Assembly: GCA_009885845.1 (NCBI GenBank)
Contig: VFJW01000033.1
Coordinates: 62,001 to 126,000 of the forward strand
Origin: Geobacter sp.
Lineage (GTDB): Bacteria; Desulfobacterota; Desulfuromonadia; Geobacterales; Pseudopelobacteraceae
Direction: 5' to 3'
DNA: 64,000 nt
Shown here piece by piece: positions 1 through 64,000 of the stretch (positions within the stretch are counted from its first letter, which is position 1; each line of letters opens with the position of its first letter). A program made the position numbers and the translations under genes. A model generated the notes under the pieces. That model was not told the DNA's origin and ran no database searches. It worked only from the letters and a program-made list of their open reading frames with translations.

Positions 1-2208
1 TTCAGCATCGGTCTGGCGCAGGCTCTCGGCGATGGAGAGAGCCAGCCGGGCAAAGACCTGAACACCCATGGCGGCATTCGCCCGGGCCAGTTCATTAAAG
101 CGGGAACGGGAGAGAACGTACAGATCGGTATCCACCTTGGCATCAACATCGGCTGAACGGATGCCGCGATCCAGGAAAGCCAGTTCACCGATCACACCCC
201 CTCGACAGACGGTGGCAAGATGGTGATACTTGCCCCCCTCCAGTGGCAGCAATACCCGCAGAGTACCTCTTCGCACCAGATACAGCTCGTCTCCCGTATC
301 TCCGGAGCAGAATGCCTTTTCCCCCTGCCTGAGTGATAATTCGCCGATGCAGCCGGCAAGGGAAGCCAGATCGTCTGCGCTGAACTCCCGGAACAGCCTG
401 AAGTCCTTCAACTCCATTAAGCCCTCCTGGTCGGCGGCAGTCACGCCGGCCGTTTCCAGGATACGCTCCTCCATCCATTCAAGAGCACTGTCCTGAGTTT
501 CACGTATCATGACTCCGTTCCCTTCATGAACCAGACCCATCTGTTCAAGATAACGCTCGAAATCACGCTGTTCCAGAACTCCGGACGGCATGCCGCTGAA
601 AAGAAGCTGACCACCCCGCTCGGCTAACCGGGCATGCATCTGCTCAAACAGGTGAACAGCGGTATAATCGATGGATTGGACGTGGCGCATATCCAGCAAC
701 AGAAAGCGGCTGGTCCTGAGATCGGGTTCAAGTTGGCTGAAAAGCTGGTCGGCGGTGCCGAAAAACAGGTTCCCCTGTAGTTCGCAGAAAACCCCCTGGC
801 CGCCGTCACGTTTGAGAATTTCACGATCAGAGGCCTGGCGACGGGTCTTGGATGACATCTGGTTGAGGTACCGCTTGCGGCGGATGACCGAACCACGTAC
901 CTGGTCGCGGATAAAAAGCAGAATCGCCAGGGCGATACCGACGCCCGAAGCGGCAATGAGATCAACAGTCAGAGCGACCAGAACCACCCCCGCGATAACG
1001 CAGAAATCAAGTCGGCCCGCCGGATAACGCAGCAGGTGAATCATGTTCTTGTCGAACATCCTCCAGGCAATCATGAGCAGGATGCCGGCCAGCGCGCCGA
1101 TCGGAACCCAGGCAATCAGGGTGCTGAGCAGGAGCAGGGCCAGCACGACAAAGAGCCCTTCAATAACTCCCGAGCGGAACGTGCGACCACCGCTGGCAAT
1201 GTTGACCAGCGTCGGGCCCATTGTTCCGGCACCCGGAATCCCGCCGACAAAAAACGACGCCAGATTTCCAAGGCCCTGACCGATCAGTTCACGGTTTGAA
1301 TTATGGCGACTACGCATCTGGACATCAAGACCCACACAGGTTTTAAGCGTATCGATCGAAAGCAGCACGGAAAGGGTTAAAGCCGGCACCAGAATACGAC
1401 CGAAGGATGCGATGTCAATCTGAAGCATGGGGAGTATCCGGTTGCTGACGGCATCCAGGAAAGAGCCGGATGTCTGCAGCGGCCCGATGATGAGTGGGTT
1501 ACCGTTCAGTTCCAGCAAACCGGGTGAAAAGGGAGCCAGTGCAAAATAAGTTAGTATGCCGCCAAACAGGCCGAGAATAACGGCGGGAATCTTCTTGGTA
1601 ACCAGTGGCGCAAGCGCCATAACGGTCATAGTAACAATCCCGACTGTCAGCCCCTGAAATTTCCACAACTCCGGAGAGATTAAACCCCGGGCAAGCGGGA
1701 TACCTTTGGGGAGACCAAGCAGTTTTGGCAGTTGCCCGATTGCAATCAGCAGACCCACCCCTGAGAGGTAGCCGCTTACCACCTGGTAGGGAATAAATTT
1801 TATCAGCCGACCGCCGCCGACGATGCCGTAGATGGTTTGCAACAGAGCCGACAGCAACACGGTCAGTGCCACCATCGGCATGATGGCCTCCGGACCGAGT
1901 TTTACCCCTCCTTCGCCGGACAGCAGCCCCGCTATCAGGGCAGTCAGAACGGCAGCAGCCGGTGCACAGGGAGCCGAAATCAGGCCGCCTGTCCGTCCAC
2001 AGAGCGGTGCGACAATACCGAGCGCAGCGGCTCCGAGCAGACCGGCCATCGCCCCCTGACCTGCGTATTCCTGTCCCAGAGCGGTGTAGACCAGTATGCC
2101 GAACGCAACAGAGGAGGGAAGTGCTACCAGCATGGCGGCCAGACCACCCCACACGTCGTCACTCCACGATGATGTCCCTGCCTCGATATGTTCGTTCGCT
2201 TTGCTCAT
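1..2208 (-). CDS. SulP-family anion permease with STAS and C-terminal cyclic-nucleotide-binding domain (3' end outside window)
   Basis: Reverse-strand translation from the ATG at 2208: MSKANEHIEAGTSSWSDDVWGGLAAMLVALPSSVAFGILVYTALG... membrane region, then STAS-like (FFGTADQLFSQLEPDLRTSRFLLLDMRHVQSIDY) and cNMP-like (LRQGEKAFCSGDTGDELYLVRRGTLRV). Open to position 1; absent from the ORF track because it runs off the window. Confidence 0.9.
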   Translation of the reverse strand, partial: MSKANEHIEAGTSSWSDDVWGGLAAMLVALPSSVAFGILVYTALGQEYAGQGAMAGLLGAAALGIVAPLCGRTGGLISAPCAPAAAVLTALIAGLLSGEGGVKLGPEAIMPMVALTVLLSALLQTIYGIVGGGRLIKFIPYQVVSGYLSGVGLLIAIGQLPKLLGLPKGIPLARGLISPELWKFQGLTVGIVTMTVMALAPLVTKKIPAVILGLFGGILTYFALAPFSPGLLELNGNPLIIGPLQTSGSFLDAVSNRILPMLQIDIASFGRILVPALTLSVLLSIDTLKTCVGLDVQMRSRHNSNRELIGQGLGNLASFFVGGIPGAGTMGPTLVNIASGGRTFRSGVIEGLFVVLALLLLSTLIAWVPIGALAGILLMIAWRMFDKNMIHLLRYPAGRLDFCVIAGVVLVALTVDLIAASGVGIALAILLFIRDQVRGSVIRRKRYLNQMSSKTRRQASDREILKRDGGQGVFCELQGNLFFGTADQLFSQLEPDLRTSRFLLLDMRHVQSIDYTAVHLFEQMHARLAERGGQLLFSGMPSGVLEQRDFERYLEQMGLVHEGNGVMIRETQDSALEWMEERILETAGVTAADQEGLMELKDFRLFREFSADDLASLAGCIGELSLRQGEKAFCSGDTGDELYLVRRGTLRVLLPLEGGKYHHLATVCRGGVIGELAFLDRGIRSADVDAKVDTDLYVLSRSRFNELARANAAMGVQVFARLALSIAESLRQTDAE

Positions 2209-2237
2209 GGAGAATGGTCTCCTTGAAGGTTGACCTC

Positions 2238-3269
2238 TCAAAACTCAATATTAGGGCGAATAACTGCCTTCAGATTATCGGGATCAGCACTTCTCAGCGT
2301 ACCACTGTACATTGTAGAATCCTCCCAGATAACCCCGACATCAAATTTGAGGGCCACTCCCCATTTTTTTATCGGGAACTTTTTTCCTATGACATATTCC
2401 TGTCGAAGAATACGCCCATCTTTTTTGGAAAAATCCCAGCGGAAATCGATAGTGCCGTTTTTAAGAAAGCTGAGATAATCTGCTGAAAAATCAAGACTTT
2501 GCCGGCGAATTCCCGCATACAGAGTGTCGGAAATATCAGGATTCGAATGCAATTTCGACCCGACACGAAAACTCCAGGAAAGTTTATCCTCCTTGTAATT
2601 GCGCTCACCTTTCATCTTCCATTCGATTTCCAGACTATGATCCGGAATCATACTGTTTTGCTTGATATGCTGGTTTGAATAACTGAACATATAGCCCATA
2701 TATCCTTTATTGGAACTGACCTTCTGCTCTCCCGGCTTGACAAAACTAACCATATCGCCAAGAAGAATTGAAAGGGAATATGGTTCCTGAAATCCGGCCG
2801 TTACCGCCTCAAGCAGATTTAAATCGCTGCTGCCGACATTGAATCCTCGATAAAAATCGCGCTGATACTCCTTCAGGGCAACCCCCAGCAGCGGCATCGG
2901 GAATACCGCCGCCTCCACCAGAATATATCGGGGAATCAGGGAGTCGAAAAAAAGCTTCCGGTACACTTCAAACTCGTTAACCCCGGTTATTTCGGGAATA
3001 GGAGCATTGGTCAGTGGGAAATGCACGGAAACTTCACTGTAATAGGGGTCGAGTTCCCAGACGAATTCAATTCCGCCAACAGCAGGGGGTGGAATCGGGA
3101 GCAAGGCAGGGGAGTTTTCCGCAGGGTACGCCGCAGTTGTTCCGGACCTGCCGGGAGCAATCGCAGCCGGGTTGGCTGAGTCCGGCTGACTCTCCGCTGC
3201 TCTGGATGGTTGCACCGGCATAAGACAAAACAGGGAGATTATCGCCAGGCAAAGTATACTGATTTTCAC
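2238..3269 (-). CDS. putative outer-membrane beta-barrel protein of unknown function
   Basis: 343 aa ORF with signal peptide (MKISILCLAIISLFCLMPVQPSRAAE), amphipathic aromatic-rich strands and terminal aromatic ...RPNIEF. Confidence 0.6.
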   Translation of the reverse strand: MKISILCLAIISLFCLMPVQPSRAAESQPDSANPAAIAPGRSGTTAAYPAENSPALLPIPPPAVGGIEFVWELDPYYSEVSVHFPLTNAPIPEITGVNEFEVYRKLFFDSLIPRYILVEAAVFPMPLLGVALKEYQRDFYRGFNVGSSDLNLLEAVTAGFQEPYSLSILLGDMVSFVKPGEQKVSSNKGYMGYMFSYSNQHIKQNSMIPDHSLEIEWKMKGERNYKEDKLSWSFRVGSKLHSNPDISDTLYAGIRRQSLDFSADYLSFLKNGTIDFRWDFSKKDGRILRQEYVIGKKFPIKKWGVALKFDVGVIWEDSTMYSGTLRSADPDNLKAVIRPNIEF

Positions 3270-3437
3270 GAAAGCCTCTTCTATCGCATCAGGAGCTCAC
3301 CCTTAATTGACCGTGCAGAGTCAGACAACCCGGAATGGTATGCTGAAAATAGCTATTTGAGACCGGAAGTCAAGTTGTTTGATTCGGATGAATTGCAGGC
3401 GTTGGAGGATGCGGTGAGGCCGGGCCGCGAAACCCGG

Positions 3438-3743
3438 CTACTTGCCGAATGCGGTCAGCAGTTGCTGCAGAAGTTGCGGTGCATTTGATTTAATGGCGCC
3501 CCCCATGAAATCCATAATTCCGGGGCGATAGCCGTCATGCCAGATTCTGTTAAACATCTCGCTGCTGGTTTTGCAGACGCAATCAGCATCTTCAACTGTT
3601 TTGCCCTCCTCAACCGTGCACCCTTCGTTATCCAGAGTCAGTGTCTTCCTGATGTCGTCGATTACAAAATAAAACGTCGTCGGAACGGTAAAGACTCCCT
3701 TTTGATAGCTATCCTGTAATGTACTGAAAATTTCTTCCTGCAT
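3438..3743 (-). CDS. SCP2 sterol-binding-domain-like protein
   Basis: MQEEIFSTLQDSYQKGVFTVPTTFYFVIDDIRKTLTLDNEGCTVEEGKTVEDADCVCKTSSEMFNRIWHDGYRPGIMDFMGGAIKSNAPQLLQQLLTAF resembles the SCP2 fold family. Internal start MQEEIF preferred over the ORF-track start. Confidence 0.65.
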   Translation of the reverse strand: MQEEIFSTLQDSYQKGVFTVPTTFYFVIDDIRKTLTLDNEGCTVEEGKTVEDADCVCKTSSEMFNRIWHDGYRPGIMDFMGGAIKSNAPQLLQQLLTAFGK

Positions 3744-3782
3744 GCGAGACCCCCTCCGGTTTTTTAAAATGGCCCGACAAAA

Positions 3783-3812
3783 TTGAAGGCGGAGCCGAAG
3801 CTCCGCCTTCAA
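3783..3812 (-). terminator. intrinsic terminator hairpin downstream of the lipase gene
   Basis: Perfect 13-bp stem TTGAAGGCGGAGC-CGAA-GCTCCGCCTTCAA; on the minus strand a UUCG loop followed by a short T-run (AATTTTG). Confidence 0.7.
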
Positions 3813-3836
3813 TGGCAAGGTACGGCAATATCCTGT

Positions 3837-6269
3837 TTAGTATCCGAGTATATTCGCTACAGGTGGAAACATAATTTCCTGTGTTAGCGGAGAGCCTGTG
3901 TACGCTCTTTTGGCCAACGGACCTGCCGTAGTTGGATCAATAACCACGCCTTTGGACAGAAACGCCACCATTTGAGACTGGGCGAGTACTGTATTTGCCG
4001 GCGTAGCGAAATCAATCAGGAAGCCATGTCCAACGCTAGTGCCGGTGCCGTCCAGCTTGAACTGGAAATATCCTTCGGCAGGTGTAGCGCCAGCTACAGC
4101 CTGATCCCTTGCAAAATCAACCTTTGCTGTAAGGGCTCCATCGACAACACCCCCTGTACGAGTGTACATGAATAAAGCTGGAAGCGTAGTATCAATATAT
4201 TTAAGCTGACTGAAGCCCGGGGCAATCGCCAGTGCCGCAGCAGTGTTAAGAATTCCGCGTCCGCCGAGGGCATTGCCTAGGTAACGTGTGTTTTCATTTG
4301 GAATGACCAGGTCACCGACAGCTTCCTGAATGGCAATACGGCCTGACAAGCGTGAAGGAAGACCTTCGGCGAGCGGAGTAGTCATTGACGCAGGATCCAC
4401 CGTATCAGTTATGCTCTGGGTTACGAGGAAAAACTGATTGTACGTTACCGTTCCGGCTGCGATCCCCTTAGCAGCCAAACCGGCATTTATGCTGGTGCTG
4501 AACGCAGGACTATCCTTCAGAAGGTATGCCAGTCGGCCACCAGGGACACTCATGAAACCTTTCATGTCAGAATTCAGAGTGGTTTGGGTATATGGCGTTC
4601 CGCTTGTTGCGAGAGACGTATTTCCAGCCAGATAGTAGGCCCCGACAATTGATCCGAGGCTGAGGCCAACGTATTTTGGTTTTACAGTGGTTCGGTTAGG
4701 GGCATCGGCTCCCGCTGTTCCCAATCCGGCGAAGCCACCTCCGATCAGAGTAAGTTCAAGACGGTGGAGGTTGAATGCAGCCTGTTGTACATTGGACCGA
4801 GTTGCAAGCGGGGCACCTACAGCCATGAAATCCTGCCCCCATAGCGTCCCGGTCGTGTGCCCACTGACAGCTAATGCACCGTGAAGAGGAAGATCTATGG
4901 CAATAACTGCATATCCTGCTGCCGTGAGCGAACCCGCAACGGCAATGGCCTGCTCCTTCTGCCCAGTAATCCCGTGCTGAAACATCACTAATGGCCATCC
5001 ACCGGCCGGAGCAACACCGGTCGGCACGATGTAAACAAACGGAATAGTTGTTGTCGAATGATAATAACCGGTCAAATTGCCAGTTCCGTCACGGAAAGAT
5101 TGTACTACACCGGCGGCGGGATTAAATGCCGGCAATCCGCCGAGCGTGATTCCTGTCAGATCAATGCTTGCAGCATTAGCCTTTGCCACGACCGGGTCTA
5201 TCGAAAGCTGGGCACTGTTAAAGGTCCCGTTATAAACGCTACTGACAGAAGCAGGTGCTGATGTTGCTGAGCCCATAACACCGGTCCAGTAAGCATCTGG
5301 CGATGGATTTGTGCCGAGTCTGTCAAAAGTAGCGGTTACTGTGGAGCTGTTAGCCCAGGTTTTACCAGTAAAACCACCAGGCAGACCACCGGCAGCAAAG
5401 GCCCGCAGGGCACTTTCAACCGGCATCATGGTGCCGATTGCGTCTTTGGAAACAAACCCTGCCCCGGAGGTTATAAATCTTCCCATGAGCGTGATATCAT
5501 CCCGACTGGTAATAGTCGTGGTTGCCGAAGCCGTAATCAGATCGTCCATAACCTTGGTATAACCGGACAGTTTGATATTAGCTCCGCTCATGGCATTAGC
5601 GCGGATTGGTTCTAAAGCTGCGAATGGGCCGACAAGCTCAAATTTGGATTTGAGATATTTGAAATAGTACGAGTTATCAAACGATTTACCATTGGTGTCA
5701 TGTACCCTGTTGGTTACGACATACATATAGCGTGTTGCCGGAGATAACGGGAAGTTCGGGAAGAGAAATACATCAGTGCTTCCAGCGGTATATTTGATTG
5801 TAAACATTCCTGAAATATCTTTGAAACCAAGCGGACCGTTTTCAAAACTTGAGCTGCTGGTGGTATCCGGAGTCAACTGAAAGACTTTGACGTTGGCTGT
5901 GGTGAGCGTAGCAGCATCAACTGCGCTGGTAAATCTGATGTAAATAGGGGCATTCAGACCCGAGACAGCATGGGTAGAAGCCATTTCATATTTATTGACA
6001 TATGCCAGGGCCTCCGCCGGATTCATCGGAGTATTAGCCGGCCGGGCAACGTAGTTGCCTGATGAATCTTTATACTGGGTCAGCGGATCTTTGGCCGAAG
6101 CGGTGGCAAGAACGTTCGGCAGCGGAACCTCACTTGTTTTCGGGTCGAAAATCGCCGAATTTCCGGTGTCAGTGCTGGCAGTATCGAGTCCGGACGGATC
6201 CGGGGCGGAGCATCCCACCGCCAGTAAGAAGCTGATATATATCAGAAGTCGCATAATACGTGCATTCAT
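3837..6269 (-). CDS. surface lipoprotein lipase, Pla-1/cef / VolA-like family
   Basis: Lipobox-like LLAVGCSA near the N-terminus (start MNARIM), Big-like N-terminal region, nucleophile elbow GLSLGS, oxyanion region VMFQHGITG. Confidence 0.75.
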   Translation of the reverse strand: MNARIMRLLIYISFLLAVGCSAPDPSGLDTASTDTGNSAIFDPKTSEVPLPNVLATASAKDPLTQYKDSSGNYVARPANTPMNPAEALAYVNKYEMASTHAVSGLNAPIYIRFTSAVDAATLTTANVKVFQLTPDTTSSSSFENGPLGFKDISGMFTIKYTAGSTDVFLFPNFPLSPATRYMYVVTNRVHDTNGKSFDNSYYFKYLKSKFELVGPFAALEPIRANAMSGANIKLSGYTKVMDDLITASATTTITSRDDITLMGRFITSGAGFVSKDAIGTMMPVESALRAFAAGGLPGGFTGKTWANSSTVTATFDRLGTNPSPDAYWTGVMGSATSAPASVSSVYNGTFNSAQLSIDPVVAKANAASIDLTGITLGGLPAFNPAAGVVQSFRDGTGNLTGYYHSTTTIPFVYIVPTGVAPAGGWPLVMFQHGITGQKEQAIAVAGSLTAAGYAVIAIDLPLHGALAVSGHTTGTLWGQDFMAVGAPLATRSNVQQAAFNLHRLELTLIGGGFAGLGTAGADAPNRTTVKPKYVGLSLGSIVGAYYLAGNTSLATSGTPYTQTTLNSDMKGFMSVPGGRLAYLLKDSPAFSTSINAGLAAKGIAAGTVTYNQFFLVTQSITDTVDPASMTTPLAEGLPSRLSGRIAIQEAVGDLVIPNENTRYLGNALGGRGILNTAAALAIAPGFSQLKYIDTTLPALFMYTRTGGVVDGALTAKVDFARDQAVAGATPAEGYFQFKLDGTGTSVGHGFLIDFATPANTVLAQSQMVAFLSKGVVIDPTTAGPLAKRAYTGSPLTQEIMFPPVANILGY

Positions 6270-6369
6270 GGCATTTACCTCTCTCGTTGGATAGTAATAT
6301 CGGTTTTTCAGCCGTTGCGCCAAAACCTGAATCTGTCAGGCGACACCCGGACATTCAAAGGGCACCTCG

Positions 6370-7704
6370 TTAAAACTTAACGGTAATTGATGCGCCGAAA
6401 AGATGCACATCACTCTTGAACGTGCCGTTCTCTCCGTAAAGAGTCGTCATGTCCTGATTATTAACCGTTCTATCCTTGAAGTGTGTCCACATATAGGCAA
6501 GATCAACCGAAAAATGTTCGCTGTGGATTCCTTGACCGACACTAAAGCTGATGCGGTCGGAGTCGGGCAATAGCGGCCCGAGAGTGGAATCAGGAATCGG
6601 GTTTTGGTCGTACATGAATCCTGCCCTGAGATCCAGATGTTTACTGTACGCGTATTGAGCGCCGATTTTGTAGCACCAGACATCTTTCCAATCGAGCGAT
6701 TTCGGTTTGTTATTGAAATTGGTAAACTGCGTGCTGGCGAATTTGAACTCCAGATTTTTCATTGTACTCCAGTAAGTTTGCTCGGCATCAAGTTCCAGTG
6801 TGAGCTTCTCGATCGGTTTCCAGGCTCCGCCGAGACTCAGGCTGGCTGGAAGATTTATATCCGCCGTGACGGACGAGACTGCGCGGGATCGGGAATAAGG
6901 CGATGATGCGCTGGTGGTCATCCCGATAGTGTCAAAACCTGCGGGTGTCGTTGCATTGAAGTTGGCAGTGCCGGAAACTTTGAGCTTGATCTCGCTCCGG
7001 TACGACGCCCCGAATGAGAGAGCTGGCAGCGGTTTCCAGAGAAGACCGCCGTTCCATCCGACATCGGTGGCAGTCCCGTCAAGCCCCATGAGGCCAAGTT
7101 CATAGGCAGAATTGGTTCCTGTCGCTCCGGCAGTATTAGGCGCTGTTTGCATGGTAACTATTGCATGGGTAACATCAAGTCCCACAGCGACTCCAAGGTT
7201 CAGGTCATCAAATCGATACGCTACCGTAGGTTGGAAGTTTATCGGTTTAACCGCGATGTTCATAACCTGGTTACGAAACGCACTGCTGTCATCCCAGCTT
7301 TTGGCCAGGGGATAAATTGAGTTGATCGCAAATCCCAGGGAGAGCGGCGCACCTTCAAATGAATGAGTGAGATACGTGGTTGGAGCGATAAAAATATCAT
7401 TTTTGGCGTTTTCAGACACCGAAGTGGAACCGCCATTACCGCTAAGGGGAGTTGTGCCGGTGAACTCGGTAGAGGGCACATAGATAATCGTTGAACCGAG
7501 ACTGAACTGCGTCCCTTTGAGGAATGCGATTCCGGCCGGGTTGTAGAAAAGTGCCGAAGGGTCATCGGCCTGTGCGGTAAAGGCATTCCCCATTGACATT
7601 GCCTTTGCTCCCTGCTCATTCACTTTTAAGCCTGCCGCCAGAGCAATGGAAGCTGTCCCTGTCAGAGTTGCCAGCATACACGTCAAAATCAGTTTGTTTT
7701 TCAT
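6370..7704 (-). CDS. fadL: FadL-family outer-membrane long-chain fatty-acid transporter
   Basis: Signal peptide then LKVNEQGAKAMSMGNAFTAQADDPSALFYNPAGIAFLKGTQFSLG, typical of the FadL/OMPP1 family; C-terminal aromatic ...ASITVKF. Confidence 0.88.
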   Translation of the reverse strand: MKNKLILTCMLATLTGTASIALAAGLKVNEQGAKAMSMGNAFTAQADDPSALFYNPAGIAFLKGTQFSLGSTIIYVPSTEFTGTTPLSGNGGSTSVSENAKNDIFIAPTTYLTHSFEGAPLSLGFAINSIYPLAKSWDDSSAFRNQVMNIAVKPINFQPTVAYRFDDLNLGVAVGLDVTHAIVTMQTAPNTAGATGTNSAYELGLMGLDGTATDVGWNGGLLWKPLPALSFGASYRSEIKLKVSGTANFNATTPAGFDTIGMTTSASSPYSRSRAVSSVTADINLPASLSLGGAWKPIEKLTLELDAEQTYWSTMKNLEFKFASTQFTNFNNKPKSLDWKDVWCYKIGAQYAYSKHLDLRAGFMYDQNPIPDSTLGPLLPDSDRISFSVGQGIHSEHFSVDLAYMWTHFKDRTVNNQDMTTLYGENGTFKSDVHLFGASITVKF

Positions 7705-7956
7705 TTCAACACTCCTTTCCGTATGTGTGATCTACGCTTCGCTGCATGTACATCCGAAATGTATCCCTCATGACCTTCGACACGCGTGCGCCTCTTTGGC
7801 GTGCACAAATTGTGGATCACCCCCCATTCATCGGCGCTGACTCTTATTGATAGCATCTCTTAACAAAGATTCCCTGGACACTGTTTCTAAGTAATTGCGT
7901 GCAACCGGGTCTCAAATTTTAATTTTAGAACGGTATTTTTTGACAAGCTATGCCAC

Positions 7957-7974
7957 CTTAACGCGCATGTCAAG
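7957..7974 (-). promoter_or_regulatory. candidate operator/-35 region upstream of fadL: CTTGACATGCGCGTTAAG
   Basis: Minus strand CTTGACATGcgCGTTAAGgtggcATAGC matches the site at 8292-8323 on the plus strand. Confidence 0.45.
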
Positions 7975-8291
7975 AATAAATATGTTCATAACAAATAAAA
8001 AATATAAGGGGGGTAGCCTTCGGGTCTAATATCATCATCCCGGCAGAGTTAAGAAGTCAGTACAATAAATAATCAGCATATAATCGGACTGTTATGAATC
8101 ATTTGATAAACATGCTTTTTGTTGCCCGGAAATTTATCACCGAAAAGTAGAACCCGCAATTGCCCTGATTTGAACGTGCCGATTTTGAATAAGAGGTGAC
8201 TACATACAAACAGATTACCGCCTGTTGCGCTTTCAAAGAAAGGTGGTATGAATATACTTAATAATCCATCAAATCGAAAATAGAATAAAAT

Positions 8292-8317
8292 TATACTTGA
8301 CATGAACGTTAAGTATA
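8292..8317 (+). promoter_or_regulatory. candidate operator overlapping a -35 box upstream of the acyl-CoA synthetase
   Basis: Imperfect palindrome TATACTTGACATGAACGTTAAGTATA containing TTGACA, followed by TATAGC. Confidence 0.5.
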
Positions 8318-8357
8318 TATAGCCTGCTATCACAGATGACATCCAGGAGGTGAATGT

Positions 8358-10169
8358 ATGAGTAACCGGAATTTCCGCTCCATACCAGACATGCTCAGAA
8401 GCAATGCAGCAGTATTCAGCAGCAGGCTCGCCCTCAAATATCGCAAACAGGGCGCCTTTGTTACGCTGACGTACGCGGAGTATTATGAACGGGCGCTTAT
8501 GGTAGCCCGGGGCCTCGGCAAGATGGGTGTCAAGCCGGGCGACCGAATTGCAATCCTCTCGGAAAACCGCGCCGGCTGGGTTATTGCTGATATGGGTATT
8601 TTGTGTACCGGAAGCGCTACGGTGCCGATTTATCCGACCAACACTCCGGAACAGATCGAGCACATGATCAATCACTCGGGAGCCAGGATAGTGTTTGTGT
8701 CCGGAAAGTTCCAATACAGCAAGCTTCTCAAGGTAAGAGAGTCCATTCCGGGATTGGAACTTGTTGTTTCATTTGAACGCTTTCTGGGTGACTCAAAGCT
8801 TCCGGTCACAACCTTCTACCAGCTCTCCGAGATTGATTCTCCCATAACGGCCGAAGAAAAGAAGGAAATAGAGACAGAAATCGACCGGATCAAGCCGAAT
8901 GACATGCTGACGCTGATCTACACATCCGGTACTACCGGCGTTCCAAAAGGGGTCATGCTTTCTCACAACAATATCCTGACCAACACCCGGTATCTGACTG
9001 AGCAGAGCGGTGCGATCGACGAGAACGATGTCCTGCTGAGCTTTCTCCCGCTAAGTCACATCCTTGAACGGACAGCCGGCTACTACATGACCATCCGCAA
9101 TGGCGCTCTGATGGCGTTTGCCGACAGTATCGAAAAAGTACCGGAAAACATGGCTGAAATCAGACCGACCGTCATGGTGAGTGTCCCCCGCCTGTTTGAA
9201 AAAATTTATCACCGGATTTTCGAAAATGCTCACCAGATGTCCCCCGTCAAAAGATCCCTCTTTCACTGGGCGGTAGATATTGGCAAGAAATACGTTGCCG
9301 CAACTTTTATAGACAAACAGCCGCAAACTCTTCTCAACCTTAAATACGCCCTGGCCGACCGCCTGATATTCAGTAAAATAAGAGCCCGATTTGGCGGCAA
9401 CATGAAACTGTTCTGTTCCGGCGGAGCACCACTGGACAAGACGATCAATGAATTTTTCTGGGTGATCGGCATTCCCATTTTTGAAGGCTACGGATTGACT
9501 GAAACCAGCCCGGCCCTCAGCTTCAACAACTTCGAACATATCCGCTTCGGATCGGTTGGCTTCGCGCTGGCTGAGACAGAATTCAAGATCGCTGAAGATG
9601 GCGAGATTCTGGTCAAGGGGCCTCAGGTTATGCTTGGATATTACAACAATCCGACGGCCACAGCAGAAGCGATCCAGGACGGCTGGTTCAAAACCGGAGA
9701 CATCGGACATATCGATGACGGCTTCGTATTCATCACCGATCGCAAGAAAGAGCTGATTATTACTGCGGCGGGAAAAAACATCGCTCCCCAGCCGATTGAG
9801 AACGAACTTAAGATGGACAAGTACGTTTCCTCAGCTTTTGTCTACGGCGATCGAAAACCGTATCTGACCGCTCTGATTGTACCCAACATGGAGCGAATGC
9901 TGGAATTCGCCAAAGAGCAGCATCTCCACTATTTTGAGATGGAAGATCTCGTCAGGAATGAGCATGTTCAGAAATTGTTCGAGCAGCGGCTCACCGATAT
10001 CAACAGCCGACTTGCCCAGTATGAAACAATCAAAAAGTTTGAACTGCTGGCCCATGATTTTTCCATCGAAGGGGGCGAACTGACGCCGACGCTAAAGCTG
10101 AGGCGCAAGATTATTTATGAGAAATACAAGCACCGGCTTGAAGATCTGTACAGTGATCACATCAATTGA
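8358..10169 (+). CDS. long-chain acyl-CoA synthetase (AMP-binding, FadD15-like)
   Basis: AMP-binding motif LIYTSGTTGVPKGVMLSHNN; GYGLTETSP; GWFKTGDIGHID; SD AGGAGG before the ATG. Confidence 0.92.
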   Translation: MSNRNFRSIPDMLRSNAAVFSSRLALKYRKQGAFVTLTYAEYYERALMVARGLGKMGVKPGDRIAILSENRAGWVIADMGILCTGSATVPIYPTNTPEQIEHMINHSGARIVFVSGKFQYSKLLKVRESIPGLELVVSFERFLGDSKLPVTTFYQLSEIDSPITAEEKKEIETEIDRIKPNDMLTLIYTSGTTGVPKGVMLSHNNILTNTRYLTEQSGAIDENDVLLSFLPLSHILERTAGYYMTIRNGALMAFADSIEKVPENMAEIRPTVMVSVPRLFEKIYHRIFENAHQMSPVKRSLFHWAVDIGKKYVAATFIDKQPQTLLNLKYALADRLIFSKIRARFGGNMKLFCSGGAPLDKTINEFFWVIGIPIFEGYGLTETSPALSFNNFEHIRFGSVGFALAETEFKIAEDGEILVKGPQVMLGYYNNPTATAEAIQDGWFKTGDIGHIDDGFVFITDRKKELIITAAGKNIAPQPIENELKMDKYVSSAFVYGDRKPYLTALIVPNMERMLEFAKEQHLHYFEMEDLVRNEHVQKLFEQRLTDINSRLAQYETIKKFELLAHDFSIEGGELTPTLKLRRKIIYEKYKHRLEDLYSDHIN

Positions 10170-10206
10170 AAACCGGTCAAATCAGTAACCGACAGGGAGG
10201 AATATA

Positions 10207-12594
10207 ATGAAACAGATTAACAAGGTAGCAGTTCTGGGAGCGGGGGTGATGGGGGCGACAATCGCCGCACACCTCGCAAATGCTGGAATTCAGGTACTAC
10301 TGCTCGATATCGTACCGCGCGAGCTGAATGAGGCTGAGGGTGCAACCGGCCTTACGATTGCCGACAGCAGGGTGCGTAACCGTATCGCAGCAGCCGGGCG
10401 GGATGGACTGATGAAGATGAAACCGGCACCGTTCTTTCTTCCTGGCTATGCGGCCAACATCGAGGTCGGCAACTTCGATGATGACATGCCGAAGCTGAAG
10501 GAGTGCGACTGGGTTGTCGAGGTTGTCATCGAAAACATGGCGATCAAGAAGAAACTCTTCACCGAAAAGGTCGTGCCGAACCTGAAAGAGGGTGCGATTC
10601 TCTCAAGCAACACCAGTGGGTTATCGGTTAACGAGATGGCAGAGTGCCTGCCGGAACATGTTCGTGCAAATTTCCTGGTCACTCATTTTTTCAATCCGCC
10701 ACGCTATATGCGCCTGTTGGAGATCGTACCCTGTTCCTACACCGCTCCTGAAGTAACGGCATTTATGGCCGATTTCATTTCCAAACGTCTTGGGAAGGGG
10801 ATTGTCTACGCCAAGGATACTCCCAACTTCATTGCCAATCGCATCGGTGTCTATGCCATCTGTAACTGTATTCGCACCATGATGGAAACCGGTATGACCG
10901 TTGAGGAGGTCGATGCCGTTGCAGGCACAGCAACCGCCCGTCCCAAAAGCGCAGCCTTCCGTACCGCCGATCTGGTCGGTATTGATACACTCCGGCATGT
11001 CGCTGGCAACTCCTACGAACTACTGACCGCCGACGAACAGCGCGACATCTTCAAGTTTCCCGATTTCATTGGCGAGATGGTTGCCAAAGGACTGCTCGGC
11101 AACAAGAGCAAACAGGGCTTCTTCAAAAAAGTAAAGGGGGAGAAGGGGCAGGAGTTCTTCTACTACGATTATACCACCGGTGAATATGCACCCTCGCAAC
11201 GCCCCAAGTTTGCGTCGATTGAAGCGGCAAAGACGATTGATGATCCGGCGAAACGTCTGCAGGCGGTTGTCACCGGAAGCGACAAAGCGGCACAGTTCGC
11301 CTGGACCAACATGCGCGACACATTGATCTATACATTCAACCGGATTCCGGAAATCGCCGATGACATCGTCAATATTGACAGTGCCATGAAGTGGGGCTTT
11401 AACTGGGAACTCGGTCCGTTCGAGATGCTGGATGCAATCGGCGTGGCCTATTTTGTGGAACGGGCCGAAAAGGACGGCGTTACAGTACCAGCCGGACTTA
11501 AAGCCATCGAGCGTTTCTACAAATTCGAGAACGGTCGCAATTACTACTACAGCATTCTTACTAATGAGTACTGTGAAGTGCCGCGAAAACCGGAGCACAT
11601 CAGCCTCTCAATTCTTAAGAGAAACAATAAAGTCGTGGAAAAAAACAGTGGCGCCTCCGTAATCGACCTGGGTGACGGCGTATTCTGTCTTGAGTTCCAC
11701 ACCAAGATGAATGCCATCGGCGGTGAGATTCTCGCAATGACTCACAAGGCGATCAAGCGCACGGAAGAAGAAGGAGTCGGCCTGGTCATCGCCAATGAGG
11801 GGAGCATGTTCTCCGCCGGCGCCAACCTGATGCTGCTGGTAATGGCGGTCGCCGAAGGGGCATATGATGAAATCGCCATGACCGTCAAAAGCTTCCAGAA
11901 AGCGATGATGGCTATCAAATATTCCAAAATTCCGGTCGTGGCCGCCCCGCACCACCTGGTTATGGGCGGCGGCTGTGAGACCTGCCTGCACTCCGATGCG
12001 ATCATCCCCCATGCCGAAACCTACATGGGTCTCGTGGAACTGGGCGTCGGCCTGCTTCCGGCAGGCGGCGGCACCAAGGAGATGGCGGTTCGCGCCATCA
12101 AGCTGGCCGAAGAGTACGAACTGGACGCAACGCCGTTTATCTTCAAGAATTTCATGAATATAGCCATGGCCAAAGTCAGCATGTCGGCTGCCGAACTGAC
12201 GCCGATGGGTTTCATGCGCCAGGGCGACGCTATTACAATGGACATCGACAAACGCATCCATGACGCCAAACTGAAGGCCATTTCACTGGCAGCAAACTAC
12301 CGCCCCGGAAAACCGTTGACCGACCTGAAAGCACCGGGTCGCAGCGTGGCCGCCTCCATCAAGTCACAGCTCTGGAACATGCAGCAGGGTGGTTTTATCT
12401 CCGAGTATGACCAGTATCTGGCCGGCATGGTTGCCGAAGTCATCACCGGCGGAGATGTACCGGCCGGCACCCTGATCACCGAGGAGTACCTGCTGGACCT
12501 GGAACGGGAAGCGTTTGTCCGCCTCTGCGGACAGAAGAAAACTCTGGAGCGGATCCAGCATATGCTCAAGAAAGGGAAACCGCTGAGAAACTAG
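10207..12594 (+). CDS. fadN: 3-hydroxyacyl-CoA dehydrogenase / enoyl-CoA hydratase, FadN-type
   Basis: Rossmann motif VLGAGVMGATIAAHLANAG at the N-terminus, crotonase region ...GLVIANEGSMFSAGANLMLL at the C-terminus; 795 aa with HAD-first domain order. Confidence 0.9.
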   Translation: MKQINKVAVLGAGVMGATIAAHLANAGIQVLLLDIVPRELNEAEGATGLTIADSRVRNRIAAAGRDGLMKMKPAPFFLPGYAANIEVGNFDDDMPKLKECDWVVEVVIENMAIKKKLFTEKVVPNLKEGAILSSNTSGLSVNEMAECLPEHVRANFLVTHFFNPPRYMRLLEIVPCSYTAPEVTAFMADFISKRLGKGIVYAKDTPNFIANRIGVYAICNCIRTMMETGMTVEEVDAVAGTATARPKSAAFRTADLVGIDTLRHVAGNSYELLTADEQRDIFKFPDFIGEMVAKGLLGNKSKQGFFKKVKGEKGQEFFYYDYTTGEYAPSQRPKFASIEAAKTIDDPAKRLQAVVTGSDKAAQFAWTNMRDTLIYTFNRIPEIADDIVNIDSAMKWGFNWELGPFEMLDAIGVAYFVERAEKDGVTVPAGLKAIERFYKFENGRNYYYSILTNEYCEVPRKPEHISLSILKRNNKVVEKNSGASVIDLGDGVFCLEFHTKMNAIGGEILAMTHKAIKRTEEEGVGLVIANEGSMFSAGANLMLLVMAVAEGAYDEIAMTVKSFQKAMMAIKYSKIPVVAAPHHLVMGGGCETCLHSDAIIPHAETYMGLVELGVGLLPAGGGTKEMAVRAIKLAEEYELDATPFIFKNFMNIAMAKVSMSAAELTPMGFMRQGDAITMDIDKRIHDAKLKAISLAANYRPGKPLTDLKAPGRSVAASIKSQLWNMQQGGFISEYDQYLAGMVAEVITGGDVPAGTLITEEYLLDLEREAFVRLCGQKKTLERIQHMLKKGKPLRN

Positions 12595-12604
12595 GCTGAG
12601 GCAG

Positions 12605-12709
12605 GTGTTAAGGTTAAGGTTGAGGTTGAGATAAAATCGACAAATCTCCTCAATCTCAATCTTATCCTTACACTCAACCTTAACCTCAATCTTAACCTTA
12701 ATCTTAAAC
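12605..12709. repeat. hexamer-type (TTAAGG/TTGAGG) degenerate inverted repeat between fadN and fadA
   Basis: Left arm GTTAAGGTTAAGGTTGAGGTTGAGAT, right arm CTCAATCTCAATCTTATCCTTACACTCAACCTTAACCTCAATCTTAACCTTAATCTTAAACC. Confidence 0.75.
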
Positions 12710-12721
12710 CGGAGGTTTTAC

Positions 12722-13894
12722 ATGAGAAACGCATATATTCTGGCCGCTTACCGCACTCCCGGCTGCCGTGCAAAAAAAGGAAAATTGAAGGATGTACGCC
12801 CCGACGATCTCGCGGCAGTTGCTATCAAGGGGCTGCTGGATCGAACCGGCATTGACCCGTATGATGTCGAAGACATCATTATCGGTTGTGCTTTTCCGGA
12901 AGCGGAGCAGGGAATGAACTTTGCCCGTGTGGCCGCAATGAAGGCCGGTGTACCGGTCGAGGTACCGGCGCAGACGGTCAACCGCTTCTGCTCCTCCGGC
13001 CTGCAGACGATTGCTACGGCAGCGGAGCGGATCATAGCCGGATTTGCCGACTGTATTATCGCCGGCGGAGCCGAGAGTATGAGTATGATACCGATGGGAG
13101 GAGGCAGATACAGCGCCAATCCGTCACTGATGGCCAGTTGGCCGGAAGCGTTCGCCTCCATGGGTATTACTGCCGAACTGGTCGCTGATAAATACGGCAT
13201 CACCCGCGAACAGCAGGATGTCTTTGCCGCATCCAGTCATGCCAAGGCTGCCGCTGCCATTGCAGCGGGAAAATTCAAGGATGAGATCATTCCGGTGGAA
13301 GTGGAGAACTGTACACTGGTAAACGGGAAAATGAAACGGAGCAAAGGGTTGGTAGATACCGACGACGGTGTACGTGGTGATACCACCGCAGCAGGTCTCG
13401 CAAAACTTAAACCGGCATTCAAGGCCACCGGCACGGTTACCGCCGGCAACACCTCCCAGATGACCGACGGCGCTGCGGCGGTACTGGTGGTCTCCGAGGA
13501 GTATCTCAAAAAAATCGGCAAAAAAGCATTGGCACGCTTCGTCGCCTTTGCCGTTAAAGGGGTGCCACCTGAACTGATGGGGATCGGGCCGGTGGCAGCA
13601 ATTCCGGCAGCTCTGAAAATGGCCGGCCTGACTCTGGATGATATCGGCCTGATCGAACTGAACGAAGCGTTTGCCGCACAATCTCTGGCTTGCGTAAAAG
13701 AGCTTGGCATAGATCCCGCCCGGGTCAACGTCAACGGCGGGGCAATAGCACTCGGCCATCCGCTCGGATGCACCGGCGCCAAACTGACCGCCAGCATCCT
13801 TCAGGAGATGCAGCGCACGGATACCCGCTACGGCATTGTATCCATGTGTATCGGTGGCGGCATGGGTGCGGCGGGAATTTTTGAGAAGGTGTAG
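12722..13894 (+). CDS. fadA: acetyl-CoA acyltransferase (thiolase)
   Basis: Thiolase motifs VNRFCSSGLQTIA, NVNGGAIALGHPLGCTGAK, CIGGGMGAAGIFE. Confidence 0.92.
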   Translation: MRNAYILAAYRTPGCRAKKGKLKDVRPDDLAAVAIKGLLDRTGIDPYDVEDIIIGCAFPEAEQGMNFARVAAMKAGVPVEVPAQTVNRFCSSGLQTIATAAERIIAGFADCIIAGGAESMSMIPMGGGRYSANPSLMASWPEAFASMGITAELVADKYGITREQQDVFAASSHAKAAAAIAAGKFKDEIIPVEVENCTLVNGKMKRSKGLVDTDDGVRGDTTAAGLAKLKPAFKATGTVTAGNTSQMTDGAAAVLVVSEEYLKKIGKKALARFVAFAVKGVPPELMGIGPVAAIPAALKMAGLTLDDIGLIELNEAFAAQSLACVKELGIDPARVNVNGGAIALGHPLGCTGAKLTASILQEMQRTDTRYGIVSMCIGGGMGAAGIFEKV

Positions 13895-13902
13895 CATTTT
13901 CG

Positions 13903-13988
13903 TTGTAGGGGCGGCCCCATGTGGCCGCCCTTGCTGGAAAGACCAACCAAAGTCAAAAGCGGGCGACCACACGGGATCGCCCCTGCAA
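13903..13988. repeat. intergenic palindromic repeat (TTGTAGGGGCGGCC...GGTCGCCCCTGCAA type)
   Basis: Inverted ends TTGTAGGGGCGgcCCCATGTGGcCGCCC ... GGGCGaCCACACGGGatCGCCCCTGCAA between fadA and fadE. Confidence 0.75.
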
Positions 13989-14010
13989 TAAATACAACAG
14001 AGGTGACATC

Positions 14011-15789
14011 ATGGCTGCAAAACTATTCAAAGGTGCTGAATATCTGATTACCGAAGCAGATAAGAACGACATTTTCACTCCCGAAGACTTTACCGACGAA
14101 CAGCGCCAGATCGGCGATACGACCGAGCAGTTCGTTCTCAATGAGGTTATCCCGCATCGCGAGGAGATCGAGCATCACAATCTCCCGCTGACCGTTGAAC
14201 TGATGAAAAAATGCGGAGAGCTCGGGCTGCTTATGATCGATGCTCCCGAAGAGTATGGCGGGCTGGAACTGGATAAAGCCACCAGTATGCTAGCGGCTGA
14301 AAAGCTGGCGCAAGCCGGCTCGTTCTCCGTGACCTATTCCGCCCATACCGGTATCGGCACGCTCCCGCTGGTCTATTACGGGACCAAAGAGCAGAAGGAG
14401 CGGTATCTGCATAAAATCATTTCCGGCGAATGGATTGCGGCCTACTGCCTGACTGAACCAGGTTCCGGGAGCGATGCGCTTGGCGCGTCTGCAACCGCCA
14501 TACTCTCCCCTGACGGCAAGCATTACATTCTCAACGGCACTAAACAGTTCATCACCAACGGCGGCATCGCCGATTTCTTCACGGTGTTTGCCAAGATCGA
14601 CAAGCAGCACTTCACCGGTTTTTTGGTTGAGCGAACGACTGAAGGGCTGAGCGTCGGACCGGAAGAGAACAAGATGGGGGTCAGAGGTTCGTCCACGACT
14701 CAGATCATTCTGGAGGATGCCAAAGTACCGGTTGAAAATCTGCTGGGAGAAATCGGCAAGGGGCACAAAATCGCCTTCAACGTCCTGAATGTCGGACGCT
14801 TCAAACTGGGAGCAGGTGCTACAGGTGCGGCAAAAACCGCACTCACCACCGGCATCAAATATGCCAATGAGCGCAAAGCCTTCGGCGTGACCATCAGCAC
14901 CTTCGGCGCCATCCAGGAAAAGATTGCCGACATGAGCGCAGCCATCTTCGCTTCGGAATCAGTTGTCTATCGACTGGCAGGCCTCATCGACGATCGTCTT
15001 GCCACCCTCCCGAAAGGCACGGATGATTACTACGAAGCCTATCAGCAGGGTATCGAGGAGTATTCCGTCGAGTGCGCCATCGTCAAGGTGCTGTGCAGTG
15101 AGATGCTGGCAGATGTTGTTGATTCTGTTGTCCAGATTCATGGCGGTTATGGCTTCATCCAGGAATACGCTGCAGAGGGATATTACCGCGACGAGCGCAT
15201 CAACCGGATCTGGGAAGGAACCAATGAGATCAACCGGCTGTTGATCCCCGGCATTATTCTCCGGCGCGCCATGAAGGGGGAAATCCCGCTTCAGAAAGAA
15301 GCGATGAAAGCCTTTGAATCACTGATGTCGCCATCTTTTGACGAGTTGGACGATTCTGTTCCCTTTGCAGCTGAGAAAGCTCTGGTCGCCAGCCTGAAAC
15401 AAGCTTTCCTGGTGCTGGCCGGCAGCGGCGTGCAGAAATTCATGGACACGATCAAGGATGAGCAGGAGATCCTGCTGGCCGTTGCGGATCTGGCTATCAA
15501 CATCTTCGCGATTGAAAGCGCCGTACTGCGTGCAGAAAAAATCCTGCCAAAACTGAGCGAGAGCAAAAAGGCCTCCGTCAGCGCCGCCGTGAAGGTGTTC
15601 ACCTTCAATGGCAACGAAAAGGCTGCATCCGCCGCTCGCCGGGCAGCCTACTTCATCGAGGAGGGGGATACCCTGACCATGCTGCTGGCAGGTATCCGCA
15701 GATTCACTAAATACGATGCCACCGGTCTGCTCAAGGCAAAACGTCAACTGGCAGCGGCTTCCATTGAAGCGGATAAGTATATTTTTTAA
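14011..15789 (+). CDS. fadE: acyl-CoA dehydrogenase with C-terminal extension (FadE, Bacillus/VLCAD-like)
   Basis: YCLTEPGSGSDA; catalytic-Glu region INRIWEGTNEINR; start at ATGGCTGCAAAACTATTC after SD AGAGGTGACATC. Confidence 0.88.
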   Translation: MAAKLFKGAEYLITEADKNDIFTPEDFTDEQRQIGDTTEQFVLNEVIPHREEIEHHNLPLTVELMKKCGELGLLMIDAPEEYGGLELDKATSMLAAEKLAQAGSFSVTYSAHTGIGTLPLVYYGTKEQKERYLHKIISGEWIAAYCLTEPGSGSDALGASATAILSPDGKHYILNGTKQFITNGGIADFFTVFAKIDKQHFTGFLVERTTEGLSVGPEENKMGVRGSSTTQIILEDAKVPVENLLGEIGKGHKIAFNVLNVGRFKLGAGATGAAKTALTTGIKYANERKAFGVTISTFGAIQEKIADMSAAIFASESVVYRLAGLIDDRLATLPKGTDDYYEAYQQGIEEYSVECAIVKVLCSEMLADVVDSVVQIHGGYGFIQEYAAEGYYRDERINRIWEGTNEINRLLIPGIILRRAMKGEIPLQKEAMKAFESLMSPSFDELDDSVPFAAEKALVASLKQAFLVLAGSGVQKFMDTIKDEQEILLAVADLAINIFAIESAVLRAEKILPKLSESKKASVSAAVKVFTFNGNEKAASAARRAAYFIEEGDTLTMLLAGIRRFTKYDATGLLKAKRQLAAASIEADKYIF

Positions 15790-15791
15790 AC

Positions 15792-16727
15792 ATGCACCAG
15801 CATACCGTCCAGACCCCCTACGTTGTCGGGGAGGTACATCTCTACAGCACCGGATGTGAAGGTGGTCTGGTGTTGTTCGACACCGGCCCACCAACACCCG
15901 AGGGGGAAGCCTGTCTGCTTGGCGAGATTGATCTCTCACACCTGAAATACGTCTGTATCACTCATTGCCATGTAGACCACTACGGTCTGGCCAACTTTAT
16001 CCTTCAACATAGTAATGCAGAGATATTCATACCACGCAGGGATGCCATCAAGTTTCAGCGCCATTCAGAACGGATGGCGCGGATGACCGAGATCCTGGAC
16101 GGATACGGATATGGAGGAGATTTTGCTGATCAGTTGCGGGACTCCTTTGAGCGGAACAAGGTATTCCCCGCCATTCCGGAGCGATTCCGCATCGTTGAAG
16201 AATCTGATGAACTGATCCGGCTCGGAATCAGCTACCTCCCCTGTCCCGGGCACTCGCAGAGCGATCTGGTATACCTGCTCGGGAATTCGGCGGTAACCGG
16301 CGACATCCTCCTCAGAAATATCTTTCAGGCCCCCCTGCTTGACATTGATCTGGATAGTTTTAGCGGACGGTTCAGAAATTATGATGCCTACTGCAGATCT
16401 CTACTCAATTTGGCACAACTCCGCGGCCGATCCATCATGCCGGGACACCGCCGCTATGTCAAATCTGTAGATGAAGCCCTGCTGTTTTACGTCAGGACTC
16501 TTCTGGAGCGTGTTGTTCAACTGCTCCCGTTCAGAGGATTGGCGCTGAACAGTATCATCGAGAATCTTTTCAAAGGAAGACTGATCGAGCCGTTTTTCAT
16601 CTACCTGAAAATTTCTGAAATCGTCTTCATGCTGGACCTGCTCGAGAACCCGGCCCTGCTCAAGGCATCACTGGAGCAGATCGGGCTGTTTGATCAGATA
16701 AGTGAGCTGTATGAGAACGTAACATAG
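15792..16727 (+). CDS. MBL-fold metallo-hydrolase
   Basis: Metal motif ITHCHVDHYGL; later CPGHSQSDLVYLLGNSAVTGD. Confidence 0.85.
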   Translation: MHQHTVQTPYVVGEVHLYSTGCEGGLVLFDTGPPTPEGEACLLGEIDLSHLKYVCITHCHVDHYGLANFILQHSNAEIFIPRRDAIKFQRHSERMARMTEILDGYGYGGDFADQLRDSFERNKVFPAIPERFRIVEESDELIRLGISYLPCPGHSQSDLVYLLGNSAVTGDILLRNIFQAPLLDIDLDSFSGRFRNYDAYCRSLLNLAQLRGRSIMPGHRRYVKSVDEALLFYVRTLLERVVQLLPFRGLALNSIIENLFKGRLIEPFFIYLKISEIVFMLDLLENPALLKASLEQIGLFDQISELYENVT

Positions 16728-16728
16728 A

Positions 16729-18744
16729 ATGGAGAGAACCATGATCGACCCGCTTTTTCAACCAATTATTATCAATCGCATGGAGGTAAAGAACCGCATC
16801 TACATGCCGGCCATGCATCTGAATATGGCCGGCAATTATGCGGTGAGTGACCGACTGGTGGATTTCTACGCCGAGCGGGCCCGTGGCGGAGCCGGAATGA
16901 TCACCGTCGGGTATGCAACGGTAGATGAACGCTCAGGCAGCCCCGGTAACATCGGCGCCCACAAGGATATTTACATCCCCGGCCTGACCCGCCTGGCAAC
17001 GGCTATCCGCGAAAACGGCGCCCGCTCCTCCGTCCAGTTGAATCATGCCGGACGTTACAACCACTCCATGCTGATGGGCGGCAAACAACCGGTAGCCCCT
17101 TCTCCCATCGCTTCACGCTTGACCCGTGAGATGCCTCATGAACTGGGTATTGCCGAAATACAGGAAATCATACTTCGATTTGCCCAGGCGGCAGGACGCG
17201 TGAAGAGTGCCGGTTTCGACGCTGTCGAGATCCTCTCCGGTACCGGCTACCTGATCAGCGAATTTCTTTCCCCGATGACAAACAAACGGACTGATCAGTA
17301 CGGTGGTGACTTCGAAAATCGCATTCGCTTCGGCCGGGAAGTAATCTCCGCCGTCCGTGAAACAGTAGGTGCAGAGTTCCCTCTGCTGGTCAGAATGAAC
17401 GGCAACGAATTCATGAAGGGCGGGTCCAGTCGCCAGGATCTCCAGGAATACGCCATACAACTTGAAATGGCCGGGGTGGATGCCCTCTGTATCAACGTCG
17501 GGTGGCATGAAGCCCAGGTACCGCAGATCGTCACCGAAGTGCCGCGCGGAGTCTTTGGCTACCTGGCCCGAAGTATCAAGGAGCGCGTCAGTATTCCGGT
17601 TATAGCCAGTCATCGCATCAACGACCCGGATCTGGCACGGGAAATGATCGTCGATGGTCTGTGCGATATGGTGGCGCTCGGCCGGGCGCTGATCGCCGAC
17701 CCGTTTTTTCCGGAAAAAGCCCGCAATGGGCATGAAGCCGATATTGTTCACTGCGTGGCCTGTGCTCAGGGCTGTTTCGATAATCTATTCAAAATGAAGG
17801 CGGTAGAATGCCTCTGCAACCCGCGAGCAGGATATGAACGCTCCCGTTCGTGCACCAAGGCCGATCTCCCGCTGAATGTCACCGTTATCGGTGGCGGAGC
17901 AGCCGGAATGAGCGCCGCAATCTCAGCAGCTGAGCGGGGGCACCGGGTTACGCTCCATGAAGCGGGTGACCACCTCGGCGGGCAGCTCCTGCTAGCCGGT
18001 GCTCCTCCGGGGCGGGAAGAGTTTCTCGATCTGGCGACAGATCTGGAGCGGCAGGTGGAATTATCCGGTGCCACCATCTTACTGGGCTCACGCGTTGACG
18101 AGCAGCTCCTCAAGGGCACCCTGCCCGACGCGGTAATTCTCGCCACCGGCGGCCTGCCGATCACTCTACCCATACCGGGCGCGGACCTGCCGCACGTGGT
18201 CCAGGCCTGGGACGTCCTGACAGATACGGTCGCAACAGAACGAAGAGTTGTGGTAATAGGCGGGGGGGCCGTTGGCGTAGAAACCGCGCTGTTCCTTGCG
18301 GAAAAGGGCACCCTTTCCGGTGAGGCGCTCAAGTTTCTGTTGGTTCATGGGGCCGAATCAGTTGAAGATCTGTACGGGTTGGCAACCAGGGGAAGCAAGG
18401 ATGTAACAGTTATTGAACTGCTGGGCGAACTGGGGAAAAATTTCGGAAAGAGCACCCGCTGGGGGATGATGCAGGATGTGGAACGATGTGGCATCAAGAC
18501 CCGGGCAAAAGTGAGAGTGATTGAGATCACCGCTGACTGCGTCAAAATTGAATACGAAGGTCAGGTTGAAGATATTACTGCAGACTCCGTTGTGCTGGCC
18601 GTCGGAACACGCTCCCACAATCCGCTGCAGGAACTGGTTGCAGCCAGCGGCATTCCGTTCCGGGTCGTCGGAGATGCTCTTCAGCCCGCTATGGTTTTTG
18701 AAGCTATTCATCAGGGTTTTACAGCCGGTCGCGAGATCGGCTGA
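16729..18744 (+). CDS. NADH:flavin oxidoreductase, 2,4-dienoyl-CoA reductase-like (OYE + Fe-S + FAD/NAD domains)
   Basis: OYE N-terminus (VKNRIYMPAMHLNM), Cys cluster CVACAQGCFDNLFKMKAVECLCNP, GGGAAGMSAAISAAERGH. Confidence 0.88.
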   Translation: MERTMIDPLFQPIIINRMEVKNRIYMPAMHLNMAGNYAVSDRLVDFYAERARGGAGMITVGYATVDERSGSPGNIGAHKDIYIPGLTRLATAIRENGARSSVQLNHAGRYNHSMLMGGKQPVAPSPIASRLTREMPHELGIAEIQEIILRFAQAAGRVKSAGFDAVEILSGTGYLISEFLSPMTNKRTDQYGGDFENRIRFGREVISAVRETVGAEFPLLVRMNGNEFMKGGSSRQDLQEYAIQLEMAGVDALCINVGWHEAQVPQIVTEVPRGVFGYLARSIKERVSIPVIASHRINDPDLAREMIVDGLCDMVALGRALIADPFFPEKARNGHEADIVHCVACAQGCFDNLFKMKAVECLCNPRAGYERSRSCTKADLPLNVTVIGGGAAGMSAAISAAERGHRVTLHEAGDHLGGQLLLAGAPPGREEFLDLATDLERQVELSGATILLGSRVDEQLLKGTLPDAVILATGGLPITLPIPGADLPHVVQAWDVLTDTVATERRVVVIGGGAVGVETALFLAEKGTLSGEALKFLLVHGAESVEDLYGLATRGSKDVTVIELLGELGKNFGKSTRWGMMQDVERCGIKTRAKVRVIEITADCVKIEYEGQVEDITADSVVLAVGTRSHNPLQELVAASGIPFRVVGDALQPAMVFEAIHQGFTAGREIG

Positions 18745-18768
18745 ACTTACGGTTTTGGGGAGCGTATT

Positions 18769-19326
18769 ATGAAAAATCTTTTTGCGGCACTCGTTCTGAC
18801 ACTGTTTTTTGCCAGCCAGTCACCGGCTGTGGAAGTTGCCGGCGTCAATCTTGAACCGACCGTAACTGTCAACAGCCAGCAGTTGAAATTGAACGGCTCA
18901 GGAATCAGGAAGAAGTGGTTCGTAAAGGTATATATTGGTTCATTGTACTCAAGCAAACGTCTTTCAACCGGTCCTGAAGCGTTGCTTGACAGCGGTGACA
19001 AGCTGATCAGACTAAACTTCCTTCACTCAAAGGTTGAGAAAGAAAAAATTTCCGAGGTTTTAGGCGAGGGATTGGCAAACAATTCACCCGATCTGGTCGG
19101 CTCCCCGGAAGTGAAGAAGTTTCTTTCGCTTTTCACGGCAGATTTTTTTAAAAGTGATATTGTCGATCTTATTCTCAACGCTGATGGCAGCGTGACAGCC
19201 AGCCACAACGGCAAGTCTCTGGGAAGTGTCCCTTCCACCAAACTGGCTAAAGCTGTTCTCGCAATTTATCTCGGTGAAAAACCGGCTGACGACTCACTTA
19301 AAAAAGGGATGCTCGGCAAGGATTAG
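18769..19326 (+). CDS. secreted chalcone-isomerase-like protein
   Basis: Signal peptide MKNLFAALVLTLFFASQSPAVE then VAGVNLEPTVTVNSQQLKLNGSGIRKKWFVKVYIGSLYS, a typical chalcone-isomerase-like start. Confidence 0.8.
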   Translation: MKNLFAALVLTLFFASQSPAVEVAGVNLEPTVTVNSQQLKLNGSGIRKKWFVKVYIGSLYSSKRLSTGPEALLDSGDKLIRLNFLHSKVEKEKISEVLGEGLANNSPDLVGSPEVKKFLSLFTADFFKSDIVDLILNADGSVTASHNGKSLGSVPSTKLAKAVLAIYLGEKPADDSLKKGMLGKD

Positions 19327-19336
19327 AAAGAGCCAC

Positions 19337-20290
19337 ATGCGAACCGGGACTGTTCGGCCGCAATCAATTCCGGTGTCACTTGCAGGCGGGGACATCCTCA
19401 ACCTCCAAAGATTTGCCGGCGGCGCACCGGGGCCACCGGTTCTGATGCTGCACGGTGCCATCGAAAACGGCCGCATTTTCTACTCCGGATCAGGGAGAGG
19501 GCTGGCCCCCTATCTGGCACGTAACGGTTTTGATGTCTATGTGGCCGACCTGCGTGGGCGAGGCAAAAGCACGCCGCCCCTCGGCCGGGGTTCGGGTTTC
19601 GGTCAGACGGAAGCCATTACCGAAGATATCCCGGCATTCATCGAAGCGATCAAAAGGATTCGCGGCAACGTCCAGCAATACTGGATAGCCCATTCATGGG
19701 GCGGAGTCCTGTTCTCATCTGTTCTGGCGCGATTTCCCGAATACGTGAATCTGGTTCGTTCTCTGGTATATTTCGGCAGCAAACGCACCATCCGGGTCTG
19801 GAATATTCAACGCATTCTCAAGGTGGAACTGGTCTGGAAACTGGCCTGTCCCCTGGCATGCCTCGTGTTCGGATACCTCCCAGCACGTCGGCTCCGAATC
19901 GGCTCTGACAGCGAAACGGTCAAATCGTATCGACAAAGCGCAACCTGGGTAACGAATAATGCCTGGATAGACTCTGACAGCGGCTTCAATTACGGTGAGG
20001 CCATAAAAATGATACCCCTTCCACCGATCTGGTATATCGCCGCAGAGAACGATCATGCGCTCGGGCATCCCAACGACGTACGGGATTTCATGGAAACTGC
20101 CGGCAGACAGGAGTGCCGCTATACGGTACTCTCCCGTAGTAACGGCAACCGGCATGACTACGATCACATTACCATGTTGACTCACCCGGATGCCGTGCAG
20201 GATCATTTCCCTGGTGTACTCGAATGGCTACAACAGGACGATTGCAGGCAAGGAGCACACGATGGCACAAACATTCTCAACCAGCATTGA
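19337..20290 (+). CDS. alpha/beta-fold hydrolase
   Basis: VLMLHGAIENGRIF oxyanion region, nucleophile elbow AHSWGG, C-terminal NRHDYDHITML. Internal start MRTGTVRPQ after the previous stop. Confidence 0.8.
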   Translation: MRTGTVRPQSIPVSLAGGDILNLQRFAGGAPGPPVLMLHGAIENGRIFYSGSGRGLAPYLARNGFDVYVADLRGRGKSTPPLGRGSGFGQTEAITEDIPAFIEAIKRIRGNVQQYWIAHSWGGVLFSSVLARFPEYVNLVRSLVYFGSKRTIRVWNIQRILKVELVWKLACPLACLVFGYLPARRLRIGSDSETVKSYRQSATWVTNNAWIDSDSGFNYGEAIKMIPLPPIWYIAAENDHALGHPNDVRDFMETAGRQECRYTVLSRSNGNRHDYDHITMLTHPDAVQDHFPGVLEWLQQDDCRQGAHDGTNILNQH

Positions 20291-20648
20291 ACTGCGTTTT
20301 TCCGACCTTGACGCCTATGGCCATGTCAACAGCGCCGTCTACTTTACGTATCTGGAAACGGCGCGGGTCAAACTGTTCAGTGATTTTTTCAGGGAAGTCA
20401 CGCAGCATGGCATTTTCACTCTTGTAGCCAGGGCTGAATGCGACTTCAAGATCCCGATCACACTCTATGACAACCTCATCGTTACTCTCTGGATAGCCAA
20501 AACAGGACGATCGAGTTTCGAACTGGAATATCGACTCCATGACGACCAGGGCAAGACCTATGCCACCGCCCGCACAACCATGGTCTGCTTTGACAGTATA
20601 AAAAATAAAACCGTTGCCATTCCGGAAATCATCAAGGCAATGGCATAA
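20262..20648 (+). CDS. acyl-CoA thioesterase (4HBT hotdog fold)
   Basis: FSTSIELRFSDLDAYGHVNSAVYFTYLETARVKLF; start ATGGCACAAACA after AAGGAG. Confidence 0.85.
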   Translation: MAQTFSTSIELRFSDLDAYGHVNSAVYFTYLETARVKLFSDFFREVTQHGIFTLVARAECDFKIPITLYDNLIVTLWIAKTGRSSFELEYRLHDDQGKTYATARTTMVCFDSIKNKTVAIPEIIKAMA

Positions 20649-20669
20649 TTGGAATAAGGAGCAATCTCC

Positions 20670-21446
20670 ATGAACCGCACAGAATTTATTCAAAGCGAAC
20701 TCAGCGAAGGTATTTTCACACTTCGCATCAACCGACCGGATAAAAAAAACGCCCTGAACCTGGCTATGTATCAGGCCCTTGCCGACGGATTACGAAAAGC
20801 GGACGAAGATGCCGGGGTACGGGTAATTTTGATCTGCGGCGGTGATGACTGTTTTACCAGCGGCAATGATCTGGCCGACTTCCTTAACGCTCCGCCAACC
20901 GGCCAGAACAGCCCGGTCATGCAGTTCCTGTTTGCAGTCAGCGAAGCCAGTAAACCAATAGTTGCAGCGGTAAATGGTCTGGCGGTCGGAGTCGGCGTCA
21001 CTATGCTGCTGCACTGCGAGTTGGTCTATGCCGGGAACAGTGCGACATTTCAGATGCCGTTCGTCAATCTGGGGCTCTGTCCGGAGGCCGGATCCACATT
21101 GCTTCTGCCTCGTATCATGGGGCATCAGCGGGCAGCAGAACTGCTGATGCTGGGTGAAGTTTTCTGTGCAGAAAAAGCCTGTGCCGTCGGCATCGTGACA
21201 GCAATCTGTCCGGACGGAGATGTGCTCGCAACCGCACGGAACAAAGCGTTGCAGCTAGCGGCCCAACCTGCGGCGGCGGTACGTCTGGCTAAAAGCCTGC
21301 TCAAGCGAGACTATGCGGGGCCATTACGGGAGACCATCCTCGAAGAGGGCAAACAGTTCATGGCACGCCTGAAGTCGCCGGAAGCGGCTGAGGCGCTGCA
21401 GTCATTCATGGAACGCAGAAAGCCGGATTTCACGAAATTTAGCTGA
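20670..21446 (+). CDS. enoyl-CoA hydratase/isomerase family protein
   Basis: RINRPDKKNALNLAMYQAL; FTSGNDLADF; VAAVNGLAVGVGVTMLLHCELVYA. Confidence 0.9.
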   Translation: MNRTEFIQSELSEGIFTLRINRPDKKNALNLAMYQALADGLRKADEDAGVRVILICGGDDCFTSGNDLADFLNAPPTGQNSPVMQFLFAVSEASKPIVAAVNGLAVGVGVTMLLHCELVYAGNSATFQMPFVNLGLCPEAGSTLLLPRIMGHQRAAELLMLGEVFCAEKACAVGIVTAICPDGDVLATARNKALQLAAQPAAAVRLAKSLLKRDYAGPLRETILEEGKQFMARLKSPEAAEALQSFMERRKPDFTKFS

Positions 21447-21457
21447 AGGTATCAATC

Positions 21458-22666
21458 ATGGGACATCACCTCGGCTCTAAAAGCAGTATCGTTCCGCTGA
21501 TCGACCGGCTCAACAAATACCCGATCGGCTTGGTGGACAGTGACAAGCTGCGCGAGATTCTTTCGTTGCTCTTTGATGAGCGTGAAGCGTATATCGCCTC
21601 ACGATTTCCACTTGAAGAGGCAACTCTGGATGAACTGGTACGCCTGACAAAAATTCCGGAGGCAGAGCTGCTGCCGCTATTGGATCAGATGGCTGATAAA
21701 GGGCTGGTTATGGACATGCCCTACGATGAAGAGGTCTATTATCTGCTGCTGCCCGGACTGATCGGTTTTTTTGAATTCACCTTCATGAAGAACCGCAGCG
21801 ATTTACCACTGGAGCGCCTTGCACTACTGATGCGGGAGTATCTGGAAGAGAGTCAGTCCAAAGAATTCTTCGGCAGTGCAACGCCTCTGACCCGTTCACT
21901 GCTTTATGAGGAACATATCCCGGTCACCTCTGAAGTAACCAGCTATGAACGGGCACGGGATATCATCCGGGAGGCTGGATTCGGTGCGGTCGGGATGTGT
22001 TACTGCCGCCACAAGAAAGAACATCTGAGCGAGACCTGTGACAAGGGAGCGCCGGTAGACGGCATCTGCATCTCGCTCGGGAGTGCGGCACGCTTTATGT
22101 CACGGCGTGGCTTTGCACAGGAAAAGAGTGTGGACGAGCTGCTGGCGGTTCTTGATACCGCCAGAGGATACAACCTGACGCATATTACCGACAATATACG
22201 TCACAAACCATCCTTTATCTGCAACTGCTGCAGCTGCTGTTGCGAACTGCTGGCCGGCGTGCAGATGGGGTACCACAACGGCATTGCCAAAACCGGCTTC
22301 CGCGCCGTTATCGACCCGGAACGCTGTAACGGTTGCGGTGTCTGCTTCCGTGCCTGTAACGTCAAGGCTATCGCACTTCCGGAAGGGGTAGCATTTGCAA
22401 AGGGCAGCGACCGTTACGCCCTGGTTGCCGATACGCTCTGTCTCGGCTGCGGCGCCTGCATAAGCGTCTGCAAACAGGCCGCTCTCTCCATGATTCCTGC
22501 GACCACCAGAGTACTACCGCCGTTGAAACGGAAGGAACTGTACATCCGGATTCTCAAGGACAAACGACGTCTGACGCCGTTTGTCGTCAGCGGTATCAAG
22601 AAGAGTCTGCGCGGGCTTTTCAAGCGCAAACCGTCCAATACATTCATACCAATTATCAAGGAGTAG
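21458..22666 (+). CDS. Cys-rich 4Fe-4S dicluster protein with winged-helix-like N-terminus
   Basis: Ferredoxin motifs CNGCGVCFRACNV and CLGCGACISVCKQ, plus CYCRHKKEHLSETC and ICNCCSCCCELL. Confidence 0.8.
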   Translation: MGHHLGSKSSIVPLIDRLNKYPIGLVDSDKLREILSLLFDEREAYIASRFPLEEATLDELVRLTKIPEAELLPLLDQMADKGLVMDMPYDEEVYYLLLPGLIGFFEFTFMKNRSDLPLERLALLMREYLEESQSKEFFGSATPLTRSLLYEEHIPVTSEVTSYERARDIIREAGFGAVGMCYCRHKKEHLSETCDKGAPVDGICISLGSAARFMSRRGFAQEKSVDELLAVLDTARGYNLTHITDNIRHKPSFICNCCSCCCELLAGVQMGYHNGIAKTGFRAVIDPERCNGCGVCFRACNVKAIALPEGVAFAKGSDRYALVADTLCLGCGACISVCKQAALSMIPATTRVLPPLKRKELYIRILKDKRRLTPFVVSGIKKSLRGLFKRKPSNTFIPIIKE

Positions 22667-22669
22667 ACC

Positions 22670-24367
22670 ATGTTCCTGCTCAATCCTAAACAACTCAGTG
22701 AAAACCACCCTGATCCGGCTTTGAACGCTATTCTCCGTAAGACCGTCGTTTTTTTTGAAACCAGGGGGAAGAAGCAGCTCAAGGAAGATGATTTCAATCG
22801 GGTCTGGTATGCCGATTTTCTTGAATTCATCAAGCAGGAGCGGATTTTTGCCACTCTGCTCACCCCATCCGGATACGGAGACAAGAATTGTCGCTGGGAC
22901 ACCTCGCGCCTCTGTGCCTTCAATGAACTGCTCGGCTTTTACGGTCTCTGCTACTGGTACGTGTGGCAGGTTACCATTCTGGGGCTGGGGCCGATCTGGA
23001 TGAGCCCGAACGAGGAATTGAAACGGAGAGCGGCACAGTTGCTGGATGACGGAGCTGTTTTTGCCTTCGGACTGTCCGAAAAAGAACATGGTGCCGATAT
23101 CTATGCCAGCGACATGCTCCTGGTCCCGACCGGCGACGGCAATTATCTGGCGCGAGGAGACAAATACTATATCGGCAACGGCAATGAAGCGGCGATGGTT
23201 TCGGTCTTCGGTCGCGAACCGGATGGCGGCGGCTACGCCTTTTTTATCGTCAACAGCAAGCATGAAAAATATGAACTGGTTAAAAACATCACCGCCACTC
23301 AATCCTATGTAGCTGAATTCGTACTTCACGATTATCCGGTAGCTGAGACGGATATCCTTTCAAAAGGGGATGAGGCCTGGAATGCGACCCTCAACACCGT
23401 CAATATCGGCAAGTACAATCTGGGATGGGCTTCAATCGGCATCTGCACCCATGCCTTCTATGAGGCTATCAATCACGCTTCGGGGCGCAGTCTCTATGGC
23501 ATGCACGTTACCGACTTTCCGCATGTAAAGCAGATGTTCGTCGATGCCTATGCCCGGCTGGTCGCCATGAAACTCTTTGCGCTGCGGGCCTCGGACTACC
23601 TCCGCTCCGCCTCGGCAGAAGACCGGCGCTACCTGCTCTATAATCCGGTGGTGAAGATGAAGGTGACGACCCAGGGGGAAGAGGTGATCAATCTGCTCTG
23701 GGACGTGATCGCCGCCAAAGGATTCGAAAAGGATACTTATTTTGAAACGGCCGCACGCGACATCAGGGCGCTTCCCAAACTGGAAGGAACGGTTCATGTC
23801 AACATAGCTCTGATCGTCAAGTTCATGCAAAACTATTTCTTTAATCCGGCCGAATACGCCGAGGTGCCTCGGCGACTTGAGCCGGTAAATGATGATTATC
23901 TGTTTAACCAGGGGGCAACCAGAGGGCTCGGAAAAATCCAGTTCCACGATTACCGCCCGGCCTATAATTCCTGTACCCTGCCGAATGTGCAGATTTTCAA
24001 GGAGCAGATCAGCCTGTTTCGTGAGTTCCTCTTCAAAGCGACACCGGACGCTGGCCAACAGAAGGATATCGACTTCCTGCTGACGGTAGGAGAGATCTTC
24101 ACGCTCGTGGTTTACGGGCAGCTGATTCTGGAGAATGCCACTCTGCGTGCAATTGAAGACGATGTAGTCGATCAGATTTTCGACTTCATGGTGCGCGATC
24201 TGTCAAAGTTTGCCCTGCAGCTGTACAGCAAGCCTTCCAGCACAGAGGCGCAGATGGCATTCTGCATGAAACTGGTTCGTAAGGCGCATGTTGATGAAGA
24301 ACGATATGGCAGGGTTCTACAGCGGCATGTGTACAGCATGAACGGGGTGTATGAGATGTCGGAGTGA
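22670..24367 (+). CDS. acyl-CoA dehydrogenase family protein (second paralogue)
   Basis: FAFGLSEKEHGADIYASD; C-terminal region LPKLEGTVHVNIALIVKF with candidate catalytic Glu. Confidence 0.82.
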   Translation: MFLLNPKQLSENHPDPALNAILRKTVVFFETRGKKQLKEDDFNRVWYADFLEFIKQERIFATLLTPSGYGDKNCRWDTSRLCAFNELLGFYGLCYWYVWQVTILGLGPIWMSPNEELKRRAAQLLDDGAVFAFGLSEKEHGADIYASDMLLVPTGDGNYLARGDKYYIGNGNEAAMVSVFGREPDGGGYAFFIVNSKHEKYELVKNITATQSYVAEFVLHDYPVAETDILSKGDEAWNATLNTVNIGKYNLGWASIGICTHAFYEAINHASGRSLYGMHVTDFPHVKQMFVDAYARLVAMKLFALRASDYLRSASAEDRRYLLYNPVVKMKVTTQGEEVINLLWDVIAAKGFEKDTYFETAARDIRALPKLEGTVHVNIALIVKFMQNYFFNPAEYAEVPRRLEPVNDDYLFNQGATRGLGKIQFHDYRPAYNSCTLPNVQIFKEQISLFREFLFKATPDAGQQKDIDFLLTVGEIFTLVVYGQLILENATLRAIEDDVVDQIFDFMVRDLSKFALQLYSKPSSTEAQMAFCMKLVRKAHVDEERYGRVLQRHVYSMNGVYEMSE

Positions 24368-24426
24368 CAATCTGACAGTAAAGTTGTTGATCGCCAGCGG
24401 GATCTTTCTGTGAAGCTGATAGCTGT

Positions 24427-25290
24427 TTATTGACGGATCATCTGCGCTACCGGGCGGTAAATCCAGTATTTTCCACCGGTAATGTGGGCAAGATTGATGG
24501 CGCTCTTCATAACCGTCCGCATGTTTCCAAAGTTCTGGTGTGCCAGGATGTACCGCTTTTTGCCAAGAACTTCGTAGATGACTGCAGTATGTTCGGGGGC
24601 ACCAAGAGTTGTCAGCCGTGTGACTCCGGCAGGAAGCTGCTCTGAAACGGTAAGGGAGCGAAACTGAATGATATCTCCTGCCTTGATCTCGCTGGTTTCC
24701 GGGTTAAGCAGGAGTCCGAATGCTGTCGGGCGGGTCCAATCGGCGAGATTGCTGACGAGCGCTTCCTGAGCAAGATCCCAGCACTCGCCCCGACCAACCG
24801 AGGTACCCAGTACTGTATCGACAAATTTGATTACCTTGTCGTTCAGTTCAATACCATTCTGGTCTACCGGCAGCAGTTTTTTAACGGTATGAGTAAAGAA
24901 GCCCAGCCCCTGGTAGTTCAATGCCGCCCTTTTCTCACTGCCGTAAAATGTAACGGTGTACGTGCCGATACCCTCTTTCAAGAGATACCGGACGTTGAAA
25001 GAACCGTCGGCAGCAAGAGGAATAGGATTACTGCGTGTAATCTCCCCTTTTTTGCCAACCTTCACGATCAATGTTTTTTGCGTGGTGTTTCCGGACAGCA
25101 CGACACTTGAACCGAAGTCAGCCGGTACGGGGTTGAGACTCAACCTGTCTTCACCCCCCTGATACCAGGTTATGGCGGCGCTGTCTGGCTGTGCGGAGGC
25201 TGAGACAACGAGTGTAATCATTGCGAAAAAAGTCAGCACAGGTTGCATGAGAATACGGACAGAATGCATGAAAACCTCAGAGCTATTCAT
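24427..25290 (-). CDS. secreted papain-like (CHAP/NlpC-P60-type) protein
   Basis: Signal peptide; GECWDLAQEAL (Cys) and GAPEHTAVIYEV (His) with HQNFGN. Confidence 0.5.
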   Translation of the reverse strand: MNSSEVFMHSVRILMQPVLTFFAMITLVVSASAQPDSAAITWYQGGEDRLSLNPVPADFGSSVVLSGNTTQKTLIVKVGKKGEITRSNPIPLAADGSFNVRYLLKEGIGTYTVTFYGSEKRAALNYQGLGFFTHTVKKLLPVDQNGIELNDKVIKFVDTVLGTSVGRGECWDLAQEALVSNLADWTRPTAFGLLLNPETSEIKAGDIIQFRSLTVSEQLPAGVTRLTTLGAPEHTAVIYEVLGKKRYILAHQNFGNMRTVMKSAINLAHITGGKYWIYRPVAQMIRQ

Positions 25291-25330
25291 GACTTTTTTT
25301 GAAAAACATACATCATTGTAGCGATTTTTA

Positions 25331-26233
25331 TCACCCCAAAGTCAGGCAATTTCTTCCCAACCGTTTACTCTCATACATAAGTGTATCTGCCCTTTTGATT
25401 ATCGTATCCATAGTGTCGTCACTGCATACGAGTGTAGCTCCGATCGAAACGGTGACATGCAGTTTATCGTGTTCAGCTTGAATGTATGAGGATTCAACCA
25501 ATATGCGCAGTCTGTTGCCGAAGTCTTCTAGTTGCATTAGGCTGACATTCCGTAAAATCCCGATAAACTCTTCACCGCCCCAGCGGCCAATCAGATCGAA
25601 CGGCCGTGCATTCTTGACAAGAGTATCAGCAACACATTTAAGAACCAGATCACCGACATCATGACCATAGGTATCATTGAATTCTTTGAAATGGTCGATA
25701 TCCATAAAGAGAATACCAAAGGGAAAGTCAATTCGTTTTTTTTCCTCAAAACAGCCGGCGAGATCCTTCTCAATGTAGTGCCTGTTTGCAAGCCTCGTGA
25801 GATTATCAAGCAGGGCCATTTCTTCAAGTTCTTTGACTTTCAATTCATTGTATCTGAGGTTGCTTATGTCAGTGAACAGTTCGGCAGCACCTATCACACC
25901 GCCGCTCTCATCGGTAATGGTACTTGATCGGACAGAGACCTGAATCCGGTGACCATCCTTATGGTGCAGATAAATCTCTGATTCTCTGGCAGCTCCGTCG
26001 ATCATAGTCATGGCCAGGGGGCACATTTCCCGGCAGAGACAATTTCCAGAGCAATCCACATGAGTAAGAATATTATCCGAGCAGGATTTGCCAACAACCT
26101 CGGCGGACGTAAAACCGGAAATTCTTTCGGCAGCTTTATTCCAATATTGAATTATCCGGTCTCTATCAACAATGTACAGACCATCATTGAGATTATCAAC
26201 GAGCCTGCCATAGGAAACTGAATCAAGAATCAT
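25331..26233 (-). CDS. PAS-GGDEF diguanylate cyclase
   Basis: PAS region DRDRIIQYWNKAAERISGFTSAEVVGK; GGDEF-type motif GRWGGEEFIGIL. Confidence 0.9.
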   Translation of the reverse strand: MILDSVSYGRLVDNLNDGLYIVDRDRIIQYWNKAAERISGFTSAEVVGKSCSDNILTHVDCSGNCLCREMCPLAMTMIDGAARESEIYLHHKDGHRIQVSVRSSTITDESGGVIGAAELFTDISNLRYNELKVKELEEMALLDNLTRLANRHYIEKDLAGCFEEKKRIDFPFGILFMDIDHFKEFNDTYGHDVGDLVLKCVADTLVKNARPFDLIGRWGGEEFIGILRNVSLMQLEDFGNRLRILVESSYIQAEHDKLHVTVSIGATLVCSDDTMDTIIKRADTLMYESKRLGRNCLTLG

Positions 26234-26343
26234 AGGTTATTTCACTCTCTCAGTTACACGATATAGTTCTTCTGCAGATGTAACCTATTGACCTGACAGC
26301 GTCAACACCAAATATAAATCAATGCAGTTCACCGTTTCAACGC

Positions 26344-26371
26344 AAAAAAGAGGGGCTTTCGCCCCTCTTCG
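26344..26371 (-). terminator. intrinsic terminator for the downstream-facing minus-strand gene at 26385
   Basis: Minus strand GAAGAGGGGC-GAAA-GCCCCTCTTTTTT. Confidence 0.75.
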
Positions 26372-26384
26372 CTATCAACACTGT

Positions 26385-27002
26385 TTAATCTCTGCCGCCA
26401 TGCTGCCTGCCATCGCGTCTTTCATCCTTCTGCTCTTCCTTATCACGTCGTCGGTTGTCTTTTATCTCTTCCCTGTCGTGACGACGCTCATCTTTCGATT
26501 CAACCCTGTCGCGCCGGCGCTCATTTTTTATACCTTCCTTATCACGTCGATGTTCCTGTTTCAGCTCTTCCTTCCGCTCATGGTCAGGCCGAAACTGTCG
26601 CCCGCGATAATTGTTCCGGTCATTGCGGTACACGCGATGTTCCCGGTCACGATATGAGCGGATCTGCTCGACCCGGTGTTTGCGGATGGCCGGCGGCAGA
26701 TTTCGGAAGGGCATTTCAACCCAGGGTCCATTGTGATGACGTGAATTATGCCAGCTATTGCCATAGTACAGATAATATTGATTCGAGTCGTAAATGATGT
26801 CATAAGGCGTATCCACACCGACATAAAAACCGAGCCGGGAGGGGGCGACAAAGAGCGGCGCTACGTCAAAATGTACCGACGGGGAGGATACAACCACCCG
26901 GGGAACTGGCACACCCACATTGAGATTAACGTTCACCTCTGCCAGTGCAGTCGATGTTGCCGTGATGACGGTTACGGCAAAAAGCAGTACTGTTTTATTC
27001 AT
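26385..27002 (-). CDS. secreted/periplasmic protein with charged Arg/Asp/Glu repeat tail
   Basis: Signal peptide; C-terminal RRDKEGIKNERRRDRVESKDERRHDREEIKDNRRRDKEEQKDERRDGR. Confidence 0.6.
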   Translation of the reverse strand: MNKTVLLFAVTVITATSTALAEVNVNLNVGVPVPRVVVSSPSVHFDVAPLFVAPSRLGFYVGVDTPYDIIYDSNQYYLYYGNSWHNSRHHNGPWVEMPFRNLPPAIRKHRVEQIRSYRDREHRVYRNDRNNYRGRQFRPDHERKEELKQEHRRDKEGIKNERRRDRVESKDERRHDREEIKDNRRRDKEEQKDERRDGRQHGGRD

Positions 27003-27228
27003 ACGATCTCCTTTTTAACTTTTGGTGACTATACCACATACCAGCAAGTTCAGTGCCGATTTCTTCCGTTCTGACTCCTTGTGCCCAAAGAACAAAGTAC
27101 GGGCATGTTGAGCTATTAACAGGCATGATCACTGCCAAGATGCGTGTACCTGATTTGAGGTAGTCATGGCTTTTTTACGAGTACAAACAGAATGAAGTTT
27201 AAACATAGCGGGGGAAAAGCAGAATTAG

Positions 27229-27627
27229 CTACTTGATCAAATTAAATTCACCGATAATCCTTTGACGATAGGCGGTAATATCTTTTTCAAGCGACTGAAG
27301 TGTAGATACTTTTTGTTTGATGCTTTTGAGGTGGGTGTCCAGCAGCTCGGTCAAACGTGGCATGATTTTTTCCGGAACCTTCTGTTCCTTATCAAAGAGA
27401 ATAGCCAGTTCCTTCATCTCCTCCAGAGAAAGCCCCAGTTCTTTGACTTTCAGGACGAATTTGAAACGCTTTACATCCTTTTTTTCATAATATCTGACCC
27501 GCCCGTCAGTTCGCTTGGGAGGTTCAACCAGGCCGAGTTTTTCATAGAGCCGGATCGTTCTTGTCGTGATCCCCAGCATTTCTGCCAGGTCACTGATCTG
27601 CATATGGTCTTCATTACTCAGCCTCAT
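27229..27627 (-). CDS. MerR-family transcriptional regulator
   Basis: MQISDLAEMLGITTRTIRLYEKLGLVEPPKRTDGRVRYYEKKDVKRFKFV followed by a coiled-coil helix. Confidence 0.9.
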   Translation of the reverse strand: MRLSNEDHMQISDLAEMLGITTRTIRLYEKLGLVEPPKRTDGRVRYYEKKDVKRFKFVLKVKELGLSLEEMKELAILFDKEQKVPEKIMPRLTELLDTHLKSIKQKVSTLQSLEKDITAYRQRIIGEFNLIK

Positions 27628-27825
27628 ACTTTACCCCTGTGTTAATTATTAGTATTTAAAGCCAGGTTCGTTTTTTTGTCAAGATTATTCAACGATTATT
27701 CAACGCATTTCACGCTTTAGTTTGACCATTTCCGCATAAAAATGTGCGTACCCGCATAAGCAATTTGCACTCCGCCGAAACATCGTCTAAACTCCAAAAA
27801 CGTGACAAATGACCAAGGGGTTTTT

Positions 27826-28458
27826 ATGGCTGACCACATACGTCTGGCCGCATGTACGATCTTTGATACCCCATTGCTGAAAACCCTTCTGCATCTCTGT
27901 TCTGTACTCTACCTGAAAGCCGGCGGCTGGACACTAACCGGTGACGTCTCCAACGCGCGGCGCTGCGTGATGATTGCCGCTCCGCATACCAGCAACTGGG
28001 ATCTGCCGATGACACTGGCTATCGTCTTCGCCTTCCGTCTCAAGGTTTATTTTCTTGCAAAACACACTCTTTTTACACCACCGTTCGGACTGTTCGTCCG
28101 TTGGCTGGGCGGCATCCCGGTTGACCGGAGTAAAAATAATAATCTGGTAGAGCAGGCAGTTGAGCTGTTCACTGCTCACAAAGACCTCGTATTGCTTGTA
28201 CCACCGGAGGGGACCCGCAAACAGGTCCGTTACTGGAAAAGCGGTTTCTATCATATAGCCTGCGGCGCCAACGTACCAATTGTGCTGGGATTTATCGATT
28301 TCAAGCGCAAGGTCGCCGGGTTTGGCGACATATACGTCCCGAGTGGTAATTATGACGCAGATCTGGTTCAGATCCAGGGATTTTATGCAGGAATCAGCGG
28401 CAAAAACCGGGCCAGACCGGATGACATGGCCGCCACGAACAACACCGAACCAGAATGA
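27826..28458 (+). CDS. 1-acylglycerol-3-phosphate O-acyltransferase family protein
   Basis: Acyltransferase motifs APHTSNWDLP (HX4D) and VPPEGTRK. Confidence 0.85.
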   Translation: MADHIRLAACTIFDTPLLKTLLHLCSVLYLKAGGWTLTGDVSNARRCVMIAAPHTSNWDLPMTLAIVFAFRLKVYFLAKHTLFTPPFGLFVRWLGGIPVDRSKNNNLVEQAVELFTAHKDLVLLVPPEGTRKQVRYWKSGFYHIACGANVPIVLGFIDFKRKVAGFGDIYVPSGNYDADLVQIQGFYAGISGKNRARPDDMAATNNTEPE

Positions 28459-28475
28459 GAACCGGGCGGACAGAC

Positions 28476-30086
28476 ATGCTGGCAAACACTCAACAAAAGC
28501 TCCCACTGATTATCGGGCATCGCGGCGCATCGCGGGCAGAACTCCTGCAAAGGCTGGATGATCATTCCCGACCCTGGGACATCATTGTAATCGGCGGCGG
28601 CGCTACCGGACTGGGGGCGGCCGTTGATGCGGCCGACCGCGGCTACCGCACGCTGCTGCTGGAACAGGGTGACTTTGCCTGCGGAACTTCGAGCCGCAGT
28701 ACCAAACTTATCCATGGCGGCGTACGCTACCTGCAGCAGGGCAACCTGGCACTCGTTCGGGAGGCGTTGCGTGAACGGTATCTCCTTCTCACGAACGCAC
28801 CGCATCTGGTGCATGATGTTCCTTTTGTCATCCCGCTCTACAGCTGGTGGGAGCGCCCCTTCTACGGTATCGGCATGGCGATGTACGACCTGCTGTCGGG
28901 CCTTCACCGGCTGAAGCATTCCCGGCACCTCAGTCGCGAAGAAACTATTGATCTCGTTCCGACGGTCAGGAGGAGGAATCTTCGCGGAGGCATCGTCTAC
29001 CATGACGGCCAGTTTGATGATGCACGCCTGGCCATCTGCCTGGCGAAAACAGTGGTGGATCTGGGCGGGACTCCGCTCAATTACATGGACGTTACCGGCC
29101 TCGCCCCGGCATCAGAATGTCTGACCACTGTTACTGCCAGAGAGCGTGAAAGCGGCCGGGAATACAAACTCTCCAGCCGGGCGGTTATCAACGCCACCGG
29201 CGTGCTGTGTGACCAGGTGCGGCGAATGGACGAACCGCTCTGTTCTCCCCTGATCACCCTGAGTCAGGGAGCTCACCTGGTTCTCGACCGTTCGTTTCTC
29301 CCCGGAAGCTGCGCGGTCATGGTTCCCCATACCGACGATGGACGGGTCTTTTTCGCGATTCCGTGGCATGGCCGTGTCATTATCGGAACGACCGACACCC
29401 CCGTTGACAGGGTTACGCCTGAACCGGTGCCGTTTCCGGATGAGATTGATTTCCTGCTGGCACATGCGGGACGCTTTCTCGAACGCCAACCGACCCGTTC
29501 CGACATTCTCAGCACTTTTGCCGGACTCAGGCCACTGCTCGGAGGAGAAAGGGGAAAGAAAACCGCACAGCTGAGCCGTGAATACCATCTGTCTGTTTCC
29601 GCTTCGGGGCTCGTTACTATTACCGGCGGCAAATGGACCACCTATCGCAGCATGGCTGCTGTCGCGGTTGATGCTGCTGCCAACCGGGGTGGACTTGATC
29701 CACGTCCGTCGACTACCCGTTCACTGCGCCTGCATGGCTGGGAAGCGCCATTAGTCAAATCGGGCGCACCGGACGGATATGGTTCCGACCGAGGACTGCT
29801 TGAACAACTTGCCGGTGAACACCCGGGGTGGAAAGAGCAGTTGCACCCTCGCCTCCCCTGCACGACCGCTGAGATAATCTGGGCTGTGCGTTCCGAATGG
29901 GCACGAAGCGTGGAAGACGTACTTGCCCGACGTACCCGGTCCCTCTTTCTGGACGCGGCTGCCAGCCGTGAAATCGCCCCCAGGGTGGCCCGCCTGATGG
30001 CAGCAGAACTTGGACGCGATCAAGCCTGGCAAACTGAACAACTGGAACGTATTGACGTATATTCGAGGCAGTTTCTACCGGCCTGA
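28476..30086 (+). CDS. glpD: glycerol-3-phosphate dehydrogenase (FAD-dependent) with atypical N-terminus
   Basis: WDIIVIGGGATGLGAAVDAADRGYRTLLLEQGDFACGTSSRSTKLIHGGVRYLQQ; N-terminus MLANTQQKLPLIIGHRGAS resembles the GDPD family. Confidence 0.9.
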   Translation: MLANTQQKLPLIIGHRGASRAELLQRLDDHSRPWDIIVIGGGATGLGAAVDAADRGYRTLLLEQGDFACGTSSRSTKLIHGGVRYLQQGNLALVREALRERYLLLTNAPHLVHDVPFVIPLYSWWERPFYGIGMAMYDLLSGLHRLKHSRHLSREETIDLVPTVRRRNLRGGIVYHDGQFDDARLAICLAKTVVDLGGTPLNYMDVTGLAPASECLTTVTARERESGREYKLSSRAVINATGVLCDQVRRMDEPLCSPLITLSQGAHLVLDRSFLPGSCAVMVPHTDDGRVFFAIPWHGRVIIGTTDTPVDRVTPEPVPFPDEIDFLLAHAGRFLERQPTRSDILSTFAGLRPLLGGERGKKTAQLSREYHLSVSASGLVTITGGKWTTYRSMAAVAVDAAANRGGLDPRPSTTRSLRLHGWEAPLVKSGAPDGYGSDRGLLEQLAGEHPGWKEQLHPRLPCTTAEIIWAVRSEWARSVEDVLARRTRSLFLDAAASREIAPRVARLMAAELGRDQAWQTEQLERIDVYSRQFLPA

Positions 30087-30110
30087 GAGGCCACCCGAAA
30101 AGGACATACC

Positions 30111-32261
30111 ATGATTTATTCCGCCTATCTTGCCACTGGTCAGATGATTGCCTTCATGGAGGGTCTCTCCAAAATAAATGTCAGGGTCCACGGTCAGGAA
30201 ATGATACCGGACGGTTCAATAATCTTTGTCGTCAATCATTTTACCCGTATTGAAACCCTCCTGCTTCCCTATCACATCCATACACACACTCACGTTCCGG
30301 TCTGGTCGTTGGCCGATCACTCCTTTTTTGAAGGCACTATCAGTGGTTTTCTGGCGAGAATCGGTGCGATTTCAACCAGAGATCCTGACCGGGACCGCCT
30401 GATCGTTAAAACCCTTTTGACCGGCGAAACAGACTGGATCATTTTCCCTGAAGGGCAAATGGTCAAGGACAGGGAGGCCGTCACCAAACCCTCCATCTTA
30501 GGACTGTATCGTGGCAAACAGCGGACAGCCCATACCGGAGCGGCAACTCTCGCGCTGCGCACCGAATTTTATCGTAAACGTCTGCAGCACCTGCTTGCAG
30601 AAAATCCTGCTGAAACGGAACGCTTGCAAAATCTGTTTCAGATCGACGACCTGGAGCCGGTTCTGACCGGAAAAACATGGATCGTTCCGATCAACCTCAC
30701 CTATTATCCGCTCCGGGCACGTGAAAATGTGCTCAGTACCCTGGCTGATCGTTTTGCAGGCAATATTTCTGACCGACTGCGGGAGGAACTTCTGACTGAG
30801 GGATCCATGTTTTTTGAAGGAGTGGATATCGACATCCGCTTTGGTCAGGCCATTCCGGTTTCGGAGTCACTCACCTCCCCCCGGATTATGCAGGACATGT
30901 TTTCCCTGAGACAGATAAATTTTGACGACCAGCTCCCATCCCTCCCGGACATGCGCCAGGAAGCGACAACCCTGATGCACCGTTTCATGGCCGACATCTA
31001 CAGTATGACCACAGTCAATCACGATCATCTTTTTGCATCCCTGCTCAAGTCGCTTCCCTTTAACAGGATTTCCGAAGACGATTTCCGGCGACGTGTTTTT
31101 CTGCTGACCGATCTCGTCCCCGACAAAACACTGGTCTTTTGCCACCAAAGCCTTGAGGTTGGTCAGATTGCCTTGCTGACTGATGACCGCTACCACAAAT
31201 ACCGCGACTTCCTGGAATTGGCCCGGGAAACCGGTGTCGTCCGCTGCGAAGATGGGTATCTGTTCCGGAATAGTGCTCACTTTTCTGCTGAGAGCCAATT
31301 GCACCGGATACGAATCGATAACCCGCTCGGAGTTGCGGCAAATGAAGTACAGCCGCTGTCAGGTCTGAAGCGTCAGGTGCGCTGGATGGCATGGCTGCCG
31401 GAAACACTGGTCCGCCACCGGGTTTCCAAAGTTCTGCAGCGTCAGGCGGCTGATCAATATGAAGCCGACTACGTACAATTCCGTCACCTTGTCGAGTCCA
31501 AAGAGCGTACTGTCGGCGCGCCTTTTTTATTGAAGGGGACTTCACGGCAACTTGGCATCGTATTGGTACACGGTTTTCTGGCGGCCCCGCTCGAGATGAG
31601 AGAGCTTGCCGACTATCTGCACGGCAAAGGATATTGGGTATACTCTGTTCGTCTCCGAGGACACGGGACTTCTTCTGAAGACCTTGCCACACGGGTCGGG
31701 AGCGACTGGACTGAGTCGGTTGACCTCGGCTATGCATTGATAAACAGTATATGCAGACGGGTTGTGATCGGCGGGTTTTCTTTTGGCGGCGGACTGGCGC
31801 TGGACAGTGCCACCCGCATTTCCGGTTTGGCCGGAGTTTTTGCGGTTTCACCACCTTTTCGCCTCCGGGATCTGTCAACTCACTTCGCAGCGGCAGTTGC
31901 CACCTGGAACAGTCTCATGGACACAATGAACTTCCACGGGGCGGAAAAAGAATATATTGAACACATCCCGGAACATCCTCTGATCAACTATACGCGGATT
32001 CCGGTAGCGGCACTGACGGAACTGGAGAATTTCATGAGCGATCTTGAATCGCGACTGGCGAATGTGACGGTGCCGACCCTGGTTGTGCAGGGTCTCGGGG
32101 ATCCGGTGGTCCGTTCTGATGAAACAGCGCGTACGTTTGATCTGCTCGGAGCGGAACAGAAGCGGTATCTGCCCCTCGACTTCAATCGGCACGGAATACT
32201 TGCGGGGGAGGGTTCAGAGAAGGTTCATGCGGAGATTGCAGCATTTATTGCCGGGCTGTGA
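30111..32261 (+). CDS. PlsC-like acyltransferase / alpha-beta hydrolase fusion
   Basis: N-terminal VVNHFTRIETLLLPY and IIFPEGQMVKD; C-terminal GIVLVHGFLAAPLEMRELADYLHGKGYWVYSVRLRGHG and nucleophile elbow GGFSFGGGLAL. Confidence 0.82.
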   Translation: MIYSAYLATGQMIAFMEGLSKINVRVHGQEMIPDGSIIFVVNHFTRIETLLLPYHIHTHTHVPVWSLADHSFFEGTISGFLARIGAISTRDPDRDRLIVKTLLTGETDWIIFPEGQMVKDREAVTKPSILGLYRGKQRTAHTGAATLALRTEFYRKRLQHLLAENPAETERLQNLFQIDDLEPVLTGKTWIVPINLTYYPLRARENVLSTLADRFAGNISDRLREELLTEGSMFFEGVDIDIRFGQAIPVSESLTSPRIMQDMFSLRQINFDDQLPSLPDMRQEATTLMHRFMADIYSMTTVNHDHLFASLLKSLPFNRISEDDFRRRVFLLTDLVPDKTLVFCHQSLEVGQIALLTDDRYHKYRDFLELARETGVVRCEDGYLFRNSAHFSAESQLHRIRIDNPLGVAANEVQPLSGLKRQVRWMAWLPETLVRHRVSKVLQRQAADQYEADYVQFRHLVESKERTVGAPFLLKGTSRQLGIVLVHGFLAAPLEMRELADYLHGKGYWVYSVRLRGHGTSSEDLATRVGSDWTESVDLGYALINSICRRVVIGGFSFGGGLALDSATRISGLAGVFAVSPPFRLRDLSTHFAAAVATWNSLMDTMNFHGAEKEYIEHIPEHPLINYTRIPVAALTELENFMSDLESRLANVTVPTLVVQGLGDPVVRSDETARTFDLLGAEQKRYLPLDFNRHGILAGEGSEKVHAEIAAFIAGL

Positions 32262-32449
32262 AGATTCCCGCCTTGCGCCAAACCACCTGACAAACGCAGT
32301 CAAATACAAGTGTCAGATGAGCGGAATATGAAAACCAATAAGCGCCTTCAGGACAATTTGGAAGGTGATGGTTTCGGGGATCGTGTCTACCTGCTCAACT
32401 ATCCGAACTAAATAATAAAAACACGGCGGCATGCTTTTTTTGAGGGCTT

Positions 32450-35400
32450 TTATACGTCTTTCCCGCATTCCTTTTGTGCAGATTTGTCCTGATACATCCT
32501 CTCATCACTCAGCTTTAATGCTTTTGCAAGCTGGTCCATATTTTCTGCAGTTGCAATTCCAAATGCGATGCTTACGCTGCCACTGGTGATTTCAGGGCAG
32601 TTCCTGATTCTCTCGACCGCTTCCTCCGCGACGTCACTGCCGGATTCCGGAAGAAGAACGGCAAATTCATCACCGCCGATGCGGGCAACTATATCTTCAG
32701 CCCGGAATACCGTCACGATAATCCGCGCCGCCAGACGGATCAAAGAATCCCCCGCGTCATGCCCCAATGTGTCATTGACTGTTTTAAGGCCATTGACATC
32801 AGCCATCACGATACTCACGGGAAACATTCTGCTGTGGGCAAACCGTTCCAGCTCTTCATCAAAAAAAGCCCGGTTATAGAGGTCGGTCAACGCATCGTGC
32901 GTATTGTCATGACGGAGCGTCATTTCAATCTCTTTGCGGGTGGTAATATCATGGACGATACCTATGATGCCGATGACGGCGCCACTGTCATTAAAAATGG
33001 GGGTTTTGATCTTTTCCACGTAATTGACCTTCCCCTCGCGATCAACAACGTACTCTTCAAAATATGTGCGATTACCGGATACGATGACATCATTGAAGTC
33101 TTTTTCATGCTTTTCGGCAAGTTCATGCGGATAAATGTCATAATCGCTCTTCCCGATCAGATCCTGCGGTGTCACCCCCAATTCATTGCAGAACGGATCG
33201 TTTACTGCGACATACATTCCCTCCTTGTTCTTAAGCCAGGCGATATTGGGAATATTGTTGAGAATTGCCTGCTGCTGTCGGATGACTTCGCTGATCCGCT
33301 CTTCAGCGAGTTTGCGGGCGGTGATATCCTCCATCGCCAGAAGGATGATGCGTGAGCCGATATTATCCCGGAAAATCTGCCGCGCGTTCAGCAGAATGGT
33401 CTTGCGGCCGATGCCGGGAAATTCATGTTCGACCTCGTAGCCGTTGATGACGGTATCAAGCGGGAGGATCTCCTCGATAAGCACCCGCAGCCGGGGAATA
33501 TCCCACTGACGATTACCGAGGTCATAGATGAAAATACCGATGGTTTCTTCGGGTGTGACCTTAAACGTTTCGTAGAAGCTGTGGTTGGCGGTAAGGATTT
33601 TCAGGTCCGAATTCAGCACCACCAGCGGCTCGCGCACGGTTTCGACGATGTTCTCGGCATATTCCAGTGCAATCTGGATTTCCGCTTCCAACTGTTTGCG
33701 GGCGGTAATATCCTCCATCGCCAGGAGGATGATGCGTGAGCCGATATTTTCCCGGAAAATCTGCCGCGCATTCAGCAGAATCGTCTTACGGCCGATACCG
33801 GGAAAATCATGTTCGACCTCGTAACCGTTGATGACGGTATCAAGCGGGAGAATTTCCTCGACAAGTACCCGCAGCCGGGGAATATCCCACTGGCGGTTGC
33901 CGAGATCGTAGATGAAATTGCCGATGGTATCTTCGGATGTGACCTTAAATGTCTCATAGAAGCTGTGGTTGGCGGTAAGGATCTTCAGGTCGGAATTCAG
34001 CACCACCATCGGCTCGCGCACGGTTTCGACGATGTTCTCGGCATATTCCCGTGCAATCTGGATTTCCGCTTCCAGCTGCTTGCGGGCGGTGATATCCTCC
34101 ATCGCCAGAAGGATGATGCGTGAGCCGATATTATCCCGGAAAATCTGCCGGGCGTTGAGCAGAATGCTCTTGTGGCCGATATACGGGAAATCATGCTCAA
34201 CTTCATAGCCGTTGATCACGGTATCCTGAGGGAGGATCTCTTCAACAAGAACCCGCAGCCGGGGAATATCCCACTGCCGGTTACCGAGATCATAGATAAA
34301 GTTCCCGATGGTATCTTCGGATGTGACCATAAAGGTGTCGTAGAAGCTGTGGTTGGCGGTAAGTACCTTCAGGTCGGAATTCAGCACCACCAGCGGCTCG
34401 CGCACGGTCTCGACGATGTTCTCGGCATATTCCCGTGCAATCTGGATTTCCGCTTCCAGCTGCTTGCGGGCGGTAATATCCTCCATGGCCAGAAGGATAA
34501 TATGCGAGCCGATATCCTCCCGGAAAATCTGTCGTCCGTTCAGGAGAATCGTCTTGCGGCCGATCCCGGGGAAATCATGTTCGACCTCATAACCGTTGAA
34601 CACGGTATCGTGAGGGAGGATATCCTCAAAAAGTACCCGCAGCTTGGGAATGTCCCACTGCCGGTTGCCGAGGTCATAGATGAAGTTTCCGATGGTTTCC
34701 CGGGGTGTGACCCTGAACGTCTCATAGAAACTGTGGTTGGCGGTAATTATCTTCAGGTCGGAATTCAGCACCACCAGCGGTTCGCGCACGGTCTCGACAA
34801 TGTTCTCGGCATATTCCAGCGCATCCTGAATTTCTACTTCCAGCAGTTTGCGGGCGGTAATATCCTCCATGGCCAGGAGGATGATGCGTGAGGCAATATC
34901 CTCCCGGAAAATCTGCCGGGCATTCAGGAGAATCGTCTTACGGCCGATACCGGGAAAATCGTGTTCGACTTCATAGCCGTTGAACACGGTATCGTGAGGG
35001 AGGATTTCCTCAAAAAGTACCCGCAGTTTGGGAATGTCCCACTGCCGGTTGCCGAGGTCGTAGATAAAGTTTCCGATGGTTTCATGAGCCGTTACCTTGA
35101 AGGTTTCATAGAAACTGTGGTTGGCGGTCAGGATCTTCAGATCCGAATTCAGCACCACCAGCGGTTCGCGCACAGTCTCGACAATGTTCTCGGCATATTC
35201 CCGGGCATTCTGGATTTCAGTTTCCAGCTGCTTGCGTTCGCTGACATCCCTCATAATCCCGATGGCATGCCTCTTTCCCTTGATAGTCAGGGCCGATACG
35301 GAAAGCTCCATCGGAAATTCCGTCCCATCCTTGCGGAGTGCTGAGACTTCATTCCTTTTGCCGATGAACGGACCGGTACCCTCTGCCCTGAATCGATCGA

Positions 35401-36169
35401 AACCCTTCTTTGCGCTGTCGCAGAGCCGTTTGGGAACAAACAGATTGTGGAAATCCTGCCCGATAATCTCAGCAGTAGAACTGCCGAACATTTTCTCCGC
35501 GGCAGCATTGCAGAATGTTACCGTTTCGCTGTCATCCATCATGATAATCGCGTCAACAGCCATTTCCGCCAGACGATACATCCGCTCTTCACTCACCCGC
35601 AGTGCATCCTCTGCCAGCTTGCGCCTCGTTATGTCGATCAGGGCGCATCGGCACTGCTGCCCCTGATCAGTCGCCTTGGCTTCAATCTGCAGGACAAGCG
35701 AAAGTTTTCCTTTACTGAGGAGCGCCACCTCACAGGACTCCTTGCGTTGACTGTGAAATACCGTTCCGAGGAAGGCGGCGAACGCGGGACGATATTCTTG
35801 CGCAACGAACTGTCCGAAACGGGCGCCGATCAATCGAGAACGCACCCGCCCCAGAAGAGTGGCGCCGCTGAGGTTCACGGAGCAGATGACGCCGTCGAGA
35901 TCGAGCGTGGCGTAGCCGACCGGGGCAAAGTCGTAGAGATCAGTGTAGTTTTCCAGAGCCCGCTCCACTTCGTCCCGCGCCTTGCGGAGCTCTGCGTTCT
36001 GTATCTCCAGCTCAATCTGGTGAACTTCAAGCTCATGTACCAGCTTCTTCATGGCATCGTCAGTCCGGACAGGAAGCAATTCGTGCACCTGTGCACCAAG
36101 CCGCTCTTCCGCAGTGCGCCGCAAATCGGATGCATTTTTCATGAGGTTTTTCACAGTGCTGTTTTTCAT
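32450..36169 (-). CDS. multi-PAS diguanylate cyclase
   Basis: N-terminal coiled coil and PAS domains, five near-identical PAS units, another PAS, then IVARIGGDEFAVLLPESG. Confidence 0.9.
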   Translation of the reverse strand: MKNSTVKNLMKNASDLRRTAEERLGAQVHELLPVRTDDAMKKLVHELEVHQIELEIQNAELRKARDEVERALENYTDLYDFAPVGYATLDLDGVICSVNLSGATLLGRVRSRLIGARFGQFVAQEYRPAFAAFLGTVFHSQRKESCEVALLSKGKLSLVLQIEAKATDQGQQCRCALIDITRRKLAEDALRVSEERMYRLAEMAVDAIIMMDDSETVTFCNAAAEKMFGSSTAEIIGQDFHNLFVPKRLCDSAKKGFDRFRAEGTGPFIGKRNEVSALRKDGTEFPMELSVSALTIKGKRHAIGIMRDVSERKQLETEIQNAREYAENIVETVREPLVVLNSDLKILTANHSFYETFKVTAHETIGNFIYDLGNRQWDIPKLRVLFEEILPHDTVFNGYEVEHDFPGIGRKTILLNARQIFREDIASRIILLAMEDITARKLLEVEIQDALEYAENIVETVREPLVVLNSDLKIITANHSFYETFRVTPRETIGNFIYDLGNRQWDIPKLRVLFEDILPHDTVFNGYEVEHDFPGIGRKTILLNGRQIFREDIGSHIILLAMEDITARKQLEAEIQIAREYAENIVETVREPLVVLNSDLKVLTANHSFYDTFMVTSEDTIGNFIYDLGNRQWDIPRLRVLVEEILPQDTVINGYEVEHDFPYIGHKSILLNARQIFRDNIGSRIILLAMEDITARKQLEAEIQIAREYAENIVETVREPMVVLNSDLKILTANHSFYETFKVTSEDTIGNFIYDLGNRQWDIPRLRVLVEEILPLDTVINGYEVEHDFPGIGRKTILLNARQIFRENIGSRIILLAMEDITARKQLEAEIQIALEYAENIVETVREPLVVLNSDLKILTANHSFYETFKVTPEETIGIFIYDLGNRQWDIPRLRVLIEEILPLDTVINGYEVEHEFPGIGRKTILLNARQIFRDNIGSRIILLAMEDITARKLAEERISEVIRQQQAILNNIPNIAWLKNKEGMYVAVNDPFCNELGVTPQDLIGKSDYDIYPHELAEKHEKDFNDVIVSGNRTYFEEYVVDREGKVNYVEKIKTPIFNDSGAVIGIIGIVHDITTRKEIEMTLRHDNTHDALTDLYNRAFFDEELERFAHSRMFPVSIVMADVNGLKTVNDTLGHDAGDSLIRLAARIIVTVFRAEDIVARIGGDEFAVLLPESGSDVAEEAVERIRNCPEITSGSVSIAFGIATAENMDQLAKALKLSDERMYQDKSAQKECGKDV
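33314..35233 (-). repeat. five 384-bp in-frame tandem repeats encoding PAS domains
   Basis: Marker string GCGGGCGGTrATATCCTCCAT recurs at 33314, 33698, 34082, 34466 and 34850 (384-bp period); the fifth unit ends at 35233, where GCGTTCGCTGACATCC begins. Confidence 0.95.
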
Positions 36170-36256
36170 CGCCGCCCTCCTGTCTGGTACCAAAATCCGG
36201 GAACCGCTGTTTTTCCCGCACCGTTCCGTTTCCTACCGGTATCCGGCGCCATGTGC

Positions 36257-38203
36257 TTACTCCGCAAGAATGTTTGAATCCAGACACACCTTGACAACGT
36301 GCGGGTCGAAGTGTGTTCCCGAAAGCGACCGGAGATACTTGCGAACTTTTGTTACTGACCAGGAGGAGCGGTAGAGGCGGTCGGACCTCAGAGCATCCCA
36401 CACGTCAACCACCGCAAAGATCCGCGCCACAAGAGGAATCTGCTCACCTTTCAAGCCGAGCGGGTACCCGGTGCCGTCCCATTTTTCATGGTGGGCGTAC
36501 GGGATGTCGAGTGCCAGACGGAGATAACTGATCGGAGAGAGCATTTCGTAGGCAAAAACCGGATGTTTTTTCATCACGACCCATTCTGCCTCGGTCAATG
36601 TCTCATATTTGAGCAGGATCCCGTCCGGAATCCCCATCTTGCCGATGTCATGCAGCAGCGCACCCCAGCGGACCTGCACCAGCTCCGCTTCACTCAGACC
36701 GAACAACCGTGCCAGCTTGACGGTCAACAGAGCCACCCTCTGGGTGTGCCCGGCTGTTTCATTGTCACGCAACTCCATCGCCCGCGACCACCCTTCGATG
36801 GTGGCGTCATACGCCTGAAAAAGGTCGGTGTTCGAATGCTGCAGGTCATCGAACAGGGTAACATTATCGATGGCAATCGCGGCCTGCGCCGCCAGAGCTT
36901 TCAGGAAATCAAGCCACTCGTCATCCCGTACCAGCCGGGAGCGGTGAAAGACCTCCAGCACCCCCACAACCTCTCCTTTCGCGATCAGCGGCACCCCGTA
37001 GTAGTTGACAAAATTCTCCCCGGCAAGAAGTATCCCGCGCAGAAAGGTGTCGTGTTCAAGCGCCAGATCATCAATATGCACGACTGTGCGTTCCTGGGCG
37101 GCACGGCCGGCATATCCTTCGCCGAACGGCTGGCTGACGTGCTTGATGGCACTGCTGGTAAAACCGCGACCAGCGACGTACTCCAGCGACTGAGACCGGG
37201 GATTGAACAGCAGTACGTCGGCGGCATCAACCTCCAGTTGAACAATGACATGGGTGAGGAGCGTAGACAGGCTGAGATTCAGGTCAAAACTGAAATTGAT
37301 GGCACGGTCGATTTCAACCAGGGCGGTCAGATGTTCCACATGCCGCTGAATCCGTTCCTCTGCGTACTTGATGGCGCTGACGTCTGCGAACATCACCACT
37401 ACCTGCCGCAGCACGCCGCTGCCGTTAAACTCGGGATAGGCATTAACCAGCAGCCACCGGTGTTCTTCCTCCCCCTGCCGGACAATTCCCATGACCAGAT
37501 TTTTCAGCACCTGCCCCGAGGCGATAACCTGATTGAAGGGGTACTCGTCAGCGGGCATCGGGGTGCCGTCCTCGCGGATATAGTGCCAATCCAGATCGTG
37601 GGCCACCGTGCAGAGCAGTTGTTCCGGCAGCAGCCCGAGCAGCAGTGAGGCTTCGGGATTACACTGTATAATCCGGGTATCGGCGGCATGGACAACGACA
37701 CCGATGGGCAGATTATTGATCAGCAGCCCGTGATCCTCCTCTTTTGCCAGCAGGTCCGCCTCGACTTTCCTCCGGGCGCTGATGTCACGGATATTACACT
37801 GAATAACCTTTTCATCACCAACCAGATACACGTTGCTGACGAATTCCACCTGCATCTGACGACCATCTTTCGTCCGCAGCGGCAGGTTTTCGTAGCGCAC
37901 ATACTCACGCGTCTGCAATTCCTGGAAAGAGCGTTTACTGGCTTCAATATCCTTGAACGCACCGACCTCCCAGAGTTTCTTCTGCACGAATTCTTTCCGC
38001 GAGTAGCCCAGCATATTGATCAGGTACGGATTGACGTCACTGATTGCACCGGTCCCGGCATCCAGAATCAAAATACCATCCTGCGCTGATTCGAACAGGC
38101 GGCGGTAGCGAAGTTCCGAGTTTTTGAGCGTCTGCGTCGCCTTTGCCTGTTCGGGGGTGGGTATCCGGCGCGGCGCGTGTACCTCTGCAGCAGTCTGTTT
38201 CAT
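36257..38203 (-). CDS. PAS-PAS-GAF-HD-GYP protein (putative c-di-GMP phosphodiesterase)
   Basis: PAS FESAQDGILILDAGTGAISDVNPYLINMLGYSRKEF; GAF region; HD-GYP motifs HTQRVALLT, LLHDIGKMGIPD, HHEKWDGTGYPLGLKGEQIP. Confidence 0.9.
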   Translation of the reverse strand: MKQTAAEVHAPRRIPTPEQAKATQTLKNSELRYRRLFESAQDGILILDAGTGAISDVNPYLINMLGYSRKEFVQKKLWEVGAFKDIEASKRSFQELQTREYVRYENLPLRTKDGRQMQVEFVSNVYLVGDEKVIQCNIRDISARRKVEADLLAKEEDHGLLINNLPIGVVVHAADTRIIQCNPEASLLLGLLPEQLLCTVAHDLDWHYIREDGTPMPADEYPFNQVIASGQVLKNLVMGIVRQGEEEHRWLLVNAYPEFNGSGVLRQVVVMFADVSAIKYAEERIQRHVEHLTALVEIDRAINFSFDLNLSLSTLLTHVIVQLEVDAADVLLFNPRSQSLEYVAGRGFTSSAIKHVSQPFGEGYAGRAAQERTVVHIDDLALEHDTFLRGILLAGENFVNYYGVPLIAKGEVVGVLEVFHRSRLVRDDEWLDFLKALAAQAAIAIDNVTLFDDLQHSNTDLFQAYDATIEGWSRAMELRDNETAGHTQRVALLTVKLARLFGLSEAELVQVRWGALLHDIGKMGIPDGILLKYETLTEAEWVVMKKHPVFAYEMLSPISYLRLALDIPYAHHEKWDGTGYPLGLKGEQIPLVARIFAVVDVWDALRSDRLYRSSWSVTKVRKYLRSLSGTHFDPHVVKVCLDSNILAE

Positions 38204-38226
38204 GGCACTCTCACTTTCAATTTCAA

Positions 38227-38430
38227 TCAGTCCCGCCAGTAGATACAGGAAACCGGACAGACATCCATGGCCTCCTGCTGGATAGTGTCTTCGGTCTCCC
38301 CTCCCGGATCGTAGACTTCCGCCTTATCGTGGTCAGCCAGACGAAATACTTCCGGGACATTTATCACACAGAGTTCACACCCGATACACGCATCCTGATC
38401 CACCCATGGCTTTCTCATGTCATCCTCCAA
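38227..38430 (-). CDS. monocluster 4Fe-4S ferredoxin
   Basis: VDQDACIGCELCVINVPEVFRL...AMDVCPVSCIYW. Confidence 0.88.
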   Translation of the reverse strand: MEDDMRKPWVDQDACIGCELCVINVPEVFRLADHDKAEVYDPGGETEDTIQQEAMDVCPVSCIYWRD

Positions 38431-38490
38431 TATTCCTATGATTCTGTTTGCACCGGTTTTTGCTACAGAGAGCTCCTGTCGGTGTTAGCC

Positions 38491-40119
38491 TCAACGCCGG
38501 CCACCACCCCGGCCATGGTCGCGACGCCATGTCCCGATCCAGACGACGAGTGTGCCGATGATGCCGGCACTGACCATCCCTTCACCCAGATAATGATGAT
38601 AACCGCCCAGTGGAGAGAGGACCAGCATCGAGCCGCCGATCACGAGAGCCGCAGCTGCCATGGCAACAGTGAGCCGTTCGAGGATACGGCTGATGCGCCC
38701 TCCCAGAGCTTCAACTGTCGGAGCCTGCAGCCGCCCCAGATCACCCTCGGAGATACGGCGCAAAATACGGCGTGTGTCACCGGGTGCTTCAATTACCAGT
38801 CGCTCCAGTTCACGCGCAAACTTGCCGGTCTTTTCCTTTATCTTTCCCAGTGAAAAGTGCTGTTCTGTCAGGCGTGCTATTTCATCCCGAAACGAATCCA
38901 TATAGTTGTGGTCCGGATCAAGCTGGCGGATCATCGCTTCAAGAATGACAAATGCCCGGGTGAGGAGAAAAAACTCCGGCGGATTGTGTACTCCGTTCCT
39001 GCTCCCGGCGCGCAGCAGCGAATCAAATGCCTCCCCGATTGAAACCTCGGACTGATCGGAATTGTGGATTTCGTGCAGTACGGCTTTTATGTCAATAAGC
39101 AGCGACGAGTTGTTAACCTTTTCACTCCCCTGCGGCGCCATCTCGAGATATGCTTCCCTGGCACCCCGTGCGTCACCTTTGACGACAGCTTCGAGCAGAA
39201 GCGTCAATGATTCGCGCATCTGTTCGTCAAGTTCGCCGGTCATACCGAAATCGAGAAGAGAGAGCCGTCCATCCGGCATCACCAAGACGTTTCCGGGATG
39301 CGGGTCCGCATGAAACAGCCCTTCCTCAAAGATTGTCTGCAGCATCAGTCGCACCAGGGTGTTAATAGATTGCGCAATATTTTCCGGGTGCATTTCGGCG
39401 TAAAGATCGATCCGTTCTCCGTTTGAAAACTCCATCGTGAGGACGTTTCCGGTTGAATATTCTGTCACGACATCAGGAATCCAGAGGCCCGGGATATCGG
39501 CAAGCGCAGAGCGGAACAGCAAAATGGAACGCGCTTCGCGGCCGAAGTCGGTTTCACGGTTCAGGCTGTCGGCAAATTCACTCACAATAACAGGCAGATC
39601 GAGTGCGAGCAGACGTGGAAAGAGTGTTTCCCCCAGCGAAACCACATAGGTCATCGCCGCGATATCCGTGGAGATCATTTCTTCAAGGCCGGGACGCTGC
39701 ACTTTTACCGCTACATGGCGTCCGTCACGCAATGTGGCCTCATGCACCTGGGCAATGGTTGCCGCGGCAATCGGTGTTTCACTGAACGATGCGAACAGCT
39801 CAGCAAGCGGAGCGCCCAGTTCGTCTTCGACCGTAGAGCGTACCTCATCAAAACCGAGAGCCGGAAGCTGGTCATGCAGCTGTTCCAGCTCAGTTATGTA
39901 GGCTTCCGGCAGCAGATCACGCCGCATGGCAAGTACCTGACCGAATTTGAGACAGGCGAGTCCCAGCTCCTCAAAGGTTTTACGGACCTCCTTCGGCGGC
40001 GGCCAATGATTTTTGCCGCGCAGAGCGCCAAGGAACTTGTGCCGGGCAAGAACACGCATGATCTGCAGGAGCCGCGGTGCGACTCGCAGCAGGTTGCTAT
40101 TATCGATAATTACTGCCAT
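38491..40119 (-). CDS. ABC1/UbiB (AarF) family atypical kinase with C-terminal TM helices
   Basis: LGLACLKFGQVLAMRRDLLPEAYITELEQLHDQLP; HADPHPGNVLVMPDGRLSLLDFGMTG. Confidence 0.9.
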   Translation of the reverse strand: MAVIIDNSNLLRVAPRLLQIMRVLARHKFLGALRGKNHWPPPKEVRKTFEELGLACLKFGQVLAMRRDLLPEAYITELEQLHDQLPALGFDEVRSTVEDELGAPLAELFASFSETPIAAATIAQVHEATLRDGRHVAVKVQRPGLEEMISTDIAAMTYVVSLGETLFPRLLALDLPVIVSEFADSLNRETDFGREARSILLFRSALADIPGLWIPDVVTEYSTGNVLTMEFSNGERIDLYAEMHPENIAQSINTLVRLMLQTIFEEGLFHADPHPGNVLVMPDGRLSLLDFGMTGELDEQMRESLTLLLEAVVKGDARGAREAYLEMAPQGSEKVNNSSLLIDIKAVLHEIHNSDQSEVSIGEAFDSLLRAGSRNGVHNPPEFFLLTRAFVILEAMIRQLDPDHNYMDSFRDEIARLTEQHFSLGKIKEKTGKFARELERLVIEAPGDTRRILRRISEGDLGRLQAPTVEALGGRISRILERLTVAMAAAALVIGGSMLVLSPLGGYHHYLGEGMVSAGIIGTLVVWIGTWRRDHGRGGGRR

Positions 40120-40135
40120 GGACTTTCCTCGTCAG

Positions 40136-40288
40136 TTATACAGCAGAAGCCGGGGGCTGCTGTCTTCCTTCGAATCGTTCCCAGTATTTCTGACGACGGT
40201 CCGATTCTTTCCCCATGGTCCATTTACTCCAGATGACATACACAACAGCTGTCCATACCCACATAACAACCATTCCGACGAGATCCAT
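40136..40288 (-). CDS. small single-TM protein
   Basis: Start at 40288: MDLVGMVVMWVWTAVVYVIWSKWTMGKESDRRQKYWERFEGRQQPPASAV. Confidence 0.5.
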   Translation of the reverse strand: MDLVGMVVMWVWTAVVYVIWSKWTMGKESDRRQKYWERFEGRQQPPASAV

Positions 40289-40361
40289 TGCGCGCTCCTT
40301 TTTTTCGCTGACTTCTGCAGCCGCTCGTAATGCATACCGCCTGAAGCCTTTCGTTTTAAAG

Positions 40362-40649
40362 CTATTTAAAACGGGATCTGGCCGAATCAACGGCTTCGCT
40401 AATGGCACTCCAGGCAAGATCTATTCCTGATTTCATATCTTCCAGAGCGCTTCCTCCGGCCCGCTGAAGCTCTTCAACCTTCTGCTTTGCAACTGCCTGT
40501 TTCGCTTTCAGTGACTCAATCTGTTCGTGGTACTCCTTCCGGAGATCTTCCGTAACTCCGCCCGCCTTTGTGGAAAGCAGGTCAATCTCGGCATTCAGCT
40601 CATCCAGCTTTGCATGCATCTTGCGCAGGTACTCGTCTCTGCTGTTCAT
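40362..40649 (-). CDS. coiled-coil protein of unknown function
   Basis: MNSRDEYLRKMHAKLDELNAEIDLLSTKAGGVTEDLRKEYHEQIESLKAKQAVAKQKVEELQRAGG...; upstream AAGGAG. Confidence 0.7.
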   Translation of the reverse strand: MNSRDEYLRKMHAKLDELNAEIDLLSTKAGGVTEDLRKEYHEQIESLKAKQAVAKQKVEELQRAGGSALEDMKSGIDLAWSAISEAVDSARSRFK

Positions 40650-40960
40650 GATAGTTCTCCTTGCATTCAGTCTGATCTTCGCAGTTGGAATGACGTACGA
40701 TCGGGTCAGTAAAAGGTGCCTGTGTCAGTATAATAGCAGGCTGTTTCAGGAGGGACTATGGGCAGGTGTCCGTATTTGCTATAGGATAATCGGCCATAAT
40801 CCGTCAGGCGATGGCCGGTACTACGGTGCGAGTCAGTCTTATACTCCGCTGCAGGGTGATGCTTTATTGCCGGAATCATCTGCAACATGCCATGCCTGGC
40901 TCACAAAACGGAGCGGCCGACTATTTTACCGTCGGCCTCTCCGTTACAACTACTAATTCG

Positions 40961-40999
40961 TTTTCATCCGGAAACTCCGGATGTGAAACTGTTTGTTTC
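40961..40999 (+). repeat. terminal hairpin fragment of the dispersed MITE-like element
   Basis: TTTTCATCCGGAAACTCCGGATGTGAAACTGTTTGTTTC, near-identical to the left end of the copies at 56120 and 57205. Confidence 0.75.
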
Positions 41000-41062
41000 G
41001 GCCAGACACTAGTTAGTGGTCGAGATGTGGGAAAGACTTGTTTGTCAGAAGTTTTTCTTATC

Positions 41063-42382
41063 TTATCGACCGGCACCAAGTCCCATCAGAAATTTTGCCA
41101 CCGGAATGCACTGTACCCTGCCACCGGCGGTATCGATTACATCCTCAAAATCATTGGTCACCAGTATCGATTCTGCTGCTTCATGGCCTTCCGGAGGTTT
41201 TTGGAAACAGGCCAACTCCCGATCCGGTATGCTGGTCACTGATACATCGTCATACCAGACTTGAATCCGCTTGGTGATCTTCATTCCCTCCTTGACCACA
41301 AAGTCAGTATCGCTACCATCGGTGTGATAGTAGACTTCCTCATGATGCCGCTTCAGGTGGCAGAAGACCACGTTTTCCACCAACCAGCCCATATCTTCGG
41401 AAAATGCAAAGGCGATCCGGTTGCGAAGCCCCGTGTCGATGGCATACGGCTTGAATCCGGCCCGCATAGTGCTCTTGAGCGAATAGGAAAACATCTGCAG
41501 CTGAAACAGCAGATAGCTTTCCATGATGGCCGATACGTAGTTTTCGGTTTTGTCCTGGGAGATGGTGAAGTTGTTCTTCAGCTTGGTGATGCTGGTTAGT
41601 TTGGCGACGTTGGTCAGTAAGTATACTGCCAGATTGCGCAGGTTGGACACATCCCTGATCTCGTAGCGGGTAACGATGTCCCGGTAGAGCAGATCCTCAA
41701 AATAGTTTTTGAGCAACAGCTCCTTGTCATCGGTTGATTCTCTCAGCACCACTTCCGGGAATCCGCCGTACTTCAGGTAATCACTGAACGCTTTTCTGAC
41801 GACTGCTTTCCGGGTCGTATAGTCAAGTTCGGTCACGACCTCCAGATTATTGAACCGCAGAAATTCCTGAAACGAAAGCGGGTAGACCTCAAACGACACA
41901 TGCCTGCCGGTCAGCTTTGTGCCGATCTCGCGTGACAACATTTGTGACGATGAGCCGGTGACGAATATCTTGATATCCTCTGTTTCACTGCGGCCCCGAA
42001 CCCAGCTCTCCCAGCCGGGTACATTCTGCACTTCATCCATGAAGAGCCAGCATTTCCCTTCCGGCTGCACCCGATCCCGGTAGGTTCGATATATCTGCTC
42101 CAGCAGTTCCACCGAGTATTCGGAAGAGAACAGCGGCTCTTCCAGATTGACCCGCAGGATCGAGGTCGGCGGCACCTTTCGGGCAAGCAGCTCCCGGATC
42201 ACCTGCGCCATAAGGGTTGACTTGCCGCAGCGACGCACCCCTTTGAGGATAACAACTTCCTTGGAGTCAAGCTGTCCGAGGCAGTCAGGGAGAAGATCCC
42301 TCTTGATACCGGCATCGATGTTGCCGGTGGTCCAGTAGCGATTGTAGGAAGAGAGGATTTCGTAGAGTTTGGTCGTTTGCAT
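41063..42382 (-). CDS. P-loop ATPase with DUF4143-like C-terminus
   Basis: Walker A GVRRCGKSTLMAQV, Walker B-like CWLFMDEVQNVPGWE, followed by the typical downstream domain. Confidence 0.85.
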   Translation of the reverse strand: MQTTKLYEILSSYNRYWTTGNIDAGIKRDLLPDCLGQLDSKEVVILKGVRRCGKSTLMAQVIRELLARKVPPTSILRVNLEEPLFSSEYSVELLEQIYRTYRDRVQPEGKCWLFMDEVQNVPGWESWVRGRSETEDIKIFVTGSSSQMLSREIGTKLTGRHVSFEVYPLSFQEFLRFNNLEVVTELDYTTRKAVVRKAFSDYLKYGGFPEVVLRESTDDKELLLKNYFEDLLYRDIVTRYEIRDVSNLRNLAVYLLTNVAKLTSITKLKNNFTISQDKTENYVSAIMESYLLFQLQMFSYSLKSTMRAGFKPYAIDTGLRNRIAFAFSEDMGWLVENVVFCHLKRHHEEVYYHTDGSDTDFVVKEGMKITKRIQVWYDDVSVTSIPDRELACFQKPPEGHEAAESILVTNDFEDVIDTAGGRVQCIPVAKFLMGLGAGR

Positions 42383-42389
42383 GGTGTAC

Positions 42390-42438
42390 CACCGATATAC
42401 TTAATGTTTTGGTTTATTTTATAACCGGTATATCGGTG
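42390..42438. promoter_or_regulatory. 11-bp perfect inverted repeat in the ATPase-gene upstream region
   Basis: CACCGATATAC (42390-42400) and GTATATCGGTG (42428-42438) around AT-rich TTAATGTTTTGGTTTATTTTATAACCG. Confidence 0.6.
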
Positions 42439-42566
42439 AGTCAAGCTTTATCCGAAATTTACACGTCAAAAAAAGAGGAAACGCGAGATTTCTGGTGATG
42501 GATGAGGAAATATGATTCAATGTACTCACGTAACCAGCATGCGACCTACTCTTCGAACAAATAGGA

Positions 42567-42592
42567 AAGGCCGACTTTCTTACAGTCGGCCT
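42567..42592 (-). terminator. probable terminator hairpin downstream of the DJ-1-like gene
   Basis: AGGCCGACTTTCTTACAGTCGGCCT; minus strand continues into TTTCCTATTTG. Confidence 0.6.
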
Positions 42593-42658
42593 CCCATTAA
42601 AACGTGTCTTCGATGTGTCTGTTTTCTCACCCGTAACAGGTTCACCGGCGTATCACGT

Positions 42659-43333
42659 TCACAACTGCTCTAACACCGCTTGTGCCACCGCCTCTGACGA
42701 AGCGGGGTTCTGGCCGGTAATCAGGTTGCCGTCGTGAACAGAAAATGATTGCCAGTCAGCTCCTTTGGCATAATTGCCGCCGCATTTTTGCAATTCATCC
42801 TCTACGAGGAACGGTACAACATTGGTCAGTCCGACAGCAGCCTCTTCCGAGTTGGAAAATCCGGTGACCTGTTTCCCCTGCACCAGTGGCGAACCATCCG
42901 GCGCCTTGGCGTGGCGTAATACCCCCGGCGCGTGACATACCGCCGAAACAGGCTTGCCCTGGGCATACATAGTCTCAATTAAAACAATAGAGCACCTGTC
43001 CTCTGCCAAATCCCATAACGGCCCGTGGCCACCGGGATAAAACAGCGCGTCGTAATCATCAGCACAAAGATCTCTTAAAATTTTGGTATGTGCCAAAGCT
43101 GATTGCGCTTCCTTGTCCGCTTTGAATCGAGCCGTTGCAGCCGTTTGAGAATCTACTTCATCACTCTTCGGATCAAGCGGCGGTTGTCCCCCTTTCGGCG
43201 AAGCCAGGGTAATTTCAACGCCGGCATCTTTGAAAACATAGTACGGGGCAGCAAATTCCTCCAGCCAGAAACCGGTTTTTTTGCCTGTGCTGCCAAGCTC
43301 GGAATGTGACGTCAGTACCATCAGGATTTTCAT
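42659..43333 (-). CDS. DJ-1/PfpI (Hsp31-like) family protein
   Basis: [48 protein letters not shown]; nucleophile region VSAVCHAPGVL. Confidence 0.9.
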   Translation of the reverse strand: MKILMVLTSHSELGSTGKKTGFWLEEFAAPYYVFKDAGVEITLASPKGGQPPLDPKSDEVDSQTAATARFKADKEAQSALAHTKILRDLCADDYDALFYPGGHGPLWDLAEDRCSIVLIETMYAQGKPVSAVCHAPGVLRHAKAPDGSPLVQGKQVTGFSNSEEAAVGLTNVVPFLVEDELQKCGGNYAKGADWQSFSVHDGNLITGQNPASSEAVAQAVLEQL

Positions 43334-44595
43334 GGTTGTTTCTCCTTTGTGTCTTCGACGTTAATGTTGATTTCAGGTCGCAATGTAGTCCCGATCCGTA
43401 CTTCTCCTGTCAAGGTGCGGTGTACCGGACAGTGTCCGGCAATCTCCAGCAAGCGCTGACGCTGCACTTCGTCCAGATTGCCATGAAGCTCAAGCTCCCG
43501 GTCGATACTGTCGATCTGGCGTGCCTTCTCGTCGCACTCCTGACAATCTTTAGCGTGGATTTTCTGATGTGAAAGCCGTACCACCACCTCCTCCAGCGGC
43601 CACCCCTTGCTCTGCGCATACATTCTGATTGTCATGCCGGTGCAGGCGCCGAGGGCTGACAGCAGATATTCGTAGGGGGAAGGGCCTTCATTACCGCCGC
43701 CGTATGCCACCGGTTCATCGGCCACAAGCGGAAAGCCGTTGGCAAACAACTCGGTGCGAAAACCATCGGCTCCGGTGCGTGCCGTAACCCGGTTGTCAAC
43801 CACCTCCGACTGGATATGCGCAGAAGCCGGCGGGTCTGATCGTGTCAGGTAGCGAGTGGCCCAGGTGGCAATTATGCCGCCTGCGTAAGCGGAGTCCCGG
43901 GCATCGGAAAGAAGATGGTCGGCCGAATCGAGCGATATGAAACTCTTGGGATGAGTCGCGGCCTGGTAAATGGCAGCGGCGTTTTCTATCGCCACCACCC
44001 GGTCGTGCGGCGAATGCAGCACCAGCAGCGCGGCTTTAAGACGTGTTTCTGCCGGGTGCTGAGCCGCCAGATCGTCCAGCAGGCTTTTACGGATGATGAA
44101 ATCGCGTCCGTTAATGCTGACGGTTGCCTGGCCCGACTGTTCGATCTGTTCCGCCGACGCTCCCAGCAGATGTCTCAGACCGGCAGGGTTGAACGGTGCG
44201 GCGATAATTGCCACGGCTGCTGTCGAGGTGATCGCAGCAGCGGCGGCAAGCACGGCCGTCCCCCCCAGAGAATGGCCGATGAGCAGCCGGGGTGCCTCAT
44301 ATTCTCGCTCCAGAAAAGTGGCGGCCGCGATAAGGTCGCTCACTTCGGAAGAAAATGATGTCGTGGAAAAGTCCCCCTCACTCTCTCCCAGGCCGGTGAA
44401 GTCAAAACGCAGCACGGCGATGCGAGCCCTGCTCAGGGCGCGTGAAATGTTCACCACCGCTTTCAAGTCTTTTGAACAGGTGAAGCAGTGCGCAAACAGG
44501 GCATAGGCCAACGGCTGCTCGTCATCGGGCAGTTCCAGCCGGGCGGCAAGCTGCTCACCACGGTTATTGGCAAAAGTGATATTCCTGGTATTCAT
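43330..44595 (-). CDS. bifunctional alpha/beta hydrolase-OsmC family protein
   Basis: N-terminal [14 protein letters not shown] and [14 protein letters not shown]-terminal OsmC region [44 protein letters not shown]...GHCPVHRTL. Confidence 0.9.
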
Positions 44596-44609
44596 AACTG
44601 CCTCAATAC

Positions 44610-45704
44610 TCAGGCTGTACAGTGCCTTTCATTAACCTGCTTTGCCAGATCTGCTGCCAACGCGCAGAGGGTGCCGGAGTCTTCAAGCCCGCTCAGAAAA
44701 CGTGCCGGAATATTCGAATAGCCGACCTGCGCTCCCGCCAGAGCCCCGGCCAGGATCGCCCGCGCCTGATTCTGGCCGCCGCCATTTACCGCGTGCAATA
44801 CGGCTGATTCAAAATCATCGTGAAAACGCGCCGCCAGGTAATAGGCCGCCGGTATCTGGTGATAGATGGCGCAGGGCATGCCGTACACGAGCGACACTTT
44901 CCAGGCAGGTTCGATGCGGATGTCCGGATCAACTGCTGCGGCAGCCATGTATGACGGGGTGAGCAGGGCATCCGGAGAGGCAAATTTTCCGGCGCGGGGC
45001 GGATCAGGATCGCCGGGACGCGGTGGTTGTAGATTGTCGCCGGTCACAGCGTGAAAGGGGAGCGCTCCGTCGTGAACTAGTTTCATCAAGCGGCTCGACA
45101 GCCTGGTGTCCAGCGCGTGCCCCTGAACCAGCAGACCCAAAACCGAGCCGAAGGCAACGGTCATGGACACGATGGTTGTATCATTCTGAGTCAGAACCGT
45201 GTTGTCGGCGATACTGCCGGCAAGGCGGGCGGGGTCGAGCGCATAGCGCACCGCCAGCGCCAGGGTGCGCTCAATCGCCTCGGTTGTATCCGCGTGGCCG
45301 CCGGTTTGCTCCCACGGCAGCCTCAGCTTCACTCTCTTCTGCCACAGATCGCGAATCGACTGGCTGGTGTAAAAGCCCGGCCCGTTGATCGGCGTGCCAT
45401 CCAGCAGCGGCAGCAGCTCTTCATCCATGCGGCGGCAGAAGTCGGCCTCGTCATAGCCACCACATTCCACCAGCGAGCGGAGCGTCAGTTTGAGGATGAA
45501 GCCGGCCTGGGAGAGCTGGCCAGCCTTCATGCCGAAATGGTAACGGTCCGGTTGCGGGTCGGTATAGTCGCTGATCCAGCCGCCATAGTCGCGGCGCAAC
45601 TCGGCAAGGTCATAATACCAGTGCGGCCCGAGTCCCATTGCATCTCCGATAAAGGCGCCCATGATGGCGCCGGCCGCACGATCCTGTATGGTTGTGTCAG
45701 ACAT
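44610..45704 (-). CDS. ADP-ribosylglycohydrolase-like protein with non-canonical metal motifs
   Basis: MSDTTIQDRAAGAIMGAFIGDAMGLGPHWYYD... and AVNGGGQNQARAILAGALAGAQVGYSNIPARFL. Confidence 0.8.
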   Translation of the reverse strand: MSDTTIQDRAAGAIMGAFIGDAMGLGPHWYYDLAELRRDYGGWISDYTDPQPDRYHFGMKAGQLSQAGFILKLTLRSLVECGGYDEADFCRRMDEELLPLLDGTPINGPGFYTSQSIRDLWQKRVKLRLPWEQTGGHADTTEAIERTLALAVRYALDPARLAGSIADNTVLTQNDTTIVSMTVAFGSVLGLLVQGHALDTRLSSRLMKLVHDGALPFHAVTGDNLQPPRPGDPDPPRAGKFASPDALLTPSYMAAAAVDPDIRIEPAWKVSLVYGMPCAIYHQIPAAYYLAARFHDDFESAVLHAVNGGGQNQARAILAGALAGAQVGYSNIPARFLSGLEDSGTLCALAADLAKQVNERHCTA

Positions 45705-45796
45705 GGTAAGCTCCGGCTGTCTTGTTTTTCCGGCACAGGTCAGCGATACTCCAGATTTCGCCACCCTGCGCGGCAATGTACAGAAACACGAATATT

Positions 45797-46732
45797 CTAG
45801 GCTGCATCAGAATTACTACCTTTCTTCCCCATGATGATCGAGGTGATGATTGATATAAACAAGACGCCAAAGATCACTCCAAGTGAAAAATGGATCGGAA
45901 TTTCATAGCGGGTATCCGCCAACAGCATCTTGATCCCGACAAATGCCAAAACAAAAGATACGCCCAGCTTTAAATATGCAAACATGCCCATCACATTGGA
46001 CAGGAGAAAATAAAGTGCCCTGAGCCCCATAATGGCAAAGACATTGGAGGTATAGACGATAAAGGGGTCTCTGGTCACGGCGAAGACTGCCGGTAAGGAG
46101 TCCAATGCAAAGATGACATCACTCCATTCCACCATGATGAGCGCCAGAAAAAGCGGAGTGGCAGCACGAGCACCCAGTTTGTTGATAATAAATCTGTTGC
46201 CATGCAACCGCTTGGTGATCGGAAGAAATCTTCTGATCAATTTTACCAGCAGATTCTTCTCCGGCTCGATCTTCTCCGCGCCTCCAAATGCCATCTTGAT
46301 GCCGGTAATGATCAGAATCCCGCCAAAAACGTAGATCAACCAATGAAAGGTCTCCAGTAGTTCAATCCCGATAAAGATAAAAATTCCTCTCAGAATCAAC
46401 GCACCGATAATGCCCCATTTGAGTATCTTCGGCTGGTATAGGCGGGGAACATGGAAGTAGGAAAAGATCATGATGAATACGAAGAGGTTGTCAACCGAGA
46501 GTGATTTCTCTATGACATACCCGGTAAAAAACTCAAGTGCCTTAATCTTGCCCAGGTAGTAGTAGACCCCGACGTTAAATATCATGGCTAGGGTGATCCA
46601 GACCCCTGACCACGTCAGTGCCTCGCGGAATGAAATCTCGTGACTCTTCCGACTAAGGCCAAGATCGACGATCAGCATAGTCACAACCAGCAGACTGAAT
46701 GCGCTCCACATCAATGTTTGATCTGACATCAA
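45797..46732 (-). CDS. TerC/Alx family membrane protein
   Basis: KALEFFTGYVIEKSLSVDNLFVFIMIFSYF; MVEWSDVIFALDSLPAVFAVTRDPFIVYTSNVFAIMGLRALYFLL. Confidence 0.92.
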   Translation of the reverse strand: MMSDQTLMWSAFSLLVVTMLIVDLGLSRKSHEISFREALTWSGVWITLAMIFNVGVYYYLGKIKALEFFTGYVIEKSLSVDNLFVFIMIFSYFHVPRLYQPKILKWGIIGALILRGIFIFIGIELLETFHWLIYVFGGILIITGIKMAFGGAEKIEPEKNLLVKLIRRFLPITKRLHGNRFIINKLGARAATPLFLALIMVEWSDVIFALDSLPAVFAVTRDPFIVYTSNVFAIMGLRALYFLLSNVMGMFAYLKLGVSFVLAFVGIKMLLADTRYEIPIHFSLGVIFGVLFISIITSIIMGKKGSNSDAA

Positions 46733-46953
46733 GTATCTCCTCTCATACGGTTAATACGATCTTTTACCGCTACGAGGAGCTTTTTCGCCCAGATGAACTC
46801 GGTGGCTAGCAGAGCCAGGCCGACCGGTATCACTACAATAGCCGGTCCGGGCAGCACGATCATGACTATCCCAATTGCCAGTGAAGTAAAGCCGATCACG
46901 ATCACAACCAGCCGTTTGGCCTGTTTAACTGTATGGATGATAATATGCTTCAT
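46729..46953 (-). CDS. small PGPGW-type transmembrane protein
   Basis: 74 aa, two TM helices: VVIVIGFTSLAIGIVMIVLPGPAIVVIPVGLALLATEFIWAKKLL; overlaps the TerC start. Confidence 0.75.
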   Translation of the reverse strand: MKHIIIHTVKQAKRLVVIVIGFTSLAIGIVMIVLPGPAIVVIPVGLALLATEFIWAKKLLVAVKDRINRMRGDT

Positions 46954-47032
46954 GATTCACCCTGTTCATGTACGGCACATGTAAACCCGAATGCAGCCAA
47001 GCACCTGGCGGCCATTACTGGCTGCTGGTAAT

Positions 47033-48154
47033 TTACTTTTTCTCTCCGGAATAAGTTATCCGGTAGATTGCACCCATTTTGTCATCTGAAACAAGGATTG
47101 AGCCGTCGGGCATGATCTGCAGGTCAACCGGCCGCCCCCAGGGACTTCCGTTCTGCAGCCAACCCTGTGCAAAAACTTCATACGATTTGGCCCGGTTTTC
47201 CCTGAGACGAACCAGAGTGATCCGGTAGCCGCTGGGATCGCTACGGTTCCAGGAGCCATGCTCGGCGATGAAAATCTGATCGCGGTAGCTTTCGGGGAAC
47301 ATGGCGCCGGTGTAGAATCTCATGCCAAGTGACGCCACATGCGCACCAAGCTCCATCTCCGGCAGGACAAATTCATCCTTGCGCCAGGTTTTGCCATATT
47401 CGGGATCGTGTATGTTCTTCCCGTGCAGGTAGGGGAAACCGAAGTGTAATCCCGCTCTGGTTGCACGATTCAGTTCATCCGGCGGCTGGTTATCCCCCAG
47501 CCAGTCACGACCGTTGTCGGTGAACCAGAGTTCGCCGCTGCGGGGATGCCAGTCGAACCCGACCGTGTTGCGCACGCCGCGGGCAAAGATCTCCAGCTTA
47601 CTGCCGTCCGGGTTCATGCGCATGATCGAGGCGAAGCGTGGATCTTTCTCCTCGCAGACGTTGCAGGGGGCTCCCACCGGCACATAGAGCCTGCCATCCG
47701 GCCCAAAGCGGATGAATTTCCAGCCATGGTGACTTTTGTCAGGAAAGGAGGCGTTTACGACCACCGCTGCGGGCGGCTTACGGAGATGTGTCTCGATCGC
47801 GTCGAAGCGGAGTACACGGTTGATTTCGGCAACGTAAAGGGCGCCATCGCGAAAGGCCACCCCGTTAGGTGACCTTAAACCACTGGCTATGGTGATAACC
47901 TCGTCAGCTGTGCCGTCGCCGTTGCGGTCGACAATGGCATAGACCTTACCCTCGTTACGACTGCCGACAAACAGGGTGCCCTTTGTACCGAGCGTCATGG
48001 AACGGGCGCCCGGCACGTTGGCGGTGTAGACGGATATGCTGAAACCGGGAGGTAGCGAAATGTCAGCCAGTCTTGCCTGGTTGCTGCACGCGGTGCTCGC
48101 CGTCAGGGTGAGTATTATTGAGACAAGTATCCTTAATGAGCCCTGAATTGACAT
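47033..48154 (-). CDS. PQQ-dependent sugar/sorbosone dehydrogenase-like beta-propeller lipoprotein
   Basis: Signal peptide with TACS lipobox-like; LRSPNGVAFRDGALYVAEINRVLRFD; WFTDNGRDWLGDNQPPDELN; IFIAEHGSWNRSDPSGYRITLVRL. Confidence 0.88.
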   Translation of the reverse strand: MSIQGSLRILVSIILTLTASTACSNQARLADISLPPGFSISVYTANVPGARSMTLGTKGTLFVGSRNEGKVYAIVDRNGDGTADEVITIASGLRSPNGVAFRDGALYVAEINRVLRFDAIETHLRKPPAAVVVNASFPDKSHHGWKFIRFGPDGRLYVPVGAPCNVCEEKDPRFASIMRMNPDGSKLEIFARGVRNTVGFDWHPRSGELWFTDNGRDWLGDNQPPDELNRATRAGLHFGFPYLHGKNIHDPEYGKTWRKDEFVLPEMELGAHVASLGMRFYTGAMFPESYRDQIFIAEHGSWNRSDPSGYRITLVRLRENRAKSYEVFAQGWLQNGSPWGRPVDLQIMPDGSILVSDDKMGAIYRITYSGEKK

Positions 48155-48160
48155 GTCCCA

Positions 48161-48976
48161 TCACCCAAGTGCCACGTCAAGAATCATCATTACCGAAAAG
48201 CCCGTCATGGTCGCCATGGTTACCAGGTCTATGTTCGCCGCAATCCGCTGGGATTCGGGAATGAGCTCTTCTACAACAACAAAGATCATTGCTCCGGCAG
48301 CAAAGCAGAGTGCATAGGGAAGGATGCTCTGCATCTGCATAACAAACAGTACTCCGACAACTCCGGCAACCGGTTCAACCATTCCTGAAGCCTGCCCCAA
48401 CATAAAGCTTTTCTTCTGCCCCATGCCTTCCCTTCTCAGCGGCATGGATACCGCCGTCCCCTCCGGAAAATTTTGCAGCCCGATTCCGATGGCCAGCGCA
48501 ATGGCGCCGCCGAGGGTGGCGGAAGGGAGGCCGACCATGACTGCGCCGAAAGCGACACCGACGGCAAGCCCCTCAGGGATGTTGTGCAGAGTGATGGCGA
48601 GAACCAGCAGGGTACTTCTCTGCCAGGACGTTTTGATCCCCTCGCTTTGATCGGTTGCCAGACCCGGATGCAGGTGGGGAAGCAGGCGATCGGTAAGCCT
48701 CATGAAAATGCCGCCCCCCATGAATCCGATTGTAGCGGTCAGCCAGGGTATCTGTCCCATTTGCTGGGCCATTTCGATGCCGGGCGCGAGCAGCGACCAG
48801 AAGCTTGCGGCAATCATGACTCCGGCAGCAAAGCCGAGCATCGAATCCATAAGTTTTTGGTTGACCACTTTCGCGAAAAACACGAGGGCCGCACCGGCGG
48901 CAGTAACGCCCCACGTGAAAAAGGTGGCGATCAGTACCTGGGTAATCGGACTGAATTGCTGCATAAATTCGACCAC
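48161..48976 (-). CDS. ZIP family metal transporter
   Basis: LVLAITLHNIPEGLAVGVAFG; IGIGLQNFPEGTAVSMPL; VVEELIPES. Confidence 0.92.
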   Translation of the reverse strand: MVEFMQQFSPITQVLIATFFTWGVTAAGAALVFFAKVVNQKLMDSMLGFAAGVMIAASFWSLLAPGIEMAQQMGQIPWLTATIGFMGGGIFMRLTDRLLPHLHPGLATDQSEGIKTSWQRSTLLVLAITLHNIPEGLAVGVAFGAVMVGLPSATLGGAIALAIGIGLQNFPEGTAVSMPLRREGMGQKKSFMLGQASGMVEPVAGVVGVLFVMQMQSILPYALCFAAGAMIFVVVEELIPESQRIAANIDLVTMATMTGFSVMMILDVALG

Positions 48977-49005
48977 TATATTACTCCCCGGAACCTGAGC
49001 TTCGC

Positions 49006-49647
49006 TTACACAATCACTTCGTCAGGCAGTTCGTTCGTATCATCCGCCGCTCGCGGGAAATGCTCTTTAAGTACCGCACCCAGCTTTTCAATGGCAGCGC
49101 AGAGCCCTTCAAAGGCATGATCCTCCCTGATTTTACCTGCCAGTTCCCCGGCTAGTGCCTGCCATAACTGCTGTCCGATCCGCTCATTAATTCCCCGGTC
49201 ACCCAGAATCCAGACCTTATGTTCCAGAGTGGAGATGAAAATCAGTATGCCGGTCTCATCTCTCGTGCGATAGAGTTTTTTCTCGAAAAATGCGCGAATA
49301 GCACGCTCCCGAACCGCCTCCACCACCCGTTTTTTTCCCGCCAGCGCCAGCTTGAACCGTGGAAAGCGGCGCATGAATAAAAGAGCCGGATACCAGAACA
49401 GGATAACTGCCGGAATATATGACCAGATCGTTACCTGATGCAGCGAAACTGCGGCAACAAGGGCGACGAAGGCCGACAGCAGCAGGGCTCCCAGAAATTC
49501 GGCTTCCCGGTAACTGTCGCTTGTGTCAACCACCATGACCGCAATCTCGCCGGACGTATCTAGTTCGGCCTTTTTTACCAGAGTGCTAATCTTCTCTCTT
49601 TCCGGCTCAGTGAAAAAATTGCTGGCATTATTTCTGTTCATTACCAA
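49006..49647 (-). CDS. TPM-domain protein
   Basis: LVKKAELDTSGEIAVMVVDTSDSYREAE...TGILIFISTLEHKVWILGDRGINERIG. Confidence 0.82.
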   Translation of the reverse strand: MVMNRNNASNFFTEPEREKISTLVKKAELDTSGEIAVMVVDTSDSYREAEFLGALLLSAFVALVAAVSLHQVTIWSYIPAVILFWYPALLFMRRFPRFKLALAGKKRVVEAVRERAIRAFFEKKLYRTRDETGILIFISTLEHKVWILGDRGINERIGQQLWQALAGELAGKIREDHAFEGLCAAIEKLGAVLKEHFPRAADDTNELPDEVIV

Positions 49648-50477
49648 TCCCCCGATGCTCCACCACCGCCAAAACTTCCACCACCGCCGGAAAAACCGCC
49701 AAATCCTCCGCCAGATGCACCTCCGCCAAATCCCCCACCGATGAACGGTATGCCGCTGCCGAACAGGAATATAACCACAAGACCAAGGACAAAGCCTGCG
49801 GCACCCAAAAGCGCCAGCACAATAATCCCGAGACCTGGAAAAGTCAGAAAGCCGATCAGCGGCAGGCCTGCCGCACCGACTGCGCCACCCAGAAATTTTG
49901 AAAACGATCCAAGGAAGACGACAGCTACCAGAAGAAAAACCAGCAGGGTAAATGCCGGATTGGCGCTCTTCTTTCCCTGCTTCAGGTCGCGCGGTTCTGC
50001 CTGGTATTCCCCCCTGACAACCTTCATGATTGACGAAACGCCCGCCGTTATGCCGGTGTCATAATCATTTTTCCTGAAATGGGGAGACATATCACCGCGG
50101 ATAATCCTTCCGGAGACCAGATCAGTCAGCACCCCTTCCAAACCAAACCCAACCTCGATCCTGATCTTACGTTCCTGCTTTGCAATCAGCAAAATTACGC
50201 CGTTATCCAGCTTTGTCCGGCCGATTTTCCACGCCTCAGCAACCTTGATCGAGTATCCTTCCAGGCTTTCGCCTTCCAGAGAGTTAATGGTCAGCACAAC
50301 TATTTGCGTTGAGTCGCTTTTTTCAAAATCGGCAAGCGCCTGTTCCAGCCTCCCTGATACACCGGGAGACAGCATGTTCGCGTAGTCGTTTACACGGCCA
50401 CGGAGCTGCGGCACCTCAAGCGCACAAGCAAGGTGGGAGTGCAACAGCAACACCACTATGACGCACAATATTTTCAT
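49641..50477 (-). CDS. TPM-domain (YgcG-like) protein with Gly-rich C-terminus
   Basis: VPQLRGRVNDYANMLSPGVSGRLEQALADFEKSDSTQIVVLTINSLEGESLEGYSIKVAEAWKIG; C-terminal GGGFGGGASGGGFGGFSGGGGSFGGGGASGDW. Confidence 0.9.
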   Translation of the reverse strand: MKILCVIVVLLLHSHLACALEVPQLRGRVNDYANMLSPGVSGRLEQALADFEKSDSTQIVVLTINSLEGESLEGYSIKVAEAWKIGRTKLDNGVILLIAKQERKIRIEVGFGLEGVLTDLVSGRIIRGDMSPHFRKNDYDTGITAGVSSIMKVVRGEYQAEPRDLKQGKKSANPAFTLLVFLLVAVVFLGSFSKFLGGAVGAAGLPLIGFLTFPGLGIIVLALLGAAGFVLGLVVIFLFGSGIPFIGGGFGGGASGGGFGGFSGGGGSFGGGGASGDW

Positions 50478-50498
50478 GATCGCCTGAATAAGGACGTC

Positions 50499-51083
50499 TT
50501 AAAACTTAACTTTTGGTGCTGTCTTTGCCCCTTCGTCAGCCTTGAACGGCTCCTTACGAGTGAGATGAAGCAAGAGCGAATTGGTCAGGCTGTTGGGAAA
50601 GGTTCTGATACTGGTATTAAAATCCTGAACAGCCTTGTTGTAGCCCACCCTTGACACATTGATCCTGTTTTCTGTCCCCTCAAGCTGATTCTGCAGATTC
50701 ATGAAATTCTGATTTGCCTTAAGATCTGGATAGCGCTCCACCACCACCATGAGCCTGGAGAGGGCGCCGGAAAGCTGTCCCTGTGCCTGCTGAAATTTTT
50801 CCAGCGCCTGGGGGTTATTGACAAGATCCTTGGAAACCTGCAGGGAACCTACTTTGGCGCGCGCTTCGGTGACAGCCGTCAAGGTGTCGGCCTCGTGTTT
50901 AGCATACCCTTTTACCACTTCGACCAGGTTGGGGATCATATCGGCTCGCCGCTGGTAGGAGGCCTCGACATCGCCCCAGGCCGCAAAAACCGCCTCTTCG
51001 GCCGCCTGCATGCTGTTGTAGCCGCAGCCGCCAAGCAGGCCCAGGCTGAGAAGAGTAATGATCAAAATTGTGATCCGTTTCAT
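50499..51083 (-). CDS. LemA family protein
   Basis: LGGCGYNSMQAAEEAVFAAWGDVEASYQRRADMIPNLVEVVKGYAKHEADTLTAVTEARAKV. Confidence 0.93.
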   Translation of the reverse strand: MKRITILIITLLSLGLLGGCGYNSMQAAEEAVFAAWGDVEASYQRRADMIPNLVEVVKGYAKHEADTLTAVTEARAKVGSLQVSKDLVNNPQALEKFQQAQGQLSGALSRLMVVVERYPDLKANQNFMNLQNQLEGTENRINVSRVGYNKAVQDFNTSIRTFPNSLTNSLLLHLTRKEPFKADEGAKTAPKVKF

Positions 51084-51194
51084 AATGCCTCCTTGAATCT
51101 ATAAATGTATATTTGAGGTTTGCGAAAAGCCGGCGTAGGAAAACAGGTAAATAACGGCATGATTACCTCCTTTCGGTGACAGGTTTTGCCGCGA

Positions 51195-53414
<2,220 letters not shown>

Positions 53415-53554
53415 TTAAATCAAGGCGTTTTGTTGCGGCTCCCGAACGACAACCCAGAGGTGCCGTCGCGGTACGCAATCAATGGATCGTCCGATGGCTC
53501 GATGTTGCCGCTAAACATCTCCTCCCTGATTGTGGCGACTTCTTCCTGAATGCG

Positions 53555-53980
53555 TTACGTCACCAGAATTGCGTCCATGGTGATGGTCGCATTCAAGAGC
53601 CGTGAAACAGGGCAGCCTGCTTTTGCCTCCTGCGCCAGCCCGGCAAAAACTTCAGGAGTGGCTCCGGGTACGGTGGCGTTGACTTTCAGATGGCTTTCGG
53701 TAATGGTCCACCCTGCGTCTTTTTTCTCGAACGTAACAACGGCTGTTGTATCGATTTTATCAGCGAGCAGTCCGGCGTTGCCCAGTTGAACTGAAAGCGC
53801 CATGGAAAAGCAGCCGGCGTGTGCTGCAGCGATCAGTTCTTCCGGATTGGTGCCGATTCCACTCTCGAAGCGTGTACTGAATGAATATTGGGCTTGTGCC
53901 AGCACACCACTTTCAGTTGAAACTCTTCCTTTTCCCTCTTTGAGACTTCCTTGCCATACGGCTGATGCTTGTCGTTTCAT
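53555..53980 (-). CDS. OsmC family peroxiredoxin-like protein
   Basis: [37 protein letters not shown]; second Cys [11 protein letters not shown]. Confidence 0.92.
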
Positions 53981-54001
53981 GTGATCCTCCTATTATTCAT
54001 A

Positions 54002-54508
54002 TCAATTCTCCTTGAATGCGCGGATCATCAGCTCATAGTCCTCAAGCAGCGACTGCAGATCCTCTTCGTGCTCAACCTCCTGCTGCAGAATGGTCAGCAC
54101 CATGTTGTAGGTAACCGGATCCTTTTCCCTGGTGATGTCCATTAAACGCTTGTAAACGCCAATGGCGCATTGTTCGCCTTTGATATTCTGCTCAAGCAAT
54201 CTCTTCACAAACGGGTCGTCCGGTGCGTCGTATCCGCAATTAGTGAATGTGTACCACTCTTCCGGCCTGGTAACCGGGACTCCACCCAGCTGAATGATGC
54301 GCATTGCCACCATATCGGCGTGCAGCAACTCTTCGGTCGCATGCTGCAGCAACTCGGCTCCAACTGCGTCCTTCATCGGCCCCTTGACCAGCTTTGCACC
54401 AAGCCAGTACTGGTAATAAGCCAGCCATTCGTCACAATACGCCCTGCGTAACAACTCCAGAAGTTCATCAACATCCATCCCGATAATTTCACGTCCTTTT
54501 GATCCCAT
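54002..54508 (-). CDS. ferritin-like/Dps-like protein
   Basis: Helical bundle with repeated Glu/His motifs DEWLAYYQYW, HATEELLHADMV, NIKGEQCAIGVYKR, QQEVEHEEDL. Confidence 0.85.
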   Translation of the reverse strand: MGSKGREIIGMDVDELLELLRRAYCDEWLAYYQYWLGAKLVKGPMKDAVGAELLQHATEELLHADMVAMRIIQLGGVPVTRPEEWYTFTNCGYDAPDDPFVKRLLEQNIKGEQCAIGVYKRLMDITREKDPVTYNMVLTILQQEVEHEEDLQSLLEDYELMIRAFKEN

Positions 54509-54666
54509 ATCTAAATTTTCCTTTCAGTGCCAGCCGCCTCTATTATTCCGTCTTCAAGCTCCCGAATGATCAAATTTACCTGGCAGTATCACACCTGTAA
54601 TGCTTTGATAGCTCATGCTGGTGTTCTCCTGATATTTTTTACTGCGAACAGATCATCTGTGCCTTT

Positions 54667-55716
54667 TCAGGATTTCTTCAGGCTCGCAATATCGATGACA
54701 AAGCGGTAATGTACGTCACTTTTCAGTACCCTCTCGTACGCCTCATTGACCTTCTGAATCGGAATCACCTCAACGTCGGAAACCACATTGTGCTCAGCGC
54801 AGAAATCAAGCATCTCCTGGGTTTCCCGGATGCCGCCGATAAGCGATCCGGCCAGTTTCCGGCGCTGCATGACCAACGATCCGGCGGCAAGCGGCATCGG
54901 TTCGGGGATGCCTACCAGCACCATGGTGCCGTCACGGCGGAGCAGATTCAGATAGTCGTTGTAATCATGTTTCGCCGAGATGGTGTCGAGAATGAAATCG
55001 AATCGCTTGGCGTTGACCTCAAATACACCCTTTTCACCCGTGGCGATGAAGTCATCCGCACCAAGAGCCAGGGCATCATCGCGTTTGCCGGGTGAATGAC
55101 TGAGTACCGTGACAAATGCGCCCATTGCCTTGGCGATCTTTACCCCCATGTGACCAAGCCCTCCCAATCCCACTATGGCAACATAGTCGCCGGCCTTGAC
55201 ACCGAAATGTCGCAAGGGTGAATAGGTGGTGATGCCCGCACAGAGCAGCGGCGCCACCCGTTCCAGAGGCAATCCGGCTGGAATACGTAAAACATAATCC
55301 TCACTCACGGTGATACAGGTAGAGTAGCCTCCATAGGTCAGCGTTTTTCCGTCCTGCTCGTAACTATTGTACGTAGCGCTCATCCCGGCTTCGCAGAATT
55401 GCTCCTCACCTTCTTTGCAGGCTTCACATTCATGGCATGAGTCGACAAAGCAGCCTACGCCGACAGTGTCGCCGATTTTCCATTTGCTGACATGCCGACC
55501 CGCTTTCACGACAGTGCCGACGATCTCGTGGCCGGGTACCATGGGGAAAATGGAGCCGCCCCACTCGTCGCGGACCTGATGAATATCGGAATGACAGACA
55601 CCGCAATAGAGAATATCAATGAGCACTTCGTGCGGACCGGGATCGCGACGTTCGATTGAATACGGCACGAGCGGTGTTTTTGCAGTAATAGCAGCATACG
55701 CAGCAGTAGTATTCAT
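54667..55716 (-). CDS. zinc-dependent NAD(P) alcohol dehydrogenase (YahK-like)
   Basis: YCGVCHSDIHQVRDEWGGSIFPMVPGHEIVG; CHECEACKEGEEQFC; VGLGGLGHMGVKIAKAMG. Confidence 0.93.
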   Translation of the reverse strand: MNTTAAYAAITAKTPLVPYSIERRDPGPHEVLIDILYCGVCHSDIHQVRDEWGGSIFPMVPGHEIVGTVVKAGRHVSKWKIGDTVGVGCFVDSCHECEACKEGEEQFCEAGMSATYNSYEQDGKTLTYGGYSTCITVSEDYVLRIPAGLPLERVAPLLCAGITTYSPLRHFGVKAGDYVAIVGLGGLGHMGVKIAKAMGAFVTVLSHSPGKRDDALALGADDFIATGEKGVFEVNAKRFDFILDTISAKHDYNDYLNLLRRDGTMVLVGIPEPMPLAAGSLVMQRRKLAGSLIGGIRETQEMLDFCAEHNVVSDVEVIPIQKVNEAYERVLKSDVHYRFVIDIASLKKS

Positions 55717-55793
55717 AACGGTGCATCTCCTTTTCGTTGTTACTCATTTCTACCCCGGGAAATACCAATACGGATACATGAGTGAACTTCTTT

Positions 55794-55973
55794 CTATCTG
55801 TTTTTAGATTCATCTCTGGTTTTTGATGTATCTCTCACCGGATCTACACCTAATGTTACCCATCCACTTGCGCGCTTGAATTTTTCTATCAGATTCAGAG
55901 CAATCAATTTGTCAAGCTGCGATTCTCTGACATAATCATAATGGTTTTTGTCGCGCTTTATCTGAATCAGCAT
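55794..55973 (-). CDS. small protein resembling the GSU3473 family
   Basis: Reverse-strand read MLIQIKRDKNHYDYVRESQLDKLIALNLIEKFKRASGWVTLGVDPVRDTSKTRDESKNR*; 59 aa, below the ORF-track cutoff; SD-like GGAGGG upstream. Confidence 0.7.
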   Translation of the reverse strand: MLIQIKRDKNHYDYVRESQLDKLIALNLIEKFKRASGWVTLGVDPVRDTSKTRDESKNR

Positions 55974-56119
55974 GGTGATCCCTCCGTACCCGGCTTCTTA
56001 CAATTCTGCATCAATACATTAAGGAGTTCATCGGTTGTTGTCATCGTCTCCTCCAGAAATCGAGTAAGAACAACTACACGGTCAAAATGGTCGTGGCTGA
56101 AGCCGACTTATCATCTATC

Positions 56120-56297
56120 AGTTTCCATCCGGAAACTCCGGATGAGAAACCGTTGGTTTCTGGTTCGGAGAGGAGTAATTTTCCGTTCCGGCAAGGAAAT
56201 CGAGGAATTGCGCGGAGGCGTACACCGGTACGCCACACAAGCAATACCGAAGATTGACGCCGCCAGAGCGGAAAAGAACCCTTTCCGGACAGAAACT
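56120..56297 (+). mobile_element. MITE-like foldback element, copy A (about 178 bp)
   Basis: Starts AGTTTCCATCCGGAAACTCCGGATG, ends TTTCCGGACAGAAACT; terminal inverted repeats; long imperfect internal palindrome around GGCGTACACCGGTACGCC. Confidence 0.8.
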
Positions 56298-56397
56298 ATT
56301 TATTGGTCAGCCTGACAATCACGACGGCCAGCATAACCAGCATGACCAGGCCGATCAGCACCCAGACCCACATTTCTCCGCCCGCCAATTGATCCAT
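56296..56397 (-). CDS. small single-TM protein (33 aa)
   Basis: MDQLAGGEMWVWVLIGLVMLVMLAVVIVRLTNK*; the stop codon overlaps the end of repeat copy A. Confidence 0.4.
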   Translation of the reverse strand: MDQLAGGEMWVWVLIGLVMLVMLAVVIVRLTNK

Positions 56398-56499
56398 CCA
56401 CCCATCATTCCGTCTGAATTGTTCGGCATACGGCACCTCGCACTGTTGAAATTGCTATTCTGTCCACCGCGTAACGCAAAGCGTGCAACAGGATATCTG

Positions 56500-56886
56500 T
56501 TACAACTGCCCGATGACTTTTTTGAGTTTCACCTGTATCTCTTCAGCAATGCCCTGCAGCACTTTGTTCGGTATTGCCTGCATGGAGGCAAGCGGATCTA
56601 CGGCTGACACTTCAATTTTGCCATTATCCAGTTCCTGGACGATTACATTGCAGGGGAGCATTGTGCCTATTTTGGGTTCTGCCACCAATGCACGGTAGGC
56701 GAACGGGGGATTACAGGCGCCAAGAATGGTGTAATTGGGGAATTCAACATTCAGTTTTCTCTTCAATGTTTCCTTCACGTCAATCTCGGTAAGAATTCCG
56801 AACCCTTCGTTTTTCAATTCCTCTATTACCCGCGTGACCGCTTTCTCAAAATCAACGTTCATTATTTTGCTGAAGTAATATGACAT
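56500..56886 (-). CDS. DUF302-family protein
   Basis: MNVDFEKAVTRVIEELKNEGFGILTEIDVKETLKRKLNVEFPNYTILGACNPPFAYRALVAEPKIGTMLPCNVIVQEL. Confidence 0.92.
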   Translation of the reverse strand: MSYYFSKIMNVDFEKAVTRVIEELKNEGFGILTEIDVKETLKRKLNVEFPNYTILGACNPPFAYRALVAEPKIGTMLPCNVIVQELDNGKIEVSAVDPLASMQAIPNKVLQGIAEEIQVKLKKVIGQL

Positions 56887-57204
56887 GACTGTTCTCCCTT
56901 ACCTGCTGTGTGAGGGCGTACCCTGACTGCCACTTCGCGCAGGTCATCACGTTCCTTGATGAACCGTGAGATTACGTCAGCTAGACTGTAACATCCGGTT
57001 CAGGGAATTGAGATTGGCGGATGTCTGAATTTGCCGTAAGAAGTCAAGACAACAGATGGCAGGAGATTCCGAGGGGGATACTGCGAAGTTGTCCTATGAT
57101 GGTGGAAACAGCCCATACGGGAAGAATCAACGATAGCGGCATTTCAAATAAGAGTTAATTGGTGAATGTCCGTTATTACAAACAGATGTCAGGAAGTATT
57201 ACAT

Positions 57205-57382
57205 AGTTTCCATCCGGAAACTCCGGATGTGAAACTGTTGGTTTCTGATTCGGAGAGGAGGAGTTTTTCGTTCTGGCAAGGAAATCGAGGCATTGTGCGG
57301 AGGCGTACTCCGGTACGCCGCACAAACAAGGCCGAAGATTGACGCCGCCAGAGCGTAAAAGAACCCTTTCCGGATAGAAACT
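57205..57382 (+). mobile_element. MITE-like foldback element, copy B (about 178 bp)
   Basis: AGTTTCCATCCGGAAACTCCGGATG ... TTTCCGGATAGAAACT; flanked on both sides by ACAT (possible 4-bp target duplication). Confidence 0.82.
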
Positions 57383-57518
57383 ACATAGGGAAATCAGAAA
57401 ATACGGCGCGATTACGTCCTATGAAAATGTCGTACTCATTCTTCACTACGCGATATAATACCCGTTGCTATGCTTCTGTTTTTCAAGTAATAAGATCACA
57501 GTAATTCAGGTAAAATCT

Positions 57519-57640
57519 TTTGTCCGGAAACGCCGAAAGAGAAACCGTTGGTTTCAGGTTTTGAAATGTGTGTGTTTCCTGTGCCGGCAAGAGATGCACG
57601 TGATTGCGCAGGCGAAGTTTCCGGAGGTACATCGATACAT
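57519..57640 (+). repeat. diverged partial copy of the MITE-like element, copy C
   Basis: TTGTCCGGAAACGCCGAAAGAGAAACCGTTGGTTTCAGGTTTTGA...GTGCCGGCAAGAGATGCACGTGATTGCGCAGGCG aligns to copy A. Confidence 0.6.
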
Positions 57641-60600
57641 GGTCGATCAGGAATCCAGGTTCGTAAAACCGGCTTACCTTTTCAGCGGTGTGGCCGCACT
57701 GATCGGACTCTACCTGACGAGCCGCTTCAGCTATCTGCTCTTCCATTCCCTCGTCGAGATATTCTCTGTTATCGTCGCGTGCGGAATTTTCATCATCGCC
57801 TGGAATACCCGCCGCATCATGAACAACAATTACTTCCTCCTTTTCGGCATCGCCTCTCTTTTCATCGCTGTCGTCGATCTTCTCCACACCCTCGCCTACA
57901 AGGGGATGAATGTTTTCCCCGGATACGGCCCCAACCTCGCCACTCAGCTCTGGATTGTCGAACGCTATCTGCTGGGTTTCTCCCTGTTAGCGGCCCCGTT
58001 CTTTCTCGACCGCACGCTGCGGGGGGAGCGTGCCATGGCAATGTTCTTCGTGACCACCGCACTCCTTCTAGCTGCCGTTTTCGGTGGTGTCTTCCCCGAT
58101 TGCTTCGTGGAAGGGAGCGGGCTCACTCCATTCAAAATCGGGAGTGAGTACGTCGTCTCCTGTATACTCGTCGGCTCACTCTTCTACATGAGAGGGAAGG
58201 GCGAGTTCTTTGAACAACAGGTGATGCAGCTCATTTCCAGCGCCATAGCCCTGTTCATCGCCTCGGGGCTTGCCTTCACCATCTACACCGACGTCTATGG
58301 CATCAGCAATATGGTCGGCCATTTTTTCAAGTTAACCGGTTATTTCCTGCTCTACAAGGCCCTGATCGAGACCGGTCTGGTGAAGCCCTACGGCCTCATT
58401 TTCCGGGAGATCAAGGAGAGCGAGGTGCGGCTCCGGAAAGCCAACGAGAATCTCCAGGAAGCCAATGAAGAACTTCAGGCGCAACGCGAGGAACTTCAGG
58501 AAGTTAATGAGGAACTACAGGCTCAAGGTGAGGAACTTCAGGCTCAAGGTGAGGAACTTCAGGCTCAAGGTGAGGAACTTCAGACGCAGAACCACGAGTT
58601 GGCGCAGTTATGGGAGAAATCCAAACAGGCTGAAGAGGCGCTGGCAGAGAGCGAACAGCAGGTCAGGCATAAACTGGACAGTATAATTTCTCCGGAAGGA
58701 GATATCGGCAGTCTGGATCTTGCCGACATCATCGACGTCCGGCAGATGCAATTGCTCTTTGCCGATTTTTACAAGCTGTCAGGGATGCCGATGGGCCTGC
58801 TGGATGTCAACGGCAAGGTTCTGGTCGGCGTGGGCTGGCAGGAAGTCTGTACTGAATTCCACCGCGCCAATTCCGAATCCTGCCGGAATTGTGTCGAAAG
58901 CGACGTTATACTGTCGGCAGGTATCCCCCGTGGCGAGTACAGGATTTACAAGTGCAGAAACAGCATGTGGGACGTGGCGACTCCTGTCATGATCGGCGAC
59001 AGACACTTCGGCAACCTCTTCATCGGGCAGTTTTTCTTTGAGGACGAACCGCTTGATTATGAACTTTTCCGGGCGCAGGCCAGACAGTACGCATTCGATG
59101 AAAGTAAGTACATCACCGCCCTCGAAGCTGTGCCGCGACTGAGCAGGGAAACCCTGCACGCCTGCATGTCCTTCTTCATGAATCTTGCCGACATGATTTC
59201 ACGGATGAGCTACAGCAATCTCAAGCTGGCCCGCTCCCTCGCAGAACGCGATTCTTTGATGGCGCTGCTGGCCGATAGCGAGGAGCAGTTTCGTACTCTG
59301 GCGGATTCCATCCCCAACCTTGCATGGTCGGCAACCGGCGACGGCTACATTACGTGGTACAACCGGCGCTGGTATGAGTACACCGGCATGACTCCGGAAC
59401 AGTTGGAGGGGTGGGGATGGCAGAGCGTGCATGATCATAAAGTCCTGCCCGAGGTTCTGGAACGGTGGATGATGTCGATAGCAACCGGTCAGTCGTTTGA
59501 GATGGAATTCCCGCTGCGTGGAGCCGACGGGCAATTCCGCTCCTTCCTGACGCGTGTGCTGCCGTTGAAGGATTCGGCCGGTCAGGTTCTTCGCTGGTTT
59601 GGCACCAATACTGACATCTCTGCTATGAAGCAGGTCGAAGAGGAGCTGCTTCGGGCCAAGGAGGAGTGGGAACGTACCTTCGACAGCGTACCCGACCTGA
59701 TTGCCATCATCGATGACAATCACCGGGTGATGCGCTTGAACAGGGCGATGGCCGCCCGCCTCGGACGCGAGCCGGAGGAGTGTCTGGGCCTGCCCTGTTA
59801 CAACGTGGTCCACGGGTTGAATATGCCTCCGGAGTTTTGTCCGCACTCCAAGACGATTGAGGATGGCAGGGAACATAATTTCGAGCTGAGTGAGGAGCGG
59901 CTGGGGGGAAACTTCCTCGTTTCCACAACGCCGCTTATGGACCGGGAAAGTCGAATGATCGGTTCGGTTCACGTGGCGCGCGACATCACCGAACGAAAAA
60001 GTGCCGAGGAGGCACTGAAAAAGTTGAATGATGAGCTGGAAAACCGGGTTGAGGAACGGACAAAGGAGCTGGCTGCATCCATTGAGAGCCTGAAGCTTGA
60101 GATTGTTGAGCGGGAAATAGCAGAAAAATCCTTGAGGGAGGAGACCTCCAAACGCCTGCAAGCCCTGGAATCACTTCGTGAAAAGGAGCAGATGCTCCTC
60201 CAGCAGAGCCGTCAGGCGGCCATGGGCGAGATGATCGGCAACATCGCCCATCAGTGGCGGCAACCTCTGAATACTCTGGGGCTTTATACACAAAAGCTCG
60301 GAGTGTGTTACGACATGCCCAGCTTCAATAAAGAGTTTCTGGACAATTCCATTGCCAAATCTATGGAAATTATCAAGCATATGTCCAAAACTATTGACGA
60401 TTTCAGAGACTATTTTAAACCGGAAAAAGAAAAAACTGATTTCTATGTGAGTGAGGCGATTAAAAATACATTGTCCCTACTGGAAGGCAACTTTCATAAT
60501 CCGAAGATCACAATTGATTTCGTAGAGCAGATCAATCCTGTCATCAATGGCTATCAAAACGAATTTGCTCAAGTGTTTCTCAATATCCTGAATAATGCCA

Positions 60601-60896
60601 GGGACGCTATAATTGAACGTAAAATCAATGATGCCCGGATAACAATCACGATATGCAGTGAAGAAGGCTGCGCTGTTGTAACTGTCTCTGACAACGCCGG
60701 GGGAATACCTGAAGAGATCATTAACAAAGTATTCGACCCCTACTTTACCACCAAAGGTCCGCAGCACGGGACCGGAGTTGGGCTCTTCATGTCAAAAAAC
60801 ATTATAGAAAAGAATATGGGAGGAAAACTTACCGTATGCAACACTGTCGCCGGCGCTGAATTCAGGATTGAAGTGGGGAATGGAACTCAAAACTAA
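57639..60896 (+). CDS. sensor histidine kinase: MASE3-like membrane domain, coiled coil, PocR-like sensor, two PAS, HisKA/HATPase
   Basis: TM region AALIGLYLTSRFSYLLFHSLVEIFSVIVACGIFIIAWNTRRIMNNNYFLLFGIASLFIAVVDLLHTLAYKGM; PocR-like LADIIDVRQMQLLFADFYKLSGMPMGLLDVNGKVLVGVGWQEVCTEFHRANSESCRNC; H-box IGNIAHQWRQPLNTL; KVFDPYFTTKGPQHGTGVGLFMSKNII. Start MVDQESRF preferred. Confidence 0.88.
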   Translation: MVDQESRFVKPAYLFSGVAALIGLYLTSRFSYLLFHSLVEIFSVIVACGIFIIAWNTRRIMNNNYFLLFGIASLFIAVVDLLHTLAYKGMNVFPGYGPNLATQLWIVERYLLGFSLLAAPFFLDRTLRGERAMAMFFVTTALLLAAVFGGVFPDCFVEGSGLTPFKIGSEYVVSCILVGSLFYMRGKGEFFEQQVMQLISSAIALFIASGLAFTIYTDVYGISNMVGHFFKLTGYFLLYKALIETGLVKPYGLIFREIKESEVRLRKANENLQEANEELQAQREELQEVNEELQAQGEELQAQGEELQAQGEELQTQNHELAQLWEKSKQAEEALAESEQQVRHKLDSIISPEGDIGSLDLADIIDVRQMQLLFADFYKLSGMPMGLLDVNGKVLVGVGWQEVCTEFHRANSESCRNCVESDVILSAGIPRGEYRIYKCRNSMWDVATPVMIGDRHFGNLFIGQFFFEDEPLDYELFRAQARQYAFDESKYITALEAVPRLSRETLHACMSFFMNLADMISRMSYSNLKLARSLAERDSLMALLADSEEQFRTLADSIPNLAWSATGDGYITWYNRRWYEYTGMTPEQLEGWGWQSVHDHKVLPEVLERWMMSIATGQSFEMEFPLRGADGQFRSFLTRVLPLKDSAGQVLRWFGTNTDISAMKQVEEELLRAKEEWERTFDSVPDLIAIIDDNHRVMRLNRAMAARLGREPEECLGLPCYNVVHGLNMPPEFCPHSKTIEDGREHNFELSEERLGGNFLVSTTPLMDRESRMIGSVHVARDITERKSAEEALKKLNDELENRVEERTKELAASIESLKLEIVEREIAEKSLREETSKRLQALESLREKEQMLLQQSRQAAMGEMIGNIAHQWRQPLNTLGLYTQKLGVCYDMPSFNKEFLDNSIAKSMEIIKHMSKTIDDFRDYFKPEKEKTDFYVSEAIKNTLSLLEGNFHNPKITIDFVEQINPVINGYQNEFAQVFLNILNNARDAIIERKINDARITITICSEEGCAVVTVSDNAGGIPEEIINKVFDPYFTTKGPQHGTGVGLFMSKNIIEKNMGGKLTVCNTVAGAEFRIEVGNGTQN
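58509..58589 (+). repeat. 21-bp tandem repeats inside the kinase coiled coil
   Basis: GAGGAACTwCAGGCTCAAGGT at 58509, 58530 and 58551, with a partial unit from 58572; encodes EELQAQG heptads. Confidence 0.9.
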
Positions 60897-60928
60897 TTCC
60901 CCCCAATCGGGCCATACAGACAATTTAT

Positions 60929-61312
60929 TTATCTCCCCAGACAGCACTCGATTGAAGCAAACAGATCTTTGAAATCGATAGGTTTGCGAACTATTTCGCA
61001 ATTGACACCGGTCAGGGCGAAAATATCATGTTTGTTCCGGTCGCTGTGGGCCGTGACTACAATGACTCTGGTGTCAGCCTTGATCGCAGGTATCCTGCTG
61101 ATCATCCAGGTTCCATCCATTTCAGGCATGCTGATATCGGTGATGACGATATCGGGCAGATATCTGATGAAGCTGTCGAGACCGGCTTTGCCATCTCCGG
61201 CGCTATAGATGCGGGCGTTCGGGAATTTTATTTCCAGAATGCTGCCGAGTATTTCGCTGGAATCTTTATCATCCTCAACCAGCAAGATGATTTTCGATTG
61301 TGCCTGAGTCAC
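60929..61312 (-). CDS. CheY-like single-domain response regulator
   Basis: VTQAQSKIILLVEDDKDSSEILGSILEIKFPNARIYSAGDGKAGLDSFIRYLPDIVITDISMPEMDG...VVTAHSD...VRKPIDFKDL; GTG start at 61312 preferred. Confidence 0.88.
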   Translation of the reverse strand: MTQAQSKIILLVEDDKDSSEILGSILEIKFPNARIYSAGDGKAGLDSFIRYLPDIVITDISMPEMDGTWMISRIPAIKADTRVIVVTAHSDRNKHDIFALTGVNCEIVRKPIDFKDLFASIECCLGR

Positions 61313-61313
61313 C

Positions 61314-61475
61314 TTACACCTCGATCCGGAACTCGGCTCCCTCTTCGATGTTACGAACCGAGAGCCTCCCTCCCATGCTGTTTTCAATGATGCTCCCGGA
61401 CATATGAACAGACCGATGCCGGTCCCCTGCTGCGGCCCTTTGGTGGTAACAGGGATCGAATATCATTTCCATAGT
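61314..61475 (-). pseudogene. C-terminal remnant of a second histidine kinase (HATPase_c) with frameshifts
   Basis: Minus strand reads MIFDP|..TTKGPQQGTGIGLF|..SIIENSMGGRLSVRNIEEGAEFRIEV* across two frame changes; parallels KVFDPYFTTKGPQHGTGVGLFMSKNIIEKNMGGKLTVCNTVAGAEFRIEV of the kinase at 57639. Confidence 0.75.
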
Positions 61476-61512
61476 TGTCTCATCCAGCCTCTGAAACAGA
61501 AGCCAGCCGGTT

Positions 61513-61536
61513 CACCTTCGGAGTTTCCGGATGGAA
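61513..61536 (-). repeat. truncated end of the MITE-like element next to the kinase remnant
   Basis: Minus strand GTTTCCATCCGGAAACTCCGAAGG matches the left end of the element. Confidence 0.6.
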
Positions 61537-61621
61537 ACAAGTTTATATAGCTTATTTCCATATTTGCAACAGGTAATGACAGAATAGTACCAGAGATCGT
61601 CCGGCAGATCCGGAATTGGTA

Positions 61622-62122
61622 TTATCCATTCATCTCGGAATCCGGAAGATACAGGATAGAGCGGTAGCGGCGCAGGTCGGCAACATGGTCACGGTCGGCT
61701 TCGCTCAGTGCTGCGAAGAGCTGCTGCATTGATGCTTCCTTGAATTTCAGAGACGTATGAGCATGCAGGTCGGCAAGTTTTTCTTCCATTTCAACCGCTT
61801 TTGAAATCGCAATCTTGAGATCCGGCTTGACATTCTTGATGTTACTCATGAGTTCCAGAAGTTTGAACTGGATCGAATATGCCGTTCGCATACTGTCTTG
61901 CAAAACTTCGAATTCAGTCTCTTCCCAGAGTCGAATTGCCAGTTCGAACTGTTTCTGATGATTCTCTTCCTCAAGTGCCGTTTTCTTCCAGAGCTGTGAC
62001 GCTTCGGGGTTATCCTCATAGATGCTGCTGTAATGGTGGTACAACTCCGCACAAAGCCCCTCAATGCCTCTGCAGACATCCAGGAAAGTTTTTCTGGCCA
62101 TCTTGTCGTTTATCTCGTTCAT
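61622..62122 (-). CDS. ferritin-like/rubrerythrin-type protein
   Basis: MNEINDKMARKTFLDVCRGIEGLCAELYHHYSSIYEDNPEASQLWKKTALEEENHQKQFELAIRL. Confidence 0.75.
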   Translation of the reverse strand: MNEINDKMARKTFLDVCRGIEGLCAELYHHYSSIYEDNPEASQLWKKTALEEENHQKQFELAIRLWEETEFEVLQDSMRTAYSIQFKLLELMSNIKNVKPDLKIAISKAVEMEEKLADLHAHTSLKFKEASMQQLFAALSEADRDHVADLRRYRSILYLPDSEMNG

Positions 62123-62189
62123 TCTGAACTCCTTTGATTCGTGAGGCAGCAGGGTAAGCCGTCCTTCTGCCCCACCGGGGAATGAAGTT

Positions 62190-63221
62190 TCAAGCCTGCG
62201 CGACCTGTACGATCTGCTTGCCAAAGTTTTTGCCCTCGAACAGTCCCATGAAGGCCCGGGGGGCGTTTTCCAGCCCGTTGATGATGTCCTCGCGGTACTT
62301 GATGACCCCTTCAGCCAGCCAGTTGCTCATCTGCCGATGGAATTCGGCATAGCGGTGCCCGTAGTCATCATAAATAATGAAGCCCTGCATTCTGATCCGC
62401 TTGACAAGCAGCGTGCGGGTCAGCAGTCCCAGTCGATCGGCACCCTGCGGCAGGTCGGTGTCGTTGTATTGTCCGATCAACCCGCAGAGCGGGATCCGTG
62501 CACGGCTGTTCAGCAGCGGCAGTACGGCATCGAATACCGCACCGCCGACGTTCTCGAAGTAGACGTCTATGCCGTTCGGACAGGCCTCGGCCAACTGCTC
62601 GGGGAAGTTGAATCTGCGGTGGTTTATGCAGATGTCGAAGCCGAGCTCTTCGAACACATAACAGCACTTTTCGGCGCTGCCGGCGATACCGACCACCCGG
62701 CACCCCCTGAGCTTGGCGATCTGCCCCACAACCGAACCGACAGCGCCACTCGCGGCGGAGACGACAACGGTTTCCCCCGCCTTCGGCTGCCCGATGTCAA
62801 GCAGTCCCATGTAGGCCGTAAAACCGGGCATGCCGAGGACACCGAGGGCGAGCGATTTGTGCTCCATGTCGGCATCGAGTCTGGTGAGACCCGCGCCGTC
62901 GGAGAGGGCGTAATCCTGCCAGCCGCTGTAGCCGAGCACCACGTCGCCCGGCCGGTACTCCGGATGCAGGGAGGTCTCTACCCGCGAAACGGTGCCTCCG
63001 ACCATCACGTCACCGACCGCCAGCGGCGGAGCGTAGGAGGGGGCATCGCTCATGCGGCCGCGCATATACGGGTCAAGCGAAAGCAGCAGAGTGCGCAGCA
63101 GTATCTGCCCGGCTGCCGGTACGGGAACGGCGAGCAGTTCCTGGCGGAAGTTTTCAGCCGTCGGCATACCGAACGGCCGGGAATTCATAACGATCCTGCG
63201 ATTACCGCTGCCGTGTTCCAT
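62190..63221 (-). CDS. NADP-dependent oxidoreductase, MDR superfamily (CurA/leukotriene-B4-dehydrogenase-like)
   Basis: LRTLLLSLDPYMRGRMSD; GMPGFTAYMGLLDIGQPKAGETVVVSAASGAVGSVVGQIAKLRGCRVVGIAGS. Confidence 0.92.
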   Translation of the reverse strand: MEHGSGNRRIVMNSRPFGMPTAENFRQELLAVPVPAAGQILLRTLLLSLDPYMRGRMSDAPSYAPPLAVGDVMVGGTVSRVETSLHPEYRPGDVVLGYSGWQDYALSDGAGLTRLDADMEHKSLALGVLGMPGFTAYMGLLDIGQPKAGETVVVSAASGAVGSVVGQIAKLRGCRVVGIAGSAEKCCYVFEELGFDICINHRRFNFPEQLAEACPNGIDVYFENVGGAVFDAVLPLLNSRARIPLCGLIGQYNDTDLPQGADRLGLLTRTLLVKRIRMQGFIIYDDYGHRYAEFHRQMSNWLAEGVIKYREDIINGLENAPRAFMGLFEGKNFGKQIVQVAQA

Positions 63222-63227
63222 GTGATG

Positions 63228-63773
63228 TCACCTCGTCTGGAAAAGATACTGTTTATTGTTGAGCGGCTGGTTGCTGCGTCTCAGGTTTTTCCGCACATAA
63301 CCGATCCGGGCTTCCGTGCCGGCCGTTTTCATGATCCTCCGGTACTCTTTCCGGAGCGTGGTGCATTGTTCTCCGGTTGTAGTGATGAGCCGGTCAAACA
63401 GAGCATGGGCATGCGGTTCCCTGATGGTTTCCAGAAATACGGTGTACCACTTGATACAGACCAGTTTCTCTTCAAGTGCTATCCGCAGCGCGTCAGTTTC
63501 CGTTGCAGAGGCTTCAATCGACTGGAGAAGCCGGCTGTAGAACGGGTTGGCGTACAGGTTATTCTCGTTGAGGATAGTGACGAGTTCTTCCCGGTCCCCC
63601 TCATACAGATTGCAGAACATTTCAAGATGCGTTTTTCCCTGGAGCGCAAGGCTTTCGAATACCCTCCGGGTATTGCTGTCATGCACAATTCCTATGACGG
63701 CATGATAAAAGCCGAGACTCCGGTTTTCAATGTTGATTGCAGCTGCAATTGCGGCATTCTGCATGGCATTCAT
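63228..63773 (-). CDS. ferritin-like protein (rubrerythrin-like helical bundle)
   Basis: MNAMQNAAIAAAINIENRSLGFYHAVIGIVHDSNTRRVFESLALQGKTHLEMFCNLYEG. Confidence 0.7.
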   Translation of the reverse strand: MNAMQNAAIAAAINIENRSLGFYHAVIGIVHDSNTRRVFESLALQGKTHLEMFCNLYEGDREELVTILNENNLYANPFYSRLLQSIEASATETDALRIALEEKLVCIKWYTVFLETIREPHAHALFDRLITTTGEQCTTLRKEYRRIMKTAGTEARIGYVRKNLRRSNQPLNNKQYLFQTR

Positions 63774-64000
63774 GGCGCGCTCCTTCAGTCCGGGGAGGTA
63801 CGGACGCCGGCTGTCTGCCGGCATACCGACTCTGAACAGGTTTTCTACGTGCGTGCACTATATCATCTTGTTTGTGGCAGGGAGATGGGTGGATGTCTGT
63901 TTTTTCAGTCGGAAATACAGGCAGAAACGGCAGGTTTTTATGAAAAAAAGGGTGCGAGGTTATCCTATGAGGAGGTAATACATAAATCCGGTTATGCACG

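Follow-up and report, generated by a model that had tools for sequence, protein, structure and literature searches.

A predicted operator-promoter element and a candidate MerR-family regulator at a divergent fatty-acid uptake and β-oxidation locus of Geobacter

Results and discussion

Two divergent gene units for fatty-acid uptake and β-oxidation

The 64,000-nucleotide stretch of Geobacter sp. DNA analyzed here (the window) contains two gene units that diverge from one intergenic region. The left unit, on the minus strand, begins with the gene of a fadL-type outer-membrane transporter (6370..7704(-); PF03349, E 9.7e-69), followed by a putative lipase gene (3837..6323(-)) and a gene encoding a small protein (3438..3818(-)), the latter two being syntenic in relatives. 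The putative lipase bears only a weak resemblance to the VolA/Pla-1 phospholipase family, as its match to TIGR03502 (E 1.1e-43, 149.6 bits) falls far below the curated cut-off of 383.9, and "SCP2-like" is our own label for the small protein, for which a Pfam search returned no match. The right unit, on the plus strand, begins with a fadD-type acyl-CoA synthetase gene (8358..10169(+); PF00501, E 1.6e-81) and continues with genes for a FadB-like 3-hydroxyacyl-CoA dehydrogenase/enoyl-CoA hydratase (10207..12594(+); identified by Pfam, with NF052272 at E 2.3e-175, below its cut-off), a FadA-like thiolase (12722..13894(+); Pfam Thiolase_N and Thiolase_C, with TIGR01930 above its cut-off) and a FadE-like acyl-CoA dehydrogenase (13921..15789(+); NF058590, 862 bits against a cut-off of 600). 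The PF03349 and PF00501 matches confirm the initial annotation's identification of the genes that face the two copies of its motif as fadL and an acyl-CoA synthetase gene.

That motif, CTTGACATGNNCGTTAAG, is present in both arms of the locus as had been claimed: a pattern search of the window finds CTTGACATGCGCGTTAAG at 7957-7974(-) and CTTGACATGAACGTTAAG at 8296-8313(+), each with 0 mismatches. No other exact match exists in the 3,269,673 bases of the genome, where the runner-up has 2 mismatches. Matches with 3 mismatches in the same genome mostly lack a consistent gene set in the contexts viewed and, save for C55:2225 and C55:12120, are taken as chance occurrences. Across 76 family genomes, matches with at most 1 mismatch number 63, against 14 for a reversed-pattern control. 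When the genome is searched with a sequence-only profile of 55 sites, the fadD-side site scores E 1.6e-7 and the fadL-side site E 2.0e-6, values flattered by the presence of both window sites in the training set. The same pair of sites is found again in the orthologous divergent fadL/fadD loci of relatives. Conservation in orthologous intergenic regions, a check that the initial annotation had proposed, is evident in an alignment of 21 such regions, in which identity reaches 0.89 at the fadL site and 0.85 at the fadD site against an overall mean of 0.45.

Each site overlaps a predicted promoter with a fixed geometry

An alignment of 64 sites, with 23 entries before fadD, 25 before fadL and 14 before EMO-like genes, reveals an imperfect palindrome, CTTGACATGnnCGTYAAG, that overlaps the -35 element TTGACA and is centered 2 bp downstream of it. 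TTGACA is invariant and the right arm, CGTYAAG, nearly so, an invariance partly built in for the letters of the original motif, since the sites were gathered at ≤2 mismatches to it. The 17-bp spacer and the -10 element that follows, beginning with TA at motif positions 24-25 in at least 62 of the 64 sites, lie outside the search pattern and are thus not a product of site collection.

On the fadL side, the predicted operator (7957..7974(-)), identified by exact match, conservation and profile, contains the -35 element at 7973-7968 and is followed, 17 bp after that element, by a predicted -10 element TAGCTT (7945..7950(-)) whose TA occupies motif positions 24-25. Downstream, in the fadL leader, AAATACYGTTCTAWAATT (mRNA sense; window 7919-7945) is conserved after the predicted -10 element in many relatives. 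The fadD side has the same geometry, with the predicted operator (8296..8313(+)) lying within TATACTTGACATGAACGTTAAGTATA, the -35 element at 8297-8302 and a predicted -10 element TAGCCT (8320..8325(+)) again 17 bp beyond it. Just upstream of the fadD -35 element, the A/T-rich AAAATAGAATAAAATTATA (8277..8295(+)) resembles an UP element and may act as one; it falls within the most conserved stretch of the 21-region alignment (~0.93 identity). Two details of the initial annotation change on this reading. The distance from TTGACA to ATAGC is fixed, as noted there, but ATAGC makes more sense as the beginning of a weak -10 element than as part of the motif, and the second copy does lie in TATACTTGACATGAACGTTAAGTATA, which is an imperfect rather than a true palindrome. 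A simple sigma-70 consensus scan lists neither the fadL-side nor the fadD-side promoter, because their -10 hexamers match the consensus only partly.

In classical MerR activators, the promoter spacer is 19-20 bp long and the operator is centered 7-8 bp from the -35 element (PMC5045206). The 17-bp spacer and 2-bp offset found here therefore suggest a site geometry that fits repression by a bound regulator.

Strong sites adjoin genes of acyl-CoA metabolism

At E ≤ 1, the profile returns four matches in the genome: the two window sites, a third site on another contig (C55:2217) and a weak MerR2-type site (C55:12112), the first three of which belonged to the 55-site training set. They adjoin fad genes, an EMO-like gene and DUF6125/mutase-like genes, the last two labels being assigned from sequence. 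The third site precedes an EMO/EtfD-like gene, whose EMO label derives from domains matched in the protein of a relative and passes no NCBIfam cut-off. EtfD-type proteins connect electron-transfer flavoprotein (ETF) to menaquinone (PMC13083937). In a search for the motif at random loci, another check put forward initially, strong sites occur almost only before fadL, fadD, EMO/EtfD-like and related acyl-CoA genes, and this distribution supports the proposal of a dedicated regulator with a lipid regulon.

A MerR-family protein is a strong candidate for the regulator

Which regulator binds had been left open among TetR, GntR and MerR candidates, and comparison with relatives most probably points to MerR1, a 132-residue MerR-family protein encoded in the same window (27229..27627(-)), ~19 kb from its predicted fad targets. 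We reached this candidate by way of a relative in which a site is divergent to a MerR-family gene; the window protein is 86% identical to the product of that gene. MerR1 matches Pfam MerR_1 (E 8.3e-19, 67.9 bits against a cut-off of 21.6) and MerR-DNA-bind (E 2.5e-10) and contains no cysteine. Own-genome candidates were compared within the MerR family, of which only four MerR_1 proteins were found. In many relatives, the merR1 ortholog closes the fad cluster; at five loci (L224, L226, L231, L232 and L240), merR1 stands divergently beside a strong site that precedes the EMO-like gene.

Co-occurrence agrees with this synteny. A strong site (best profile E ≤ 1e-5) is present in 24 of the 28 genomes with MerR1 and in 1 of the 48 without it (Fisher 1.3e-14), and FadB in 26/28 and 2/48, respectively (Fisher 8.6e-16); both tests take the genomes as independent, although these are metagenome assemblies for the most part and close relatives of one another, and the association partly reflects shared ancestry. 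MerR1 was called present at ≥66-68% identity, a threshold well clear of the next matches, which lie at ≤46%. Sites, conservation, promoter geometry, co-occurrence and synteny are in this way all computational observations. Named records of MerR1 orthologs come nearly all from Geobacteraceae/Desulfuromonadaceae metagenome assemblies, with one isolate, Geobacter argillaceus, whose ortholog is 73% identical and has no strong site within the 20 kb around its gene.

A paralog, MerR2, is encoded elsewhere in the genome (G000:C39:15158-15532(-)) and is 33-40% identical to MerR1. Its predicted operators share with those of MerR1 the scaffold, promoter geometry and acyl-CoA targets but differ in consensus, GTTGACATGnACGTAAAC, which describes 20 MerR2-type sites hand-picked by context. 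In relatives, such sites lie before operons of the thl-hbd-crt-bcd (butyrate) type and divergent to merR2 itself. Own-genome examples are G000:C55:12120 and G000:C39:23632, before a DUF6125/mutase-like gene pair and between liv-type ABC and enoyl-CoA hydratase/acyl-CoA dehydrogenase genes (labels from sequence). The two regulator genes are neighbors in four relatives (L198, from the same genome as L241; L222; L227; L228), an arrangement that looks as if it arose by tandem duplication. We tentatively propose, as a possibility that we would not yet favor, that MerR2 and its sister operator control short-chain acyl-CoA genes, so that chain length would be split between the two regulators, with the ETF:menaquinone branch in the same circuit.

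Weighing alternative explanations of the sites

MerR1 could instead be a classical activator that twists promoter DNA at these sites, as most characterized MerR-family proteins do, and the operator does lie partly between the -35 and -10 elements (PMC5045206). We regard this as unlikely: with one or two exceptions, the aligned sites have a 17-bp rather than a 19-20-bp spacer, the operator center is 2 bp and not 7-8 bp from the -35 element, and MerR1 has no cysteine ligands. Still further from probable is a view of the motif as conserved promoter sequence with no operator in it. TTGACA is indeed the sigma-70 -35 consensus, yet CGTYAAG is nearly invariant within the spacer, a stretch whose sequence sigma-70 does not depend on, and the motif recurs at unlinked sets of genes from a single pathway, its occurrence following that of a regulator gene.

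A different regulator, such as MerR2 or a TetR-type protein, might bind the sites, with MerR1 a mere syntenic passenger, an account that we consider about as improbable as activation by MerR1. It draws on the close similarity of MerR2-type operators and on exceptions to the pairing of MerR1 with sites. Two genomes retain good fadL sites, G043 (L172:4970; PWM 35.4) and G045 (L173:5100; PWM 35.5), and no MerR1 or MerR2 homolog was detected in either at E ≤ 1e-4, while G070 has fad sites with a MerR2-like protein only. Among other departures, a strong EMO-type site lies at the end of a contig in G002, which has no MerR1, and G058 has FadB with neither MerR1 nor site; gaps in the assemblies may account for part of these five cases. 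Against the passenger account, strong sites follow MerR1 in the proportions given above, and several genomes have merR1 divergently placed beside a site of the strong type and merR2 beside one of the GTTGACATGnACGTAAAC type.

A proposed model for coordinated derepression by acyl-CoA

We consider it likely that MerR1 binds both operators, represses the fad units and is released by acyl-CoA. Each motif copy would then combine an operator with a sigma-70-type promoter, its near-palindrome covering the -35 element and extending over the start of the 17-bp spacer, where a MerR1 dimer would most likely bind and shut out RNA polymerase. With MerR1 bound, the fadL-lipase unit and the fadD-fadB-fadA-acyl-CoA dehydrogenase unit would be off. 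In the presence of fatty acids, acyl-CoA would probably lower the affinity of MerR1, and the entire route would be switched on together, including the EMO/EtfD-like gene of the third site, whose product would hand β-oxidation electrons to menaquinone. Direct binding, repression, the inducer and the operon structure are the parts of this model that we infer.

The closest functional parallel may be LiuR, a proteobacterial regulator of the MerR family that represses branched-chain amino-acid catabolism (PMC3223726, PMC5343134) and resembles MerR1 in its short length, palindromic operators and acyl-CoA catabolic targets. Our LiuR reference is one Vibrio locus, assigned as LiuR-type by its neighbors only, in which TTTACGTTAACGTAAA lies between a MerR gene and a divergent ivd-like operon. 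TTTACGTTAACGTAAA has the same core scaffold as the MerR1 operator; relative to a LiuR-type core TTnACGTnnACGTnAA, the scaffold is common, whereas the sites here have TTGACA as the left half and C..G as outer bases. MerR1 shares 31% identity with the Vibrio protein, a level not above the 34% that it shares with cadR, and the tree, with its long branches, gives MerR1 no clear place. The targets also differ, LiuR controlling branched-chain amino-acid genes and MerR1 being predicted to control long-chain fatty-acid uptake and β-oxidation. The MerR1 system may thus work like a LiuR system without necessarily being an orthologous one. At four isovaleryl-CoA dehydrogenase loci (H87, H88, H89 and H76), no adjacent gene is annotated as MerR, and a Pseudomonas transcription-factor atlas contains no LiuR.

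Fatty-acid degradation is regulated elsewhere by FadR (GntR family) and by PsrA and FadP (TetR family) (PMC5343134), which control β-oxidation, presumably by acyl-CoA, as is predicted for MerR1, and belong to other protein families. Within the MerR family, CueR, CadR and ZntR are similar to MerR1 in fold and length, and CueR and CadR are among its nearest solved structures. MerR1 differs from such metal-sensing activators in having no cysteine ligands and NCBIfam scores far below the cut-offs. Nor do the predicted MerR1 sites, with their 17-bp spacer and center 2 bp from the -35 element, match the metal, redox or drug activator type. MerR matches on plasmids are mainly cadR, besides a single regulator of a mer operon and a single MerR of Staphylococcus.

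The MerR family is best known for responses to metals, drugs and redox state, and if MerR1 senses acyl-CoA, a lipid signal would be added to its repertoire. The MerR1/MerR2 pair would also offer a small-scale example of how the operators of two related regulators diverge. How Geobacteraceae use fatty acids is of consequence for the turnover of carbon in sediments rich in iron; our search of the open-licence literature turned up no regulator of this use, and the present analysis yields a testable regulator, operator and target list, with MerR1 as a strong candidate answer to the question of what binds the two sites.

The neighborhood of merR1

The window holds no clear operator for merR1 itself, which, like its ~19-kb distance from the predicted targets and the weak -10 hexamers, speaks against the model. 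A weak operator-like sequence, ATTAACACAGGGGTAAAG (27629..27646(-)), lies just before the merR1 start codon and scores below the PWM threshold of 8, and related positions score 12.2 in L185 and 10.9 in L186 (PWM); autoregulation of merR1 through this element is speculative. Divergent to merR1, at 27802-32261, are acyltransferase, glycerol-3-phosphate-oxidase-like and acyltransferase/hydrolase genes that also lie near merR1 in many relatives. They form a possible glycerolipid module, with no strong operator there in the window. At 32450-36193, the window encodes a 1247-residue protein whose translation contains several near-identical consecutive repeats.
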